Shown piece after piece: positions 1 through 64,000 of a DNA stretch of 64,000 nucleotides. The stretch is from Tateyamaria omphalii (GTDB lineage Bacteria > Pseudomonadota > Alphaproteobacteria > Rhodobacterales > Rhodobacteraceae): assembly GCF_014651375.1 (NCBI RefSeq), contig NZ_BMWT01000001.1, positions 1-64,000 on the forward strand, in the 5' to 3' direction. Under the pieces are notes generated by a model. It saw only the letters and a list, made by a program, of their open reading frames with translations, had not been told where the DNA came from and ran no database searches. Positions within the stretch are counted from its first letter, which is position 1. Each line of letters opens with the position of its first letter. Both the position numbers and the translations under genes were made by a program.

Positions 1-368
1 ACTTCCGAGAACATGACAGAAATCATTTGCGAACAGCAGCCGGTACATACAAATGGGCCGACTACCAGAACGTTGCACGCACCCCAAAGTCAGCATCGAG
101 CCTCACCCGGCCATTGTGATTTTGCGCTGCGCGCGCACGCAGCGCAACAATACGACATGAACGAAAAACTCAATGCCGCACCGTTGGGAAAGAGAGGTAT
201 TACGTTCGGCGCAGGTTGGTCATAGTGATACGAACCACATTCTGATGGGACGCGATTTTGACCAGTGTATGCAATCATCTGGCGCTGCATTTCACAACGT
301 TGTCTTCTTCTTGCTTGCGCAACACTTAAGATGGTTCGGAGCAGCTTGTTAAGCAAGGAATATCCACT
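1..368. other. Left-edge stretch without a recognisable gene
   Basis: This interval lies downstream of the last hmu gene. One plus-strand frame is open from the window edge to a stop at 223-225 and could be the tail of a gene starting outside the window. Its translation is unremarkable apart from a short C-terminal FGAGW. I recognise no family in either strand, so no gene is claimed. Confidence 0.3.
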
Positions 369-1169
369 TCAACCACCCATATCAATGGCGGCCTGAGCGC
401 TATGTGGCAGCACAAACGGGGCCATACCGACCGGCGTCTTGTTAACTTGAAGCCTGCACCCATATGCTCGGGAGAGGATGCTATCCGTCATAGCCTCTGT
501 GGGATGTCCCTCCGCAAGAATACCCCCTTCGGTCATAACCAAAACATGATCGGCGAACATACCAGTCAGGTTCAAATCGTGCATGACGGCGACAACTCCC
601 CCACCTGCACGCGCAAAGGTGCGCGCGATGGTCATGACCTGCAGCTGATGCGCGATATCGAGAGATGAGACGGGTTCGTCTAAAATCAACCAACGCGGCC
701 CATCCGCAGTTGTGGGTTCCCAGATCTGAGCAAGTACGCGGGCCAATTGCACGCGTTGCTGCTCACCGCCCGACAGTTCTTGATAGTACCGATGTGCATA
801 GCTCTGCAGGCCCACCCGCGCCAGAGCCGCTTGGGCACGGCCCTCATGCTCACTGCCCAAGCCAGAAGTGAGGCCGATCCGAACCACTTCAATTGCGGTG
901 AATGGGAAGGCCAAGGTTGAAGCCTGTGGTAGAACCCCTCGCATTGCAGCAAGTTCCCATGGCTTGGCCTGCGCCACTTCGGCACCGTTCAACTGAATGC
1001 TGCCGTTGTAAGGCAAATCGCCACAGATCGCCTTTATTAACGTGGATTTACCAGACCCGTTTGGACCAACGATGGAGGTCAGCGCGCCGGACTGCAAGTC
1101 CATCTCAAGACTGTGCAAGACTTGTTCACGCCCATAGTTCACGGACAGCGCGCGGACGTTGAGCGTCAT
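369..1169 (-). CDS. hmuV: Haem ABC transporter ATP-binding protein HmuV
   Basis: This is the ATPase that powers haem import across the inner membrane together with HmuU. In the 266-residue product the Walker A loop GPNGSGKST lies at about 35-43, the ABC signature LSGGEQQR at about 132, Walker B LILDEP at about 161 and the switch histidine in MHDLN at about 197. The chosen ATG at 1169 overlaps the hmuU stop in an ATGA junction, which argues for translational coupling. An in-frame start 36 bases further upstream would put 12 residues inside hmuU and is less likely. It is the last gene of the minus-strand hmuSTUV run. The ATPase call is certain. The haem substrate is inferred from HmuS and HmuT next to it. 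Confidence 0.93.
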   Translation of the reverse strand: MTLNVRALSVNYGREQVLHSLEMDLQSGALTSIVGPNGSGKSTLIKAICGDLPYNGSIQLNGAEVAQAKPWELAAMRGVLPQASTLAFPFTAIEVVRIGLTSGLGSEHEGRAQAALARVGLQSYAHRYYQELSGGEQQRVQLARVLAQIWEPTTADGPRWLILDEPVSSLDIAHQLQVMTIARTFARAGGGVVAVMHDLNLTGMFADHVLVMTEGGILAEGHPTEAMTDSILSRAYGCRLQVNKTPVGMAPFVLPHSAQAAIDMGG

Positions 1170-2224
1170 AAGTCCACAATCCCGCGCTGCCGCAAAAGGA
1201 TCCATAGAAAAACAGGTGCGCCAAGGACTGCCGTCACGATGCCTATGGGCAGTTCCGCTGGTGCAATGATAACCCTTGCAATCACATCAGCGAGAATAAG
1301 AAGCAGCGCGCCCAAAAGGCCTGCATTGATTAGAAGCGGACGGTGATCGGGGCCGGTACCCAGGCGCAGAAGATGCGGCACCACGATGCCTATGAAACCG
1401 ATGCCGCCAGACACAGCAACTGCTGCCCCTGTGGCTGCCGCAACTGTAAGAATGGCAAGGTTTTTTACACGTTGCACGTTTAGACCGATATGCGCCGCCG
1501 TCGCTTCACCCAAAGCTAAACCATTCAATCCGCGTCCGAGGACGCAAGCGGCAAGAACCGAGATAAGAATGATAGGCCCTGCCGCCACAACCTTGATCCA
1601 ACTGGCACCCCCCAAAGATCCGAGCCCCCAAAAGGTCAGGTCACGCAGCTGTCGGTCATCAGAAATGTAGACAAGAATTCCGGACAGTGCACCAGCCAGT
1701 GCTCCAAGCGCGATCCCGGCCAGCAGCATGGTCGCGACCGAGGTACGCCCATGCAGTGTCGAAACTCGATACAAGACCATCGTGCTGGCCCAACTGCCCA
1801 GAAACGCAGCCACCGGAACCAATTGATCTCCTACTGCAGCGGCAAACCAGATCGGCGCCAGGCCTGCCAAAACAATTGCTGTGATCGCACCCAGCCCCGC
1901 ACCGGCGCTGACACCCACGAGACCAGGGTCAGCCAGGGGGTTGCGGAAGAGGCCCTGCATGACAGCGCCGCCCACAGCCAGAGCAGCGCCAACCAACATG
2001 CCAAGGACGAGGCGCGGGGCGCGAATGTCCCACAGCACGATGGCCTCCATCTGGCTGAGCGTCTCACCCCGGGCCAGTTTCAACAAGGCGGGCCCCAGTG
2101 CGACATCGGTGGCACCGACCGTTAAGCTGAAGACACCTGCGACAAGCAGCGCACAGGACAACCAAACATGCAATTGCCGGGCGCGCGCAACACGGCTGTG
2201 AGGTATATGACCCGCAAGTGACAT
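1166..2224 (-). CDS. hmuU: Haem ABC transporter permease HmuU (FecCD family)
   Basis: This is the inner-membrane permease of the haem importer, 352 residues, the usual size for FecCD/BtuC-type permeases. Many hydrophobic segments alternate with short loops. The family's typical glycine-rich stretches are visible, for example [22 protein letters not shown] at about 79-100, shown here only as landmarks G79 to P100. The conserved tail [22 protein letters not shown] is also present at the C-terminus, where it contacts the ATPase. Its stop overlaps the HmuV start. Its own start lies 4 bases downstream of the HmuT stop. Specificity for haem is inferred from the operon. By sequence alone it could also be a siderophore or cobalamin permease. 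Confidence 0.92.
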
Positions 2225-2228
2225 GCGC

Positions 2229-3083
2229 CTAAGATGGGTAAAGTGCTCGGTTCAGAGTAGTGACCGCATCCGCAGTGCGGGGCCCAAAGCCGAGCAGGAA
2301 GAGACCATCCATACGTACAACGTTCTTTGTTTTGGCCGCTGGTGTAACCGACAAGGCTGGAAGGCCAAACAACTCTTCATCTGTTGCGGAATGGTCGCCG
2401 CTACGATCCATCATCAGTATTACGTCGGGGGCTGCAGCGCTCACTGCTTCGTCAGACAAAGGCTTGTAGCCTTCAAAGCTGGTGACGGCATTCACCCCCC
2501 CAGCCATCCGGATGATACCATCTGCACCCGTGTCTGTGCCGGATGCCAGAATGCGCCCGCCTTGCGTGGACAGGATGAACATGACACGTGCTTTGTCATC
2601 ACTGCGCTGCGCAGCCCTGTCGAGTGCAGTATCAAGCGCGGCTCGGGTTTTGCTGGCCAAAGCAGTAGCCTGATCCCTTACACCAAGCGCAGCGCCCACT
2701 GTTTCAATTTTTTGCAATATGGCGTCTGCATCATACCCTTCCGGTACTTCTGCGAATTCAACCGAAGCCGCACGTAGGATATCGATCACCTCGGGCGGCC
2801 CGGCGCCTTCAGCTGATACAATGAGGTTTGGCGCAAAGGACAAAACGCCCTCGGCAGACAGGCGTCGCATATACCCAACATCTGGCAACCGCTGGGCCTC
2901 AGCCGGGAATGTTGAAGTTGCATCACGCGCAAGCAAACGGTGCCCTTGCCCCAAAGCAAAAATGATTTCTGTAACATCGCCCCCGATGGCAATGACATCT
3001 CTTGCTTCCGTCGCCGCCCAAAGGGGTGATTGAGCAGCTCCCATCGCAAGCGATAAACTCACAAATGTACGACGGTCCATCAC
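2229..3083 (-). CDS. hmuT: Periplasmic haem-binding protein HmuT
   Basis: This is a substrate-binding protein of the cluster-A/TroA-like fold (peripla_BP_2), 284 residues. It opens with a twin-arginine-like start, MDRRTFVSLSLAMG, and a likely cleavage after WA near residue 23, so export to the periplasm is expected, possibly through Tat. The body begins DVIAIGGDVTEIIFALG, the conserved first strand of this family. It should hand haem from the TonB receptor to HmuUV. The start ATG overlaps the hmuS stop by four bases (ATGA) and the stop is 4 bases from hmuU. Family membership is clear and haem specificity rests on context. Confidence 0.92.
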   Translation of the reverse strand: MMDRRTFVSLSLAMGAAQSPLWAATEARDVIAIGGDVTEIIFALGQGHRLLARDATSTFPAEAQRLPDVGYMRRLSAEGVLSFAPNLIVSAEGAGPPEVIDILRAASVEFAEVPEGYDADAILQKIETVGAALGVRDQATALASKTRAALDTALDRAAQRSDDKARVMFILSTQGGRILASGTDTGADGIIRMAGGVNAVTSFEGYKPLSDEAVSAAAPDVILMMDRSGDHSATDEELFGLPALSVTPAAKTKNVVRMDGLFLLGFGPRTADAVTTLNRALYPS

Positions 3084-4120
3084 GCAGGGACCTCTTGGAG
3101 ACCGTTGACGATAGCGCGGAAAGCTGGACGGCTATCCCTCCCTTCTTTGGGCACGCCGAAAATCTGGAAGATGAGTGACCCATTTTTGTCAAATGCCTCA
3201 ACTGATGTCGCGGTCCCGCGTTGCGTCGGCTTATCGACAGCCCAAACCTCCGACACGTGATCGCGACGCAGATGCAAGTTGAAGCCCGGATCCATCACGT
3301 TCTGCCAGGGGCTCATGGGTCTCAGCGTATGTAACGCACCCGTATGAATCTGTATGCAACCGCGATTGCCTACAAACAACATCACTTCGGTGCCGGAGCT
3401 TTGCAGATTGGTGAGCAGTGCATCTACTGCCTCTGGCGCGAGTTTCCGGACAAATGGGCGGCCAGCAGCCCGATAGGCACCAAGGCGGTTCATCTTGAGT
3501 TTGGATACAAGGCGCAGGAACTGATGCGTGTCCGTCATCCGCCTCCATTCCTTGCGCAGGACGTCGACCTTGTCCTTCGCAATCTTGGCAGGTTCGGCGG
3601 GCAGGCGTTGCGTGAATTGTTCTTTTGTAGATTGATTGTCGGATGCCAGCGTTTCCGTCATCTTCTTGAACGCGTCGTGGTTTGATCCGCCCCGCAAAAT
3701 GATTTTGTGCACCGCGTCACCGGCGCCATCAAACACCTGAATGCTGCGCCGTGGGCCTGAGTCGCTGTCCCGCTCAACCATAAAGGCGTGCCTCCAGTAG
3801 CTGGGAAAGATACGCAAATCAATGTCTTCGGTCAGGATCATCGCAGCGTGCTGGCCCGGGTGATAGTTGTCGTAGATACCTACTTTCTCATGCACACATG
3901 ACGCATTGCGAGTGAGTGCCATCACCTCGCTCAGCTGTGTCGCCGCGTTCATGATGACATCCGGATGCGCGTCAATGCGGGTCACACCCATACCGCAATA
4001 TGCAGCAACCAATGCCGCTTCGCTTATTCCAAGTGTTTCGGCAAAATCCCGTTCTCTGAGTTGAGGTGACTCAGCGCGGCGATCACGGATGTCTTCCGGA
4101 GAGAGTGTCACATCTTGCAC
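3080..4120 (-). CDS. hmuS: Haemin-degrading/haem-trafficking factor HmuS
   Basis: This cytoplasmic protein of the HmuS/HemS/ChuS family (346 residues, the normal two-repeat length) receives or degrades imported haem. Two related halves are visible. Each contains a V.LFVGNRGCIQIH-like or V.HEKVGIYDNYHPG-like strand followed by W-rich segments: FPSYWRHAF in the first half, WAVDKPTQRG in the second. It is the first gene of hmuSTUV and starts 230 bases from the divergent TonB receptor gene, so the shared intergenic region probably carries an iron- or haem-responsive control site. The assignment is by recognition of the family pattern and gene order. Confidence 0.9.
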   Translation of the reverse strand: MQDVTLSPEDIRDRRAESPQLRERDFAETLGISEAALVAAYCGMGVTRIDAHPDVIMNAATQLSEVMALTRNASCVHEKVGIYDNYHPGQHAAMILTEDIDLRIFPSYWRHAFMVERDSDSGPRRSIQVFDGAGDAVHKIILRGGSNHDAFKKMTETLASDNQSTKEQFTQRLPAEPAKIAKDKVDVLRKEWRRMTDTHQFLRLVSKLKMNRLGAYRAAGRPFVRKLAPEAVDALLTNLQSSGTEVMLFVGNRGCIQIHTGALHTLRPMSPWQNVMDPGFNLHLRRDHVSEVWAVDKPTQRGTATSVEAFDKNGSLIFQIFGVPKEGRDSRPAFRAIVNGLQEVPA

Positions 4121-4350
4121 GTCGCCTAATCCCGCTCAAATAGAAGAGTACTTGCATACGGCTGGGCCAGATGGCGTGGCTAGGGTGCAGTTCTTGATTA
4201 AATTAGTCGGATTGTCGTCACGGCGCAATGGTATGACGCAAAAATTCTTTACTTCTTTTGTCGGGATATATATCCATGACGCCGACGCGCGCCCCACCCC
4301 CGATTTGGCAGGCCCCGTGCTGCCAATTGGGATGGAAAGTGGGGAATTCT
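4121..4350. promoter_or_regulatory. Divergent promoter region between hmuS and the haem receptor
   Basis: This 230-base non-coding stretch separates the two oppositely transcribed haem-uptake units and must hold both promoters. An AT-rich core, TTGATTAAATTAGTC, sits at about 4194-4208. It is a plausible place for an iron regulator (Irr, RirA or a Fur-like protein in Rhodobacterales), but it matches no consensus I can assert. Just before the receptor start, GTGGGGA at about 4339-4345 serves as ribosome binding site. Confidence 0.5.
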
Positions 4351-6423
4351 ATGCAGAGACGCATTCTTGGGGGCGTGGCAATATTGGCCGCGTGCGCAAA
4401 TTCAGTTCAAGCGCAGGAAGAGCCATTTGAATTGCCGCCTTTGGTCCTCGGCACTGCTCTCAGAGATAACCGTAACATCCTTGATACGCCGGTCGCCGCG
4501 ACGGTGATTGAGGGTGAAGAGCTCGAAGAACGACAAGCGGATACTTACGAAGAACTGATAGGTGATGTCCCCGGGGTTCTGATTGGGGGCGGTCCGCGCG
4601 GGGTTGCACAAGAACCGAACATCCGCGGTTTTCAAGATGAACAAGTTGTGTTGCGGCTGGATGGAGGACGGTTGAACTTCAATCGCGAACACAGCGGCCG
4701 CTTCTTTTTTGATCCTGATATTGTGCAGCGTGTCGAGGTGGTCAGAGGCGGCGGATCGACATTGTTTGGATCCGGAGCGATTGGTGGTGTTATTGCAGTT
4801 GAGACAAAAGATCCGTCCGACCTACTGCGCCCAGGTCAGACCACCGGCGCGCGCCTGCGCTTTGGCTATACAGACAACGGTGAAGTCTACAGCCCCAGTA
4901 CGACGCTCTATGGAGATTACGGCGCCTTTGATGTGCTGGCGTTTCTAGGTGGACGTGAGGCAGGCACGGATCAAGATGACGGTGATGGCAACAACATACT
5001 GCGATCAGAGGTGGATGCATTCAACGGCTTGTTGAAGTTCGGATTTGAACCGAACGAAGATCAGCGGTTCGAACTGAACCTTTCCTACTTTGAAGATGAT
5101 GGGCGTATCCCGCCAAACGCCAATACCATTGCCAATCTTGATCCGGACAGTGGGAATGATTCTGACCGTTCGTCCGAGATCTTTACCTACAGGCTGTCTT
5201 GGGATTGGAACCCAGACAACTCAGACCTGATCGATCTGTCTGTATTGGTGTACGGCAATACGCTTGAGATACAGGATGACCGCGTCCGGGATGGCCGCGC
5301 CGACTTTACTGAATATGATACGATTGGCTTTGAGGTTGTGAACCGGTCTCGGTTCGACCTCGGCGTCCCGGTCAGCTTGGTATACGGGGTCGAGGCGTTT
5401 CGCGACGAGCAGACTGGGACGCGCAACGGTGCAGCAAGAACACAGTTTCCAGATGCAGAAGCGACCACTATTGGTGCGTTTGCTGAAGCGACATTTGGTG
5501 TAACGGACCGTTTAGACCTTATCGCCGGCCTCCGTTTTGACAGCTATGACCGTGATGTCGATGATCCGGCATTGGCAGATGTGGATGACGATTTCTTCTC
5601 GCCCCGCATTGGGTTCAGTTTCCGACCGAATGACAACTGGCAGGTTTTCGGCAATGTCGCACGCGCGTTCCGTGCGCCGACCCTAACCGAACTCTACAAT
5701 GATGGGGTGCACTTTGCCTTTGATGAAATCCCGCTTGGCCCACCGGGAACTCCACTAACTGAAATCACGAATAACTTTGTGCCAACTCCGGACCTGGAAC
5801 CGGAGGAATCGACGCAAATCGAGATTGGTACACGTTTCGAGAAAGCGAATATGTTCCGACCGGGTGACGTGTTGCGCTTTTCGGCAAATGCCTACTACGC
5901 CGATGTCGAGAACTTCATCGACACGGTGGTGACAGGACCGGATTTCTCGCGCCTTGCACCACCCAATCCGACCACGGCGTTGGGTGACACGTTCCAAAGG
6001 AATGTGGACGCCGAGCTGTATGGCTTCGAGGCTGAGGTAGATTATGACGCGGGCAATTGGTTTGGCGGCTTGGCACTGTCCCTTGCGGAGGGGAAATCGA
6101 AAGAGCCAGGCGACGAACTGGGATCAATTCCGCAGTCTCGTCTGATCGCGACACTCGGTTATCGCCCGACAGCAGATTGGACCGTCGGTGGTCGTGTGAC
6201 CTTTGCCGGTGATCAAAATGATGTGGCTGCAGGAGGGCGTGCGGGAGATTCATACACAGTGGTGGATTTGTTCGGGTCATGGGCACCGTCACAAGGACCA
6301 TTTGAAAATGCAGTATTCCGCGCAGGCATCGATAACATTTTTGACGAGCAGTATACGATTTTTCCCAATGAGCTGCCGCAGCCGGGGAGATCAGTTAAGG
6401 TGTCGGCGACGTTTGAATTCTGA
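4351..6423 (+). CDS. hmuR: TonB-dependent haem/haemoglobin receptor (HmuR type)
   Basis: This outer-membrane receptor imports haem using TonB energy. The start at 4351 gives 690 residues beginning with a clean signal peptide, MQRRILGGVAILAACANSVQA, cleaved after about residue 21. An upstream in-frame start would add 31 residues unlike a signal sequence. The plug domain (about 45-165) shows RGF..Q and VEVVRGGGSTLFGSGAIGG. In the barrel the haem-receptor FRAP box is present as AFRAPTLTELY at about 440, followed some 35 residues later by TPDLEPE in the position of the NPNL motif. The protein ends in FEF, a typical barrel terminus. It lies divergent from hmuSTUV. Confidence 0.92.
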   Translation: MQRRILGGVAILAACANSVQAQEEPFELPPLVLGTALRDNRNILDTPVAATVIEGEELEERQADTYEELIGDVPGVLIGGGPRGVAQEPNIRGFQDEQVVLRLDGGRLNFNREHSGRFFFDPDIVQRVEVVRGGGSTLFGSGAIGGVIAVETKDPSDLLRPGQTTGARLRFGYTDNGEVYSPSTTLYGDYGAFDVLAFLGGREAGTDQDDGDGNNILRSEVDAFNGLLKFGFEPNEDQRFELNLSYFEDDGRIPPNANTIANLDPDSGNDSDRSSEIFTYRLSWDWNPDNSDLIDLSVLVYGNTLEIQDDRVRDGRADFTEYDTIGFEVVNRSRFDLGVPVSLVYGVEAFRDEQTGTRNGAARTQFPDAEATTIGAFAEATFGVTDRLDLIAGLRFDSYDRDVDDPALADVDDDFFSPRIGFSFRPNDNWQVFGNVARAFRAPTLTELYNDGVHFAFDEIPLGPPGTPLTEITNNFVPTPDLEPEESTQIEIGTRFEKANMFRPGDVLRFSANAYYADVENFIDTVVTGPDFSRLAPPNPTTALGDTFQRNVDAELYGFEAEVDYDAGNWFGGLALSLAEGKSKEPGDELGSIPQSRLIATLGYRPTADWTVGGRVTFAGDQNDVAAGGRAGDSYTVVDLFGSWAPSQGPFENAVFRAGIDNIFDEQYTIFPNELPQPGRSVKVSATFEF

Positions 6424-6439
6424 ATTTGAACCACATGCC

Positions 6440-6475
6440 GATCGGGAGGGTGGGCAGCACCTGCTCTCCCGTCCT
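6440..6475 (+). terminator. Possible hairpin terminator after the haem receptor
   Basis: About 20 bases after the receptor stop, GGGAG pairs with CTCCC and encloses an inner GCAG/CTGC stem. No clean T run follows, so this is only a weak candidate for an intrinsic terminator. Confidence 0.3.
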
Positions 6476-6567
6476 CATTTCGTTGCGCAGTTGCCAGGTG
6501 GCTCAACTTCTGCAGTTGAAGTATCTTATTAATTCTGTCAGGTATTATTTACCCAGCTGGAGGTACG

Positions 6568-6855
6568 ATGCTGTCCTGCCCGGTAGAACTGCGATGCGAA
6601 GCCGTTGAGCGTGCTTCGAAACCGAAAGCTGGACAAATGACGATTCTAAACGACTTGCTGCGCATAGATGCAGCTGCACGTGAATACGGGTGCGGGTTGA
6701 AACCCGGAATGCGTGAGGCCCTTGCGGCTGATCTTCGGTGGCCAAGCAAAAGGGCCGCGCCTGTTCCTGTTGCGCCAGTTGATCCTGACGGCTTCTCGGA
6801 AAACGTGGTGCGGTTGGGACCATCCCCAGAGACGCGGGAGGAGAAACAGGCATGA
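6568..6855 (+). CDS. Uncharacterised small protein in the haem locus
   Basis: This 95-residue soluble protein belongs to no family I recognise. A good ribosome binding site, GGAGG at 6559-6563, supports the ATG at 6568. The N-terminal half, with MTILNDLLRIDAAAREYG, looks helical. The C-terminal third is rich in proline and charged residues. Its stop overlaps the start of the next gene in an ATGA junction, so the two are almost certainly translated together. Position right behind the haem receptor suggests a linked role, but nothing in the sequence shows haem binding. Confidence 0.6.
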   Translation: MLSCPVELRCEAVERASKPKAGQMTILNDLLRIDAAAREYGCGLKPGMREALAADLRWPSKRAAPVPVAPVDPDGFSENVVRLGPSPETREEKQA

Positions 6856-7340
6856 ACTTGACGGCACATGTGGCCGGTCGAAATGACCTTGATGCCCACA
6901 GTCTTGGCCTGGACGAATTTGAGCGGGGGCTGTTGGCGGTGTCCCGCTATTTCTTTCTTTGCCGTGCAGAACCCGACCGTCAGGCGTGGCAAGTTGCTTT
7001 TTCCGTCGCGGTCGAACGCTGGGGGCCGGATATCGGTTTGCCGGTGGCCTTTGCGGCATCCAAGCTGGTGCGAGCGCTGGCCGATTTGCGGCCGGATTTT
7101 GACAGCCTTGATCCATTTGAAACCGAGGCCCGAACTCGCGTGAGCAGTGACGAAGCGATGATGATGCGGATGCTTCATCACATGCGCCGCGATCAAACGT
7201 CCGATGCAAGAGATGCCGTAGATGCCCTGACGCGCGGCTGGATGGACCCGCATGTGATCCGTGCTGGTTTGGCGCTGGCATCGCGGTTCGCGGCCGGAGT
7301 GTCGGAGCGTCGACGCCCCGCGCTACGTTTGGTCCGATAG
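6852..7340 (+). CDS. Uncharacterised protein of the haem locus
   Basis: This 162-residue, mostly helical cytoplasmic protein was not recognised. It has a tryptophan/arginine-rich centre (SRYFFLCRAEPDRQAW at about 31-46), a run of methionines with histidines (MMMRMLHHMRRDQ at about 101-113), and an arginine-rich end. There is no signal peptide or membrane segment. It starts within the stop of the preceding gene (ATGA) and is followed almost directly by the GNAT gene, so the three appear to be one operon behind the receptor. The Met/His cluster could bind a metal or haem, but that is speculation. Confidence 0.6.
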   Translation: MNLTAHVAGRNDLDAHSLGLDEFERGLLAVSRYFFLCRAEPDRQAWQVAFSVAVERWGPDIGLPVAFAASKLVRALADLRPDFDSLDPFETEARTRVSSDEAMMMRMLHHMRRDQTSDARDAVDALTRGWMDPHVIRAGLALASRFAAGVSERRRPALRLVR

Positions 7341-7347
7341 GCGTCTT

Positions 7348-8199
7348 TTGCTTCTTGCCGGGTCGGCCTACGCCGCAAACAGTTTCAAGATATGCCCTTT
7401 TTCAGAGATGCATTTAGGTGCGGCACACAGGTTGTCCGCGCAACAGGGTTGGCCGCATGGTCTGGCGGACTGGGAGCAGATGTTTCGCTTGGGCCACGGG
7501 CGTGTGGCGCTGCTCAACGGTCAGGTCGTGGGAACTACTCTGTGGTGGCTGCATGATCGTGCTGCGACCCTTGGAATGGTGATTGTAGATCAAACGCAGA
7601 GAGGACGGGGGATTGCCGGCAGCCTTGTAGCGGACGCGCTGGATCGTATCGGCGATTTGCCCGTGATGCTGACTGCCACAGATATGGCCAGGTCCGGCTA
7701 CGCTCGGCTAGGTTTTAGAAAAACCGGGATGGTGGACACCTTTCGCTCGATCCCCAACGTTGTACAAAGCCCTGATGCCCGTATTGATGCATTATTCGAC
7801 GATGACGTCCTTGCGCTGGACGCCTTAGCGCGCGGATGGGCCAGGGAAGCTGTTCTGCGCAGCTTCATGGCACATGGGGCGATCTGTTGGGCTTTGAAAA
7901 AGGCGGGGCGTCTGGTGGCGTTTGCTCTGGACCGAGAGTTGGGTTCGGCGCGGATTATTGGCCCACTTGTTGCCCCAGATGTCGAAACAGCTGAGGCTTT
8001 GGTGCGTCACTGTATTTCGGTGCATCCCCGCGTTCAGGTGCGCATCGATAGTAATCCTGTGCTGGGCTTGAGTGACCGATTGAGTGCCCTAGGCTTGAAT
8101 AAAGTAAGCTGGGGAACGGTGATGGTGCGCGGTACCACACGAGCGAAGCCGAACGGCGCGCCAATCTTATTTGGACTCGCGAGCCAAGCGTTCGGTTGA
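7348..8199 (+). CDS. GNAT-family acetyltransferase, two-domain
   Basis: This is a likely N-acetyltransferase with a GNAT core. After the first strand, ICPFSEMHLGAAHRLS, come LNGQVVGTTLWW, the acetyl-CoA loop VDQTQRGRGIAGSL and the closing ARLGFRKTG. A second, more degenerate GNAT-like half follows (about 150-283). The stop is certain but the start is not: GTG at 7261 would overlap the previous gene by 80 bases, TTG at 7348 begins just after it, and ATG at 7408 would cut into the first strand. I chose 7348 because it keeps the whole domain. The substrate is unknown. It is the third gene in the run behind the haem receptor. Confidence 0.75.
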   Translation: MLLAGSAYAANSFKICPFSEMHLGAAHRLSAQQGWPHGLADWEQMFRLGHGRVALLNGQVVGTTLWWLHDRAATLGMVIVDQTQRGRGIAGSLVADALDRIGDLPVMLTATDMARSGYARLGFRKTGMVDTFRSIPNVVQSPDARIDALFDDDVLALDALARGWAREAVLRSFMAHGAICWALKKAGRLVAFALDRELGSARIIGPLVAPDVETAEALVRHCISVHPRVQVRIDSNPVLGLSDRLSALGLNKVSWGTVMVRGTTRAKPNGAPILFGLASQAFG

Positions 8200-8480
8200 T
8201 CAAATGGCTTTAGTGCAGTGTCGCAGAGCTGGACACGCAAGTGGGTCCAGCCAAGCAGGGACGTTAGTCCCTTTTGACCTGCAAAAAGTATGACAGGTAA
8301 GAAGGGCGCTGTCCTGGCGACGATCATACTGATTTTCGTGCCGACCCAAAAAGCTTGCCAACCGTTTCGGCTGATGCGTCATCATAGGATGACTACCGTT
8401 TGGTTCATTTCGCAGTAACGTTGATCAAACATGGATAGATGTCGGATTTCTGTCATCTGGGCACGTTTGACTTTGCCAGC
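8200..8480. other. Intergenic stretch with nothing recognised
   Basis: This is the region between two convergent genes. The frames are short and I see no protein family, no tRNA-like fold and no clear hairpin with a T run. Confidence 0.4.
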
Positions 8481-8855
8481 TTAGTCGCAAGATCCACGGA
8501 TCAAATCGGAGTCGTCTGCAACCGGCATCAGCATGTCCATCAACGCAAAACATGCCGACACAGACGGCCCGTCGTCGATTGCATGGGAGACCTGTCTGAC
8601 CAAGAGTGTCCGAGCCGCATCGTGCCCTGCCAATGAAGCGCGCTCAAGATACTGCAAGCCCTGTTCCTTTGTGCGGGTGTCGCACCCGTGTTGGTACATC
8701 CGTTTGCCAAGATGAGCCATCGCCTCGACGTCTCCATTCTCTGCCAAACGTTGTACCGGGTAGTCAGCAAAGCCATTGCAGGATTGGACTTGAGCACCCG
8801 TTAGAGGCCATTTCATTGCGCTCGCGATCACAAAGATTGTGATCAAGAGCATCAT
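8481..8855 (-). CDS. Small exported Sel1-like repeat protein
   Basis: From the methionine pair at 8855/8852 the product has about 124 residues. It opens with a hydrophobic leader, MMLLITIFVIASAM, suggesting export. One Sel1-type helical repeat is visible: AENGDVEAMAHLGKRMY then ERASLAGHDAARTLL. Cysteines are scattered through it (QSCNGF, HGCDT, SACFAL, RGSCD) and could form disulfides outside the cytoplasm. The frame stays open to 9077, but those upstream 74 residues look non-coding. Sel1-like repeats mediate protein contacts. No partner is evident and the gene is isolated between two unrelated neighbours. Confidence 0.6.
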   Translation of the reverse strand: MMLLITIFVIASAMKWPLTGAQVQSCNGFADYPVQRLAENGDVEAMAHLGKRMYQHGCDTRTKEQGLQYLERASLAGHDAARTLLVRQVSHAIDDGPSVSACFALMDMLMPVADDSDLIRGSCD

Positions 8856-9311
8856 ACGCTTCGCCACCGACCTGGAGGTGCGATTCAAACCACCGAGCAG
8901 CATCCGCTCTGGATGTTCCGAGGTGTTTTTCGGCAGGACCAGTTGTGGGATCCTTAAGGAGCACCTGGAAACTGTGTTTGAAGCCAAAGGGGTCAGGCGA
9001 CCCACAGAACTGGCTGCGATTGCAAAAGGTGCGCGTGAATACCCAAGCCTCGTTCGACGCACATGTGTTGTCCCCATTCCTTGCTCCTATGCAGATGCAA
9101 ATGGGGGGTGCCTGGCGATCGCTGAGAATCCCCTTGGGAACAAGTGAGCATTTCCGCGCCGCGCAAGCAATGCCCCAAGACTTGTCACATTGGGGCTTCA
9201 CCTTGTTTCGAAAATCGTTAATGAACAGCGCAGATGCAGGGCATCTGAATTCATTCACATTGAGTACCCAGCTGGTTGCAAGGCGCTCACTCTTTTTCTG
9301 GGAGTGGCCAA
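8856..9311. other. Intergenic stretch upstream of the large repeat protein
   Basis: There is no recognisable gene. The region should contain the promoter of the large plus-strand gene and of the minus-strand Sel1-like gene. A good Shine-Dalgarno, GGGAG at about 9300-9304, closes it. Confidence 0.4.
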
Positions 9312-12300
9312 ATGGGGCGCATATCTACACAAACTATTACCGGGGTTCTGGTCGCAGACCAACGCAAGGATCAGGTGCTGCTTTTGCAAGACCTGGACGG
9401 CGATGGAACCGCGCGGGGACAGGGCGAAACCACAGTCTTTTTTGATATGGACAATGCCAGCGGGCTCGACACACCAACGAACAACGTGTTCACGGTCCAT
9501 CAGGCCGATGATAAATCCGTCTATATCGGCGACGGAACCACAGACGCGATCTATCGCTTGGTCGACAACAACGCCGACGGCGACGCACAGGACGCAGGCG
9601 AAGCGGCAGTCTGGTTCTCGGCAGACAACGCAGGCGGCCTGTCGACGGTGACGCCCAATGGCATTGCCGAAGGCACAGATGGCGCGATCTACATCTCAAA
9701 CGCTGGCACGACATCGGCACCGCAAGACGCGATTTACCGGACGGTCGACCTGAACGGAGACGGCGACGCGAACGATGCCGGAGAGGCGACTGTGTGGCTC
9801 GATCTTCAGACTGTGATCGATACATCCGTGCCCTTCGATCTCAGCTTTGACGGTGACGTGGCCTATCTCAACGATTTGGCGGGAACTGGAACAGATGTCA
9901 TCTATCGCATCGAAGACACAAACGGTGACGGCACCATTCAGACGGACGAGGTCACCAACTTCATCTCGGGCGACATGAGTTTCGGCGCGCCCGTGGACAT
10001 TTCCAGCGCCGTGTCGGTCGATGGCTCGCTCTACACTCTCACATGGTTCCCGGACGGGGACGAACAGCTGAAAATCTACCGCCTCAATGATCTGGATGGG
10101 TCGGGTCAGATCGACAACGTGTTTGAAGCGGTCGAAGTTTGGAACGCAAGCGCCATGCCAGACGGCATTGCGGCCGAGATCGGTTTCTCTCTGGCGACAG
10201 ATGAGGATGGCGGCCTGATCCTTACGGCCAACAGCTTTGCCGGGGATGCGAATGTGGTCCAATTGACGAACCTAAACGGCGACGGAGATTTCTTTGATGC
10301 CGGCGAAACGGCGATCTTCGGATCGGACCAGTATGACGACCAACTGATCCGCCCACGCGCAGTCGAAGCCTACGAAGGTGAAGCCCAGATTGTGGCCAGC
10401 ACCGTGGGCGCGGGCAACCACTTCTCCGTCTTCCTCAGGGACGGTGTCCTCTACAGTTCCGGCGAAAACGTGGTCAGCCAGTTGGGTAATGGAACCACCG
10501 GATTTGACGTGAAGGCACCGTTGCCAGTTTCTTTACCTGAAGGGTTTGATGCTCAAATCACCTCTGTTGCGGGCGGACTGCTGCACACCACCTTCTTGAC
10601 CGATGACGGCGATGTGTACGCCTTTGGCTTCAATAACCGCGGCCCGCTGGGTGTCGGGGACGAAGAGGCACGCACTATGGCTACAAAAATTGATGCGCTG
10701 GACAACGTTGACGTCATAGGAATCGAAAACGGCAATGGCACATCCTTTGCCATCGCGGCGGATGGCACGCTTTACGGCTGGGGCAGCAACACGAACGGAC
10801 AGCTTGGTACAGGGGATCAGGAAGAACGTCTTGTTCCCACCGAAATCAGCGCATTATCCAACGAAACCGTCGTTGCTGTATCCGCAGGCGTGACCCACAC
10901 GCTGATCCTGACGGCAGATGGTGAGGTCTATGGCTTTGGCGGCAACAACGACAATCAAGTCAGTCCGTCTGAAGACCGCCGCGTGACTGAACCAACACTT
11001 ATCGAAGGGTTGCCGGAAAACATCGTGGCGGTCTCAGGTGAAGGGCGCACGTCTTACGCAATCACCTCCGATGGCCGCGTCTTTGGCTGGGGCGAAAGCC
11101 GCGACGGGCAGTTGCTGCAGGGCGAAGACAACGGCGATGGCACGTTCACGCCAAATCCCGAAGATGTGGCTGAACCGATTGAGCTGACAGGATTGCCCGA
11201 AGGTGTGATTGATATTCAAGGCGGCGCGCGGTGGTCTGTCGCGCTGACCGAGGATGGCGATGTCTATGCTTGGGGCCCGAATGACGAAGGCCCAACTGGC
11301 GGGTTGGATGGCGATCCGGCAGCAGAAAGCGATGTCAGCTTCTTGCCGACGCTGATCGTCGAACTTGATGATATTAACATTGTCGAAATCCAGACCGGCC
11401 CCAACTCGATCATCGCAGTAAGCGATACTGGCGCGATCTTTACGTGGGGCTCCAACTCGGATGGGCGCCTTGGCTTCTCCTCGGATGGCTCTGTATATAC
11501 CCCGCGCCAAGTGGACTTTGACGCCGACGCTGCGCCGTTCCTGCTGTCTGCCGTTCCATCAGACAATGGCCGTGATGTGGAAAATGACGCGGCGCTCACG
11601 CTGACGTTCACGGAAGAGGTAGAGGTGGGCGAAGGTCTGATTACGCTGGTCAATCGCGATACGGGCGAACGGATCGAAATCGACGTTACCGACAGCCGTC
11701 TGGTCAGCTTTGATGGTGACACCGTGACCGTCACGCCGCCCTCTCACCTTGACACCGACGCAAGGTACGCGGTCGAGATCGAGGACGGCGCGTTTTTGGA
11801 CGATCAAGGGCAAGCCTTTGAGGGCATTGATGAAGGAGATACATCAACCTTCAACTTCACCACCTCCGAAGAGGCGGCAGAGTCGGAAGATCGCTATCGC
11901 GGAACCTTCGACGACGATCTGTTGCGCGGCGGCGCGGACAATGACCGCATCAATGGACGTGCAGGCGACGATCTGATTTCGGGTGGCGAAGGCAACGACC
12001 GTCTCAGCGGGGGCTGGGGCAATGACGAACTGCTTGGAAACGCGGGCCGTGATCGCCTGAACGGTGGCTGGGGCCGCGACACGTTGGATGGTGGCATGGA
12101 CAATGACCAGCTGAATGGCGGTTGGTCAGACGACCTGCTATTCGGTGGTGAGGGCGACGACCGGCTGAACGGTGGCTTTGGGGACGACACTCTGGATGGT
12201 GGTACTGGCGACGACCGGATGACCGGCGGCTTCGGTACCGACACTTTTGTCTTCAACGGTGGAGATGATCTGATCCAAGACTTCGAAATCGGTTTTGATT

Positions 12301-12491
12301 GGTGCTTCTTCAGCCGCCCCTCCGATCAGATCGTGATAGACATCGAAGGCGCTGACGACTTTGACGATATTGTCGTCAGCGCAAGTCAGTCAGGACGTTC
12401 CGTGACATTTCAGTTTGGTGAAGAAGACAGCCTGACGTTGCGCAACATTAAATTGACGGATCTGGACGCCGACATGTTCAGCTTCGTCTGA
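9312..12491 (+). CDS. Large secreted-type protein with EF-hand-like loops, RCC1 repeats, Ig-like domain and RTX repeats
   Basis: The product has 1059 residues from the ATG at 9312, chosen for its GGGAG ribosome site 7 bases upstream. Part one (1-355) holds at least five EF-hand/dockerin-like calcium loops, for example DLDGDG, DLNGDGDANDAGE and NLNGDGDFFDAGE, between beta-rich segments. Part two (about 356-740) has RCC1-type propeller repeats, recognised by repeated WG or FG motifs with S.GQLG. Part three (about 741-853) resembles an SbsA/Big-type Ig domain with TLTFTEEV and VTVTPP. Part four (about 863-985) carries RTX nonapeptides such as GGEGDDRLNGGFGDD. There is no N-terminal signal peptide, and the C-terminal RTX block points to type I secretion, though no transporter genes are in the window. 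It is probably a surface or matrix protein. Confidence 0.88.
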   Translation: MGRISTQTITGVLVADQRKDQVLLLQDLDGDGTARGQGETTVFFDMDNASGLDTPTNNVFTVHQADDKSVYIGDGTTDAIYRLVDNNADGDAQDAGEAAVWFSADNAGGLSTVTPNGIAEGTDGAIYISNAGTTSAPQDAIYRTVDLNGDGDANDAGEATVWLDLQTVIDTSVPFDLSFDGDVAYLNDLAGTGTDVIYRIEDTNGDGTIQTDEVTNFISGDMSFGAPVDISSAVSVDGSLYTLTWFPDGDEQLKIYRLNDLDGSGQIDNVFEAVEVWNASAMPDGIAAEIGFSLATDEDGGLILTANSFAGDANVVQLTNLNGDGDFFDAGETAIFGSDQYDDQLIRPRAVEAYEGEAQIVASTVGAGNHFSVFLRDGVLYSSGENVVSQLGNGTTGFDVKAPLPVSLPEGFDAQITSVAGGLLHTTFLTDDGDVYAFGFNNRGPLGVGDEEARTMATKIDALDNVDVIGIENGNGTSFAIAADGTLYGWGSNTNGQLGTGDQEERLVPTEISALSNETVVAVSAGVTHTLILTADGEVYGFGGNNDNQVSPSEDRRVTEPTLIEGLPENIVAVSGEGRTSYAITSDGRVFGWGESRDGQLLQGEDNGDGTFTPNPEDVAEPIELTGLPEGVIDIQGGARWSVALTEDGDVYAWGPNDEGPTGGLDGDPAAESDVSFLPTLIVELDDINIVEIQTGPNSIIAVSDTGAIFTWGSNSDGRLGFSSDGSVYTPRQVDFDADAAPFLLSAVPSDNGRDVENDAALTLTFTEEVEVGEGLITLVNRDTGERIEIDVTDSRLVSFDGDTVTVTPPSHLDTDARYAVEIEDGAFLDDQGQAFEGIDEGDTSTFNFTTSEEAAESEDRYRGTFDDDLLRGGADNDRINGRAGDDLISGGEGNDRLSGGWGNDELLGNAGRDRLNGGWGRDTLDGGMDNDQLNGGWSDDLLFGGEGDDRLNGGFGDDTLDGGTGDDRMTGGFGTDTFVFNGGDDLIQDFEIGFDWCFFSRPSDQIVIDIEGADDFDDIVVSASQSGRSVTFQFGEEDSLTLRNIKLTDLDADMFSFV

Positions 12492-12504
12492 CAAACAAAA
12501 GGCT

Positions 12505-12524
12505 GGAGCCGCATGCGCGGCTCC
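12505..12524 (+). terminator. Hairpin after the RTX/RCC1 gene
   Basis: A perfect 8-base inverted repeat, GGAGCCGC / GCGGCTCC, with a 4-base loop lies 13 bases past the stop. No T run follows, so it may be a terminator or only an mRNA-end stabilising hairpin. Confidence 0.5.
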
Positions 12525-13171
12525 CGTCTGCAATTGGCTACTGTGCTCTGGTAACGTGAGTCATGGTTGATTTCAGGCTTCCCAAACAAAGTGCATCAGA
12601 CAAAAACACTGGTGCTTCGAAAGATAGAAATTACAGCCCTCACAGAACGTGGGACAATCGAGTTAACAAAGGCTGGTTTTACTGACTATTCTGCAGTCAG
12701 GCTGCCGTTCATCTATTTTCTGCAATTTTCAACGTTACTTTTCGGATAAGGCAACGGGTCACTGAAGTGTTCTGTAAGTCGGTCATTCCCAATCCATTGG
12801 CAAGCAAGCCTGTGTAACTATTGCTCCAATGTCTGCTTAACCTACTCATCACCGAGTGTTCCACACACCCAGCGAAAGCCCGATTTCCGCCCGCCCTTTT
12901 GGGGATGTCGTCCCTACGCGCCTGCGACCCTGTCGAATTGTGTTGCACTTGCTGCCCCCAACCCTTGTCAGGAGCAGATTTCAAAAAACAAACGCCCTAA
13001 GATGCGCCAGTTGGAAAAATGTCTAAATCTCACGTTGTTAAAGATCAGTTTGGCGACACCTCTCAGGAGCGGTCATTCAACCAGCCTGCAGCAAGGGTCC
13101 GGTTTTGAGCCCATCTTGCAAAATTGCTGTAACGCAGCGAATGTCCGAATGAAGAGTTTGGAGGTCGGACG
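12525..13171. other. Long non-coding stretch
   Basis: This is about 650 bases of lower-GC sequence without a convincing gene on either strand. The open frames are short and show no family motif. It may be a graveyard of a lost gene. Its right end carries the GGAGG ribosome site of the next gene. Confidence 0.4.
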
Positions 13172-13507
13172 ATGATTTTGGAAATTCGCCACTACACGCT
13201 TAAGGCGGGGCGACGAGAAGAGTTCATCGAGTTCTTTGAAAAAAGTAACCGGCAGGCGCTTCGTGACGCGGGAATGCTGGTCTTCGGACCGCTTCGTGAC
13301 CTCGAACATCAAGACAAAGTTCATTGGATTCGAGCCTTTGCGTCAATCGAAGAGCGTGAAAGGCTGAAAGGCTCGTTTTACGATGGCCCCGTTTGGAACA
13401 AAGAAATTGAGCCGGTAGCGATGTCTATGATTGATCAGATGGTGGCAGAACTGACGGAAACGACAGCAGATTTCCAAACCTTTGACGGCAGCAAAGCTCT
13501 AGCGTGA
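13172..13507 (+). CDS. NIPSNAP-family protein
   Basis: This 111-residue protein has the NIPSNAP ferredoxin-like fold. It opens with MILEIRHYTLKAGRREEFIEFF and continues with FGPLRDLEHQDKVHWIRAF and FYDGPVWNKE, the typical pattern of the family. GGAGG sits 8 bases before the ATG. The cellular role of bacterial NIPSNAP proteins is poorly known and no operon partner is present here. Confidence is high for the family and none is offered for function. Confidence 0.85.
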   Translation: MILEIRHYTLKAGRREEFIEFFEKSNRQALRDAGMLVFGPLRDLEHQDKVHWIRAFASIEERERLKGSFYDGPVWNKEIEPVAMSMIDQMVAELTETTADFQTFDGSKALA

Positions 13508-13710
13508 TGCAGTCATTTCAGTTTGAAAACTAAGTGACTACTCAGTCCGCGATGCCGTTAGCCTTCAGACTGCAGATATTCCGCAGACAACCACTTCTAC
13601 TGAGATAGATCGGCTTCCAGCAAATCTCAGCTGCCATATTCTACTTTTGCAGAATTTCATGAGGCGGCCTATGATTTTCAAAGCAAATTCAGAAACCTAG
13701 GTTCAATGCT

Positions 13711-14127
13711 ATGATGGGTCATCCAAAGTTAGCGGCACTTGCGGTCTTGATCAGTGGCAACCGAGTGCTTCTCGTCAACAGGCGCAATGAACCCGACGCG
13801 GGACTGTGGGGGTTTCCGGGAGGGCATGTCGACTTTGGCGAAACCGCAATGGAGGCAGCTTCCCGAGAACTTCAGGAGGAAACTGGCATTATCGCGCGGC
13901 CGCTGCGGTATCTCACAAATGTGGATGTCATTGTCCGCGATGCAGAGGGCGGCATTCAGTTTCATTTCCTTCTTGCAGCTGTGAAGTGTGAGTACCTTTC
14001 AGGCCATCCAAAGGCTCAAGATGATGTAAGCGATGCGCAGTGGCAACCGATTGAAGATGTTTTGTCCGGCAACCTTGAATGCAGTGAACATGTCGATGAT
14101 GTCATTCGGATTGCGACGTCTAAATGA
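13711..14127 (+). CDS. NUDIX hydrolase
   Basis: This 138-residue enzyme hydrolyses a nucleoside diphosphate linked to some group X, with a divalent metal. The Nudix box is complete at about 38-60: GGHVDFGETAMEAASRELQE runs into ETGI, matching GX5EX7REUXEEXGU. The preceding strand, LLVNRRNEPDAGLWGFPGG, resembles MutT/NudG-type members. Two adjacent ATG codons at 13711 and 13714 could both start it. The substrate cannot be told from sequence. It stands alone between NIPSNAP and LysE genes. Confidence 0.88.
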   Translation: MMGHPKLAALAVLISGNRVLLVNRRNEPDAGLWGFPGGHVDFGETAMEAASRELQEETGIIARPLRYLTNVDVIVRDAEGGIQFHFLLAAVKCEYLSGHPKAQDDVSDAQWQPIEDVLSGNLECSEHVDDVIRIATSK

Positions 14128-14132
14128 TCTGT

Positions 14133-14150
14133 CCTTTGCCACCACAAAGG
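14133..14150 (+). terminator. Candidate terminator after the NUDIX gene
   Basis: CCTTTG pairs with CAAAGG around a 6-base loop, just past the NUDIX stop. A run of six T follows about 9 bases later, at about 14159-14164. It is a moderate candidate for rho-independent termination. Confidence 0.45.
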
Positions 14151-14187
14151 TCCTAAGCTTTTTTGCAAACTCGTTTTGGAGGTTTCG

Positions 14188-14811
14188 ATGATTGGTGAAG
14201 TGAATCTGTTGGCCATAATGCTAGCCGCACTTGCCGCCAGCCTGAGCCCCGGACCTGCGTCGCTGGCCATTGCTGGGACGTCGATGGCACGTGGACGTAA
14301 TGCGGGTCTTTTCCTGACCGCAGGGATCATGGTTGGATCGCTGGCCTGGTCTATTGCCGCCGCACTTGGTCTGGGAGCAATTATGCTCGCAAACGCTTGG
14401 GTGTTTGAAGTCATTCGCTACGCTGGCGCCGCTTACCTGATCTTCCTGGCTTGGAAGTCCGCGAAGTCTGCATTGTCCAAAAAGGTAATTATAACGAAGA
14501 CCGTTGGCGGTGGTCCAAAAACCCTGATCGCGAGAGGGGCAGCTCTTCACATCACAAACCCCAAGTCGATCTTGTTTTTCGGGGCGCTCTATTCACTCGG
14601 CATGCCGCCTGATGCAAGTGCCGTCCAGCTGGCGATTGTTGTGGCCGCCGTAGGTGTGCAAGCGACGGTTGTCTACGCAGGTTATGCGATCCTCTTTTCC
14701 GCGCCCTCAATGACACAACTCTATGTGCGGTTGCGCAAATGGTTTGAGGGCGTTTTTGCGGTAGGTTTTGCATTTGCAGGCTTCAAGGTCATCACCGCGC
14801 GCTTGCAGTAA
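14188..14811 (+). CDS. LysE-family amino acid exporter
   Basis: This inner-membrane exporter of the LysE/RhtB family has 207 residues and about six membrane segments. The family landmark LSPGPASLAIAG is near residues 19-30, and the segment FEVIRYAGAAYLIFLAWKS near 72-90 is typical. ITNPKSILFFGALY marks the second half. The ATG at 14188 has GGAGG five bases upstream. A TTG start 12 bases earlier is less likely. It exports an amino acid or related metabolite that the sequence does not define. It converges on the SDR gene with only 18 bases between stops. Confidence 0.88.
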   Translation: MIGEVNLLAIMLAALAASLSPGPASLAIAGTSMARGRNAGLFLTAGIMVGSLAWSIAAALGLGAIMLANAWVFEVIRYAGAAYLIFLAWKSAKSALSKKVIITKTVGGGPKTLIARGAALHITNPKSILFFGALYSLGMPPDASAVQLAIVVAAVGVQATVVYAGYAILFSAPSMTQLYVRLRKWFEGVFAVGFAFAGFKVITARLQ

Positions 14812-14829
14812 AGTTGTCGAACAGTTGGT

Positions 14830-15582
14830 TCAAAGGCCACCCGCGACCGTCAGAGTCGTCCCCGTGACGAACTTCGATTGGTCTGAAGCCAGCCATAACG
14901 CCGCTTCGGCAATGTCTATTGGATCGGCAATGCGCCCCAGCGGTGTCATCGCGGCAATACCAATGACCCGGTCGGGATTGCCATTTGCCGCATGTATCGT
15001 TGTGTCAGTCGTACCAACTCTGATTGCATTCACGCGGATACTGGCAGAGGCGAGCTCTTTGCCCGCCCCGATCGTTAGCGTTTCAATCGCGCCCTTTGAT
15101 GCCGCATAGTGAACGTACTCATGCGCACTGCCAAAAACGGCGGCTTGCGATGACATGTTAACAATTGTGCCGCCCGCACCACCATGCGCCGTCGACATGC
15201 GCTTGATTGCTTCCTGAATGCAATAAATCGGACCAAAAACATTCGTTTCAAAGGTTTGAGACAAAGCCTCGGAGGAAAGATCTTCCATGAGTGTAGAACT
15301 GCCGATGATACCCGCATTGTTTATGAGACAGGACACGACCCCAAGGCCTTCATCGCATCGCTTAAAAAGGTCCGCGACACCCTCTTTGCTTGAAACATCG
15401 GCCTTTGCGATCAATGCCCGTGCACCAGAAGCTTCGCAGTTATGCGCAACGGCCTGTGCACCTTTTTCGTCAGCCAGATAGTTAATGCAAACATCATAGC
15501 CGTTCTTAGCAAACAGCCTTGCGACCTCTGCACCGATCCCTTTGCTGGCTCCTGTCACAAGAGCAATGCGCCTGTCCGCCAT
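14830..15582 (-). CDS. SDR-family oxidoreductase (FabG-like)
   Basis: This is a short-chain dehydrogenase/reductase of 250 residues. It shows the cofactor loop TGASKGIG at 10-17, NNAG at 88-91, the catalytic serine near 144-145 and the YAASK motif with Tyr159 and Lys163. Arg/Asn-rich surroundings of the first strand (INYLADEKGA) suggest NADP. The substrate is unknown. It is the distal gene of a tight minus-strand run, thiM remnant then cupin then SDR, with 2 bases between cupin stop and SDR start. It is therefore probably transcribed from the promoter that also makes the TPP riboswitch. Confidence 0.88.
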   Translation of the reverse strand: MADRRIALVTGASKGIGAEVARLFAKNGYDVCINYLADEKGAQAVAHNCEASGARALIAKADVSSKEGVADLFKRCDEGLGVVSCLINNAGIIGSSTLMEDLSSEALSQTFETNVFGPIYCIQEAIKRMSTAHGGAGGTIVNMSSQAAVFGSAHEYVHYAASKGAIETLTIGAGKELASASIRVNAIRVGTTDTTIHAANGNPDRVIGIAAMTPLGRIADPIDIAEAALWLASDQSKFVTGTTLTVAGGL

Positions 15583-15584
15583 AG

Positions 15585-15905
15585 CTAACCCTTTTCATCA
15601 TCTCTGGACTGAAGCAGCTCGACCTCAACAAAAGCACATTCGAAGTCGTTACCGTTGATCACATCATGTTCCACACCGATTTCGCGAAAATAAGGGACAC
15701 CATTTCGCATCTCGGCTTTGACGCGTTCACAATGGCCTAGATCAATTTCCAAAAATCCATCAAACAGAGGGATGACGACATAGTCATATGCATGTCGGTG
15801 CCAACCAGTGTTGTCGCCGCGTTGTTTAAACCGCCATTCCGTTACGCGAACACGATCATTATCAATCGTCACAGTTGGTGTAGCTGATCCTTTATCAGAG
15901 CACAT
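15585..15905 (-). CDS. Small cupin-domain protein
   Basis: This is a single-domain cupin of 106 residues. The first cupin motif is visible as WHRHAYDYVVIPLFDGFLEI from about 35, with two histidines available for a metal. The second motif is weaker (FREIGVEHDVINGNDFECAFVEVEL). The ATG lies inside the end of the thiM remnant, 11 bases before its stop, with AAGGA upstream. Translation may therefore be coupled to the remnant. The role is unknown, and the SDR behind it is the natural partner to consider. Confidence 0.75.
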   Translation of the reverse strand: MCSDKGSATPTVTIDNDRVRVTEWRFKQRGDNTGWHRHAYDYVVIPLFDGFLEIDLGHCERVKAEMRNGVPYFREIGVEHDVINGNDFECAFVEVELLQSRDDEKG

Positions 15906-16134
15906 TCTGGTTCCTTACTTTTGTTTCATCGCAGCGCGCGAATAGTTCGGCCTGCAAACTCCCGATTTTGATGGTAAACGCCCCGGTAATGGGCGCGAAA
16001 TCAGAAACCTCCTCCGGTGCATGGATCATTGCAGGCGATGCACTAGCCGCGAGGCTCACCGCAACATAGTTTGTGATGCAATGGACAAGCGGCTCTTTCG
16101 CGTGCAGCGATGTTAAAGTGGGGTTGGGTGTCAC
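15895..16134 (-). pseudogene. thiM: Truncated hydroxyethylthiazole kinase (thiM remnant)
   Basis: The 79 residues read as the start of ThiM: LVHCITNYVAV, then SPAMIHAPEEVSDFAPITGAFTI and KIGSL, the same order as in intact hydroxyethylthiazole kinase. Compared with the family, about six residues are missing between the tyrosine-valine motif and SPAM. Everything after about residue 65 (the other two thirds, with the catalytic part) is gone. The frame then ends within the start of the cupin gene. The GTG start has AAGGAAAG upstream and a TPP riboswitch ahead of it. The stub cannot be an active kinase, and it may now serve only as a translated leader. Confidence 0.8.
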
Positions 16135-16171
16135 GCTTTCTTTCCTTTTCTCAACAAACGGAAAGACGCGA

Positions 16172-16188
16172 CAGGCATGTTAAGCCTG
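16172..16188 (-). promoter_or_regulatory. Hairpin between TPP aptamer and thiM start
   Basis: On the transcribed strand CAGGC pairs with GCCTG around a 7-base loop directly after the aptamer. It is a candidate for the expression platform that converts ligand binding into control of transcription or translation. It could also be a short leftover of a larger structure. Confidence 0.4.
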
Positions 16189-16266
16189 ATGTTGCCTCCC
16201 TCCGCCGGCATTATCCGGTTCAGGTTCGAAGGGTGCATCTCAGCCTTGTGGCGCCCCTGACAAAAG
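16189..16266 (-). ncRNA. TPP riboswitch (THI element)
   Basis: Read on the minus strand, the THI-box landmarks appear in order. The P1 half TTGTC pairs with GGCAA about 65 bases later. It is followed by CAGGGGCGCC, then the pyrimidine-sensor CTGAGA at 16243-16238, then ACCTGAACCGGATAATGCC with GGCGGAGGGA, the pyrophosphate-binding side. The element binds thiamine pyrophosphate and normally shuts off thiamine synthesis or salvage genes. Here it precedes a broken thiM and the cupin-SDR pair, about 55 bases upstream of the thiM GTG. Identification is firm from the conserved motifs. Confidence 0.93.
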
Positions 16267-16579
16267 TGAGCGTACGCCTAAGAGAAGCGACGTCAAACAT
16301 TTATTGGTTTGCTGATCTGCCCAAGCCTCTGATCCATCGACATTCTTGAGTGCATGCCGCCGTTGGCCATTGGGGTTGCAAACGCTAGGCCTCTAGGTGG
16401 CGAAATCTGACTGAGCGCCCAGAGTGACGGATGCTGCTATTTGCATGAATGACAGCTTTCGCTGAAAGCAGGCTAAAGAGCGGGATCGCTCAGTCGTGAA
16501 AACATCTCGCTGGGTCGCTGACGGATGAGAATATGTAACCGCAAACGACGAGCCTCTGTGCATTCTAGAGGGAAATGAA
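16267..16579. other. Intergenic region between riboswitch and nitronate monooxygenase
   Basis: This stretch should contain the promoter for the riboswitch transcript (minus strand) and that for the plus-strand gene, whose ribosome site GAGGGAAA lies near 16568-16575. I see no gene in it. Confidence 0.4.
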
Positions 16580-17659
16580 ATGTGGAACTCATCAAAATTC
16601 GGCAAGCGGCTGGGAATTGAACATCCAATCGTACAAGCGCCTATGATTCTTCAGAAACCGCTCGTTGCGCTCGCTTCGGCAGTATCCAACGCAGGGGGGT
16701 TGGGATCGTTAGGATGCGCTGAGATGTCTGTAGACGAGCTTGGCCAGCGTATCGCCGAAATGAAGCATTTGACGGTCAAACCCTTTAATCTAAACTTCTT
16801 TCTACATAGCCAACCAACATTCGATCCCGATCTGGACAAACAAGCCCGTGCGCTTGTAGCTCCGTTCTATCAAGCCCTTGGATTGGACCTTCCTGACAAC
16901 GCCTCGGGGACAGAAGCAGAGACGTTTAACACCGGCAAGCTCGACCTGCTGATTGAACAAGTGCCCGCGATGGTCAGCTTCCACTTCGGTTGTCCCAATC
17001 CCACGGATGTCGACAAACTCAAAGGCGCAGGCATTGTGGTTGCGGCGACTGCAACGACAGTCAAAGAAGCAATTGTATTAGAACGCGCAGGTGTTGACGT
17101 CGTCGTGGCACAAGGGTGGGAAGCGGGTGGTCACCGAGGGTCCTTTGTCTCAGACTACGAGGATGTCGGCATTGGCACCCTTGCTCTTGTTCCGCAAGTC
17201 TCTGATGCGGTTGATTGCTTGGTAGTCGCGTCGGGAGGCATTGCAGACGGGCGCGGAATTGTTGCTTGCCGTGCGTTGGGCGCAGATGGTGTATGGATGG
17301 GCACAGCGTTCCTTACCTGCACTGAAACGCCTATCTCTGACGTTCACCACAACGCACTCATGGTCGCGGCGGATGAAGACACCCATTTGTCACGGGCATT
17401 CTCAGGACGGCCTTGTAGGGCGCGAAGGACACGCTATTCCACACAGCTGGCCCAAGGGCGGCCAGAGTTTCCGGCATTTCCACTGATGTACAACTACAGC
17501 AGCCCGATCAAACGTCATGGAATTGCCGAAGAAGATTTGGAGCATCAGTTTTTGCTGTATGGCCAAGCCGCTGCTTTGAACAAGGAGAGGAGCGCAGAAC
17601 AGCTTATCAAGGCGCTAGTAAAAGAAGTACAGGACTTGGTTACTACAGCCTCAATTTAG
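16580..17659 (+). CDS. Nitronate monooxygenase family FMN enzyme
   Basis: This TIM-barrel flavoprotein of 359 residues belongs to the 2-nitropropane dioxygenase/nitronate monooxygenase family. It shows the N-terminal HPIVQAPM-type motif (IEHPIVQAPM at about 13-22), SNAGGLGSLG near 35-44, QGWEAGGHRG near 178-187 (phosphate and substrate loop), and ASGGIADGRG plus GADGVWMGTAFL in the second half. Members oxidise alkyl nitronates with FMN and oxygen, while some reduce quinones or act on other substrates. It is an isolated gene with its own promoter region. Confidence 0.88.
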   Translation: MWNSSKFGKRLGIEHPIVQAPMILQKPLVALASAVSNAGGLGSLGCAEMSVDELGQRIAEMKHLTVKPFNLNFFLHSQPTFDPDLDKQARALVAPFYQALGLDLPDNASGTEAETFNTGKLDLLIEQVPAMVSFHFGCPNPTDVDKLKGAGIVVAATATTVKEAIVLERAGVDVVVAQGWEAGGHRGSFVSDYEDVGIGTLALVPQVSDAVDCLVVASGGIADGRGIVACRALGADGVWMGTAFLTCTETPISDVHHNALMVAADEDTHLSRAFSGRPCRARRTRYSTQLAQGRPEFPAFPLMYNYSSPIKRHGIAEEDLEHQFLLYGQAAALNKERSAEQLIKALVKEVQDLVTTASI

Positions 17660-17695
17660 CATCGGTGGGTCGTTTCCTCGAACTCCCAAAAGCAG

Positions 17696-17995
17696 TCATT
17701 GGCGCAGGCGCAGCGAAAGCTCAGTTTGTCCCGCGCAGCGGTCACTCAAGAGCCGAAGATGAATGTCCGCTTCGGGGCCGGTAGCGTCTGTCTGGCCCCG
17801 TGTTTCTGCGCCATCGACTTGGCGTTTATCTGATAAAATTTCCGGCGCTGGCGGGCGTATTCCGAGCGCATAATGTGACTGGATTTGGTTGTTTTGTCTA
17901 AGCCAGAGATTGATGGCGAGCTGGGCTTGTTTGGCGCTGTGGAGCCACTCTGCATTCGGAACTTCCCAACGTTGGCCCAGTAGAAGCGACCCGTC
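17696..17995 (-). pseudogene. Transposase C-terminal fragment (IS3-like, integrase core)
   Basis: A minus-strand frame without a start reads GQRWEVPNAEWLHSAKQAQ followed by INLWLRQNNQIQSHYALG and IRPPAPEI. This is the familiar end of rve/DDE transposases related to IS3 elements, where RPHQALGMRPP is usual. The catalytic region is absent and a stop sits directly upstream at 17996-17998, so the gene is dead. No terminal inverted repeats were recognised. The exact IS family would need a database comparison. Confidence 0.7.
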
Positions 17996-18063
17996 TTATA
18001 GATTTGGAGCGGCATGCCTCGACTCCTTCAAAAATCTTGTCGATCCCCCAGCTCCATATGCCG

Positions 18064-18198
18064 CTAGATCGTCCCCTTCGAACACCAGATGCCGGAACCA
18101 TCATCCGAAGCCTTATCCGCAATAAACATGATGATCTGCTTGCGCGTCGCACTCCCAAACTTCTGTTCCGCAAATGCATTTGCCATCCGACAGCTCAT
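18064..18198 (-). pseudogene. Truncated helix-turn-helix protein fragment
   Basis: From the ATG at 18198, 44 residues include ANAFAEQKFGSATRKQIIMF and DKASDDGSGIWCSKGTI. This is the beginning of a winged-HTH type protein of the kind I associate with mobile DNA in Rhodobacterales. A stop ends it in what should be the recognition helix, so it looks like a remnant. Family recall here is from memory of the pattern and is moderately sure. Confidence 0.5.
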
Positions 18199-18353
18199 CG
18201 GAAGCCCCCAAAAGCCGCGAGCACGTGCGAATTTTGTATAGGTTTTATAAGAAGTTTTGGTCGTTTTCGGAGAATTCGGCGGAAAACGAAACGGGTGTTT
18301 CTGCACGCTTCCGCAGAACCCCTTGCAAATAAGCCATATTTCTCAGGCGGTTT

Positions 18354-18430
18354 TGGCGACCCCGGCAGGATTCGAACCTGCAACCTGCCCCTTAGGAGGG
18401 GGCTGCTCTATCCAGTTGAGCCACGGGGCC
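18354..18430 (-). tRNA. tRNA-Arg (CCT anticodon)
   Basis: This is a 77-base cloverleaf on the minus strand with encoded CCA. The acceptor GGCCCCG pairs with CGGGGTC (one G-U), the D stem is GCTC/GAGC, and the anticodon arm GCCCC-CTCCTAA-GGGGC puts CCT at 34-36. The T arm is GCAGG-TTCGAAT-CCTGC. It reads the rare arginine codon AGG. The same kind of tRNA is a common integration target, which fits the mobile debris beyond its 3' end. Confidence 0.96.
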
Positions 18431-18556
18431 TTGTCGGACTCAACTACTGTTTCGAACGCATCTTGTCACCCTTTTCAACAAGCTTCGGGTTGTCCAAATG
18501 CTTGAATCTTGTTCTGTTTTGAAGGTAACTCAGGGGAAACATAGAAAGGACCGTCC

Positions 18557-19591
18557 TTGACTGATCGCCCTGCCCGCCCGCTGACGCTGCGCGACGTATC
18601 GGCTGCGTCCGGCGTGTCTGAAATGACTGTAAGCCGCGTATTGCGCAATAGAGGCGATGTGTCTGAAGCGACACGGAAAAAAGTGCTCGAGGCGGCAAAA
18701 ACGCTTGGCTATGTCCCAAATCAGATCGCCGGTTCACTGGCTTCGCAACATGTCAACCTCGTGGCCGTCATTGTGCCATCGCTCAGCAACATGGTGTTCC
18801 CCGAGGTTTTGACCGGCATCAACCAGGTACTTGAAGATACACCACTGCAACCCGTCTTTGGCGTCACCGACTACATGCGCGACAAAGAAGAGCGTGTTCT
18901 GTACGAAATGCTATCATGGCGCCCGTCCGGCGTCATCATTGCTGGTCTTGAACACTCGGACGCCGCGCAGGCTATGCTGCGCAATGCCGGTATCCCGGTG
19001 GTTGAGATCATGGATACCGATGGCAATCCTGTGGACAACATGGTCGGCATTTCACACCGGCAGGCCGGGTTGGACATCGCCAAAGCCATCCTGAAGCAGG
19101 GGTATTCCCGCATCGGTTTCATGGGCACGTCCATGCCGCGTGACCACCGCGCGCGCAAACGGTTCGAAGGGCTCACCGAGGGCCTCGCCAAAGCGGGGAT
19201 CGAGATTGAAGCCCGCGATTTCTACGAGGGCGGGTCTGCGCTGGCCAAGGGTCGCGAGATGACCAAAGCGATGTTGGATGCCAACCCGGATCTCGATTTT
19301 CTGTACTACTCCAATGACATGATTGGGGCGGGCGGGCTGCTCTACCTTTTGGACGAAGGGATCGACGTGCCCGGGCAGATTGGTCTGGCTGGCTTCAATG
19401 GCGTTGAGTTGTTGCAAGGGCTTCCACGTCAATTGGCAACCACGGACGCCTGCCGCCTTGAGATTGGGCGCGCTGCAGCCGAGATCATTCGTGATCGGAA
19501 TGCCGAAGGCGCCGACCCTGCCCCCAAGCACATCACGCTAACGCCAACCATTTCCTATGGCGACACACTGCGCCGCGCATTGCGGACGTGA
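18557..19591 (+). CDS. LacI-family transcriptional regulator (GntR/gluconate-repressor-like)
   Basis: This 344-residue repressor has an N-terminal LacI HTH (LTLRDVSAASGVSEMTVSRV at about 9-28) with hinge helix near IAGSLAS, and a periplasmic-binding-protein-like effector domain (about 62-340). The pattern VAVIVPSLSNMVFPEVLTGI and its length resemble gluconate-operon repressors. The TTG start at 18557 follows AAAGGA. No better ATG exists upstream of the HTH. Its end overlaps the next gene in GTGA. It may autoregulate the run ycaQ-pxpBCA behind it. The effector is unknown. Confidence 0.87.
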   Translation: MTDRPARPLTLRDVSAASGVSEMTVSRVLRNRGDVSEATRKKVLEAAKTLGYVPNQIAGSLASQHVNLVAVIVPSLSNMVFPEVLTGINQVLEDTPLQPVFGVTDYMRDKEERVLYEMLSWRPSGVIIAGLEHSDAAQAMLRNAGIPVVEIMDTDGNPVDNMVGISHRQAGLDIAKAILKQGYSRIGFMGTSMPRDHRARKRFEGLTEGLAKAGIEIEARDFYEGGSALAKGREMTKAMLDANPDLDFLYYSNDMIGAGGLLYLLDEGIDVPGQIGLAGFNGVELLQGLPRQLATTDACRLEIGRAAAEIIRDRNAEGADPAPKHITLTPTISYGDTLRRALRT

Positions 19592-20796
19592 CGCCGTTCA
19601 CGCTGACCAATACGCAGGCACGGCGCGTCTTTCTTGATCGTCATGCCCTTTCAGAGACACCCGGTGGACCAGCGCACGGGGCTGCCCTGCATGATCTGAT
19701 CACGCGGCTTGGATTTGTCCAGCTCGACAGTATCAACACCGTTGCCCGCGCGCATGATCTGATCCTGTTTTCGCGCAAGCCGAGGTATCGCCCCAAGAAC
19801 TTGAAGACCCTTTATGAACGCGACCGCCGCCTGTTTGAACACTGGACACATGATGCAGCGGTCATCCCGGCGTCATTCTATCCCTACTGGCATCTGCGCC
19901 GCGAACGGGACACCGCCCGGCTACGCGAACGGTGGAGCGAATGGCGCCGCGATGGGTTCGAGGAAAAATTTCAACCGGTTCTGGACCAGATCCGAGAGCA
20001 CGGCCCTTGCTGCTCTGGCGACGTGGGCGACGGCGAAAAACGTGGTTCGGGTGGCTGGTGGGATTGGCACCCGTCCAAGACAGCCCTTGAATACCTTTGG
20101 CGCAGTGGGGCCCTGCAAGTCGTCAAGCGAGAGGGCTTTCAGAAGTACTACGATCTGACCGAACGGGTACTTGATGCCCATACCATCGGAAACGCCCCGG
20201 ATACCGAAGAAACCATCGACTGGTGTTGCCGCGAGGCGTTAGACCGGCTGGGTTTCGCCACGCATGGTGAGTTGGCCGCGTTCTGGGATCACATCAGCCC
20301 GGCAGAGGCAAAGGACTGGTGCGTATCGGCGCTGGCATCTGGGCGGATCATACAGGTGCAGGTGACCGGCGTGGATGGTACGACCCGTCCGGCATATGCA
20401 TGGCCCACATTGCCGGACGACTCCTCCTTGGAACAGGTTCCGACGTCCCGGCTGCGCGTCCTCAGCCCGTTTGATCCGGCCCTGCGCGACCGTAAACGGG
20501 CTGAGCGTCTGTTCGGTTTCGCATACCGAATCGAGATCTTTGTGCCTGAACCGAAGCGGACCTATGGCTACTATGTCTTTCCGCTGATGGAGGGTGATCG
20601 CATTGTCGGTCGGGTCGATATGAAAGCCCATCGTGCCGACGATATCTTGCGCGTGCGCGCGCTGTGGCCGGAGCGCAAGGTGCGTTGGGGCAAGGGACGG
20701 CAAGCCGCGTTCGAGGCCGAGCTCGACCGCATCATCAAGCTGGCGCGCGTCAGTCAGATCGCCTTTGATGATGGCTGGCTGCGCGCGGCGCTTTAG
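19588..20796 (+). CDS. YcaQ/AlkZ-like DNA glycosylase (HTH_42 winged-helix protein)
   Basis: This 402-residue protein of the HTH_42/YcaQ family excises alkylated bases and unhooks interstrand crosslinks. The N-terminal catalytic Q-phi-D motif is present as QLDSIN at about 45-50, preceded by the helix HDLITRLGFV. FEHWTHDAAVIP and YWHLRRERD are further family marks. Q-phi-D corresponds to the YcaQ (AlkZ2) group, while antibiotic self-resistance AlkZ enzymes carry Q-phi-Q. The GTG start overlaps the LacI stop. A DNA-repair gene in an oxoproline operon is unusual context and probably only positional. Confidence 0.85.
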   Translation: MTPFTLTNTQARRVFLDRHALSETPGGPAHGAALHDLITRLGFVQLDSINTVARAHDLILFSRKPRYRPKNLKTLYERDRRLFEHWTHDAAVIPASFYPYWHLRRERDTARLRERWSEWRRDGFEEKFQPVLDQIREHGPCCSGDVGDGEKRGSGGWWDWHPSKTALEYLWRSGALQVVKREGFQKYYDLTERVLDAHTIGNAPDTEETIDWCCREALDRLGFATHGELAAFWDHISPAEAKDWCVSALASGRIIQVQVTGVDGTTRPAYAWPTLPDDSSLEQVPTSRLRVLSPFDPALRDRKRAERLFGFAYRIEIFVPEPKRTYGYYVFPLMEGDRIVGRVDMKAHRADDILRVRALWPERKVRWGKGRQAAFEAELDRIIKLARVSQIAFDDGWLRAAL

Positions 20797-20806
20797 CGTT
20801 GCGCCC

Positions 20807-21583
20807 ATGGCTCAAGCCTCTAACGTGCACGCCATGACAACCTTGAGCACATATAGTCCGAAGGTCCGTTCTGTCGGACTTGATGGTGTGCTTGTGACCT
20901 TTGGCGACACGGCCACAGACGAGGCAAACCGCGCGGCCATCGCCTTTCGCAGCGCAGTGGATGCACAGGGCTGGTCCGAAGTGTCAGAAAGCAGCAGCAC
21001 GTTGGTGTCAGCCTTCTTTCGCATAGATCTGGCCGAACATCGGTTCGAGCAGCTTTCGGATCGGTTGCAGTCTGTATTGGCTACCCGAGATTGGTTCGCT
21101 GCATCCTTGCCTGAAGGACGCGCTTTATGGACTGTTCCAGCGGTGTTTGGCGGCGCGCGCGCACCGCAGTTTGACGAAGCAGCAGAAGCAGCCGGACTAA
21201 GCAAAGTTGACGCACTGCGCGACCTGACTTCGACCCGGTTGCGTGTCCTGACGCTCGGGTTCGCTCCGGGCCAACCCTATCTCGGCACATTGGGCGACGC
21301 GTGGAACATTCCCCGGCAAAAGGAACTGACGCTGAATGTCCCCGCTGGGGCACTGGTTGCGGCGGTCCGCCAGATATGCCTGTTTGCCAAGGACACACCG
21401 ACGGGGTGGCGACATGTTGGGCAATCGGCCTTTGCATGTTTCCGTCCCCGCGGGGACACACCCTTTCCCTTAGCGCCCGGGGACGAAATCCAGTTTGCAG
21501 ACATTTCTGCGGTCGAGCTGTCCCGCATTGAAGACACCGTAACGAACGGATCAGGCGGGGCGATCCGGACGGAGTTGGCATAG
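20807..21583 (+). CDS. pxpB: 5-oxoprolinase subunit PxpB
   Basis: This 258-residue protein (from ATG 20807; ATG 20834 also possible) belongs to the carboxyltransferase domain 1/KipI family. With PxpA and PxpC it forms the ATP-dependent 5-oxoprolinase that opens 5-oxo-L-proline to glutamate. Visible marks are TLGFAPGQPYLGTL, around 150, the VPAGALVAAVRQICLF segment and FRPRGDTPFPLAPGDEIQF near the end. The frame runs open further upstream into ycaQ, but that part is not family-like. It starts 10 bases after the ycaQ stop and ends one base into pxpC (TAGTG). Confidence 0.9.
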   Translation: MAQASNVHAMTTLSTYSPKVRSVGLDGVLVTFGDTATDEANRAAIAFRSAVDAQGWSEVSESSSTLVSAFFRIDLAEHRFEQLSDRLQSVLATRDWFAASLPEGRALWTVPAVFGGARAPQFDEAAEAAGLSKVDALRDLTSTRLRVLTLGFAPGQPYLGTLGDAWNIPRQKELTLNVPAGALVAAVRQICLFAKDTPTGWRHVGQSAFACFRPRGDTPFPLAPGDEIQFADISAVELSRIEDTVTNGSGGAIRTELA

Positions 21584-22605
21584 TGGCCGCGCTGCATGTC
21601 CGCCAAGCTGGCCCCGGCGTTGCGGTACAGGATCTTGGCCGCACCGGGTTTCTGTCCAAGGGGCTGACACGTGGCGGTGCCGTGGACAGGTTGGCCGTGC
21701 ATGAGGGTGCCGCGCTGCTGCGCCAAAACCCCGACCTTGCCGTTCTGGAAATGGTCGGTACAGGTGGCACGTTCGAGGCAACAGAGGACATGCGCATTGC
21801 TCTGACAGGCGCAGAGATGACGGCCCATATTGACGGCGCGGCGGTTGCATGGAACGCCAGTCATGCGCTTGCAAAATCAAGCGTCCTGAACATCGGCCCA
21901 ACACGAACCGGGACCTATGGGTACCTGCATGTCGGTGGGGGATTTGATACTAAACTGATGCTTGGATCACGCGCGACACACCAGTCCTGTGGTCTGGGAG
22001 ACCTGGTTACGGCGGATGACACCCTGCAGGTCGGGGCGGACCGCGGTGGTGACGCTGGTCTTACTCTGCCGCGCGACACCCGCTTTGACGGTGGCTCCAT
22101 ACGTATTGTTCCCAGCATGCAAACTTCTGATTTTGCGCAGGAAACGCGGGAGAGCTTCGAAGCGACCACATTCCGCCGTGACCCACGCGCCAATCGCCAA
22201 GGCATCCGTATGGACAGTGATGGCGACGGGTTTGCCACGCCCAAGGCGCTGAGCATTGTAAGCGAAGTCATCGTACCGGGTGACATTCAGATCACGGGTG
22301 ACGGCACCCCGTTTGTCCTGATGGCGGAAAGCCAGACGACCGGGGGCTATCCGCGTATCGGGACCGTATTGTCCTGTGACCTGCCGCGCGTGGCTCAAGC
22401 GCCTGCAGGGGCCGCCTTGCGGTTCCAGTTTGTGAGCCTTGAAGAGGGTGCCGCAATCGAAGCGCGTGCACGGGCCGCGTGGGCTGCATTACCCAAGGCC
22501 GTGACCCCCTTGGTGCGCGATCCGGCGACATTGCAGGACTTGCTCAGTTACCAGTTGATCGGCGGCGTGGTCTCCGCCACGGATGCCCCATTGGACAAAG
22601 GATAA
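21583..22605 (+). CDS. pxpC: 5-oxoprolinase subunit PxpC
   Basis: This 340-residue carboxyltransferase domain 2/KipA-type subunit partners PxpB. The opening is ALHVRQAGPGVAVQDLGRTG, followed by FLSKGLTRGGAVDRLAVHEG, the family's conserved N-terminus. TGTYGYLHVGGGFD lies near 105-120, and the late motif FVLMAESQTTGGYPRIGTVL near 240-260 is diagnostic. The GTG start shares one base with the pxpB stop. Function as the oxoprolinase partner is well supported by the full pxpBCA set. Confidence 0.92.
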   Translation: MAALHVRQAGPGVAVQDLGRTGFLSKGLTRGGAVDRLAVHEGAALLRQNPDLAVLEMVGTGGTFEATEDMRIALTGAEMTAHIDGAAVAWNASHALAKSSVLNIGPTRTGTYGYLHVGGGFDTKLMLGSRATHQSCGLGDLVTADDTLQVGADRGGDAGLTLPRDTRFDGGSIRIVPSMQTSDFAQETRESFEATTFRRDPRANRQGIRMDSDGDGFATPKALSIVSEVIVPGDIQITGDGTPFVLMAESQTTGGYPRIGTVLSCDLPRVAQAPAGAALRFQFVSLEEGAAIEARARAAWAALPKAVTPLVRDPATLQDLLSYQLIGGVVSATDAPLDKG

Positions 22606-22609
22606 GGAT

Positions 22610-23377
22610 ATGGAAGTCGACCTGAACGCCGATATGGGCGAGAGCTTTGGCCCTTGGAAAATGGGTGACGACGCGGCCCTATTGAACACTGTCACATCAG
22701 CCAATATCGCCTGCGGGGCGCATGCAGGTGACCCGGACGTGATGGCGACAACAATGGGCATCGCGCTGGAACGTGGCGTTGGCATAGGCTCGCATCCGGG
22801 CTTTGCTGACATTCAGGGGTTCGGGCGGCGGAGAATTGATATGCCGTTGAAATCACTTCAGAATTCCATCCGGTGCCAAGTGGGGGCGACGCTGGGTATG
22901 GCCAACGCCCTTGGGGCGAAGGTGCGCCATATCAAACTGCATGGCGCCTTGGGCAACATGACGTCCGAGGACGAGGACATGGCGCGGGCCTGTTATGAGG
23001 CCGCTCTTTCCGCGCATCCTGACGCCATCATCATGGTGCTCGCCGCAACGGCCCAAGAGCGTGCAGCGCGGTCAATTGGCGCGACATTTGCCTGCGAAAT
23101 TTTTGCCGACCGCGCCTACAATGATGATGCCACGCTTGTGGACCGGCGCAAGCCGGGGGCCATCATCCATGACGCTGACATCGCAGGGCAAAGAATGGTC
23201 GAGATGGTGAAGGCGCAGGCCATCATCACCGACACCGGCAAGCGGATCGAGACGCCTATCGATACGATCTGCTGTCACGGGGACACGCCCGAGGCGGTCG
23301 AGATCGCAGCCTCGGTCCGTCGGACGCTAGAGGCGGAAGGGATCACTGTAAAAGCCTTTGACGGGCGCACCGGGTAA
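22610..23377 (+). CDS. pxpA: 5-oxoprolinase subunit PxpA (LamB/YcsF family)
   Basis: This 255-residue LamB/YcsF protein is the third oxoprolinase subunit. It opens MEVDLNADMGESFGPW, with the conserved acidic residues Asp4, Asp8 and Glu11. It continues with ANIACGAHAGDPDVM and VGIGSHPGFADIQGFGRR, all hallmarks of the family. FADRAYNDDATLVDR and CCHGDTPEAV mark the C-terminal half. AAGGAT precedes the ATG. It completes the oxoproline module and ends the plus-strand run that starts at the LacI gene. Confidence 0.93.
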   Translation: MEVDLNADMGESFGPWKMGDDAALLNTVTSANIACGAHAGDPDVMATTMGIALERGVGIGSHPGFADIQGFGRRRIDMPLKSLQNSIRCQVGATLGMANALGAKVRHIKLHGALGNMTSEDEDMARACYEAALSAHPDAIIMVLAATAQERAARSIGATFACEIFADRAYNDDATLVDRRKPGAIIHDADIAGQRMVEMVKAQAIITDTGKRIETPIDTICCHGDTPEAVEIAASVRRTLEAEGITVKAFDGRTG

Positions 23378-23460
23378 CGTACGCGCAACAGCTGTGCACC
23401 GGTTTGTCGCTGCTAAGCGGCGCATACGGGTTAAGGCCATGAAAACAAGGAGGATGAGCG

Positions 23461-23592
23461 ATGCACCGGGCGTACAACCCCTGTGCACCCCCCGTACACC
23501 GCCGCAGCGCAGAAACTGCGAAACGGGATGGGTTAACGCAGCGCGCGGTCCACTTGGTGAACAGATCGTTAAGGGTACTGTCGGTCACGTAA
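23461..23592 (+). CDS. Candidate 43-residue ORF with strong ribosome site
   Basis: A GGAGG at 23449-23453 sits 7 bases before an ATG opening a 43-codon frame that ends in TAA. The predicted peptide is basic (MHRAYNPCAPPVHRRS at the start) and of no known family. A perfect hairpin begins on the base after its stop. Spacing and signals are good, but length and lack of homology leave coding doubtful. Confidence 0.25.
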   Translation: MHRAYNPCAPPVHRRSAETAKRDGLTQRAVHLVNRSLRVLSVT

Positions 23593-23611
23593 GGCGCACC
23601 TGTGGTGCGCC
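23593..23611 (-). terminator. Hairpin between convergent transcripts
   Basis: GGCGCACC and GGTGCGCC form a perfect 8-base stem with a 3-base loop, 7 bases beyond the stop of the Rieske/ThDP gene. The run of T is very short on either strand. It may terminate that gene, or both convergent transcripts. Confidence 0.45.
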
Positions 23612-23618
23612 CCGCACG

Positions 23619-25592
23619 TCAAACCAGTTCGGAATCCGTCATGATCTCGACCAGCGCCGGGCCATCGACGTCCAACGCCTTTTGCAACGCCTCTTCGATC
23701 TTGTCTGACGTCACGACCTTTTCACCATGTGAACCGCAGATCTTGGCAAAGGCGGCGAAGGACGGGTTGTGCAGGGATGTTTCCCAGACCGGCCATTCAC
23801 CTGACTTCTGCTCCTTGGTGATCTTGCCCAGCTCGCCGTTATGCAAAAGTACGTGCGTGATATCCATGCCGTATTTGACAGCGGTGGTCAGCTCCATCGC
23901 GTATTGACCGAACCCGCCATCGCCCGAGATCGAGATGATCTTGCGCCCCTTGAGCCAGTCGAAATCCTGTGTTGCTGCCCACGCGCCCATCGCCGCAGGA
24001 AAGCCGAACCCGATGGAGCCGAGATAGCCGGACATCAGAACGCGCTGGCCCTTGGTCTCGAAATAGCGACCGAAGGAATAAGTGTTGTTGCCGACATCCA
24101 CGGCGATGATGGCATCTGCAGGGGCCACGCGGGACAGGGCATCGAAAATCGCGAAGGCGTGGATGCCTTTCGCGGTTTCCTCCTCCATACGGGTGCGTTT
24201 TTCCTTACGCCAGATGTCCCAGCGTTCGGCAAGTTCGGTCACCTGATCATCGGCGTCGGCGGGACGTGCCAGTTGCGGTGCAATGGCTGCGCAGAACTCA
24301 CCGATTTCCGACCAGATCGGCAGGTCTACAGGGTGGAATTTGCCCAGCTGCATTCGTTCGAAATCAACTTGGATGATAGGTTTCGATGGCTCGATCCCTG
24401 TGTGGTTCGAGAAGGACGTACCAAGGGTCAGGATGAGGTCCGCTTCGTTCATGAACCACGAGGCGATGGGCGTGCCCGAGCGGCCCAGAACCCCGGCTGC
24501 GTTGGGGTGACTGTCAGGCAGCAACCCCTTGCCCTTGAACGTTGTCAGCACCGGGGCACCAAGGGTTTCCGCGAGATTGGTGATTGCCGCCATATGATCC
24601 CAGGCGCCATGGCCGATCACGAAAATCGGGCGTTTGGCTGCGTTCAGCAGCTTCAACGCATCGGCCACATCCGCATCGGATGGTTTGACCACAGCCCGCC
24701 CCATGCGCCCATCCGGCATGGACGCCGGGGCGTCCGACGGGTTTGTCTGCATATCATCGGGAAAGATCAGGTGCGCCACATCCCTTTCGACCAGCGCATT
24801 CTTCATCGCCAGTGACACCAGTTCGGCGTGTTTTGACGTGCTCAGCACGGTCTGGCTGAACCGGCTGACGGCGTCAAAGGCCGAAGACAGGTCAATGTCC
24901 TGAAACGCGCCCGGCCCAAAGACCTGCGTTTGCACCTGACCGGTGAGGGCCAGAACAGGCGCGCGGTCCACCTTGGCATCCCATAGACCGGTCAGCAGGT
25001 TTGTCGCCCCCGGTCCCGCGATGGTTAGGCACCCTGCCGGATGCCCGGTCAGCTTGCCGTAGGCTGACGCGGCAAAGGCGGCCGCCCCTTCGTGGCGGAT
25101 ACCCACATATTTCATCTCGCCCGCCTCGACCCGCATGCGGATCGCGTCGGCCAGCCCAAGGTTCGAATGGCCCACCATGCCAAAGACGTGCTTCAGGCCC
25201 CAATTGACCATGCTTTCAGCCATCTGATCACTGACGGTGCGCACATGCGGCGGCTCGGGCTCGAGGCCAACGAAAATCTCATTCCCTTCAATCTTCAGCG
25301 GGTAGAGCTTCTGCCCTGTATCCTCATGCCCGCCGGGAGGAGCGCCTGTGAGTGGATCAAAGTCCCAGCCGTGCCACGGGCAGCGGATCCAGCATTTGCC
25401 GCCTTCGCCCCGCTCGATCGATCCTTCGCCCAACGGACCGCGCTGGTGCGGACAATGATTGTCCATCGCGGCCCACTGCCCATCGAAATGGGACAGGCAA
25501 ATAGAGACAGTCCGTGCGGTGACCGTCTTCACCCGCCCTTCCGGCAAGTCGGATGTTTGCCCAACTCGGATCCAATCAAGCGTTTCAGTCAT
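23619..25592 (-). CDS. Rieske [2Fe-2S] domain fused to a ThDP-dependent enzyme
   Basis: The start at 25592 (GGAGG upstream) gives 657 residues. An N-terminal Rieske domain (about 5-112) has both ligand motifs, CPHQRG at 47-52 and CPWHGW at 71-76. It is followed by a complete ThDP fold of the acetolactate synthase/pyruvate oxidase type. In it the catalytic glutamate lies in RHEGAAAFAASAYGKL (Glu168), a central domain covers about 310-440, and the GDGG...HNG ThDP/Mg site is at about 557-586. Such a fusion suggests oxidative decarboxylation of a 2-oxo acid with electrons leaving through the Rieske cluster, but the substrate is unknown. A TetR gene lies directly upstream on the same strand. Confidence 0.88.
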   Translation of the reverse strand: MTETLDWIRVGQTSDLPEGRVKTVTARTVSICLSHFDGQWAAMDNHCPHQRGPLGEGSIERGEGGKCWIRCPWHGWDFDPLTGAPPGGHEDTGQKLYPLKIEGNEIFVGLEPEPPHVRTVSDQMAESMVNWGLKHVFGMVGHSNLGLADAIRMRVEAGEMKYVGIRHEGAAAFAASAYGKLTGHPAGCLTIAGPGATNLLTGLWDAKVDRAPVLALTGQVQTQVFGPGAFQDIDLSSAFDAVSRFSQTVLSTSKHAELVSLAMKNALVERDVAHLIFPDDMQTNPSDAPASMPDGRMGRAVVKPSDADVADALKLLNAAKRPIFVIGHGAWDHMAAITNLAETLGAPVLTTFKGKGLLPDSHPNAAGVLGRSGTPIASWFMNEADLILTLGTSFSNHTGIEPSKPIIQVDFERMQLGKFHPVDLPIWSEIGEFCAAIAPQLARPADADDQVTELAERWDIWRKEKRTRMEEETAKGIHAFAIFDALSRVAPADAIIAVDVGNNTYSFGRYFETKGQRVLMSGYLGSIGFGFPAAMGAWAATQDFDWLKGRKIISISGDGGFGQYAMELTTAVKYGMDITHVLLHNGELGKITKEQKSGEWPVWETSLHNPSFAAFAKICGSHGEKVVTSDKIEEALQKALDVDGPALVEIMTDSELV

Positions 25593-25694
25593 GCTATCCC
25601 TCCTGTCGGCGCAATCAGGTCGATCCATCGCCGTATGCCTGGTCAGGCTGACACAGAAACGTTTTGGGATCACATCACATTTTTCCGCACCCCT

Positions 25695-26255
25695 TCAGAG
25701 GCAGCGGGCAACCAATGTGGCAATGGCCGCTTCGAAGCGGCTGGCGTCCTGTGCCGCCCGCGCGACGATCTGCGCCCCTTCAACCTGTGCCATGGCGGCG
25801 CCGGCTTCTGCCCTTGGATCGGACACATGCTGCACGGTGCCATCAGCCTGCCCAAGGCGGAACACCGTTTCAAGCCACGCCGTGACATCGCGGTGGAAAG
25901 CGGCAAGTTCGGCAATGCTTGTCGCAGGGAGCGCGGTTTGTGTCACTGAGAGCGCGACACAGAGGCAAAGGCTGCGCCCGCCGTCAGATGCTTGCCGATA
26001 CAGGTTCAGGAACTGCAATAGGCGTGCGCTGGCCGTGGATTCTGCTGCCGAAATGGCGTGGAGCTTGTCCATGAACACAACCCGGTAACGTTCCATCAAT
26101 GCAAAAGACAGATCGGCCTTGGCCGGGAAGTGGTAGTGCACGGACGCCTTTCGGATACCCGCGCTTTCGGCAAGGTCTGCGAAGCTGAACCCGTCAAATC
26201 CGCGCCGACGCGCAAACTCTTCAGCCTGGTCCAACAAGGCGTTGCGTGTATCCAT
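25695..26255 (-). CDS. TetR/AcrR-family regulator
   Basis: This 186-residue regulator has an N-terminal HTH at about 16-45 (GFDGFSFADLAESAGIRKAS with HYHFPAKADL) and a helical ligand-binding C-terminus. It begins 128 bases from the divergent cupin gene and ends about 100 bases before the Rieske/ThDP gene on the same strand. It is therefore well placed to control both sides. A short palindrome, ACTGGTCAGT, sits just upstream of its start. The ligand is unknown. Confidence 0.88.
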   Translation of the reverse strand: MDTRNALLDQAEEFARRRGFDGFSFADLAESAGIRKASVHYHFPAKADLSFALMERYRVVFMDKLHAISAAESTASARLLQFLNLYRQASDGGRSLCLCVALSVTQTALPATSIAELAAFHRDVTAWLETVFRLGQADGTVQHVSDPRAEAGAAMAQVEGAQIVARAAQDASRFEAAIATLVARCL

Positions 26256-26265
26256 TTATCTACCT

Positions 26266-26275
26266 ACTGGTCAGT
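26266..26275. promoter_or_regulatory. Candidate TetR operator (palindrome)
   Basis: ACTG-GT-CAGT is an inverted repeat 11 bases upstream of the TetR start. A second inverted repeat, TACCT-N6-AGGTA at 26349-26364, lies before the cupin gene. Both are reasonable operator candidates in the divergent region. Confidence 0.4.
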
Positions 26276-26383
26276 TTCATAACTAACTTATTTCTTTGTA
26301 ACAGAAAATCAATAAGGCTAACACCCTTGTAGAACAGACAAATTCACCTACCTAATGGAAGGTAACCGCAATGGAGACCGAGT

Positions 26384-27055
26384 ATGGAACTGAATGCTGA
26401 CTTCACGCAGCCCGTGCGCATCTTGAACGCAGACAATCCTTGGCGGGCTTCACCCTCCGCAGGGGTCGAGCGAAAAATGCTGGATCGCATTGGGGACGAG
26501 GAGGCACGTGCGACCACAATTGTACGGTTTGCCCCCGGCAGCGCCTTTGCTCCGCACACCCATGATGGGGGCGAGGAGTACATCGTTCTGGAAGGCGTGT
26601 TTCAGGACGAAGCGGGTGACTTTCCGGTCGGCACCTATGTGCGCAATCCACCGACATCGCGCCACACGCCCAGCTCAGCGCCCGGGGCCACCATCTTTGT
26701 CAAACTGTGGCAGTTCGACCCCGAAGATCGGCAACATGTCCGCATTGATATGAACACGGCGGAAACCGCTGTGGATTCATCGCGGGATGGCGTATCCACA
26801 GTGACCTTGTTCGAAGATGCAAATGAGCGTGTGGCCCTGGAGGTTTGGGCGCAGGATGCGTCCCATGTGTTGGAGGCCAAAGACGGGGCCGAGCTGTTGG
26901 TGCTGGACGGAACGGTGACCGACAGTGACTCCGTCATGGGCGCGCGTGATTGGCTGCGCCTGCCCCCCGGTGGCCAAGCCACCATCACCGCAGGATCGGA
27001 AGGCGCGCGGCTTTGGATCAAGACCGGCCATTTGCGCCAGATGATTGACGGGTGA
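26384..27055 (+). CDS. ChrR-like double-cupin protein
   Basis: This 223-residue protein consists of two cupin-like halves of the ChrR-cupin type. The first has a full metal-binding set, [15 protein letters not shown] (His58, His60, Glu64) and SRHTP (His94). The second (about 130-215) lacks the histidines. It has no zinc anti-sigma domain in front and no sigma factor beside it, so it is not a classical ChrR. The stop overlaps the next gene in GTGA. The partner amine oxidase and the divergent TetR gene suggest a small oxidative or amine-related unit, as an inference from order only. Confidence 0.8.
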
Positions 27056-28104
27056 CGAACGCGCTAGTCATTGGCGCAGGGCTGGCCGGTTTGACGGCCG
27101 CGCTGAGGCTGCATCAGGCCGGTCATGATGTGACCGTTCTGGAAGCCCGGGATCGCGTTGGCGGGCGGGCCTTGAGCCTGCCGGTCGCGCAAGGCGGTAT
27201 TGATCTGGGTTCGGCATGGATATGGCCCGCTTATCAGCCTCGGGTCGTGGCGCTGCTAAAGGAATTGGGCCTCACGACGCTGGCCCAATATGAAGATGGT
27301 GATTTCATCTATGAAGCGGCGGCGCAAACACAGCGTGGCGCGTTTCCGAAGCGCTACAGTGATGCCGCACGTATTCGTGGCGGGGTGCAGCGGCTTGCCA
27401 AAAAGCTGGCGGTCACCCTGCCTCAAGGAACCATTCGATTTGGGCAGGTGGTGCGTGCCATCGACTTGGCGCATTGCCCGCACGTGGAGACCGAGAGCGC
27501 GACTTGGGACGCTGAGGTCGTAGTCTGTGCGGTTCCCGGACCCATCGTGTCCACGTGGGATATGACCCCAGCGTGGTCTCCGGAGGTTTCCCAAGCACTC
27601 ACCCAATGGCCGACCTGGATGGCGGCACATGCAAAGCTTGTTGCGCTTTATGACAAGCCGTTCTGGCGCGACGCCGGATTGTCCGGCGGTGCGGTCAGCC
27701 ATGTCGGGCCGCTGTTTGAGGTCGCAGATCAGTCTGACCCCGAGGCCAACTTCTTTGGTCTGTTTGGCTTCGTGGGTGTTCCGTTTGACGAACGGCAGGA
27801 TCGCGAGATGCTAGTGGAGCAATCACTGGCCCAACTGTCCCGGCTTTTTGGACCACAGGCGGCTCAACCAACGAAGGTCGAGATCATGGATTGGGCAGCA
27901 GAGCCGTTCACCGCGACACCATTCGACCAGACCCCGCCGAATGGACATCCGCCATATGGCGCGCCGGCATTGTCGCACCCCGTCGCAGATCGTCTGATCT
28001 TTGCCGGGGCCGAGGTGTCACAACGGAACGGCGGATTGATCGAAGGCGCGATTGAGACAGGGGAAAGGGCCGCGGCGAAGGTCAGCCCGGCATTGGTGAG
28101 CTAA
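27052..28104 (+). CDS. FAD-dependent amine oxidase-type oxidoreductase
   Basis: This 350-residue flavoprotein of the monoamine-oxidase/protoporphyrinogen-oxidase superfamily starts at a GTG inside the cupin stop. The dinucleotide fold [13 protein letters not shown] is at 8-20, with [14 protein letters not shown] at about 33-46, the RxGGR motif of the family. A C-terminal FAD-contact segment, [23 protein letters not shown], runs from about 317. It probably oxidises an amine or related C-N or C-C bond, using oxygen. The substrate is unknown. It ends convergently, overlapping the dehydrogenase stop by a few bases. Confidence 0.85.
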
Positions 28105-29390
28105 AGGCGCAGGTCGCTGTCAGTGACATCGAACGCCGCCTTCATGTCGAACAGAACGCCCTTTTCAGCCAACAGCCCCCGCAGAGACGCAGCCCCCCGT
28201 CCGACCAGTTCGTCATGGGGCACAGCCAAGATCACCGCATCGTAGTCCGCCTGTTCTGGTAGCTTGGTCAGCAGGTCAAGCCCATGCTCTTGACTGACTT
28301 CGTCCGCATCAGCCCATGGGTCATGAATATCAGTCTCAAGCCCATAGCTTTCCAACTCTCCCAACATATCGACGACCTTGGTGTTGCGGATGTCTGCGCA
28401 GTTTTGCTTGAACGTGATCCCGAGGATCAGAGCCCGCCCCCCGTGAACGCGCGCCTCGCGCTTGATCATTGCCTTGACCAACAGGGAAACTGCGTGCTGC
28501 GCCATACCATCGTTGATCTCGCGCGCCATGCGGATGATGTCGGGGATGTGCCCTGCCGAAATCGATTTGTCGATCAGATAGTAGGGGTCGACTCCGATGC
28601 AATGCCCCCCAACCAGCCCAGGCGTATAGCGGTTGAAATTCCACTTGGTGGCCGCTGCATCCAGCACGGCGGACGTGTCGATGCCAAGGTGTGAAAAGAC
28701 GATCGAAAGCTCGTTGATCAGGGCAATATTCACATCGCGCTGCGTGTTTTCGATGACCTTGGCCGCCTCGGCCACGCGGATGGATGGCGCGAGGTGGGTG
28801 CCAGCCGTGATGATGGAACCGTAGAGCGCGTCGATCACGTGCCCTGCCTCAGACGTTGAGCCTGAGGTGACCTTGGTGATCTTGGGCAGCGGGCGATCCT
28901 TGTCGCCGGGGTTGATCCGCTCGGGGCTATAGCCCGCATAGAAGTCGGTGTTGAGTTGGAGACCGGATACTTCCTCGACCAGTGGCAGGCAGTCTTCCTC
29001 GGTCGCGCCGGGATAGACGGTGCTTTCGAAAATGACGATGTCGCCGCGCTTGATCACCTGCCCAACGGTGCGGGAGGCCGCAAGCAGCGGGGCGAGGTTG
29101 GGTTGGCGATGGCTGTCGATTGGGGTCGGGACGGCAACGATGTAGACGTTGCAGTCCGCGATGTCTGAAAGATCGGTGGTGTAGGTCAGGTGGGTTGCAG
29201 CGCCCAGATCGTCCACCTCGCCGGTGCTGTCCGTGCCGTCCCGGAGGCCCGCGACACGTTCAGCATTCACATCGAATCCGATGGTGGGGCGTTGTTTGCC
29301 CAGTTCGACGGCGAGGGGCAGGCCGACATAGCCCAGCCCAATCACAGCCACGCGCATTTGGTCGAGGGTTGGCAGGGGAGCTTGGGTCAT
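28101..29390 (-). CDS. Nucleotide-sugar 6-dehydrogenase (WbpA/TviB type)
   Basis: This UDP-sugar dehydrogenase of 429 residues oxidises C6 of a UDP-(N-acetyl)hexosamine to the uronate with two NAD. The NAD fold VIGLGYVGLPLAVELG is at about 16-31, SPERINPGD near 155-163, and the catalytic cysteine is Cys264 in GGHCIGVDPYYL. ILGITFKQNCADIRNTK covers about 330-346. The pattern and the GHCIGVDPYY context match the WbpA/TviB group rather than UDP-glucose dehydrogenase. Normally it stands in a capsule or O-antigen cluster; here it is alone beside sugar-acid catabolic genes. Confidence 0.88.
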   Translation of the reverse strand: MTQAPLPTLDQMRVAVIGLGYVGLPLAVELGKQRPTIGFDVNAERVAGLRDGTDSTGEVDDLGAATHLTYTTDLSDIADCNVYIVAVPTPIDSHRQPNLAPLLAASRTVGQVIKRGDIVIFESTVYPGATEEDCLPLVEEVSGLQLNTDFYAGYSPERINPGDKDRPLPKITKVTSGSTSEAGHVIDALYGSIITAGTHLAPSIRVAEAAKVIENTQRDVNIALINELSIVFSHLGIDTSAVLDAAATKWNFNRYTPGLVGGHCIGVDPYYLIDKSISAGHIPDIIRMAREINDGMAQHAVSLLVKAMIKREARVHGGRALILGITFKQNCADIRNTKVVDMLGELESYGLETDIHDPWADADEVSQEHGLDLLTKLPEQADYDAVILAVPHDELVGRGAASLRGLLAEKGVLFDMKAAFDVTDSDLRL

Positions 29391-29516
29391 GGTCTGCGCC
29401 TTTGTCTTGCGATCCCCTGCCTAGCGGGCTGGGCGGTACAGCGCAATATAGGCGCGCCGAACACCGGTCAGACCACGATCCTTGCACAATCCGGTGAGTG
29501 GAGCGGCTGTGGACTT

Positions 29517-30521
29517 CTACCCAACCGCGACCAGTGTTCCCGACCCCGCGGCTGATTTGATCGCCTCGATCACTTGAACCGCGCGCAGGCCGTCAGCAGC
29601 ACTGACAAGGGGCAGCGTATTGCCCGCAATGACCTGTGCAAAATGCTCGATCTGATCCTTTAACGGGTCCGACAGGGACAGCGGCACACGTGTCTGATCC
29701 ATGGGCGCCCACCAGTCCGGGCCATCCTTCTGCGTCCACAGGCTAAGATTGGGCAGCGACAGCGCGCCCTGTGTTCCACCGATGAGGTAGCTGGACTGGT
29801 CCGTTTTGGGATAGACTGGGTTTTCACCTGCTGTCAGCTCCCAACTCCATGGCCCAAGGGCCACGTCAGACAGGTTGATGGTGCCCAGCGCACCACTGGT
29901 AAAGCGCAAGGTGGCAACGGTCACTTCTTCGGCTTCGGCCCCTCGCACCGCGTTGCTTTCCATCGCTTGCACATGGGTGATAGGGCCGCAGATATACATC
30001 AGCAGATCAATGTCGTGGATCAGGTTGATGAACAGCGGCCCGGCCCCAGCCCCCTGCCGCCACGCCTGGGCATAGTAGCTGTCGGGTTTCGGCAGCCAGC
30101 AGGTGCCTTGCACGGTTGTCACCGTGCCAAGCGTACCGTCCGCAATGATTTGGTGCGCTTTGGCAACGAGCGGATTGTGGCGTCTGTGATGGCCAACGAG
30201 GACAGGAACTTCGGCGGCCGCGGCCGCCTGTACAACTTGTGCGCCTTCCTCGGCTGTACCGGTCAGGGGTTTTTCAATCAGTATCGGACAGCCCCCATCA
30301 ATCAGCTCAAGAGCCATCGAGGCGTGCAGGTGATTGGGAACCGCCAGAATGACACCATCGGATTGCGCGGCAAGATCTGACAAACTGCTTGCGCGTGGCC
30401 AGGGCACCTCTTCCTTAAGAGCGGGGTCAAAGACGGCAGAGACCGTAACCCCTTGTGCACGGTCGATTGCGTCCAAATGCTGACGCCCGATCAGACCGAC
30501 ACCTGCAACACCGATGCGCAT
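29517..30521 (-). CDS. Gfo/Idh/MocA-family oxidoreductase (1 of 4)
   Basis: This 334-residue NAD(P)-dependent dehydrogenase has an N-terminal Rossmann fold opening MRIGVAGVGLIGRQHL and the EKPL motif as ILIEKPLTG near 95-103. The GHHRRHNPLV segment is at about 120-129 and the C-terminal substrate domain follows from about 130. Such enzymes oxidise a sugar or inositol hydroxyl. Its ATG shares one base with the uxuA stop (TAATG), so it is translated with mannonate dehydratase. It is the last gene of the minus-strand block, 126 bases before the nucleotide-sugar dehydrogenase. Confidence 0.88.
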   Translation of the reverse strand: MRIGVAGVGLIGRQHLDAIDRAQGVTVSAVFDPALKEEVPWPRASSLSDLAAQSDGVILAVPNHLHASMALELIDGGCPILIEKPLTGTAEEGAQVVQAAAAAEVPVLVGHHRRHNPLVAKAHQIIADGTLGTVTTVQGTCWLPKPDSYYAQAWRQGAGAGPLFINLIHDIDLLMYICGPITHVQAMESNAVRGAEAEEVTVATLRFTSGALGTINLSDVALGPWSWELTAGENPVYPKTDQSSYLIGGTQGALSLPNLSLWTQKDGPDWWAPMDQTRVPLSLSDPLKDQIEHFAQVIAGNTLPLVSAADGLRAVQVIEAIKSAAGSGTLVAVG

Positions 30522-31714
30522 TATGCCTGCCCTGCCGCGACAGTGGCCATGATCCCCCGCAACTCTGCAAGTCCACGCATCCGTCCAATCAGGGGATAGC
30601 CCGGCAGACTGTCACGCTCCCTGTCCATCAACAATTCCTGGCCGTGATCCGGGCGCATGGGGATGGCGTGGTCGCTGCGCCCTTGCGAGCGGCGGCGGGT
30701 TTCTTCCGCCATGAGCGCCGTAACCGTTGCAACCATGTCGGTGTCCCCCTCAAGATGTGCTGCTTCAAAGAAACCGGGGCGGTCCGGGTCGGGGGATGGC
30801 AGGCGTTGGGTATTGCGCAGATGTGCGAAGTGGATGCGCGGGCCGAGGCGGCGCACAAATTCGGGGGCATCAAAAGTTTCGGCCACGCCGAGTGATCCCG
30901 TGCATAGGGTTGCGCCACTTGCCTGTACGTCCACGGCCTTTAGCACCGCTTCATAGTCATTGGTCGAGGACATGACACGGGGCAGGCCCAGCAGTGAAAA
31001 CGGCGGGTCGTCCGGGTGACAGCACAGGCGCAGGCCAAGCTGATCGGCCAGAGGAGCGACCTCGGACAGAAAGTCGATCAGGTGGCCACGCATTTTCTCA
31101 GCATCTATGGCATCGTATGTCGACAACCGTTGCTGTACGTCATCCAGTGCCCAGCCATCATTAGCGCCGGGAAGCCCTGCGATGACTGTGCGACTGAGCC
31201 GTGCCTTGTCTGCGTCATCCATTCCGGCAAAGGCTTCGGTCGCGTGGGCCTGCACTGCGTCCGAATAGTCGTCGAAAGCACCAGGACGCTTCAGAATGAA
31301 CAGATCGAAAGCTGCAAAATCCACCAAGTCAAACAGCATAGCCGTGCCGCCGTGAGGCTGTGCAGCATGGGTTTGGGTGCGCGTCCAGTCGAGGATCGGC
31401 ATGAAGTTGTAGCAGATGGTGCGAACCCCGGCCTGCGCAAGCGCGGTCATACTGGCCTTGTAGCTGTCCAGATGCTTGGCGATGTCTCCGCTTTGTGTCT
31501 TGATCGTCTCTGACACTGGCAGGCTTTCCACCACTTCCCATGTCAGGCCCGCCGCTTCGATCATCGCCTTACGATCCTGGATCGCTTGCGCAGTCCATTC
31601 CACACCGGGAGCGAACTGGTGCAAAGCGGTGACCACGCCGGTTGCCCCGACTTGCGGCAGGTCGGACAATTGCGTGGGATCATCGGGCCCAAACCAACGC
31701 CAGCATTCGATCAT
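30521..31714 (-). CDS. uxuA: Mannonate dehydratase UxuA
   Basis: This TIM-barrel enzyme of about 397 residues converts D-mannonate to 2-keto-3-deoxy-gluconate. The start MIECWRWFGPDDP at 31714 overlaps the upstream gene in ATGA; an in-frame start 9 bases earlier is possible. Family marks are WEVVESLPVSETIK near 49-62, CYNFMPILDWTRT near 96-108, and the metal-binding CCHPDDPPF and HFAHLRNTQ stretches in the second half. Together with UxaC and UxuB, encoded divergently, it forms the glucuronate branch. Length matches the family. Confidence 0.93.
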   Translation of the reverse strand: MIECWRWFGPDDPTQLSDLPQVGATGVVTALHQFAPGVEWTAQAIQDRKAMIEAAGLTWEVVESLPVSETIKTQSGDIAKHLDSYKASMTALAQAGVRTICYNFMPILDWTRTQTHAAQPHGGTAMLFDLVDFAAFDLFILKRPGAFDDYSDAVQAHATEAFAGMDDADKARLSRTVIAGLPGANDGWALDDVQQRLSTYDAIDAEKMRGHLIDFLSEVAPLADQLGLRLCCHPDDPPFSLLGLPRVMSSTNDYEAVLKAVDVQASGATLCTGSLGVAETFDAPEFVRRLGPRIHFAHLRNTQRLPSPDPDRPGFFEAAHLEGDTDMVATVTALMAEETRRRSQGRSDHAIPMRPDHGQELLMDRERDSLPGYPLIGRMRGLAELRGIMATVAAGQA

Positions 31715-32754
31715 GGCTGCCATCCCCCCCGCATTGGATGATCCGCTTGTAGCGGCAAAGCAATCCGCGTTCCCTCACGATGCGCGGCATAGATCGCGGT
31801 TACCAACTCGATTGAGGCTGCCCCCTCGCTCAGAGTGACGGCAGCGTTCGGGGTGTTGTTCAAAGCCTTGCCCACCTCTGTCAGGAACCCGGCAAATCCG
31901 GGCATGTTCCGTGGTGCCGCATTACATATCGCGTCCACCTCGTTCTGCCGTTCAGGATCGCGCGCCCGGAACTGCCAAGTGCCTTCAGCTGGAGCATACG
32001 GATTCGTATGTGACGTTGCGGTCAGATGTTCATACACCAGCCGCAGGCGGGTTTCATCTGATGCAGCGCCGAGGGTAATGCTGCTGGTCGCCAACGCACC
32101 GCCTTCCAGCTCAAAGATCAAGGCGGCTGTATCCTCCGTCTCGATCGGGTTGACGAGCGTGCCAAGGCGGGCTGTTACTCCGATGATTGGGGTCATGAAC
32201 TTCCCCAACAGATCGTGAGCGTGGATTGCATGGCCCAATACCGCACCCCCTTGCTCACCAGCCCAGGTGCCGCGCCAAGGGATGGCGTAGTACTCGGCAT
32301 CCCGGTTCCAATGTGTTTCCAGTGCGGCCGTGCGCGGCGCCCCAACAAGACCCCCCTGTTGCAGCGCGCGAAGCTGATCGAATGCAGGGCCAAATCGATA
32401 CTGAAACACCGGAAACACGGACTTGCCCGAGTCCTTGGCGGCGTTGGCCATGGCATCTACCTGCTCCAATGACGTGGCCAGTGGCTTTTCGCAAATCACG
32501 TGCTTGCCCGCCTCGAGTGCCGCAATCGCAACAGGCGCATGCAAATGCGGCGGCAGGCAGATGTCGATGACATCCACATCCGCAAACAGCGCATCTTCGA
32601 TAGAAGAGAGAGGGGTGATATCATCACCGCAGAGCGCAGCACTGCGTTTGGTGTCCTGATCCACCAGGTGCGTCACGACAAACTCTTCAAGCTGATCATA
32701 GGCCGCAAGATGCTGTGCACCGATCCCGCCGCCTAGAATTGCCACGCGGATCAT
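31711..32754 (-). CDS. Gfo/Idh/MocA-family oxidoreductase (2 of 4)
   Basis: This 347-residue Rossmann dehydrogenase starts with MIRVAILGGGIGAQHLAAYD at 32754, the ATG overlapping the stop of the next upstream gene (ATGA). The frame remains open 60 bases further upstream, but those residues are not family-like. CEKPLATS near 93-100 carries the conserved Lys-Pro. PVFQYRFGPAFDQLR follows at about 118. It is probably NAD-dependent oxidation or reduction at a sugar carbon; the substrate cannot be told. Co-translated with uxuA. Confidence 0.88.
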   Translation of the reverse strand: MIRVAILGGGIGAQHLAAYDQLEEFVVTHLVDQDTKRSAALCGDDITPLSSIEDALFADVDVIDICLPPHLHAPVAIAALEAGKHVICEKPLATSLEQVDAMANAAKDSGKSVFPVFQYRFGPAFDQLRALQQGGLVGAPRTAALETHWNRDAEYYAIPWRGTWAGEQGGAVLGHAIHAHDLLGKFMTPIIGVTARLGTLVNPIETEDTAALIFELEGGALATSSITLGAASDETRLRLVYEHLTATSHTNPYAPAEGTWQFRARDPERQNEVDAICNAAPRNMPGFAGFLTEVGKALNNTPNAAVTLSEGAASIELVTAIYAAHREGTRIALPLQADHPMRGGWQP

Positions 32755-33758
32755 GCGACCCGCCCTTCGGCCATCGCCTGTGCCTGCAAGGCAAGCTCCA
32801 TCACCTTGAAGCAATGCGCCTGCGTCATCGCAGTTTCGGTTCGGTGGGCTATGTCATGGGCAAAGCGCTCGAAGTAGGGCAGGCCAGCATCACGCGCGTC
32901 TATGGTTTCGCACCGGTCACCGTTAACCAAGACAAGGTGATCCGTCCCTTCGCGCCCGCTTACGTCCAAATATTTTCGCAACTCAATGTACCCTTCAGTG
33001 CCCAGCAAGGTCAGGCGTCCATCACCCCAATTGGGCAACGCATCGGGCGTGTACCAGTCAACGCGGATATAGCCCGATGCGTGATCCGAGCGCAGTGCGA
33101 CTTCTCCGAAGTCCTGCAAACCGGGATCATCCGGATTTGCATGGTTTGCGATGTGCGCCATCGTCACCTGCGCCTGATGCGAGCCTGTAAAATGCAGAAA
33201 CTGGTCAATCTGGTGCGAGGCAATATCGGTCAGAATGCCACCGTACCGCTCACGCTGAAAGAACCATTCAGGACGCGTCGGGCGGTTCAGCCGGTGCGGC
33301 CCGAGGCCCGTTGTGTGCACCACACGCCCGATAGCCCCTTCCCGGACCAACTGATCGGCAAGCGTCACGCAGGGCACTTCGAACCGTTCGGAGAAGTTGA
33401 TGGACCAGATGCGGCCAGTTTCGGCCACACATGCCTTGAGCGCCTTTAACTGCTCCATCGATGTGCAGCCCGGTTTGTCAGTCATCACGTCATGTCCGGC
33501 CTGCATCGCCCGAATGGCGGTGTCGGCGCGGTCACCGGGGATGTTCGACACCAGCGCTAGGTCAGCCCCAGCCGCAAGTGCCGCGTCCAATGTGTCGAAC
33601 CGGTGCAAGTCGGGGAACCGCTTTGCGTACCCGGCCAAAGGCTGCGGATCGCCTTCGGTCCAGAAGCCAAGGCAGCGGGCCCCGATGGCCTGCATGTTTT
33701 CCGTCATGCCGTAGATATGGCGGTGGTCCAGCCCGAGGGCGACAAAGGTAAGTGTCAT
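32751..33758 (-). CDS. Gfo/Idh/MocA-family oxidoreductase (3 of 4)
   Basis: This 335-residue protein starts MTLTFVALGLDHRHIYGM and so differs from the classical glycine motif: LGLDHRH replaces GxGxxG. MTDKPGCTS near 91-99 carries the EKP-equivalent lysine. The region WFFQRERYGGILTDIASHQID near 168-188 has the usual Gly-Gly-x-x-x-Asp and His of the substrate site. Both ends overlap neighbours in ATGA junctions. Its divergence from the other three suggests it is not a recent duplicate. Confidence 0.85.
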   Translation of the reverse strand: MTLTFVALGLDHRHIYGMTENMQAIGARCLGFWTEGDPQPLAGYAKRFPDLHRFDTLDAALAAGADLALVSNIPGDRADTAIRAMQAGHDVMTDKPGCTSMEQLKALKACVAETGRIWSINFSERFEVPCVTLADQLVREGAIGRVVHTTGLGPHRLNRPTRPEWFFQRERYGGILTDIASHQIDQFLHFTGSHQAQVTMAHIANHANPDDPGLQDFGEVALRSDHASGYIRVDWYTPDALPNWGDGRLTLLGTEGYIELRKYLDVSGREGTDHLVLVNGDRCETIDARDAGLPYFERFAHDIAHRTETAMTQAHCFKVMELALQAQAMAEGRVA

Positions 33759-34792
33759 TGTGTCACTTCAATCATGTTGGATGTACGGGCCGCGCGTTCC
33801 ATTGCGTCGATCACGGCGTGGACATGCAGGGCTTCGGCGGGTGGAGCAAGAGGTGCGTGTTTGTCCTTGATGGCCGCGACGAAATCCTCAAGCAGTGCCT
33901 GATGCCATGCGTGGGTGAAGGCCATCGGATCAGCGCCACCGCCTGTATCAGCACCGCCATCCGGGGCAATCGTTTCCGTCTGACCTGACAGCCAATCGAT
34001 GCGCAAACTATCACCTTCCAGATGCGCGTGGGCTTTTGTCGTTGTCAGTGTGACACTTTCAGCCCCGCCGGGATAGGCGGTCGTGGTGGCATTCAGTGAA
34101 CCAGATGCTCCCGAGCGGAATGTGAGCAGAGCAGCGGCAATATCCTCGGCCTCCATCCTGTGCAGTGGGCTGGTTAGCATCATGGCCTGTAACTTTGCGA
34201 CGGGCCCCGCCAACCAAAGCGCCAGATCGAGCGTGTGTATCGCCTGATTGATCATCACGCCGCCGCCATCCCGCGCATAGGTGCCGCGTCCTGGCGCATC
34301 ATAATAGGATTGATCGCGCCACCACGGGACGCGCATATCCACATGCACGATGTCGCCAAGTTCATCCGCATCAATGCGCCGTTTCAGCGTTTGTGCAGCC
34401 TCCCGAGTACGGTGCTGAAAGCAGAAGCCCAAGGGCACATCCGCTTGCGCATAACACTTAATCACCTCGCCTGCCGCGGCCAGCGTGCGCTCAACCGGCT
34501 TTTCCATAAGCGTGGGGACACCGGCCTGCGCCAGAGCACCTGCATATTCCAGCCGAGTATCGGGGGGTGTGATGATAATGGCCATGTCCGGTTTCGTCGC
34601 CAACGCCGTTTGCGCATCGGTGTATGGTGCGACGTCGTATCCCAGAAGCTGTGACGCCTCAGTACAGAAGGCCGTGGTGCGCGTCTCGTCCCGGCCCAGA
34701 ACGCCCATCAATCGCGCGCCCGCGCGGTTATCACGCAAGGCCAGAACATGGGTCTGGGCGACCATCCCAGCCCCGATCATCAAGACGTTCAT
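33755..34792 (-). CDS. Gfo/Idh/MocA-family oxidoreductase (4 of 4)
   Basis: This 345-residue dehydrogenase starts MNVLMIGAGMVAQTHVLAL at 34792, the first gene of the minus-strand block. MEKPVERTL near 92-100 has the catalytic Lys-Pro. ARDGGGVMINQAIHTLDLAL near 165-184 is the conserved metal-free substrate loop. A further 48 bases upstream are open but overlap the divergent promoter. The gap to uxaC on the other strand is about 90 bases and must carry both promoters. Confidence 0.88.
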   Translation of the reverse strand: MNVLMIGAGMVAQTHVLALRDNRAGARLMGVLGRDETRTTAFCTEASQLLGYDVAPYTDAQTALATKPDMAIIITPPDTRLEYAGALAQAGVPTLMEKPVERTLAAAGEVIKCYAQADVPLGFCFQHRTREAAQTLKRRIDADELGDIVHVDMRVPWWRDQSYYDAPGRGTYARDGGGVMINQAIHTLDLALWLAGPVAKLQAMMLTSPLHRMEAEDIAAALLTFRSGASGSLNATTTAYPGGAESVTLTTTKAHAHLEGDSLRIDWLSGQTETIAPDGGADTGGGADPMAFTHAWHQALLEDFVAAIKDKHAPLAPPAEALHVHAVIDAMERAARTSNMIEVTQ

Positions 34793-34882
34793 TGCTGTCC
34801 TCCCGATCAGTAGAGTGGCGGCATTTTGCACATGCGCCAAGGGGCATTCGTGCTAGTCTGCGGAAAAAGGAAAGGGGCAGGC

Positions 34883-36238
34883 ATGGCGCTCGAACTGACA
34901 GGCAAGGCGGCAGCGATTTACGACGGGATTCGGCAGGCACCCATCGTGTCGCCACATGGTCATTGCGACCCTGCGTGGTTTGCCGAAGACAAGCCTTTTG
35001 CTGATCCGGCCGAGCTGCTGGTTATTCCCGATCACTATGTATTTCGGATGCTCTATTCGCAGGGTGTTCCGCTTGAAAAGCTTGGGGTTGGTGTGCCGGT
35101 CGCGGATCGCGATCCGCGAGAAGTCTTTCGGCTGTTTGCAAAGCACTGGCACTTGTTTTTGGGCACACCAAGCCAGCTCTGGATCGAGTATGTATTGCGT
35201 GAGACGCTAGGCTGTGACCTGTCGTTGAATGTCCAAACCGCGGATGCAATTTTTGACCATGTTGATGCTTGGTTGGCGAACGCTGCCAATCGCCCACGCG
35301 CTCTGTTCGACCGGTTCGGAATAGAGGTTCTGGCAACTACGGATGCGGCTCTCGACCCGCTGACGCACCATCAGGCGATCAAGGACAGCGATTGGGCTGG
35401 ACGCGTGGTGCCGACTTTCCGGCCAGATGCGTTGTTGAACCCGAGGGCGCCCGACTGGGCATCGGGCCTGATGTCACTGGGCGCAATGACGAAGCAGGAC
35501 ACGTCGACCTACCATGGCTTCCTAGCCGCGCTACGCGAACGGCGTGCCGCATTCAAGGCGATGGGCGCCACGGCGACCGATCATGCAATTGAAGTGCCTC
35601 AGACCATCTGGCTGGATAACCCGGCTGATACCTATGCAGCACTTGTGTCCGGGGACATGTCACAGGCGGATGCGTTCCACGGTCACATGTTGATCGAGAT
35701 GGCGCAGATGTCGTTGGATGACGGGCTGGTCATGCAGTTGCATGCTGGCAGTCGGCGCAACACCAACCGTGCGCTGTTTGAACAGTTTGGGCCGGATAAA
35801 GGCGCGGACATCCCCATTGCCGTCGATTGGGTGCGTGGCCTCGAACCTCTGCTCAATCGCGTCGGCAATGATCCGCGGTTGACCCTGATCCTGTTCACTC
35901 TGGATGAAACCACCTATGCCCGCGAACTGGCACCCATGGCCGGGCATTGGCCGTGCCTGCGCATTGGCCCGCCCTGGTGGTTCCACGACAGCGCTGCTGG
36001 CATTGCCCGCTACCTGGATCAGGTGGTCGAGACGGCTGGCTACTACAACCTTGCCGGGTTTAATGATGATACCCGAGCTTTCCTATCCATCCCTGCGCGG
36101 CATGATCTTTGGCGACGGGCGGTTTCACTGCACTTGGCGGCGCAGATCGAGCGGGGGTATTTCGGTGCCAATACCGCTGGTGATCTGGCGCGTCTCCTTG
36201 CCACCGATTTGGCCCGCAGCACATATAGGCTGGACTGA
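34883..36238 (+). CDS. uxaC: Uronate isomerase UxaC
   Basis: This amidohydrolase-superfamily enzyme of 451 residues interconverts D-glucuronate and D-fructuronate (or galacturonate and tagaturonate). Start ATG 34883 has AAAGG upstream; a start 57 bases earlier is less likely. The metal-binding opening is SPHGHCDPAWFAEDKPF near 23-39, then PDHYVFRMLYSQG. QLHAGSRRNTNR near 285-296 and WVRGLEPLLN, GPPWWFHDS in the last third are further marks. It reads divergent from the dehydrogenase/uxuA block and 3 bases before uxuB. Confidence 0.92.
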   Translation: MALELTGKAAAIYDGIRQAPIVSPHGHCDPAWFAEDKPFADPAELLVIPDHYVFRMLYSQGVPLEKLGVGVPVADRDPREVFRLFAKHWHLFLGTPSQLWIEYVLRETLGCDLSLNVQTADAIFDHVDAWLANAANRPRALFDRFGIEVLATTDAALDPLTHHQAIKDSDWAGRVVPTFRPDALLNPRAPDWASGLMSLGAMTKQDTSTYHGFLAALRERRAAFKAMGATATDHAIEVPQTIWLDNPADTYAALVSGDMSQADAFHGHMLIEMAQMSLDDGLVMQLHAGSRRNTNRALFEQFGPDKGADIPIAVDWVRGLEPLLNRVGNDPRLTLILFTLDETTYARELAPMAGHWPCLRIGPPWWFHDSAAGIARYLDQVVETAGYYNLAGFNDDTRAFLSIPARHDLWRRAVSLHLAAQIERGYFGANTAGDLARLLATDLARSTYRLD

Positions 36239-36241
36239 CTG

Positions 36242-37429
36242 ATGCTGCATATTCTTCACCTTGGTGTCGGCAATTTCTTCCGCGCCCACGCGGCCGCTTA
36301 CACGCAGGACACACCGGGTTGGCAGATCACTGGCGTCAGCTTTCGCTCACCTGCCATCCGCGACGGATTGGCGGCACAGAATTACGACTACGACCTCGTT
36401 GTGAAGGATGCAGACGGTACGGTGATCAAGCCGATCACGTGCATGTCTGACATGCTGGTCGCTTCGGAAAACCCGGTTGCCGTGATCGGTACCGTCGCCT
36501 CTGACCGGTTTTCCGTCATCACTCTGACGGTGACGGAAAAAGCGTATTGTCTGGCTCCGGACGGGCAGCTTGATAAGGCCTCAACCGAAGTTCAGGCAGA
36601 CCTGCAAGGCACGGGCACAACAGTGGTCGGCACGCTGGCTCGGGGCTTGGCCCGGCGTAATTCACCCGTTACCGTCCTTTGCTGTGACAACTTGCCTGAC
36701 AACGGATCGAAGCTGGAGCGTGCTGTTCGGGATTTCGCCACTGCGGCCAAATTAAATTTGCCCGACGCGATCACATTCCCATCCTGCATGGTTGATCGCA
36801 TCACTCCAGCCACAACGGACACGATCCGCACAGAGGCTGACGACCAGATGGCAGTCCCGACCGAGAGCTTTACCGAGTGGGTCATCGAAGATCGCTTTGC
36901 CGCCGGGAAACCGGACTGGCCTGGCGTACAATGGGTCGACGACGTGGCCCCGCACGAAATGCGCAAGCTGCGGATGCTGAACGGGGCGCATTCATTCCTT
37001 GCCTATGCGGGGGCGCTGCGGGGTTACACCTATGTGCACGAGGCGATTGCAGATCCCGAGTTGCGCCGTACAACGCAAGACCTGATGCGCGAGGCGGCGG
37101 AAACGCTGCCGGAAAGTGTTCAGGGACAAGCAGGGGCATATGCTGACGCCTTGATCAAACGGTTCGAGAACCCCAACCTGCACCACCAGCTTCGGCAAAT
37201 CGCGATGGACGGAAGCCAGAAACTACCCATTCGCATTCTGGCAACGTTGGAGGATCGGGGCACATCATCCAGCCCATCGCTGAAAGCTGCACTCGACGCC
37301 TGGATCGCTTTTGTTCAGGCAGAAGTCGCAGCCAATCACGTGCTGGACGATCCGAGAGCTGAGGCGCTTACTGCAGCTTGCCAGTCTGCGGACCCGGACA
37401 CTGCGCTACGTGCTTTGATCGGAGCCTAG
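36242..37429 (+). CDS. uxuB: Mannitol-dehydrogenase-family protein, probable fructuronate reductase UxuB
   Basis: This 395-residue NAD-dependent dehydrogenase would reduce fructuronate to mannonate. The Rossmann opening is ILHLGVGNFFRAHAAAY; WVIEDRFAAGKPDW lies near 220-233. The catalytic signature KLRMLNGAHSFLAYAG (Lys-x5-Asn-x2-His) lies near 242-257. It is about 90 residues shorter than the enterobacterial enzyme, with a trimmed N-terminus and interior, but the catalytic set is present. Start ATG follows uxaC after 3 bases. It overlaps the kdgK stop by four bases, convergently. Mannitol or tagaturonate specificity cannot be excluded. Confidence 0.85.
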   Translation: MLHILHLGVGNFFRAHAAAYTQDTPGWQITGVSFRSPAIRDGLAAQNYDYDLVVKDADGTVIKPITCMSDMLVASENPVAVIGTVASDRFSVITLTVTEKAYCLAPDGQLDKASTEVQADLQGTGTTVVGTLARGLARRNSPVTVLCCDNLPDNGSKLERAVRDFATAAKLNLPDAITFPSCMVDRITPATTDTIRTEADDQMAVPTESFTEWVIEDRFAAGKPDWPGVQWVDDVAPHEMRKLRMLNGAHSFLAYAGALRGYTYVHEAIADPELRRTTQDLMREAAETLPESVQGQAGAYADALIKRFENPNLHHQLRQIAMDGSQKLPIRILATLEDRGTSSSPSLKAALDAWIAFVQAEVAANHVLDDPRAEALTAACQSADPDTALRALIGA

Positions 37430-38304
37430 CGCGGCAGGATCGCACCACGGTGCGCGATGACACGTGATGCCAGATCGTGGCCTGCGCGCAGGGCAACATC
37501 TTGCGGTTTTCCGGTGAGAGCAGCCGCCAGATAGGCACCGTTGAAGCTGTCGCCTGCTGCTGTTGTGTCCACTACTTTTGACGCTGCTGGATATGTACCG
37601 GAAGTGCCGGTCTCAAGGCAAAGCGGTCCGACCTCACCGCGCTTCAATGCACCCGAGCGGCCCAGCGCAAGAAATCGTGCCATGACCGCTTCGGCGGTTT
37701 CGCCGGTCAGTTCCATCTCGTCATCAATGGACGGCAGCGCAATGTCGCAAAGCACCCACATCGCCGCGATCACCTCGCGCGCTGAATCCTGATCTTCCCA
37801 CAGGCGTGGTCGATAGTTGCTGTCAAAAGCGACGCGTCCGCCCCGCTGCCGAAATCCTTGCAACCAATCGATCAAGGCCGCACGCGTGGTCGCAGGCATG
37901 ATCGCGAGCGTGATGGCGGATGTGTAGATCACATCATAAGGTTCCAGGACGGAAAGGTCCTGGCCCTCAGGAGTTCTGAACACCTGACGTGCTGCAGAGG
38001 TATCGCGCCAGTACGTAAAGCTGCGTTCGCCCGCTGCATCAGTTGTGATGGCGTAGAGGCCCGGTGTCCCATCGGGATCACGTTCAACGGCATGCGTGCC
38101 AATATCCTCCGCCGTCATCGCCGCGACGATCCGGTCCGAAAAAGCGTCTGTGCCAAGGCGGGTCACATAGTCGACCTGCAATTCCGGTGCCTGGCGTTTG
38201 AGGTAGATCGCCGTGTTCAACGTATCGCCCGCCACGCGCACCGCAGCCTCTGCATTGTCCATCGACAGCTCAATCATCGCCTCGCCTATGGCCGCTATCT
38301 TCAT
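37426..38304 (-). CDS. kdgK: 2-keto-3-deoxygluconate kinase KdgK (PfkB family)
   Basis: This PfkB sugar kinase of 292 residues phosphorylates KDG to KDPG, the last shared step of the uronate route before aldolase. It starts MKIAAIGEAMIELS at 38304 in an ATGA overlap with the DMT gene. The frame stays open another 321 bases inside that gene, which is not credible as protein. AGDTLNTAIYLKR near 28-40 is the N-terminal PfkB motif and VVDTTAAGDSFNGAYLA near 245-261 carries the catalytic aspartate. A KDPG aldolase gene is not in the window. Confidence 0.9.
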   Translation of the reverse strand: MKIAAIGEAMIELSMDNAEAAVRVAGDTLNTAIYLKRQAPELQVDYVTRLGTDAFSDRIVAAMTAEDIGTHAVERDPDGTPGLYAITTDAAGERSFTYWRDTSAARQVFRTPEGQDLSVLEPYDVIYTSAITLAIMPATTRAALIDWLQGFRQRGGRVAFDSNYRPRLWEDQDSAREVIAAMWVLCDIALPSIDDEMELTGETAEAVMARFLALGRSGALKRGEVGPLCLETGTSGTYPAASKVVDTTAAGDSFNGAYLAAALTGKPQDVALRAGHDLASRVIAHRGAILPR

Positions 38305-39194
38305 GCCTTGTCCTTTCGTGCCGTGCGCTGCCAAATGATCAAGCCGGAGACGACAATGATCGCCGCGCCAACCAGCGTCCACCCGTCCGGCACATCGCCA
38401 AAGACAAGGTAACTTGCAAGCGCAAGATACAGCAGGAAGCTGTAGGTGTAGGGCATCAAAGTATTGGCTGGGGCGTAAGCGTGCGCGCGAGAGAAAATCT
38501 CGTGCCCCGCCCAGCCCCAAACGCCAAGCCCGATCATCAGCGCCCATTGCAGCCATGTGTCCGGCGCTGTCCACACCATCCAAGCCAAGGGGGCGAGCGC
38601 CACCGCGCCAAACGCGCCCATCCAAAACTGCATCGTTTCTGCCGCAACCACGCCGGAAATCTTGCGCGTAATGATGGAGTAGAGCGCCAATGAAAAAGCG
38701 TTGTAAACGTTTAGAAATGCAATCGCGTGAAAGCTGGCGTCAAAGGGTCGGATCACAACCAAGACGCCCGTGAATCCAAGAATAATCGCAAACCATCGCC
38801 AAGGGCCGACCCGCTCACCCAGCAAGGGCCAGCTCAGAAAGCACACGATGATCGGTGCCGAAAACATGATCGAGCCAACCACTGTCAGCGGCAGGTAATT
38901 CAGCGTGATGAAGTTGAACAACGTGGCCGAGGCCAGCAAAAACCCCCGCAGCAGCACCAACCCCATATGCTCGGACTGGAAGTTTGACCACCGCACACCC
39001 TTGCGCAAGAGCAGAGCGGTTGAAATCAGGAAATGTGGAAAGTACCGCATGAAAGCGAGTTGGAAGGCGGGCAACCCCGCCAACAGCAGCCACTTCACCG
39101 ACGTGTCGATGAGCGTAAAGAACGCGTAAGCCCCCAGCGTCATTGCGATGCCGAGGGCCGCGCGATCCTCCGTCGGATGGGCGGCGATTGCCAC
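38301..39194 (-). CDS. EamA/DMT-family transporter
   Basis: This 297-residue inner-membrane protein has about ten hydrophobic segments arranged as two EamA repeats, for example ALGIAMTLGAYAFFTLIDTSVKWLL at the start shown by its first and last residues, and WFAIILGFTGVLVVIRP near 130. Members move metabolites of varied kind, often outward. It lies between the beta-hydroxyacid dehydrogenase (2 bases after its stop) and kdgK (ATGA overlap), so it is a full member of the TRAP operon. It may export an intermediate or side product. Confidence 0.87.
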   Translation of the reverse strand: MAIAAHPTEDRAALGIAMTLGAYAFFTLIDTSVKWLLLAGLPAFQLAFMRYFPHFLISTALLLRKGVRWSNFQSEHMGLVLLRGFLLASATLFNFITLNYLPLTVVGSIMFSAPIIVCFLSWPLLGERVGPWRWFAIILGFTGVLVVIRPFDASFHAIAFLNVYNAFSLALYSIITRKISGVVAAETMQFWMGAFGAVALAPLAWMVWTAPDTWLQWALMIGLGVWGWAGHEIFSRAHAYAPANTLMPYTYSFLLYLALASYLVFGDVPDGWTLVGAAIIVVSGLIIWQRTARKDKA

Positions 39195-39196
39195 TC

Positions 39197-40084
39197 TTAG
39201 CCTTTGAACTTGTCAGCAAAGAAATCAACCTGCAGCGGCACCATCTCTTCCTCGCGCCCGGCGTCGATGGACCCGCGCAAACTGTCGAGCGTGCTGCCAG
39301 ACATCATCGACTGCACGCCCGCGTCACTGCACATCTGGGCATAGTAACCTACATCCTTGGCTGCGTTCTTGATTGAAAAGGCAAGCTGCTGATCGTCCCC
39401 TTGAAGCGCATAGGCGGTGACAAAATCCATCATCCCTGACTTCAGCGGCCCAGCGGACATGACGTCATAAAGACCCTGCCGGTCGACCCCCATCACATCG
39501 GCAATCGCGTAGCTCTCGGCCATCGCATTGGCACAAGCCTGCGCATAGAAGTTGTTGATCAGCTTGATCGTATGCCCGGTGCCCAAAGCCCCAAGGTGAA
39601 AGACGTTCTCGCCCAGATCGTCCAGCACTGGCTTCACCTTATCAAAAGCCGCTTTGTCGCCGGACCCCATCAGGTTCAATAGCCCGTCCTTGGCGTGCAT
39701 CGGCGTGCGGCCTATGGGGCAATCCAGCATCGTGCCACCTGCTGCCTCAACTTCCGCTCCCAGCGCCTTAGTCGACGCGGGCAAAGAGGTGCCGAAATCA
39801 ATCACCACCGCGCCCGGCTTCAGCCCGGCAATCACACCGTCATCGCCCCGCAGCCGTGCCTCGACATTGTCTGAGGTATCCATGCACAGCATCACGATGT
39901 CGGATCCTTCGGCGACAGCCTTCGCGGTGGTCACCTCGGTCGCGCCACGCTCCACCGCGCGATCCACAAAGGTGCGGGTCCGGTTCGCGATCACCACCAG
40001 GTCATAGCCCTGATCCTGCAACCTCCCCACCATGGCCCCGCCCATCAGGCCGAGACCGATAAATCCGATTGTTGGTTTGCTCAT
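39197..40084 (-). CDS. Beta-hydroxyacid dehydrogenase (HIBADH family)
   Basis: This 295-residue NAD(P)-dependent enzyme related to 3-hydroxyisobutyrate, tartronate-semialdehyde and L-threonate dehydrogenases starts MSKPTIGFIGLGLMGGAMV at 40084. The frame is open 63 bases upstream without family character. The second motif, DCPIGRTPMHAKDGLLNLMG at about 118-137, and the catalytic lysine in GTGHTIKLINNFYAQ near 168 are clear. It lies 1 base from the upstream PhyH gene. The substrate is probably a hydroxy-acid intermediate of this operon. Confidence 0.87.
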   Translation of the reverse strand: MSKPTIGFIGLGLMGGAMVGRLQDQGYDLVVIANRTRTFVDRAVERGATEVTTAKAVAEGSDIVMLCMDTSDNVEARLRGDDGVIAGLKPGAVVIDFGTSLPASTKALGAEVEAAGGTMLDCPIGRTPMHAKDGLLNLMGSGDKAAFDKVKPVLDDLGENVFHLGALGTGHTIKLINNFYAQACANAMAESYAIADVMGVDRQGLYDVMSAGPLKSGMMDFVTAYALQGDDQQLAFSIKNAAKDVGYYAQMCSDAGVQSMMSGSTLDSLRGSIDAGREEEMVPLQVDFFADKFKG

Positions 40085-40085
40085 G

Positions 40086-40985
40086 TCATGTCTCCTTGGC
40101 GGGGATGGTGTCGAAGGCGCGCGTCTTGAGCCCCTTCTGAATCTCATAGATGGAAATAGGAACGTCCGGCTGAGGCTGCGGGATGCGGATCGGGATGTCC
40201 TTCAGACGTGGAGTCAGCGTCGGCGCGCCACACAGCATCCGTGTGTTGTAATCCTCGATCCCATCCCACTTGGTCATGCTGCCCATGATAGGAAAGGCAT
40301 CCGCCGCCATCATCTCGTAAAAAAGAATGCGCCGCGCCCGGTCGCTCGTGTTCAGGGCTGAGCCATGCACGATCCGCCCGTGGTGAATACTGATCGACCC
40401 CGCAGGGCCGGTCAGCGGCACGGCATCTGCCATATCCAGCCCGTTCTCCTCGGGCAGCATCGCTCCAGCAAAGACACCCTCCACATGGTGATCATAGACC
40501 GGCCCCTTGTGCGAGCCGGGGAACACCATCAGCGGGCCGTTCTCCTCGGCCATGTCGTCTATACAGATGCCAATGGCTAGGATGTCGTCGTTCGTATGCG
40601 GGTAAAACGCATAGTCCTGATGCCACTCGACCGCAGCCCCGTAGCCTGCCGATTTCATGTTCAGCTTGGTGGTGTGCAGGCGCAGGTTCGGCCCGATGAG
40701 ATCGCGGGCCGGGGCGAGTACATGATCGGAATACATCAACTCGTTGAAAACATCCGATATCGTGTGAGGCAGCTTGATCCGGCGCAGGCGCGGGTCATCT
40801 GCGGTGTGGCTGTCTTCCAGATCTAAACGGTCGTTGCTCTCGGTCATCGTGGCCGCTTCTGCCTCGAACCGCGCAATCTCATCCCTGATCTTGGTCAGCC
40901 AATCGTCGGGTATCCGGTTCTCAAACAGCAGATACCCATGCTCTTCGTAATGCGCCTTTTGGCCAGCTGTCAGACATTCCATCAC
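40086..40985 (-). CDS. Phytanoyl-CoA dioxygenase-family Fe(II)/2-oxoglutarate oxygenase (second copy)
   Basis: This 299-residue oxygenase has the iron facial triad: HQD in VEWHQDYAFYPHTNDD near 118-133 and the distal histidine in GRIVHGSALNTSD near 198-210. An arginine follows (SDRARRILFYEM) for 2-oxoglutarate. Its ATG overlaps the altronate dehydratase stop (ATGATG). Substrates of bacterial PhyH proteins are small molecules rather than phytanoyl-CoA. Here a sugar acid or an alkylated form of one is suggested by context. It is clearly not a tandem duplicate of the other PhyH copy, as the sequences differ throughout. Confidence 0.88.
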   Translation of the reverse strand: MMECLTAGQKAHYEEHGYLLFENRIPDDWLTKIRDEIARFEAEAATMTESNDRLDLEDSHTADDPRLRRIKLPHTISDVFNELMYSDHVLAPARDLIGPNLRLHTTKLNMKSAGYGAAVEWHQDYAFYPHTNDDILAIGICIDDMAEENGPLMVFPGSHKGPVYDHHVEGVFAGAMLPEENGLDMADAVPLTGPAGSISIHHGRIVHGSALNTSDRARRILFYEMMAADAFPIMGSMTKWDGIEDYNTRMLCGAPTLTPRLKDIPIRIPQPQPDVPISIYEIQKGLKTRAFDTIPAKET

Positions 40986-42484
40986 ATCACCGCTCCGATT
41001 TGCCAGGGCACGAACTCATAATCGCCCAGCCCCTGCGCCTCGGACTTCGACATCTCGCCGGAAGCGACACGCAAGAACAGCTCGTAAATCTCGCGGCCCT
41101 TGTCCTCGAGCGAAACGCCATCGCTCAGCATCGCACCCGCGTTCACATCCATGTCCTCGATCATCCGACCAAACATCTCCGTATTGGTCGCAACCTTGAT
41201 CGTCGGCGCAGGCTTCGAACCAAAGGCCGATCCACGCCCGGTGGTAAAGCACACTAGGTTGCAGCCCCCGGCGATCTGCCCCGTTACACTCGCCGGGTCA
41301 TAGCCGGGTGAATCCATGAAGGTGAAACCACGCGACCGCACGATGTCGGCGTATTTGTAAACGCCGGTCAGCGGCGTGGTCCCGCCCTTGGCCGCAGCGC
41401 CCAAAGACTTCTCCAGAATGGTGGTCAGGCCACCGGCCTTGTTGCCAGGGCTGGGGTTGTTGTCCATCGATCCCTTGTTGCGGGCGGTATAGTCCTCCCA
41501 CCAGCGGATCAGATCAATCAGACGTTCACCCGTCGCCTGATCCACCGCGCGGGCGGTCAGCAAGTGCTCCGCCCCGTAAATCTCCGGCGTCTCGGCCAGC
41601 ACACCTGTACCGCCCTGTGCCACCAGCAGATCGGTGGCATATCCAAGCGCAGGGTTCGCGGTAATCCCTGACCAAGCATCCGACCCGCCGCATTGCAGGG
41701 CAACTTTCAATTCGGACGCCGGGCACGGCTCGCGCACCGCCTGATTGGCCAGTGGCAACATGGCCGCGACCTTTTCGATCCCCTTTTCGACCGTTCGACG
41801 CAGCCCAGCCACGGACTGGATGTTCATCGTTTGAAACAGCGGCCCCTGCCTCAACCCGTAGGCTTCGAGCAACCAGTCGATCTGGTTCATCTCGCACCCA
41901 AGACCGACCATCAGCACACCGGCATGGTTGGGATGCCGGGCATACCCCCACATCACCCGCTGCAGAGCTTCGAACCCGTCACCGCTGTCGGCCATGCCGC
42001 AGCCTGTCCCGTGCACAAAGGCGACCACCCCATCGACATTGGGATAGCCCGCCAGAAGTTCAGGTGTGAAATGGGCAGCGATCATCCGCGCGGCAGTGGC
42101 GGAACAGTTCACCGATGTAACAATCGCGATGTAGTTCCGCGTGCCAACCTGACCGTTCTCGCGACGGTAGCCCATAAACGTATCACTGCCGGGCGCTGGG
42201 TTTGCTGGTCTTAGGTTCGTCGCAAACTCGTAGGCGACATCGGTTCCACGAAACTCCACGTTGTGAGTGTGCACGTGATCACCGGCCGCGATGTCCTGGG
42301 CCGCATAGCCGATAACTTGTGCATATTTGCAGATCGGCCCACCCTGCGCGATATCCCGCACTGCAACCTTGTGTCCGGAAGGGATCAGCGCGCGCGTGAG
42401 AACGTCCTCGACAGCCACGCCAACTTCCAGTGCGCGGGTGGCGGTAACAACGTCATCAACGGGATCAAGACGAATGAAATCCAT
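40982..42484 (-). CDS. uxaA: Altronate dehydratase UxaA (UxaA/GarD family)
   Basis: This 500-residue iron-dependent sugar-acid dehydratase converts D-altronate to KDG. The N-terminal SAF domain (about 1-95) ends in AGDHVHTHNVEF. The large domain opens TFMGYRRENGQVGTRNYIAI near 103-122 and contains HGTGCGMADSGDGFEAL and VGLGCEMNQIDWLLEAYGL. Further marks are LKVALQCGGSDAWSGITANP and NLVCFTTGRGSAFGSKPAPT. Length favours UxaA over galactarate dehydratase, but the two are related. It is bracketed by two PhyH oxygenases. With UxaC it would serve galacturonate, although a tagaturonate reductase (UxaB) was not seen. Confidence 0.9.
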   Translation of the reverse strand: MDFIRLDPVDDVVTATRALEVGVAVEDVLTRALIPSGHKVAVRDIAQGGPICKYAQVIGYAAQDIAAGDHVHTHNVEFRGTDVAYEFATNLRPANPAPGSDTFMGYRRENGQVGTRNYIAIVTSVNCSATAARMIAAHFTPELLAGYPNVDGVVAFVHGTGCGMADSGDGFEALQRVMWGYARHPNHAGVLMVGLGCEMNQIDWLLEAYGLRQGPLFQTMNIQSVAGLRRTVEKGIEKVAAMLPLANQAVREPCPASELKVALQCGGSDAWSGITANPALGYATDLLVAQGGTGVLAETPEIYGAEHLLTARAVDQATGERLIDLIRWWEDYTARNKGSMDNNPSPGNKAGGLTTILEKSLGAAAKGGTTPLTGVYKYADIVRSRGFTFMDSPGYDPASVTGQIAGGCNLVCFTTGRGSAFGSKPAPTIKVATNTEMFGRMIEDMDVNAGAMLSDGVSLEDKGREIYELFLRVASGEMSKSEAQGLGDYEFVPWQIGAVM

Positions 42485-42487
42485 GGC

Positions 42488-43432
42488 CTATGCGCAGACC
42501 GGGCTGTCTGCGTCCCAACGGTGAATAGGAATATGTGACTTTGCGGCAAGACGATCACGGGCTGCAAACCATACATCACGCCATACCCGCCAATCGCGAA
42601 GCTCAGTCTCTGGCGCGGCGCGGCTGCGAGCAGCGAAACTCGGGAAATGGTCCCGGCCGGTGGGCTGGCCGGTCACATTGTACCTTAGGTCAAAGGACCA
42701 GCGAAATCTGTCGGAACGGTTGGGCAGCGAAGCATGGGACACCAATGGGTGAAACAACACCACACCGCCAGCGTTCACAGGCAGCGGAACAGCCGAGGAC
42801 GTATCCAGATGCGCAGGCGCGATGGCTGTCTGCACTTGCGGGCAATGGGGCAGTAACCCGTCGTCGATCCCCGGCACAACCTGCAAACAACCATTCTCAA
42901 CAGTCCCATCGGTGATCGCGACCCAAGCGGTCACCATATCCGTTGTATCGGCGTCTTCATGGCCCACGCCCCGATCCTGATGCCAGTCGGTGGACGTGAT
43001 ATGCGCCCGTACTTCATCCGCAGCCAATTGAGGGCTTGGCGGCTTGATGCGCACATGCTGGATCGGGTTTGACGTGATTTCAGGACCGAGAAGACATTCC
43101 ACAATGTCGAGAAGGCGGGACTGCACAACCAGATCAAAGATCGCAGGGCCAAAGTGCATGGGGCAATGCGCGTCGATCTCTCCGCCGGGCAGACTGATAT
43201 CCATGGGTTGGAACCAATCGCAGCCCGCTGCATAGGATGCGCTCAGCTTGTCCCAGAAATCCATGTCAGTGCCGTCCGGTACCCGCCCCTCTGTCTGCCA
43301 ACTTTCATAGAGTTTATCCAGCAGATCAGAATATTCCGCGCGCACAGCATCCAGCACCGGCGCGGGGATGACATCGTCAACGACCAGAAAGCCTTGGTTC
43401 TGAAACTGCGTGACTTGGGCTTCGGTCAGCAT
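42488..43432 (-). CDS. Phytanoyl-CoA dioxygenase-family Fe(II)/2-oxoglutarate oxygenase (first copy)
   Basis: This 314-residue oxygenase opens MLTEAQVTQFQNQGFLVVDD, the usual PhyH start. The iron ligands are HxD in STDWHQDRGVGHEDAD near 146-161 and the distal His in FHPLVSHASLPN near 234-245. Arginine is in FRWSFDLRYN. AITDGTVENGCLQVVPG is typical of ectoine-hydroxylase-like members. It is encoded 10 bases after the TRAP large permease and 3 bases before uxaA, so it is expressed with uptake. It may hydroxylate or demethylate the imported substrate. Confidence 0.88.
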   Translation of the reverse strand: MLTEAQVTQFQNQGFLVVDDVIPAPVLDAVRAEYSDLLDKLYESWQTEGRVPDGTDMDFWDKLSASYAAGCDWFQPMDISLPGGEIDAHCPMHFGPAIFDLVVQSRLLDIVECLLGPEITSNPIQHVRIKPPSPQLAADEVRAHITSTDWHQDRGVGHEDADTTDMVTAWVAITDGTVENGCLQVVPGIDDGLLPHCPQVQTAIAPAHLDTSSAVPLPVNAGGVVLFHPLVSHASLPNRSDRFRWSFDLRYNVTGQPTGRDHFPSFAARSRAAPETELRDWRVWRDVWFAARDRLAAKSHIPIHRWDADSPVCA

Positions 43433-43442
43433 GGCATCGCTC

Positions 43443-45065
43443 CTACAACAGGATGGATACGATAGGCGGCCAGATCAGCAGCACCGAAAGCGCAATCAAC
43501 TGGATGCCGATAAAGGGCAGGAACCCTTTGAAGATGTCGGTCAGCTTGATGTGCGGCGGTGCGACAGATTTCAGGTAGAAGGCCGCAGGGCCAAAAGGTG
43601 GCGACAGGAATGATACCTGCATGTTCATACAGAACACCACACCAAACCAGATCGCCACGTGGCGCGGGTTCAATTCGCCAAACAGGCCAATCTCGTCAAT
43701 GGGCAGCTTCAGCACGATGGGCAAGAACACCGGGATGATCAGCAACACGATCCCGACCCAATCCATGAACGCGCCCATGAACAGCAAGATCACCATCATC
43801 ATCAGGATGACCAGCATGGTGGGCAGTTCAGACCCAACGATGAAGTCAGCCACATAGGTCGGACCGCCAGCAATGGTGTAGGCACCGGCCAAGGCCGTCG
43901 CACCGATTGTCACCCAGATGATCGTTCCTGTCGATTTGAGGGTCCGCATCAGGGATTCCCAGACAAGATCAAAAGACGCCTCACCTCGGAAAATCGCGAT
44001 TATGAACACGGCCATGGCACCCATGCCCGCCGCTTCGGTGATGCCCGTGATCCCACCATAGATCGACCCCATGACTACCCCGATCACAACGATGGGCGGG
44101 ACCAGTCCCTTGCCCATCGACCAGCCCAAAGCCGTTCGGGCGCGGCCGAATACGCCGAAAATCAGCGCCAGCGAGATGGCCAATGTCACACCGAAATAGG
44201 TGATGAACGGCGCCGTGCCGAAGCGCGCCTGCTCACCCGTTGCAGCAGCATTCGACCCGGAAAACTCGAAGAACATGGCGCGCAGCATCAAGGCTGCTGA
44301 AAAACCCGCAACCACAACTGTCAGGAAAGCAAAAAACAGCATCGTCTTGTCCCGACCCTGCGGCTCACCTTCAACGGGATCTGGCAGTGGCGCATCCTGA
44401 GGCCGCAGTTGCGTCCGGATGATGATGTAGATGATGATGAACGATGCCAGCATGAAACCGGGGATGAAGGATGCCGTGAACAGCGCCTTGATCGAAGTTT
44501 CAGTGATCAGCCCGTAGATGATCAGTACTATGGAGGGCGGGATCATTGTCCCAAGAGACCCGGATGCACAGATCACACCGATGGCGAGGTTCTGGTTGTA
44601 ACCAAGCCGCAGCATCTGCGGCAGCGCGATCAGGCCCAGCAGCACAACCTCGCCCCCGATGATACCGGACATGGCGGCCATGATCACAGCCATGATGGAT
44701 GTCACGATGGCGATGCCGCCGCGTGTGCGGTTCAGCCAGACGTTCAGGGACGAATACATCTCTTTCGCGATCCCGGAGCGTTCCAGCAGTGCCGCCATGA
44801 AGATAAATAGCGGAATGGATATTAGGACATAGTCCGTTAAGAGCCCGTATATTCGTTGGGCCAAAATATTGAGCGGCCCTGCCCCGGGCCGCCCGGTCAG
44901 AATACCATCCCCGAAAGTCCATGGGGCCAGCAGCAACTCCGGCTCAAACTTCATGACCAGCACGCCCACAGCCAGAATGGCAGAAGCAAGGCCCAAGGGC
45001 ATCCCGATGGCGAGGAGCAGGATCAGCCCCAGCATCAGGACAAGCGAAATAGTACCGATATCCAT
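43443..45065 (-). CDS. TRAP transporter large permease (DctM)
   Basis: This 540-residue membrane protein of the DctM/SiaM family is the sodium-coupled channel of a TRAP importer. It has about 13 hydrophobic stretches. Family marks include GMPLGLASAILAVGVL near 21-36, SGSLGTMIPPSIVLIIYG near 174-191, and NMQVSFLSPPFGPAAFYL near the end. It is longer than the common 430-residue form, with an additional central section of about 100 residues, a form associated with FcbT/TakP-type systems. It follows the small permease after 4 bases. Confidence 0.92.
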   Translation of the reverse strand: MDIGTISLVLMLGLILLLAIGMPLGLASAILAVGVLVMKFEPELLLAPWTFGDGILTGRPGAGPLNILAQRIYGLLTDYVLISIPLFIFMAALLERSGIAKEMYSSLNVWLNRTRGGIAIVTSIMAVIMAAMSGIIGGEVVLLGLIALPQMLRLGYNQNLAIGVICASGSLGTMIPPSIVLIIYGLITETSIKALFTASFIPGFMLASFIIIYIIIRTQLRPQDAPLPDPVEGEPQGRDKTMLFFAFLTVVVAGFSAALMLRAMFFEFSGSNAAATGEQARFGTAPFITYFGVTLAISLALIFGVFGRARTALGWSMGKGLVPPIVVIGVVMGSIYGGITGITEAAGMGAMAVFIIAIFRGEASFDLVWESLMRTLKSTGTIIWVTIGATALAGAYTIAGGPTYVADFIVGSELPTMLVILMMMVILLFMGAFMDWVGIVLLIIPVFLPIVLKLPIDEIGLFGELNPRHVAIWFGVVFCMNMQVSFLSPPFGPAAFYLKSVAPPHIKLTDIFKGFLPFIGIQLIALSVLLIWPPIVSILL

Positions 45066-45069
45066 GGGC

Positions 45070-45960
45070 TTAGTCCTTTGTCGACACGTGTTGGCCGGTC
45101 ACGTCGAGGTCTCCGACGCCTTCATTTCCGACCTGCGCCTTGATGCGCTCAATCTCTTCTTCATCGAGGTCTTCGCCGCCGTAGTGCACTTCCTCGGCGT
45201 TCCAGTCAGAGATCAGGTTGATGACAGCCTGAATGGCAACCATGCCGACGACGAACAGCACCATGGGCTTCATCGTGGCAGGGATGGGCGGGTCAAAAGC
45301 CGTGCCGAAGGTTTCCCAGCGATAGAACTTGTCGAACGCCTCTCCATAACCGCCGTAGATCAGGAAGAACGCAAAGGTGACGATAAGCAGGGTCGAGATG
45401 GTGTCGAAAATCCGCTGCAACCAACGCGGGACCGCGTCGTACAGCAAAACAATGCGAATGTGGCTGCGTTGCTGCATGGCATAAAGGCCAGCGCATAGAA
45501 AAACGAAGCCTGCGAGCCATAGGCTGAGTTCATTCGCCCAAAGTGTCGGCGCCTCGAATATGTAACGCAGGACGACCTCATAAAGCATCACGCTGGTCAG
45601 AAGCACGATCAACATCATGGTGACGCGCCCGATAAAGACCGCAAGGCGGTCCGCGGCACGCCAGCTTTCAAATTCCATGCCCGCGCGCTGCACCGTGCGG
45701 ACACCAAGATATCCAAAGGCGAGAACGCCGATTGCGGCCAGCCAGTCCACTATGTCGGCAAAGCCGCCAAACAGCCCCCCCATATTGGGCGTCACGTCGT
45801 TGCGCTTGAACAAGGCAGACAGTTTGTCGAATTGGGACTCGTCGGTCGGGGGATAAAAGTCGAGCGTAAAGGCTGGCATATGCCAAACCACCCAGCCCGC
45901 ACAAAAAATGAATGCCAATGGCACAAGCCACTCTATCGGAGTGCCGGAGCGCACCTGCAT
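45070..45960 (-). CDS. TRAP transporter small permease (DctQ), extended form
   Basis: This 296-residue small permease has the DctQ core at about 100-260: VMLYEVVLRYIFEAPTLWANELSLW and AQQRSHIRIVLLYDAVP-like segments mark it (given here in part). It carries an additional N-terminal half with one or two membrane segments, about 10-100, which ordinary DctQ proteins of 160-200 residues lack. The C-terminal tail is acidic and cytoplasmic. It sits between the binding protein (100 bases upstream) and DctM. Confidence 0.88.
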   Translation of the reverse strand: MQVRSGTPIEWLVPLAFIFCAGWVVWHMPAFTLDFYPPTDESQFDKLSALFKRNDVTPNMGGLFGGFADIVDWLAAIGVLAFGYLGVRTVQRAGMEFESWRAADRLAVFIGRVTMMLIVLLTSVMLYEVVLRYIFEAPTLWANELSLWLAGFVFLCAGLYAMQQRSHIRIVLLYDAVPRWLQRIFDTISTLLIVTFAFFLIYGGYGEAFDKFYRWETFGTAFDPPIPATMKPMVLFVVGMVAIQAVINLISDWNAEEVHYGGEDLDEEEIERIKAQVGNEGVGDLDVTGQHVSTKD

Positions 45961-46059
45961 TTCAAAGTCCCCCTATGGTGTGAAAAAACCCGCACGCATC
46001 TTGCCGTGATTTGCAGCGGGTGACTTGGGGCCCCGCGTGACGGGACCCCAAAATATCGC

Positions 46060-47085
46060 TTACTCGGAAACGAGACCCAGCTGTCCCAGATAGGTCATGT
46101 GCGCTTCGACAAGCGCCTTGGCTTCAGGCGTGTCGGCAAACTCGGGCCATGTGGCTTGTGCTGCGGCACGGAACTTGGCCAGTTCTTCAGGCGCCCACTG
46201 GCTCAGCGTCACGCCTTGCTCCCGCAGCTGTGCTGCCGCTTCAGCGTTCTTCTTCTCGAACGTCAGTGCGGTGCGCAGCGCCAGAGCTTCCATGGCAACC
46301 TTCATGATGCGCTGATGCGACTCAGGCATCGCGTCAAACACGGCCTTGTTGCACGCCAGGTGATCCGACGGCATCGAATGGAAGCCAGGGAAGTTGGCAT
46401 ACTTCACGATGTCATACAGACCCAGGCCCACGTTGTTGGCCAGACCCGAAGCATCCGCACCGTCGATGATACCGGTCTCAAGCGCGGTAAAGATCTCGGT
46501 GAAGTCCATCACGATGGGCGAGGCGCCAAGTTTTTCAAAGATTTTGGTTTCCATGCCGGGAGGCGAACGGAATTTCCAGTCCTTGAAGTCGGCAACCTTC
46601 TCGATCGGCTTGGACGAAGCAAACGATTCCTGACCGTAAACCCACCATCCGATCAACTCCATGCCGTACTTGTTGTAAAGCGGCGCCGCGGCTTCCTTGC
46701 CGCCACCGAAATACAGCCAGCTCAACTGCTGATAGGGGGTTGAGTAACCGCCCATGATGTCGCCCACGAACTGGAAGGCCGAGTTTTTACCAGTCTGGTA
46801 ACCGCCGCCAGTCATGTCGCAGTCGAGAATGCCGGTTGCGGCCGCGTCGAATGTTTCCACCGACTTGACGACAGACGAGCTGTAGAACATCTCGACTTCG
46901 ATTTCGCCGCCGGACATTGTTTGAATGTCTTCAATGTACTGCGCAGCCAGCTTGCCCGAAACGGTCTCGGGGGCATAGTGCGTTTGAATCCGTAGCTTGG
47001 TTGTTTCTGCCGACGCAGTCAGCGCCGTGGTGGCTGCCAGAGCAGCAACAGCAGCGACCGAAGCCGCCCTCTTCAGAAATGTCAT
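46060..47085 (-). CDS. TRAP transporter substrate-binding protein (DctP)
   Basis: This 341-residue periplasmic binding protein has a Sec signal ending near ALTASAE (about residue 26) and GGGAGGATG upstream of the ATG. The family's selectivity region is KDWKFRSPPGMETKIFEKLG at about 165-184; its arginine normally grips the carboxylate. ALETGIIDGADASG at about 205-218 is also conserved. The FRSPPG pattern and long permeases resemble the TakP/FcbT1 group that binds oxo- or aromatic acids. The substrate here should be a sugar acid, judged from the operon. It is the first gene of the operon running to kdgK. Confidence 0.9.
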   Translation of the reverse strand: MTFLKRAASVAAVAALAATTALTASAETTKLRIQTHYAPETVSGKLAAQYIEDIQTMSGGEIEVEMFYSSSVVKSVETFDAAATGILDCDMTGGGYQTGKNSAFQFVGDIMGGYSTPYQQLSWLYFGGGKEAAAPLYNKYGMELIGWWVYGQESFASSKPIEKVADFKDWKFRSPPGMETKIFEKLGASPIVMDFTEIFTALETGIIDGADASGLANNVGLGLYDIVKYANFPGFHSMPSDHLACNKAVFDAMPESHQRIMKVAMEALALRTALTFEKKNAEAAAQLREQGVTLSQWAPEELAKFRAAAQATWPEFADTPEAKALVEAHMTYLGQLGLVSE

Positions 47086-47230
47086 GTCATCCTCCCTGAC
47101 ATTTTATGTATGCGCACTTGGCAGGTTCGACCGCCCACCTTTTTGTGTCGTAACGGAAGGCTATGCGCAGTTGCCCCCATCGGACAACAGAAAAATGAAA
47201 TTAGGGCTATTTTTGAGATTTTGATAGAAT

Positions 47231-47254
47231 TTCGAGATTTCGTGATTTATCGAA
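47231..47254. promoter_or_regulatory. Candidate GntR operator
   Basis: TTCGA-N14-TCGAA, an inverted repeat, lies in the 196-base region between the divergent TRAP operon and the GntR gene, 27 bases before the GntR start. The surrounding DNA is unusually AT-rich. Binding by the adjacent regulator is an inference. Confidence 0.35.
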
Positions 47255-47281
47255 GATAACACGTCGCGAGTTCAAATACCC

Positions 47282-47938
47282 ATGTCCTACGATACCAATA
47301 TCTTCGAAACGCTGCGCTATCGCCTTATGACAAATGCTTTTGAGCATGGCCAAAAGGTCCGGGCCGAACACCTAAGACAAGAGTTTGGCTGTTCAGCGAG
47401 CACGATTCGCGAGGTGCTGTTCAGACTATCGACTCTGGGCTTGGTCGAGTTTCAGGAACAGCGCGGTTTTCGCGTTCCAAAGAAGTCACGTGAGGTGATT
47501 CATGAACTGACACACCTCCGGGTCCTGCTTGAGGCTGAAGGGACTGTGATGTCGATCCGCCGCGGTGGTGTCGCGTGGGAGGCACGGCTGACAGCGGCTC
47601 ATCACCATCTCAGCCATCTTGAAATGCGGTTGAGCACCGCGACCGATCGGTCACCCTTTGTCGATCTGTGGTTCGGGGCCGAAGCACAGTTCCATGAAAC
47701 TCTGATTTCTGCTTGTGGATCGCAGACACTGATCGACACGCATCACCGCGTGTATTGCCGGTTCCGGCAGCAGTTGATGGTAGAGGATCGGGATTTCGAC
47801 TTTATCTCGAACAACATCCGGCACCATCAGCATATTCTGGATGCCGCGATGGCCGGGGACGAGGATCTGACCCGACAAAAAATTCACGATCATCTGGCGC
47901 GGCACTTAGTCGATGCGGATCTGAGCGAACCAGCCTGA
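47282..47938 (+). CDS. GntR-family regulator (FCD type)
   Basis: This 218-residue repressor-type regulator has an N-terminal winged HTH at about 10-68 (RYRLMTNAFEHGQKVRAEHL then FGCSASTIREVLFRLSTLGLV) and an all-helical FCD effector domain from about 77. In the latter, aspartate, histidine and further histidines (FHETL, HQHILDAAM) could hold a metal and a carboxylate ligand. FadR/UxuR-like members respond to sugar acids. Its placement, divergent from the TRAP operon, makes it the likely local regulator. Confidence 0.88.
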   Translation: MSYDTNIFETLRYRLMTNAFEHGQKVRAEHLRQEFGCSASTIREVLFRLSTLGLVEFQEQRGFRVPKKSREVIHELTHLRVLLEAEGTVMSIRRGGVAWEARLTAAHHHLSHLEMRLSTATDRSPFVDLWFGAEAQFHETLISACGSQTLIDTHHRVYCRFRQQLMVEDRDFDFISNNIRHHQHILDAAMAGDEDLTRQKIHDHLARHLVDADLSEPA

Positions 47939-48077
47939 CACACCAATACGCCCGGGACACTTTGATCACGCCCCTTCGCAGACCAGAACAACATTCCAGT
48001 GAAGGCCGTTGCGACAGCGGTGCTGACGCAACCACGTTTTGCAAACATGTTTGCCCGCCTGGACCAATGTGCGCGGG

Positions 48078-49052
48078 CTAGCGGCGGCCTAGTTCTTCCT
48101 CGATGTACACATCAACTATCTCGCGGAATGTTTTCTCTGCCTCGAAACCCAGCGCAGTCGCGCGATCCGGCGCAAAGTTTCGCGGCCAGCCCTCGACAAT
48201 CTTTGCCACGGCTTCATCCCGACGCGGCTTGATCAATGCCACGACGTTATTGCCAGCAACGTCCCGCAGTGCTTCGATTTGTTCTGCCACGGTGCAGCTA
48301 AGGCCCGGCAGATTCAGCGACCGCCGACCGTCAAGCTGCCCTGTATCGAGCGTTGCCGCATGCGCAAGGAAACCGGCAGCAGACCGTGGGGACGCATGCC
48401 AATGCCGCACAGTGTCGTCGACCGGCAGGATTGCCTCCAATCCGTTTAGAGGCTCGCGAATTATCCCCGAGAAAAAAGAAGATGCCGCCAGATTTGCCTT
48501 ACCCGGACGCACGCAGATCGTGGGCAGCCGCAACGACATGCCGTCGATAAAGCCCTTGCGCGAAAAATCCTGCACGAGCAGCTCGCAGGCTGCCTTTTGC
48601 GCACCGTAACTTGTTTGCGGCGACGTCAGGAATTCATCCCCGATCTTGTCCGGGTATGGCCCACCAAAGACAGCAATGGATGACGTGAAAATCAGCCGTG
48701 GCACATATGCCCCACCAGTGGCGCGATGCTGCGCCCTCAATCCTTCCAGGAAATGCCACATCGGCCACAGATTCGTCTGCCACCCAAGGTCAAAATTCGT
48801 CTCAGCCTCTCCCGACACGATGGAAGCAAGGAAGAAAATCACGTCGAACCGTTCGGCTGCCAGCGCTGCCCCCTCGGCCAAAACAGACAGGTTACCCACG
48901 CGCTTGTCGTCTCCCACCGCGTCGTCGGCAAACCCCAAGTCGTGCAATGTCACTTTGAAGTCGCCAAATCCCGGCAAACCTTGTGTCTCCAGCCGCTTGG
49001 CCAGCTTCTGACCAACCATGCCACCGCCGCCAAGAATCAGAATGCGTTTCAT
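48078..49052 (-). CDS. denD: NAD-dependent epimerase/dehydratase, D-erythronate dehydrogenase-like (DenD)
   Basis: This extended SDR of 324 residues opens ILILGGGGMVGQKLAKRL (cofactor fold at about 4-21). It has Tyr-x3-Lys in SYGAQKAACELL near 152-163 and the DenD-type stretches FFLASIVSGEAETNFDLG and MSLRLPTICVRPGKAN. DenD oxidises D-erythronate to 2-oxo-tetronate. It overlaps the LtnD-like gene. The kinase and aldolase (OtnK, OtnC) of the tetronate pathway are not in the window, so it may act on another acid here. Confidence 0.83.
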   Translation of the reverse strand: MKRILILGGGGMVGQKLAKRLETQGLPGFGDFKVTLHDLGFADDAVGDDKRVGNLSVLAEGAALAAERFDVIFFLASIVSGEAETNFDLGWQTNLWPMWHFLEGLRAQHRATGGAYVPRLIFTSSIAVFGGPYPDKIGDEFLTSPQTSYGAQKAACELLVQDFSRKGFIDGMSLRLPTICVRPGKANLAASSFFSGIIREPLNGLEAILPVDDTVRHWHASPRSAAGFLAHAATLDTGQLDGRRSLNLPGLSCTVAEQIEALRDVAGNNVVALIKPRRDEAVAKIVEGWPRNFAPDRATALGFEAEKTFREIVDVYIEEELGRR

Positions 49053-49927
49053 TTGCGCGCTCCCTGCCGGGCCCTCAACTCAAGATACAGCCCAGAATGA
49101 TCCCGATCCGCACCGTCCATATGATCAACGAAATGGGCAAAGCGATCCCGGACGTCCTGCACCATGGGCAAGGTCACTCCGGCGGACGATGCCTCGACCA
49201 AGACGTTGTCTAGGTCCTTCAACTGAAACTTCGACAGTCCACCAGGCTCGAAGTTGCCAGTTGTCATGCGTTCCCCATGCTGTTGCAGGATGGTGCTGTC
49301 GGCAAAGCCGCCCTTTAACGCTGCGCGCAACGCGACGGGGTCCGCGCCGCCTTCCTCGGCCAGCAGCATCGCTTCGGCCACCGCACCAATGGTTACGGCC
49401 ACAATCGCCTGATTGCACAGTTTTGACAGTTGTCCCGATCCGGTTGGGCCAACATGCACCGGGCGCCCCATCGCTTCAAAAATCGGGCACGCACGACCGA
49501 AGTCGGCAGCTTCGCCCCCAACCATGATGGCAAGAGACGCCACCTCGGCCCCCTTGGTTCCGCCCGAAACGGGCGCGTCCAGAAATCCGACGCCCGCCTT
49601 TGACAGCAGCGCTCGGGCCTCGCGGGCCTCTGCCGGTTTGGTTGATGACATGTCGATCCACAACGCGCCCGCGGAAAGGCTCGGCGACACCTCGGAAATG
49701 ACTGACAGCACCGTGGGGCCATCGCTCATCATTGAAATGACAATATCCGCCCCGGTCACAGCGGCATTCGTGCTGGCCGCGACCGCTGCACCCTCATCCG
49801 CGAGTGGTTCCGCCTTTGCCTGAGTTCGGTTCCACACTGTGACAGGCACTCCGGCCCGCGCCAAATTCCGCGCCATGGGAAAGCCCATCAACCCCGTGCC
49901 CAACAGAGCCACATTCTCGAACGCCAT
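49049..49927 (-). CDS. Beta-hydroxyacid dehydrogenase, L-threonate dehydrogenase-like (LtnD)
   Basis: This 292-residue NAD(P)-dependent dehydrogenase of the HIBADH family starts MAFENVALLGTGLMGFPMA at 49927. The 45 bases of open frame upstream are not conserved-looking. DAPVSGGTKGAEVASLAIMV near 119-138 and GSGQLSKLCNQAIVA near 165-179 with the catalytic lysine are typical. With DenD behind it (stop/start overlap) it resembles the tetronate pair, but the family is broad and tartronate semialdehyde is an alternative substrate. A 116-base divergent region separates it from the SDR gene. Confidence 0.83.
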   Translation of the reverse strand: MAFENVALLGTGLMGFPMARNLARAGVPVTVWNRTQAKAEPLADEGAAVAASTNAAVTGADIVISMMSDGPTVLSVISEVSPSLSAGALWIDMSSTKPAEAREARALLSKAGVGFLDAPVSGGTKGAEVASLAIMVGGEAADFGRACPIFEAMGRPVHVGPTGSGQLSKLCNQAIVAVTIGAVAEAMLLAEEGGADPVALRAALKGGFADSTILQQHGERMTTGNFEPGGLSKFQLKDLDNVLVEASSAGVTLPMVQDVRDRFAHFVDHMDGADRDHSGLYLELRARQGARK

Positions 49928-50043
49928 GACTTTCCTTTCAAAATTTTCGTGACGTCTGGTCAACGCCCGCACCTTGTCCTACGCTAACAGCAAAACGCAG
50001 ACCTGCCGTCTGCGCAACACCTGATCCGATACGGGGGGAGTAC

Positions 50044-50790
50044 ATGGGCCGTCTTGACGGAAAGCGCGCACTTGTGACTGCAGCAGGCCAAGGCATTGGC
50101 CACGCCAGCGCATTGGCGATGGCAGAAGAGGGGGCGAAGGTCTTTGCCACCGATATCAACGCCGATGCTCTGAGCACACTTGACCACGCAAATATCGACG
50201 CATTCCCGCTCAATGCGCGTGATGCAGCCAGCATTCGGGACGGGGTGGCCAGGGCCCAGCCCGACATCCTGTTCAACTGCGCGGGTTTCGTCCATCACGG
50301 CACGATCATGGACAGCACGGATGATGAATGGGACTTTGCCTTCGACCTGAACGTTCGGTCGATGTACCGCACCATCCGCGCTGCCCTGCCGGGCATGCTG
50401 GAACGCGGCGGCGGGTCGATCATCAACATGTCTTCGGCCTTGGGCTCCATCATCGGCGCCCCCAACCGCTTCATCTACGGCACAACCAAGGCCGCCGTTG
50501 TTGGCCTCACCAAATCCGTGGCCGTTGACTATATCACACGAGGCATCCGCTGTAACTGCATATGCCCCGGTACCGTCGAAAGCCCAAGCTGGCACGACCG
50601 CGTCAAGGCACTCGGCGAACAGCTTGGCAGCTATGACAAGGCCATGGAACAATTCGTTGCCCGCCAACCCATGGGACGCGTTGCCAAAGCCGAGGAAATC
50701 GCCGCCCTCGTCGTGTACCTTGCCAGCGACGAAAGCGCATTCACCACAGGACACACCCACATCATTGATGGAGGCTGGTCAGGACAATGA
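50044..50790 (+). CDS. SDR dehydrogenase, 2-keto-3-deoxy-L-fuconate dehydrogenase-like
   Basis: This 248-residue short-chain dehydrogenase has TAAGQGIG at about 12-19, NCAG at about 79-82 and YGTTK (Tyr/Lys) near 145-149. The stretch [18 protein letters not shown] near 172-189 and the tail [13 protein letters not shown] are close to the DHRS6/BDH2-type group. That group includes the enzymes oxidising 2-keto-3-deoxy-L-fuconate to the 2,4-diketo acid. It overlaps the dehydratase gene by four bases (ATGA). With the FAH hydrolase downstream it fits a diketo-acid route, as an inference from family plus order. Confidence 0.85.
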
Positions 50791-52589
50791 CCAAAAAGAA
50801 GATCGGAATAGAAGACCTGCGTTCCCGCAAATGGTTCATGAACCCGGACAACCCGGAGATGACCGCACTGTATCTGGAGCGCTACCTGAACTACGGGCTC
50901 ACGCGCGAAGAACTGCAATCTGGCAAGCCGATCATCGGCATCGCGCAAACAGGCAGTGACCTGTCGCCTTGCAACCGCCACCACATCGAACTGGCCAAGC
51001 GGGTCCGCGACGGCATCGTGGCTGCAGGCGGCACCTGCATCGAAATCCCAGTCCACCCGATCCAGGAAACCGGCAAGCGCCCCACTGCAATGCTGGACCG
51101 CAACCTCGCCTACCTGTCGCTGGTCGAAACCCTCTACGGCTACCCACTGGACGGTGTCGTATTGACCATCGGTTGCGACAAGACCACGCCGGCCCTCCTC
51201 ATGGCCGCCGCCACCGTGAACATCCCCGCCGTCGCCCTGTCGGTCGGCCCCATGCTCAACGGCTGGTTCCGCGGCGAACGCACCGGCTCCGGCTCAATCG
51301 TCTGGCAAGCGCGCGAGATGATGGCGCGGGGCGAGATCGACGGCGAAGGGTTCATGGAACTTGTCGCCTCCTCCGCCCCATCCGTTGGCTACTGCAACAC
51401 CATGGGCACGGCGACGACCATGAACTCGCTGGCCGAAGCGTTGGGCATGCAACTGCCCGGTTCGGCCGCCATTCCGGCCCCCTATCGCGAGCGCAGCCAG
51501 ATCAGCTACGAGACCGGCAAGCGCATCGTCGACATGGTGTGGGAAGACCTGCGCCCCTCCGACATCATGACGCGCGAGGCGTTCGAGAACACGATCGTCA
51601 TCAACTCTGCTATCGGCGGGTCGACCAACGCGCCCATCCACTTGAACGGCGTGGCCAAGCACCTCGACGTGCCACTGAACAATGACGACTGGCAGAAACA
51701 CGGCCACCACGTGCCGCTTCTGGTGAACCTCCAACCCGCAGGCGAGTATCTGGGCGAAGACTATCAGCACGCGGGCGGCGTCCCGGCAGTCATTGGCGAG
51801 CTGATTGCTGCAGACCTCTTGCCCCACCCCGACGTGATCACCGCAAATGGCAAGACGATGCGCGAGAACTGCGCACATCTGCGCAGCGAAAACACCGAAG
51901 TGATCAAACCCGTCTCGGACCCGCTGAAAGCGGAAGCCGGGTTCATCAACCTCAAGGGCAACCTGTTCGACAGCGCGATCATGAAAACCTCGGTCATCTC
52001 CGAGGAGTTCCGCAACCGCTACCTGTCCAACCCCGACGACCCCGAAGCCTTCGAAGGCCGCGCCGTGGTCTTCGACGGCCCCGAAGACTTCCACCACCGC
52101 ATCGACGACGAAGCCGAAGGGATCGACGAAAACTGCGTCCTCTTCATGCGCGGCGCGGGCCCCAAGGGCTATCCCGGCGGCGCCGAAGTTGTGAACATGC
52201 GCGCACCCTCCTACCTGCTGAAAAAGGGCATCCAGGCGCTGCCCTGCGTCGGTGATGGTCGGCAATCCGGTACATCGGGTTCGCCGTCGATCCTCAATGC
52301 GTCGCCCGAGGCGGCAGATGGCGGCGGCCTCGCCCTTCTCGAAAACGGCGACCGCGTCCGGATCGATCTGAAAAAATGCACCGCCGACATGCTGGTGGAC
52401 GAAGCGACCCTCCAAGCCCGCGCCGAAGCGATCATGGCTGCAGGCGGCTATAAGGTCCCTGAAAGCCAAAGCCCGTGGCAGGAGATCTTCCGCGACTATG
52501 TTGGTCGTTTTGACGAAGGCATGACCCTGCGCGGCGCCACCAAGTACCAGGACATCTCGCGCCGCCACATGCCGCGCGACAACCACTAG
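50787..52589 (+). CDS. IlvD/Edd-family sugar-acid dehydratase
   Basis: This 600-residue iron-sulfur dehydratase removes water from an aldonate to give a 2-keto-3-deoxy acid. The cluster cysteines are Cys62 (SPCNRHH), Cys130 (IGCDKTTPA) and Cys203 (GYCNTMGTA), as in the pentonate/hexonate dehydratases with [2Fe-2S]. [17 protein letters not shown] near 272-288 and [16 protein letters not shown] near 487-502 are conserved. Candidate substrates are L-arabinonate, D-xylonate, L-fuconate or galactonate. Codon use is strongly C-ending, unlike the small gene after it. Confidence 0.9.
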
Positions 52590-52600
52590 GAAAGCGCAGC

Positions 52601-52954
52601 TTGAAAGATTCCTTTGATGATTGGCCGCCGCATAAAAGCGAAGATGTTCGCGAATACTGCGCACGACTAGAGGCCGCCGGATTCGAAGAAATGTTTCTAA
52701 GGAAAGCAGCTATGCATCATGATTTCATGAACTTCAGCGAAATTGGGTGGGCGCGTTTCAATGCGTTCTTCAGGGATTTTCCAATATCGCGCCTGCGCCA
52801 TGTCGCATTGCTGCAAGAGTTGGCACCAAACCGCACCGAGTATTCACTCGGCTTGAAGGTGGCTAAAAATCTCGGTTTGGACAAAGAAGCAGCAAACGCA
52901 CTTGTCAAAGAATTCCGCTCCAAAGAGCCCGTTGAATGGCGGTCTACATTTTAA
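52601..52954 (+). CDS. Uncharacterised 117-residue protein inside the sugar-acid operon
   Basis: I do not recognise this protein. The TTG start at 52601 follows AGGAAAG; no ATG precedes the conserved-looking helical region. It is helical and charged, with FRDFPISRLRHVALLQ and VAKNLGLDKEAANAL in the second half, and no membrane segment. It lies 11 bases after the dehydratase stop and 20 before the hydrolase start. The DNA is visibly more A/T-rich with more A/T-ending codons than both flanking genes, suggesting a later insertion. The function is unknown. Confidence 0.6.
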   Translation: MKDSFDDWPPHKSEDVREYCARLEAAGFEEMFLRKAAMHHDFMNFSEIGWARFNAFFRDFPISRLRHVALLQELAPNRTEYSLGLKVAKNLGLDKEAANALVKEFRSKEPVEWRSTF

Positions 52955-52974
52955 GCGTCACAAGAGGACACAGA

Positions 52975-53817
52975 ATGAAACTCGTAAGATACGGTGACGC
53001 AGGTCACGAAAAACCCGGCCTCATGGACGGCGAGACGCTCCGCGACCTCAGCGGCCACATCGACGACATCCACGGCGCCACGCTCGACGACGCCACCCTC
53101 GACAAGCTCCGCGCCATCGACCCGGCCACCCTGCCTCCTGTCGACGGTTCGCCAAGGATCGGCCCTTGCGTCGGCAATATCGGCAAGTTTCTTTGCATCG
53201 GTCTGAACTACTCCGACCACGCCGCCGAACAGGGCCTGCCGATCCCCGAACACCCCATCCTGTTCTTCAAGGCGAACTCCGCCATCGTAGGCCCCAATGA
53301 CGACGTGGTCATGCCGCGCGGCTCACAACGCACCGATTGGGAAGTCGAACTGGGCGCCGTCATCGGCAAGACGTGCAAATACGTCTCCAAGGACGACGCG
53401 CTCGACTACGTGGCGGGCTACTGCATCGTTAACGACGTGTCCGAACGCGAATTCCAACAGAACCTCACGGGTCAGTGGACAAAGGGCAAATCCTGCGACA
53501 CCTATGGACCTTCGGGTCCGTATCTCGTCACACGCGACGAAATCGAAGACCCGCAAGCGCTCGACATGTCGCTGTCGGTCAACGGCAAGCGGATGCAGAC
53601 CGGGAACACATCGACCATGATCTTCTCCGTGGCCGAGATCATCGAACATCTCAGCCACCTCTTCACCCTGCACCCCGGCGACGTGATCAGCACCGGCACG
53701 CCCCCCGGTGTGGGCGACGGGATGAACCCCAAAACCTACCTCAAGGTGGGTGACGTGATGGAGCTGGAAATCGCAGGCCTCGGCACCCAACGGCAAGAGG
53801 TGAAGCAAGATGCCTGA
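52975..53817 (+). CDS. FAH-family hydrolase, 2,4-diketo-3-deoxy-L-fuconate hydrolase-like
   Basis: This 280-residue fumarylacetoacetate-hydrolase-fold enzyme has an N-terminal cap (about 1-65) and a core starting KFLCIGLNYSDHAAEQG at 71-87. Metal ligands are Glu123 and Glu125 in DWEVELGAVIG and Asp154 in IVNDVSEREF. The tail STGTPPGVGDGMNP near 238-251 is conserved. It would cleave a 2,4-diketo acid, for example to pyruvate plus lactate or glycolate. The start at 52975 has AGAGGACA upstream. Its end overlaps the next gene by 8 bases. Confidence 0.88.
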   Translation: MKLVRYGDAGHEKPGLMDGETLRDLSGHIDDIHGATLDDATLDKLRAIDPATLPPVDGSPRIGPCVGNIGKFLCIGLNYSDHAAEQGLPIPEHPILFFKANSAIVGPNDDVVMPRGSQRTDWEVELGAVIGKTCKYVSKDDALDYVAGYCIVNDVSEREFQQNLTGQWTKGKSCDTYGPSGPYLVTRDEIEDPQALDMSLSVNGKRMQTGNTSTMIFSVAEIIEHLSHLFTLHPGDVISTGTPPGVGDGMNPKTYLKVGDVMELEIAGLGTQRQEVKQDA

Positions 53818-54742
53818 TCTTCTGCAAATCGGCGGTATCACGGACGACATGCGCGACCGTCTGTCGGAACGTTTCACCATCCACCAAGCCACCGGCGACT
53901 ACCCGGCTGATGCGATCACCCATATCGTGACCAACGGCCATGACGGCGTGCCCGCCGACATCCTCGCCAAATGCACGAACGCCAAGGTCGCCGCCAGCTA
54001 CGGCGTGGGATACGACGCCATCGACACTGGCGCTTGCGTGGCACGCGGCATCATCGTCACCCACACGCCCGACGTCCTCAACGCCGAAGTCGCGACCACA
54101 GCCGTCATGCTCATGCTCACCAGCTTCCGCAATTTCCTGTCGGATGAAGCGCACGCCCGCTCCGGCAACTGGGAAACCCAAGGCAACGCCCCGCTGTCGC
54201 GCAGCGCCGACAACCGGCGCGTTGGCATCCTTGGCCTCGGCCGTATCGGGCAAGCCATCGCGGACAAGCTCAAGGCGTTCGACGCCGAAATCCACTACCA
54301 CACACGCAGCGAAAAGGACGTGCCCTACACCTACCATGCCAACCTCGTGGACATGGCAAAGGCCGTCGAGGTGATCATCTGTATCACCCCCGGCGGCCCT
54401 TCGACCCATCACATCGTCAACGCTGACGTGATCGAAGCTCTGGGACCGGAGGGCACCCTCATCAATGTTTCGCGCGGTTCGGTGATTGACGAGGCGGCAA
54501 TGGTTTCCGCCCTGCAATCAGGCAAACTCGGCTACGCTGCATTGGACGTGTTCGAGGAAGAGCCGAAAATCCCTGACGCACTCAAGACCATGTCCAACGT
54601 GGTCCTGCTGCCCCACGTAGGCAGTGCTACACATGAGACGCGGGCAGCCATGGGCGCCTTGGTGGTCGATAACCTGATCAGCCATCTCGACACCGGACGC
54701 GTCCTCACGTCAGTCCCGGAAACCGCGCATCTCAATGGCTAA
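53810..54742 (+). CDS. D-2-hydroxyacid dehydrogenase (GhrB-type)
   Basis: This 310-residue NAD(P)-dependent dehydrogenase has [14 protein letters not shown] near 63-76 in the catalytic part. The cofactor loop is [16 protein letters not shown] near 141-156 and the catalytic arginine is in [10 protein letters not shown] near 220-229. The C-terminal Glu/His pair includes [13 protein letters not shown] near 268-280. It probably reduces glyoxylate, hydroxypyruvate or a similar 2-oxo product of the hydrolase. It overlaps both neighbours by 8 bases, which implies strong coupling. Confidence 0.88.
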
Positions 54743-55823
54743 GATCACCGATGTCAAAGCCCGGCTATTCGCCGTGCCGCTCGACGAAATCCTCGTTGAT
54801 GCCAAGCATGGCGATCACAGCCATTTCCATCTGATCACGGCCACGGTCTTGTTGGACGATGGGCGCACGGGCACCGGGTATACCTACAACGGCGGGCGTG
54901 GCGGACACGCAACGGCGGCAATGATCACCCACGACCTCGCGCCATTCCTGATCGGGCAGAACGCGGAGAATGTCGAAGCGCTGACTCATACCATGGACGA
55001 ACACCTGCACTATGTGGGGCGCGGCGGCATCCTGTCCTTCGCCATCTCCGCCGTCGACATTGCGCTCTGGGACGCACGGCTCAAAGGCACAGGGCAGTCT
55101 CTCGTTCAGGCCGCAGGCGGCGTATCTGACCGTTGCAAAGCCTATGCAGGCGGCATCGACCTGGGCTTTGACCTGCCCAAGCTATTGGGCAGCATCCGGG
55201 GCTATCTCGCGCGCGGGCACAACGCAGTCAAAATCAAGATCGGCCAACCGACCGAGGCCGAGGACGTGGAACGGATCAAGGCCGTCCGCGATCTCATTGG
55301 CCCCGATATCACCTTCATGATCGACGCGAACTACTCGATGACGACCGATCAGGCGATCGGCCTCGCCAACGCGGTCAAGGACCAGAACATCACCTGGTTT
55401 GAAGAGCCCATCGAACCCGACCATTTCGAGAGCTTTGCCCGTATACGGGAAGCCACAGGAATGGCGGTGGCCCAAGGCGAGAACCTGCACACGATGCACG
55501 AGTTTCGTCGCGCCTTACCACATGTCGATTTCATTCAACCCGACGCGTCCAATTGCCTGGGCATCACCGGATGGCTGCAGGTGGCAAAGATGGCTCAAGA
55601 GGCTGGTGTCCCTGTCTGCAGTCATGGAATGCAGGAACTACATGTATCATTGGTCTCCAGCCAACCACATGGTGGTTGGCTCGAAGTGCACAGCTTTCCC
55701 ATCGATCAATATACAACCCAACCGTTGGTGATCGAAAATCACCTTGCCGTGGCGCCACAGCGTCCGGGTATCGGGGTGACCTTTGATTGGGGTAAACTGG
55801 GACCGCATGAAGTGATGATGTAG
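54735..55823 (+). CDS. Enolase-superfamily sugar-acid dehydratase/racemase (mandelate racemase subgroup)
   Basis: This 362-residue enzyme is built on the enolase template: N-terminal capping domain (about 1-125) and barrel (about 130-345). The mandelate-racemase subgroup set is complete. It comprises Lys166/Lys168 in VKIKIG, metal ligands Asp197 (IDAN), Glu223 (FEEP) and Glu249 (QGEN), and the Asp270-His297 dyad in QPDASN and CSHGM. Likely reactions are dehydration of an aldarate or aldonate (for example galactarate/talarate or fuconate) or racemisation. It is a second, structurally unrelated dehydratase in the same operon as the IlvD-type one. Confidence 0.88.
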
Positions 55824-55838
55824 GACTATGGCCAACGG

Positions 55839-56789
55839 ATGCCGGGACAACTGGCGTTTCAGCTGATGATGCAGAACCCCGAACATCGCCCGAAAAAGAT
55901 GCGGACTGCCAGCGACCATCATCGACGCATTGAGCGTGTTGTCGATGTGATCCGCAACCACCCCGAACACCCGTTCACGGTCAAGGAGCTTTGTAAGCAA
56001 GCAGCGTTTTCCGAGTTTCATTTCCATCGCGTTTTCAAAGCTGTAACCGGAGAAACCGTGGCGCAGTGCATTATCCGTCTGCGATTGGAGATGGCGACCA
56101 GCGCCCTGATTTATCGACGTCGAACTTCGATCACTGACATCGCGCTGACATGTGGGTTTTCCAGCAGCGCAAATTTCTCCAAGGCTTTTCGGAAAGCCTA
56201 TGATTGCTCGCCAACACAGTATCGGCGTAATCACCCTGCTGACTTCAGACTCCGCAGGATAGGAAAAGTCAAACGAACAACACCCGTTTATCCAAGCGAC
56301 ATGAGCGTCGATATCGAAATCAGGACCGTGCCGCAGCGCAGAGTAGCAAGCCTCCGGCTAGTTGGCGCGTACACTCATGCCAGCATCAGCGGCTTGTACA
56401 GTGATCTGGCCAAGTGGCATCAATCTGCCCTTGGGCGACCTCCACCGGACGAGACAATCAGTATCACTTGGTCCGATTCTGCCTTGGCAGATCAGGACAC
56501 CTGGCGTCTGGATGCCTGCTATGAGGTTCCCGAGGGAACGAACGCAACTGGCCAAGTCATGCTACGTACCCTCGCAGGGGGACGCGTTGCATGCCTGACA
56601 ACGGCGATACCAGAAACAAAAATGCATCGCATCTCGGAGTGTTGGGATTGGTTGTTTTCTGACTGGTTGCCAAAATCTGGCTACGAGCCCGCCAATCAAC
56701 CTGCCTATGAGGTGTATTGCCGGGCGCGGGCGCAAACTGGTTTCGATGTCACGCTTTGTCTTCCCTTGGCAAACAAATGCGGAGCATGA
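55839..56789 (+). CDS. AraC-family regulator with GyrI-like domain
   Basis: This 316-residue protein is an AraC/XylS DNA-binding domain at the front (about 25-128: PFTVKELCKQAAFSEFHFHR, then SITDIALTCGFSSSANFSKA) joined to a GyrI-like effector domain (about 150-316, opening VDIEIRTVPQRRVASLRLVG). Rob/BltR-like proteins of this layout sense small hydrophobic compounds. Starts at 55866 or 55899 are also possible. It follows the enolase-type gene after 15 bases and overlaps the TrmO-like gene in ATGA. Confidence 0.87.
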   Translation: MPGQLAFQLMMQNPEHRPKKMRTASDHHRRIERVVDVIRNHPEHPFTVKELCKQAAFSEFHFHRVFKAVTGETVAQCIIRLRLEMATSALIYRRRTSITDIALTCGFSSSANFSKAFRKAYDCSPTQYRRNHPADFRLRRIGKVKRTTPVYPSDMSVDIEIRTVPQRRVASLRLVGAYTHASISGLYSDLAKWHQSALGRPPPDETISITWSDSALADQDTWRLDACYEVPEGTNATGQVMLRTLAGGRVACLTTAIPETKMHRISECWDWLFSDWLPKSGYEPANQPAYEVYCRARAQTGFDVTLCLPLANKCGA

Positions 56790-57271
56790 CCATGAGCAGC
56801 ACCTACAAACTCAACCCTATCGGACAATGCGAGATGATCGACGGACAATTCGCAGTGCGATTGACACCCAATGTCCGGCTTGGCCTGAAAGGATTGCACG
56901 GCTTCAGCCATGCCATCGCCCTGTGGTGGGCCCATGAAACAGACAGTCAGGAACAGCGCGCGCGCCTGACCATCATGTCGCCATATACGTCGGCATCCGG
57001 CGAATTGGGTGTGTTCTCTACTCGGTCGGAAGCACGCCCAAACCCAATAGGACTGTCGGTTTTTTCGATCGCGTCAATCGACTTGGAAGCGGGGATCGTG
57101 TTTTCCCACTACTTCGACATGCTGCCCGAAACACCCATTCTTGACCTCAAGCCATACTTCCCAGCCTCAGATCGTGTTGAGAATGCAAGCGTTCCCGACC
57201 ATTTCAGCCACTGGCCGAATTCATTGGAAGCATCAGCTGGTTTCGACTGGGAAAAGGAATTCACAGCGTAG
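56786..57271 (+). CDS. TrmO/TsaA-like protein
   Basis: This 161-residue protein has the TsaA (YaeB/VirR) fold marks: STRSEARPNPIGLSVFSIA near 77-95, with the conserved Arg-Pro-Asn-Pro-Ile-Gly. ILDLKPYFPASDRVEN near 116-131 corresponds to the DIKPY motif. TrmO N-methylates t6A37 of tRNA-Thr using SAM. This shorter form, single-domain and paired with a regulator, may do that or another methyl transfer. ATG 56786 overlaps the AraC stop. Confidence 0.78.
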   Translation: MTMSSTYKLNPIGQCEMIDGQFAVRLTPNVRLGLKGLHGFSHAIALWWAHETDSQEQRARLTIMSPYTSASGELGVFSTRSEARPNPIGLSVFSIASIDLEAGIVFSHYFDMLPETPILDLKPYFPASDRVENASVPDHFSHWPNSLEASAGFDWEKEFTA

Positions 57272-57330
57272 CGGATGGTTCGTCCATCCGCCTGTGTCAT
57301 CTTACGCTCCGATATTCGGACTCCAAAAAG

Positions 57331-57360
57331 AGCGCACGGTGGGGCACCCCACCGTGCGCT
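57331..57360 (-). terminator. Strong bidirectional hairpin terminator
   Basis: A perfect 14-base stem, AGCGCACGGTGGGG / CCCCACCGTGCGCT, with a 2-base loop is flanked by AAAAAG on the left and TTTGATTATTT on the right. It lies 4 bases past the ctpA stop. It can end ctpA transcription and also the convergent sugar-acid operon. Confidence 0.88.
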
Positions 57361-57364
57361 TTGA

Positions 57365-58726
57365 TTATTTGGAGCTTGTTCTGCGGTCTTCTTCGACCGG
57401 CCCGAGCGCGTTTAGACCTTTCAGGATATCGATGGCATAGGCCAGCTGGTAATCCTCTTCCCGCAGGTCGGCAGCCGCCTGGGCCTTGGCGCGGTCCTCC
57501 TCGATCTGGCGAACCTGATCGTCGGTCAAAGAGTCGTTGTCGAGGCTGCCGCGCAGATCGCCTTCCGTGCGGGGTCCAACTGCACTTGCAGGTTCATCCT
57601 CTTCCTCGGCAGGGCGACGACGTGGCTGCTCAACGATGATGTCAGGGCTTACGCCCAGCGCCTGAATCGATCGGCCGGACGGCGTGTAGTAGCGCGCGGT
57701 CGTCAAGCGCATGGCACCTTCACCGCGCAGCGGCATCACGGTCTGAACCGAACCCTTGCCAAAGCTCTTGGTGCCGACCACGATGGCCCGGCGATGGTCC
57801 TGCAGCGCGCCCGCCACAATTTCCGAGGCCGAGGCAGATCCACCATTGATCAGCACAACAATTGGCTTGCCCTGCGCCAGATCACCCGGCGTTGCATTGT
57901 ACCGATCTCCATCCACCGGGTCGCGGCCACGGGTCGATACGATCTCGCCTTCCTCCAGAAACGCATCCGACACGCGAATGGCTTGTGTCAGCAGACCACC
58001 AGGGTTGTTCCGCAAATCCAGAACAAATCCATTGACGTTGTTCATCCCGCCGAGAGTTTCGACCTCTTCTTCCAACTTTGAAACCAGATTTGGCGTTGTT
58101 TTGTCGTTGAAAGTGGTCACACGCAGCACGACGGTATCGCCTTGGGTCCGGGTACGCACCGCCTGCAGCTCAATAGTGTCCCGAATGATCGACACGTCAA
58201 AGGGCTCGCTCTCACCTTCTCTTACAACCGTGATGATGATCTCGGACCCGACCGGGCCGCGCATCCGATCCACTGCCACGTCGAGCGTCAGACCCAACAT
58301 CGATTCACCATCAACATGGGTGATGAAATCGCCTGCTTCGATCCCAGCCTCAGCGGCGGGGGTGCTGTCGATGGGCGACACGACCTTGATGAAACCTTCT
58401 TCCTGGGTCACTTCGATGCCCAAACCGCCAAACTCACCCCGCGTCTGCACCTGCATCTGTGCGGCGTCATCGGGCGACAGATAGCTTGAATGCGGATCAA
58501 GCGATGTCAGCATGCCATCAATGGCCGCTTCGATCAGTTCCCCGGGCTCAACATCCTCGACGTATTGGTTCCGTATGCGTTCAAAGATGTCGCCGAACAA
58601 ATCCAACTGCTCGTAAACAGTCGCATTCGACGCACTTTCCTGCGCCAGAAGAGGTCCTGCGACCTGCGTCGTGGCGATTGCACCTGCCATCGTTCCGCCC
58701 AAGGCGGCCATCACGAATTTCTTCAT
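57365..58726 (-). CDS. ctpA: Carboxy-terminal processing protease CtpA (S41)
   Basis: This 453-residue periplasmic serine protease carries a signal or anchor (about 1-29), a PDZ domain at about 90-170 (GGLGIEVTQEEGFIKVVSPI) and the S41 catalytic domain. The nucleophile Ser is within NGGSASASEIVAG (about 294-306) and the general-base Lys324 in GTKSFGKGSVQT. The C-terminal region (about 375-453) is acidic and low-complexity. It trims or degrades exported proteins and cell-wall enzymes. It lies 6 bases behind the EnvC-like gene. Confidence 0.92.
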   Translation of the reverse strand: MKKFVMAALGGTMAGAIATTQVAGPLLAQESASNATVYEQLDLFGDIFERIRNQYVEDVEPGELIEAAIDGMLTSLDPHSSYLSPDDAAQMQVQTRGEFGGLGIEVTQEEGFIKVVSPIDSTPAAEAGIEAGDFITHVDGESMLGLTLDVAVDRMRGPVGSEIIITVVREGESEPFDVSIIRDTIELQAVRTRTQGDTVVLRVTTFNDKTTPNLVSKLEEEVETLGGMNNVNGFVLDLRNNPGGLLTQAIRVSDAFLEEGEIVSTRGRDPVDGDRYNATPGDLAQGKPIVVLINGGSASASEIVAGALQDHRRAIVVGTKSFGKGSVQTVMPLRGEGAMRLTTARYYTPSGRSIQALGVSPDIIVEQPRRRPAEEEDEPASAVGPRTEGDLRGSLDNDSLTDDQVRQIEEDRAKAQAAADLREEDYQLAYAIDILKGLNALGPVEEDRRTSSK

Positions 58727-58732
58727 TCCAGC

Positions 58733-59857
58733 TTATCCATCCTGTTCGGTGCTGAACCACGTGAGAGGGTCCATTGGCACATTATTCTCTCTTACTTCTA
58801 TATAGAGCGTTTCCGAGCGGTCAGTACCACCCCCTTCACCACCTGTTGATGTGCCATTTTGTGCCGGAAACCCGCCCATCAGGCCCAAAGGCGTGCTTGC
58901 TGCGATAATCTGTCCCGTCTTACCATAGCTGACAGCCATCCCCGCAAGGATGATCAAGGTCTCTGGTCGAGGCTCAAGAATGGTGACAGAGCCAAAGTCC
59001 AGAAGCGGCCCGACATAGCGCAATGTAGCTGCAGTTGGTGACGTCACCAACGTGCCGGGGCGGGTCGCCAACAAGATGCCAGGACGGGTGATGCCCGCGG
59101 CATCCGGCTCTCCTGAACGTCGCAGGATCACACCACGCGCGGGCATTGGAAATTCACCGATCAGGTCATCAATCTGCGGAGGTGTCCAACCTGCGTCCCC
59201 TTCAGCGATGCTGGCCAATCCACTCGAAAACGCATCCAGAGTTTCCGCCGACGCGATCAGGATCGCGGTCCGCACCGGGTCTTCGGTAAACCGTTGAGGC
59301 AGATCCGTCCGTTCTGCCATCGCCTGATTGAGCGCCGATCGCGCCGTTTGAACCTCGGATAGCCCGGTTTGCAGCTGCAGTGCCGCCTGCTCCTGCAAAA
59401 CGCGCAAGCTTTCAACATCGTTCAGATCCTGCCGCAACTGGCTGGCACGCTGGTTCAAGGCGGGGGTGAGTTCTGCCAGTAACATCCCCGCACGCGCTGT
59501 TCCGTTAGGACCATCCGGATGCAGAAAGGCAGTCGGTGACTGGCCCGGGCTCAGGGTCTGCAAAACAGCAACAAGCTGCGCAATCTCCGCGTCACGGGCC
59601 TGAAGCTGGCGACGCAACTGCGCCTCTCGTATCGATGCCCGGCGCAACCCTGCCCGCATCGCGGCAAGCCCGGCTTCGTATGCGTGCACAGTATCCGTCA
59701 GGGCACGCACCCGGTCGCGGGCGCTGTCAGCCTCTGATAAACGGACCGAGGCTGCCTCAAGTTGCACACCCGCGTCACGGGCAAGCGCACCAGCGTCTTC
59801 CTGCGCGGACAGAGGCAGCGCAAGACACATCAAAAGGGCTGCAGCCAGACGTCTCAT
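58733..59857 (-). CDS. EnvC-like murein hydrolase activator
   Basis: This 374-residue exported protein has a signal peptide ending in LPLSAQ (about residue 19), a long coiled coil (about 25-190, many A/R/L/E heptads) and a LytM-like C-terminus (about 245-374: LDFGSVTILEPRPETLIILAG). The zinc-binding His/Asp set expected in active LytM enzymes is not seen, so it is probably an activator of amidases rather than a hydrolase. Its start overlaps the gpmI stop (ATGA). This gpmI-envC-ctpA order is common in proteobacteria. Confidence 0.85.
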   Translation of the reverse strand: MRRLAAALLMCLALPLSAQEDAGALARDAGVQLEAASVRLSEADSARDRVRALTDTVHAYEAGLAAMRAGLRRASIREAQLRRQLQARDAEIAQLVAVLQTLSPGQSPTAFLHPDGPNGTARAGMLLAELTPALNQRASQLRQDLNDVESLRVLQEQAALQLQTGLSEVQTARSALNQAMAERTDLPQRFTEDPVRTAILIASAETLDAFSSGLASIAEGDAGWTPPQIDDLIGEFPMPARGVILRRSGEPDAAGITRPGILLATRPGTLVTSPTAATLRYVGPLLDFGSVTILEPRPETLIILAGMAVSYGKTGQIIAASTPLGLMGGFPAQNGTSTGGEGGGTDRSETLYIEVRENNVPMDPLTWFSTEQDG

Positions 59858-61365
59858 GTAATCAGACTGACACCCGTCATTTCTTCCGGTTGCTCCAGGC
59901 CCATCAGCTCCAGGATCGTCGGCGCCAGATCGGCCAACTTGCCATCCGCGATTGTACCTTCAGCACCGATCAACGCCACCGGGACCAGATTGGTGGTATG
60001 GGCCGTGTGCGGGGCGCCTGTTTCGGGGTCGATCATCGTCTCGCAATTCCCATGATCGGCTGTCAGGATCATCGCACCACCTGCCTTTTCAAGTACCGGC
60101 AGAACGCGACCCAGGCCGGTATCCACGGCTTCGCAAGCCGCAATTGCAGCATCCAGATCGCCCGTGTGCCCGACCATGTCCGGGTTGGCATAGTTCACGA
60201 CGATCATATCATAGCCTTCTTCAATGGCCGCAATAAACTTGTCCGTAACTTCAACGGACGACATCTCGGGCTGCAGATCGTAGGTGGCAACGGCAGGAGA
60301 TTTCGGCATCGCGCGATCCTCTCCGGTCTCCGGTTGCTCTTCACCGCCATTCAGGAAGAAGGTGACATGCGGGTACTTCTCGGTCTCGGCCAGCCGGAAC
60401 TGGCGCAGCCCGGCCTTGGCGACCCACGCGCCGAGCGTGTTCACGATCTCGGGCTTTGGATAGACAGTGGTCATGTAAGCGTTGTGCTCTTCCGAATAGT
60501 CCGCCATGCCGATCAGCCCGGACCACTGCGGACGGCCCTCCGGCGCGAAGGCATCAAACCCGGGATCGCCGAGCGCCGCCATGATCTCTCGCGCGCGGTC
60601 GGCCCGGAAATTCAGACAGAACAGCCCATCGCCATCCTTGGCGCCCTTGTAACCGTCCATGACCGTGGCCGGAATGAATTCATCGGTCTTGTCATCGTCA
60701 TAAGCCGCTTCAATAGCCACCTGCGCGTTTTCAGCAATATGCGCATCGGCCCGCACCATCGCGGCAAAGGCCGTTTGAACCCGGTCCCACCGGTTGTCGC
60801 GATCCATCGCAAAATAGCGACCCGTCAACGTTACAATCCGAGCGCCCGCTGGCAGGGCGTCATGCAGCTGCTCAAGATAGGTCAGCGCAGATTTCGGGGC
60901 CACATCGCGCCCATCCGTGATGGCATGGATCAGCACTGGCAGACCTGCATCGGTGCAGGCCTTGGCAGCGGCAACCATGTGGTTGATATGGCCATGCACA
61001 CCACCATCAGACAAAACGCCCATAAGGTGCGCGCGTCCCTCAGCCTCCTTGATCCGTGCAATCCACTCGGTTAGGCGGGGATTGCGGAAAAAGCTGCCGT
61101 CTTCGATCGCCAAGTCAATCTGGCCCAGATCCATCGCCACGACGCGACCGGCACCGATATTGGTGTGGCCCACTTCCGAGTTACCCATCTGACCGCGTGG
61201 CAAACCCACGTCCGGACCATGGGTGATCAGGGTCGCGTGGGAACAGGTGTCCATGATGCGATCAAAGGTCGGTGTCCGGGCAAGCTTTGGTGCATTCCCC
61301 GTTTCATCCTCGCGCAGACCCCAGCCATCCAGAATGCACAAAACAACAGGTTTGGGTGGTGCCAT
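59854..61365 (-). CDS. gpmI: 2,3-bisphosphoglycerate-independent phosphoglycerate mutase
   Basis: This 503-residue manganese enzyme of glycolysis and gluconeogenesis interconverts 3- and 2-phosphoglycerate. The opening VLCILDGWGLRED has the first metal aspartate (Asp13) and the phospho-acceptor Ser63 is in GQMGNSEVGHTNIGAG. HAITDGRDVAPKS near 151-163 and VNYANPDMVGHTGD near 390-403 with TADHGNCE near 435-442 complete the metal sites. Length is normal. It is the first gene of the minus-strand operon. Its promoter shares a 114-base gap with the DUF3291 gene. Confidence 0.95.
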   Translation of the reverse strand: MAPPKPVVLCILDGWGLREDETGNAPKLARTPTFDRIMDTCSHATLITHGPDVGLPRGQMGNSEVGHTNIGAGRVVAMDLGQIDLAIEDGSFFRNPRLTEWIARIKEAEGRAHLMGVLSDGGVHGHINHMVAAAKACTDAGLPVLIHAITDGRDVAPKSALTYLEQLHDALPAGARIVTLTGRYFAMDRDNRWDRVQTAFAAMVRADAHIAENAQVAIEAAYDDDKTDEFIPATVMDGYKGAKDGDGLFCLNFRADRAREIMAALGDPGFDAFAPEGRPQWSGLIGMADYSEEHNAYMTTVYPKPEIVNTLGAWVAKAGLRQFRLAETEKYPHVTFFLNGGEEQPETGEDRAMPKSPAVATYDLQPEMSSVEVTDKFIAAIEEGYDMIVVNYANPDMVGHTGDLDAAIAACEAVDTGLGRVLPVLEKAGGAMILTADHGNCETMIDPETGAPHTAHTTNLVPVALIGAEGTIADGKLADLAPTILELMGLEQPEEMTGVSLIT

Positions 61366-61479
61366 TGCAGGATCCTTCCGATGTATCGTCTGCGTTCTAC
61401 CGCGCGGCCATGCTGTTGGAAAGAAGGCTTGCGCGGCTCATGCGGTGCACTAGGCTTCCGATCTACGGAGGGCGACGGA

Positions 61480-61971
61480 ATGAGCGAACACATGCTGGTG
61501 CACTTGAACGTCGTGCGCCCGGTTGGCCCGTTCAGCGCCAGTCACCCTCATGCGCAATACTTCTTCGGTCAACTGCCCCTGGTCTTTGCCCGGGCCAAGG
61601 CCGATGGCGGGATGTTTTGGCACAATCACGGCGCACGCTTGCCGGATGGGACCTATGGCGACATGGGCGACATCCTTGCCCTGCAAACGGACCGCACCGA
61701 GGATAACTTTCACATCCTGACCATGGCCGGATGGCGTGACGTGCAGGCCATGCACCACTTTGCCTATCGCGATACGCTGCACCGTGAAGGAATGAAAGCC
61801 CTGCGCGATTGGGTGGACAGGTCGGAGGGACCGACAATGGTGATGTGGTGGGCGCCAAAGGGCACGCGGGTCAGCCTTGATGAAGGTTGGGAACGTCTGC
61901 ACCTCTTGCGGCAGAACGGGCCGACCGAACAGGCATTTTCCCTGCAAACGCGCTTTGACCCGCCCGCTTGA
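61480..61971 (+). CDS. DUF3291-type protein
   Basis: This 163-residue cytoplasmic protein starts at ATG 61480 with GGAGG 9 bases upstream. The frame is open far upstream across gpmI, but only this part is protein-like. MLVHLNVVRPVGPFSASHPHA opens it; FHILTMAGWRDVQAMHHFAY and MVMWWAPKGTRVSLDEGWERL are the conserved core of the domain. That core has a ferredoxin-like fold related to antibiotic-biosynthesis monooxygenases. No reaction is known to me. Single gene, divergent from gpmI. Confidence 0.78.
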   Translation: MSEHMLVHLNVVRPVGPFSASHPHAQYFFGQLPLVFARAKADGGMFWHNHGARLPDGTYGDMGDILALQTDRTEDNFHILTMAGWRDVQAMHHFAYRDTLHREGMKALRDWVDRSEGPTMVMWWAPKGTRVSLDEGWERLHLLRQNGPTEQAFSLQTRFDPPA

Positions 61972-62430
61972 TTACGTGATGCGATCCGGCAAGCCACGCC
62001 CATTGTTCCACCAGCGATGGGGATTGTCGCTGTTCGGATCATAGGCGGCACGGCCTGCCCAGTCCTCACGCAGGAAGATGACTGGTTCTTCGTAATGATG
62101 GACCTCCAGAACGGCATCCATCACTTTTTCCAGAACCGCCAGATCGCGCTCGATGGAGATTTTCAACTCGACCATGGGGTAGGTCTCGGTCCCTCCGGCC
62201 TCGAACCCCTCCACATGGGTTGTTGTTGTCGATCCGGGTTCAGGTTGCGCCGTCTCGGCTCCGACGGCCGAGATGCTGGCATTGCGTTGGTAGCGCCCGT
62301 AACTCAGTGGATGCACAGCCATCACCGCATCCAGAATGCGATCCGTGTCTTCGGGCAGGGTCTGGATTTCAAGTGTCCATACGGGAACAAACATGCCGGA
62401 TGCGGCCTTGTAATCGGTGAGTGCTGTCAT
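61972..62430 (-). CDS. Conserved hypothetical protein with YqfO/CutA-like motif
   Basis: This 152-residue protein has a ferredoxin-like pattern: FVPVWTLEIQTLPEDTDRIL near the start and VMDAVLEVHHYEEPVIFL near 103-120. That HxYEEP motif is like the PII/CutA-like insertion of YqfO/NIF3 proteins. The tail is rich in Trp, Asn and Asp. The stop directly abuts the convergent DUF3291 stop. It follows dnaE2 after 12 bases and may be co-transcribed with it. The function is unknown. Confidence 0.65.
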   Translation of the reverse strand: MTALTDYKAASGMFVPVWTLEIQTLPEDTDRILDAVMAVHPLSYGRYQRNASISAVGAETAQPEPGSTTTTHVEGFEAGGTETYPMVELKISIERDLAVLEKVMDAVLEVHHYEEPVIFLREDWAGRAAYDPNSDNPHRWWNNGRGLPDRIT

Positions 62431-62442
62431 TGTGGGGCTCCT

Positions 62443-64000
62443 TCAGTCCGGGTTGCCACGGGTGAAACTGATCTTGGACAGGTCGGGGGCGGCCTGCGTC
62501 GTCGGCAATACCTCAACGCGGGCCGCGCCGGGCGTGAGGATATGGCGCAACAGGCCCACGGGATGCGCTCTTAGGGTCAGGCGCGTCGACACGTAATCTT
62601 CCACCACCTCTTCGCCCAAGCTCATCTCGGGCAACAGGGCCGCAGGCTCATCTACAACCTCACCATCCAGATCCGTGGCGAATAGGGGCAAGGCGGATCC
62701 GGGGACAATGGCCTTGGCCTCCCAAAGCGCCTCACGGCGGTTGATGCCTGCAGTGGCAAAGGCATCCGCCTCGGCCAACCGCACGATCACGGCAGGTCCC
62801 AACCCCGCACGCCGCCACACGTCCCGCACCGAACGGTAGCCATTCCCGCGCGCCGCGGTCAGCCAGCTGGCGTCCTCCTCGCTCATCCCCTTGAGTTGCC
62901 GAAACCCCAACCGCAGGGCCAAGCCCCCCCTGCCGTCCGGCTCCATCGTATTGTCCCAGAAACTCGCGTTCACACAGATGGGGCGCACCTCAACCCCGTG
63001 TTCGCGCGCATCCCGCACGATCTGGGCGGGCGCATAGAAGCCCATGGGCTGCGCGTTCAGAAGCGCACAGGCAAAGATGCCGGGATGGTGACACTTGATC
63101 CAGCTTGAGGCATAGACCAGCAGCGCGAAACTGGCTGCATGGCTTTCAGGAAAGCCGTAGCTGCCGAACCCCTCGATCTGACTGAAACACCGCTCGGCAA
63201 AGTCGTCATCATACCCGTTCTTGCGCATGCCATGCAGGAACAAAGCCCGGAATTCACTGACACTGCCATGTTTCTTGAAGGTGGCAAGCGACCGCCGCAG
63301 CCGGTCCGCCTGATCGGGGGTAAAGCCTGCCCCCACAATGGCGATCTGCATCGCCTGTTCCTGGAACAGTGGCACACCCAAGGTCTTGCCCAGCACCTGG
63401 CCGAGTTCATCCGATGGAAAGGACACCTCCTCCTCACCGTTCCGGCGCCGGATGTAAGGATGCACCATATCGCCTTGAATGGGGCCGGGGCGGATGATCG
63501 CCACCTCGATCACCAGATCATAGAAATTGCGCGGCCGCATCCGGGGCAGGAAGTTCATCTGCGCACGGCTTTCGACCTGGAACACCCCGATACTGTCGGC
63601 TTTGCACAGCATGTCGTATACGCGCGGGTCCTCTTTGGGCAGAGTCGCAAGGGTGTAGCTTTGTTGATGATGCATCTTCAGCAGATCAAAGGCCTTGCGA
63701 ATACAGGTCAGCATCCCAAGGCTCAGCACATCCACTTTCAGGATGCCAAGGCTGTCGATGTCATCCTTGTCCCAACAGATAACGGTGCGGCCCTCCATCG
63801 TGGCGTTTTCAATCGGCACCAACTCATCAAGCCGCCCCTCGGTGACGATGAACCCACCGACATGCTGGGACAGATGCCGGGGAAAGCCGTTGATCTCGTA
63901 GACCAGTTCGATGGTCTGCCGCAGGCGCCGGTCGCGGAAGTCGAGGCCGATCTCGGCCATGCGTTCCGCCTCCAACCCCTTGGTGGAAAAGAACCCCCAA
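62443..64000 (-). CDS. dnaE2: Error-prone DNA polymerase DnaE2 (ImuC), 3' part
   Basis: The 3' part of a C-family DNA polymerase is cut by the right window edge; more than 510 residues are visible. VGGFIVTEGRLDELVPIENA, CWDKDDIDSLGILKVDVLSL and RPGPIQGDMVHPYIRRRNGE are DnaE catalytic-region motifs, with the DVLSLGML form. FAERCFSQIEGFGSYGFPESHAASFA is typical of the end of the polymerase core (given in part), followed by helix-hairpin-helix and OB-fold regions. The absence of a beta-clamp-like C-terminus and the PESHAASFALLVYASSW context fit DnaE2, the SOS-induced translesion polymerase. ImuA/ImuB would lie outside the window. Confidence 0.9.
   Translation of the reverse strand, partial: WGFFSTKGLEAERMAEIGLDFRDRRLRQTIELVYEINGFPRHLSQHVGGFIVTEGRLDELVPIENATMEGRTVICWDKDDIDSLGILKVDVLSLGMLTCIRKAFDLLKMHHQQSYTLATLPKEDPRVYDMLCKADSIGVFQVESRAQMNFLPRMRPRNFYDLVIEVAIIRPGPIQGDMVHPYIRRRNGEEEVSFPSDELGQVLGKTLGVPLFQEQAMQIAIVGAGFTPDQADRLRRSLATFKKHGSVSEFRALFLHGMRKNGYDDDFAERCFSQIEGFGSYGFPESHAASFALLVYASSWIKCHHPGIFACALLNAQPMGFYAPAQIVRDAREHGVEVRPICVNASFWDNTMEPDGRGGLALRLGFRQLKGMSEEDASWLTAARGNGYRSVRDVWRRAGLGPAVIVRLAEADAFATAGINRREALWEAKAIVPGSALPLFATDLDGEVVDEPAALLPEMSLGEEVVEDYVSTRLTLRAHPVGLLRHILTPGAARVEVLPTTQAAPDLSKISFTRGNPD

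Follow-up and report, generated by a model that had tools for sequence, protein, structure and literature searches.

A TPP riboswitch and an open thiM stub ahead of a cupin gene and a short-chain dehydrogenase/reductase gene in Tateyamaria omphalii

A riboswitch usually marks the pathway of the gene that it precedes, and riboswitches commonly serve to infer the function of downstream genes. A locus of Tateyamaria omphalii raises the question of what such a switch governs once its own gene has decayed. In the window—the whole 64,000-nucleotide stretch analysed here—a TPP aptamer is followed on the minus strand (16268-14830) by 45 nt, a 79-codon open reading frame (ORF) related to the start of thiM, a cupin ORF and a short-chain dehydrogenase/reductase (SDR) ORF. 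The original prediction had placed this locus at 14830-16266; the locus was confirmed and only the aptamer edge moved, as the Rfam model extends to 16268. The features discussed below are:

16180..16268, minus strand: TPP riboswitch aptamer (RF00059), full length by cmscan at 69.2 bits
16135..16203, minus strand: predicted expression platform, consisting of the aptamer 3′ strand GGAGGGAGG (anti-P1 partner), a small hairpin and a hairpin of the anti-Shine-Dalgarno (anti-SD) UCUUUCC with the Shine-Dalgarno (SD) sequence AAGGAAAG, up to the GUG start; based on folding and dinucleotide shuffles
15895..16134, minus strand: ThiM remnant, a 79-codon leader ORF with GTG start and TGA stop; based on PF02110, TIGR00694 and alignment to intact thiM
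15895..15905, minus strand: 11-nt overlap of the remnant 3′ end and the cupin 5′ end, ATGTGCTCTGA, read from the sequence
15585..15905, minus strand: small cupin-like protein, 106 aa, intact; based on PDB profile matches, with Cupin_2 below cut-off
14830..15582, minus strand: SDR, 250 aa, intact; based on PF13561 and the motifs TGASKGIG and YAASK
17972..18045, minus strand: tyrosine integrase scar, comprising the first 14 codons and upstream sequence; 93% identity over 74 nt to an intact integrase region in the genus relative G014
18354..18430, minus strand: tRNA-Arg(CCT), an integration hot spot by comparison with genus relatives

The aptamer aligned to the whole of RF00059 (model positions 1-105 of 105), above the gathering score of 54.3, and is the highest-scoring of the four TPP riboswitches in this genome. 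The proposal that it is intact by its conserved motifs was thus borne out by the covariance model, and on this score the aptamer is free of decay. Across 13 aligned sequences, 93.8% of cells in 20 helix pairs are paired and five pairs show two-sided change; the structure used derives from the window's own Rfam alignment, and outer helix 1 is just 75% paired. Pair 53:62 has changed on both sides, reading AU in 12 thiM leaders and GC in the window, and by eye it is G-U in the relative G008, which lies outside the 13-sequence alignment.

Between aptamer and remnant, UCUUUCC pairs with GGAAAG in a hairpin that extends to the GUG. The spacing from GGAGGGA on the aptamer 3′ strand to the start codon is 62 nt, compared with 57-65 nt in 12 intact thiM leaders, and the SD window is mostly paired in all 13 leaders (mean unpaired 0.00-0.36). 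The alternative pairing of GGAGGGA with UCUUUCC (anti-P1) has a predicted probability of 0.90 in a transcript ending before the SD, as calculated at a single fixed cut point with 30 mononucleotide shuffles. Among the 12 intact leaders, five are likewise predicted to form anti-P1 (0.66-0.89); in the other seven, near relatives G003 and G005 included, the probability is ≤0.30 and the pairing is not predicted, for which either a different switching mode or an unreliable prediction may account. When the 59-nt platform was shuffled with dinucleotides preserved, the anti-P1 level was reached in 4/400 cases, the hairpin energy in 22/400 and both together in 0/400; on this modelling the platform looks intact, with a two-state design predicted. 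An intrinsic terminator was rejected as the platform, as none lies between 16268 and 16134; two terminator-like sites fall inside the SDR gene.

How the platform would switch is constrained by equilibrium folding of the full leader, under an energy model that leaves out tertiary contacts: SD and GUG are hidden whether the aptamer fold is imposed or left free, so switching would have to be kinetic, through co-transcriptional folding. Unlike six of the 12 intact leaders, in which the start codon is mostly open (>0.5), the window start codon is buried (unpaired 0.00), and the leader could therefore be stuck off. The arrangement resembles the E. coli-type translational TPP riboswitch ahead of thiM or thiC (RF00059) in its aptamer, a possible exchange of the 3′ strand and anti-SD, and an SD/start hairpin; it differs in that thiM is here a 60-residue stub, followed by a cupin and an SDR without a known thiamine role. 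TPP repression with co-transcriptional folding has been described for thiC in E. coli (PMC5234074), and strand exchange between the aptamer 3′ strand and the anti-SD has been described as well (PMC10907184). A predicted TPP aptamer need not be active: those of diatoms proved unresponsive to thiamine (PMC9544697), a point against the reading of TPP control given below.

The ORF behind this leader matches only the beginning of ThiM: positions 1-63 of 247 in PF02110 (50.6 bits) and 1-64 of 249 in TIGR00694 (48.7 bits, below the cut-off of 256.4 for full-length ThiM). Aligned with 12 intact thiM genes, its GTG falls on their ATG and it carries an in-frame 18-nt deletion (six residues). Clear similarity stops at remnant residue 60, equivalent to ThiM residue 66, and the final 19 codons show no clear ThiM match. 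Of the 34 columns that do not vary among the intact proteins, the remnant has lost eight: the GTG start accounts for one, the deletion for four and substitution for three. The same test applied to each of the 12 intact proteins gives 0-2. Judged by these losses, the remnant cannot be a working kinase, and its frame is still open: a decayed enzyme within an open ORF.

The remnant runs into the next gene much as had been predicted: the cupin ATG lies inside its last codons, in an 11-nt overlap (15895-15905, minus strand), and the SDR (15582-14830, minus strand) starts 2 nt past the cupin stop. A leader of comparable kind precedes ppe2 of M. tuberculosis, where a leader ORF (uPPE2) behind a B12 riboswitch is translated and experiments show ppe2 to be made mainly by termination-reinitiation (PMC11260477). 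In both loci the stop of the leader ORF overlaps the next start; ppe2 differs in having a B12-class switch, an AUGA overlap and proven coupling, whereas the window has a TPP-class switch, an 11-nt overlap and predicted coupling. The ppe2 leader is not known to be an enzyme fragment, in contrast to the ThiM fragment here. A search of the open-access literature (titles and abstract openings) found no case of a TPP riboswitch and truncated thiM coupled to unrelated genes, and passages of PMC2258182 and PMC10907184 make no mention of one.

The most likely reading, to which we give a probability of roughly 0.6, is that the cupin and SDR genes would be under TPP control through termination-reinitiation at the stub. 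The beginning of a thiMED-type operon (riboswitch, first ~66 thiM codons and presumably promoter) would have been joined to the cupin gene with the SDR gene behind it, near the tRNA-Arg hot spot, severing the cupin from its own upstream sequence and leaving the open-frame thiM stub to serve as a translated leader or ‘landing pad’. In the absence of TPP, GGAGGGA would pair with the anti-SD UCUUUCC and leave the ribosome site of the stub open; the stub would be translated to its TGA, 11 nt into the cupin gene, with reinitiation at the cupin ATG and, likewise, SDR reinitiation behind the cupin. With TPP bound, the aptamer would reclaim its 3′ strand and the anti-SD would sequester SD and GUG, so that the stub would stay untranslated and cupin-SDR expression would drop. 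We infer a promoter upstream of the aptamer, a response to TPP, the coupling itself and a benefit to the cell. As the stub leads into two genes with no apparent relation to thiM, the old switch probably governs a new pair of genes. The idea of rewiring was part of the original prediction, and the anatomy agrees with it: aptamer, platform better than shuffles, overlapping or abutting ORFs and loss of the upstream motif of the cupin (below); TPP control itself is predicted by folding models.

A different answer would be that both proteins have a part in salvaging or degrading thiamine, making TPP control meaningful, as the usual agreement between riboswitch and pathway would imply. The proteins themselves are as follows. 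The cupin scores 14.4 bits (E 0.031) against Pfam Cupin_2 (PF07883), below the gathering cut-off of 27.2; profile searches matched it to two PDB chains whose entries call them hypothetical/uncharacterized, 2fqp (E 6e-36) and 3lag (E 1.8e-29), and to 9u8n, ‘Cupin type-2’ (E 8.9e-6). The motifs HRH and EHDVIN are invariant across the window cupin and three homologues (four sequences). Against the closest match listed, pN is 0.06 and pS 0.77, indicating purifying selection overall. The SDR belongs to the SDR superfamily, scoring over cut-off against PF13561 (174.9 bits) and PF00106 (155.3 bits), and has TGASKGIG and YAASK, which we take to be the SDR cofactor and YxxxK motifs. Its best NCBIfam model, PRK06123, gives 273.1 bits, below the cut-off of 383, and it matches PDB 8bci at E 1.4e-66.

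Homologous loci offer little that ties either gene to thiamine. Cupin relatives comprise at least 465 confirmed stretches, mostly Alphaproteobacteria by record title and up to 90% identical, of which the best 80 were studied with flanks of up to 6 kb. Within these best 80 of at least 465, none had thiM, thiE, thiD or tenA in the flanks at E 1e-5, none had a TPP element by blastn or covariance model, and none had a window-type SDR; a different SDR (26-33% identity) lies near the cupin in five, and the most widespread neighbour family reaches at most seven. The seven closest SDR relatives in the family sample share 50-63% identity with the window protein, and Agrobacterium plasmids bear SDRs of ~63% identity. 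None of the 29 family loci fetched (~1.5 kb flanks) has this cupin next to the SDR homologue. A conserved cupin-SDR operon elsewhere was rejected, given 29 SDR loci without the cupin and 80 best cupin loci without a window-type SDR. The TPP-model search covered 12 of the 29 SDR loci; a weak match (18.8 bits, E 0.047) lies near an SDR homologue in G023 (L143:3659-3714, plus strand). What speaks for a thiamine role is that in thiMED operons of G003 and G005 an SDR gene lies within ~30 nt of thiD (tblastn match edges), but those proteins are of another subfamily (PRK08642, above cut-off) and 32% identical to the window SDR. Set against the missing thiamine genes and TPP elements and the want of any neighbour family common to the cupin loci, this leaves a thiamine role improbable, and the corresponding suggestion of the original prediction with little support.

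Signals immediately before the cupin bear on whether its expression would depend on the stub at all. An SD-like AAGGAA for the cupin sits within the remnant, and the sequence AAAAGTAAGGAACCAGA-ATG is similar by eye to AAAGGTGAGGAATTGCG-ATG of the closest listed homologue, and the cupin gene may therefore have arrived with an SD of its own. Farther upstream, at -57 to -71, TGG[CT]NCTA occurs in 15 of 76 homologues among the best 80 of at least 465 (e.g. L056, L057, L060, L062; omitting L069, L108, L115 and L127, whose match began past residue 1) and in nine of the 13 closest listed; shuffles gave a mean of 0.84 and a maximum of 4 of 76. A looser pattern, TGG-N(1-2)-CTAT, occurs in 17/76 (shuffle mean 0.77, maximum 5); both patterns were picked after viewing the data, with a mononucleotide shuffle as control, and some loci are close kin (three from Pseudovibrio). 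Our guess is that TGG[CT]NCTA is part of a promoter or operator, possibly for some regulator. It is absent upstream of the window cupin because ThiM coding sequence occupies that place. An internal promoter directly before the cupin, with no thiamine response, had been named as evidence against rewiring; a scan restricted to sigma-70-like sites found none on the minus strand of 14700-16800. The same scan gave no such site ahead of the aptamer either, which counts against the upstream promoter that TPP control would require.

These observations cut both ways for the view that the locus is no more than a scar of recombination where the DNA is variable. Riboswitch and stub would then be leftovers, or shut off for good, and an internal promoter would drive the cupin and SDR genes without regard to TPP. 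The integrase scar and hot spot nearby would fit such a relic, as would the confinement of the arrangement to the window genome among those searched, the decay of the stub as an enzyme, the SD-like sequence of the cupin and the deeply buried start codon of the stub. It has to contend with an undecayed aptamer score and two-state platform, with the lack of a sigma-70-like site on the minus strand of 14700-16800, and with the missing upstream motif of close cupin homologues; we consider it the less likely of the two, though the main competitor to TPP control by way of the stub.

The source of the stub can be narrowed by comparison within the genome and genus. The other three TPP riboswitches of the genome head thiB-thiP-thiQ-like genes, an intact thiM-thiE-thiD-tenA operon (with tenA scoring just below cut-off) and an ABC transporter, which has weak family support and may be read as a thiamine-precursor transporter. 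The complete thiM with its own TPP riboswitch lies on another contig, so the window stub is an additional broken copy. The original prediction of a natural target reduced to about 65 residues with an internal loss therefore stands as regards the gene fragment (~60 aligned residues, six lost), but an intact thiM operon exists elsewhere. PF02110 thiM was present in six of 20 genus genomes, counting the window genome, and the intact thi operon of G004 adjoins the same aminotransferase gene as in the window genome (86% identical), which suggests a shared site of the operon. The window aptamer is 92-94% identical over 65 nt to thiMED or thiD leaders of G001, G003, G005 and G008, and 88% identical over 68 nt to the thiM-operon copy of its own genome. 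Between stub and own thiM, synonymous sites are saturated (pS 0.88), and such pN/pS values say little on selection after the join. Recent duplication of the own thiM operon was rejected on account of this saturation and the closer aptamers of G001, G003, G005 and G008. Identity of the stub protein to the own ThiM (60.0%) and to those of G003 (62.1%), G005 (60.6%) and G323 (66.2%) is such that the sources are not separable on this basis alone.

A query of aptamer plus stub against 394 family genomes (about one per genus, two first-look candidates scored per genome) gave 13 matches at E 1e-15 or better, the window genome included. Behind the aptamer stands thiM in 11 of the 12 others and a transporter-like gene (by eye) in one (G286); the window arrangement is repeated in none of these 12. 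It was found in no other genome examined, and because no relative keeps it, selection on the arrangement cannot be shown. No plasmid place covered 80% of the locus and no viral contig exactly matched one 40-base junction string; plasmid or viral carriage was rejected on these grounds. A defence function was also rejected, PADLOC giving no match for four proteins including the cupin and SDR. The PRK08642-type SDR genes that follow thiD in G003 and G005 occupy L050:3759-4499 and L052:3636-4376, respectively, both on the minus strand.

Junctions seen in no other genome, plasmid or viral contig searched are also what an assembly artefact fusing unrelated fragments would produce. The original prediction had allowed for this, should relatives carry a full thiM; some relatives do so behind thiMED leaders, and the locus itself occurs in no other genome examined. 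The junctions lie inside a contig of 1,137,679 bases (1.14 Mb), in a genome assessed at 100% completeness and 0.75% contamination, and intact frames, an SD-like sequence and a stop/start overlap would presumably be rare outcomes of a random join. An artefact is scarcely credible.

Relatives show thiM decaying in other ways behind a surviving riboswitch. In G008 (L051:6171-6569, minus strand), an in-frame chimera stands behind the riboswitch, with ~14 codons from the start of thiM ahead of the last part of thiE (132 codons), and the TGA of this chimera overlaps the ATG of thiD (ATGA). In G001, thiM and thiE are absent, and the leader is followed by thiD, which has an SD-like sequence to itself. 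Such decay therefore appears recurrent in the genus, and in two genomes, that of the window and G008, what it left is a stub whose frame is open and whose end overlaps the start of the following gene. The G003 and G005 thiMED leaders and the decayed G008 leader share with the window 92% aptamer identity over 65 nt each and a similar start context, and G008 resembles it further in that its stub keeps the frame and overlaps the gene behind; they differ in having thiamine genes behind the leader, which in G008 is still thiD. It is possible, and we put it forward tentatively, that thiM decay across the genus repeatedly leaves a riboswitch with an in-frame stub that captures whatever genes are joined to it, the window being a capture and G008 an intermediate within the thi operon. 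A vitamin-B1 sensor would then come to govern unrelated metabolism via translational coupling. If control through the stub holds in the window, a switch outliving its gene would show RNA control re-assigned through a simple join and would counsel caution in riboswitch-based annotation; the locus offers a small concrete system for asking whether coupling via a decayed enzyme stub suffices to transfer vitamin control.

The surroundings indicate where such a join could arise. The tRNA-Arg(CCT) lies ~2 kb from the aptamer, and the DNA to its right is conserved across all 20 genomes of the genus, the window genome among them. To its left, 10 of 19 genus relatives were compared over ~9.5-18.7 kb each: the conserved block has its left edge at 18037-18088 in five of the 10, and window positions 1-17964 share no DNA with any of these 10 at E 1e-6. 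Three of them (L225, L226, L227) share 74-82 nt with the window at 17965-18045, a segment with which an intact phage-type integrase begins in G014. L226 and L227 also repeat 47-50 nt of the tRNA end exactly; the window has no second copy of that end longer than 14 nt. Unshared left-hand DNA and the integrase scar place the locus in a turnover region, in which turnover probably proceeded through integration. Elsewhere in the window, positions 369-6423 hold ABC transporter genes, a periplasmic binding protein and a TonB-type receptor, by eye a heme-uptake-like cluster, and positions 9276-12491 (plus strand) encode a 1071-aa protein with, by eye, RCC1-type-like repeats followed by GGxGxD calcium-binding repeats.
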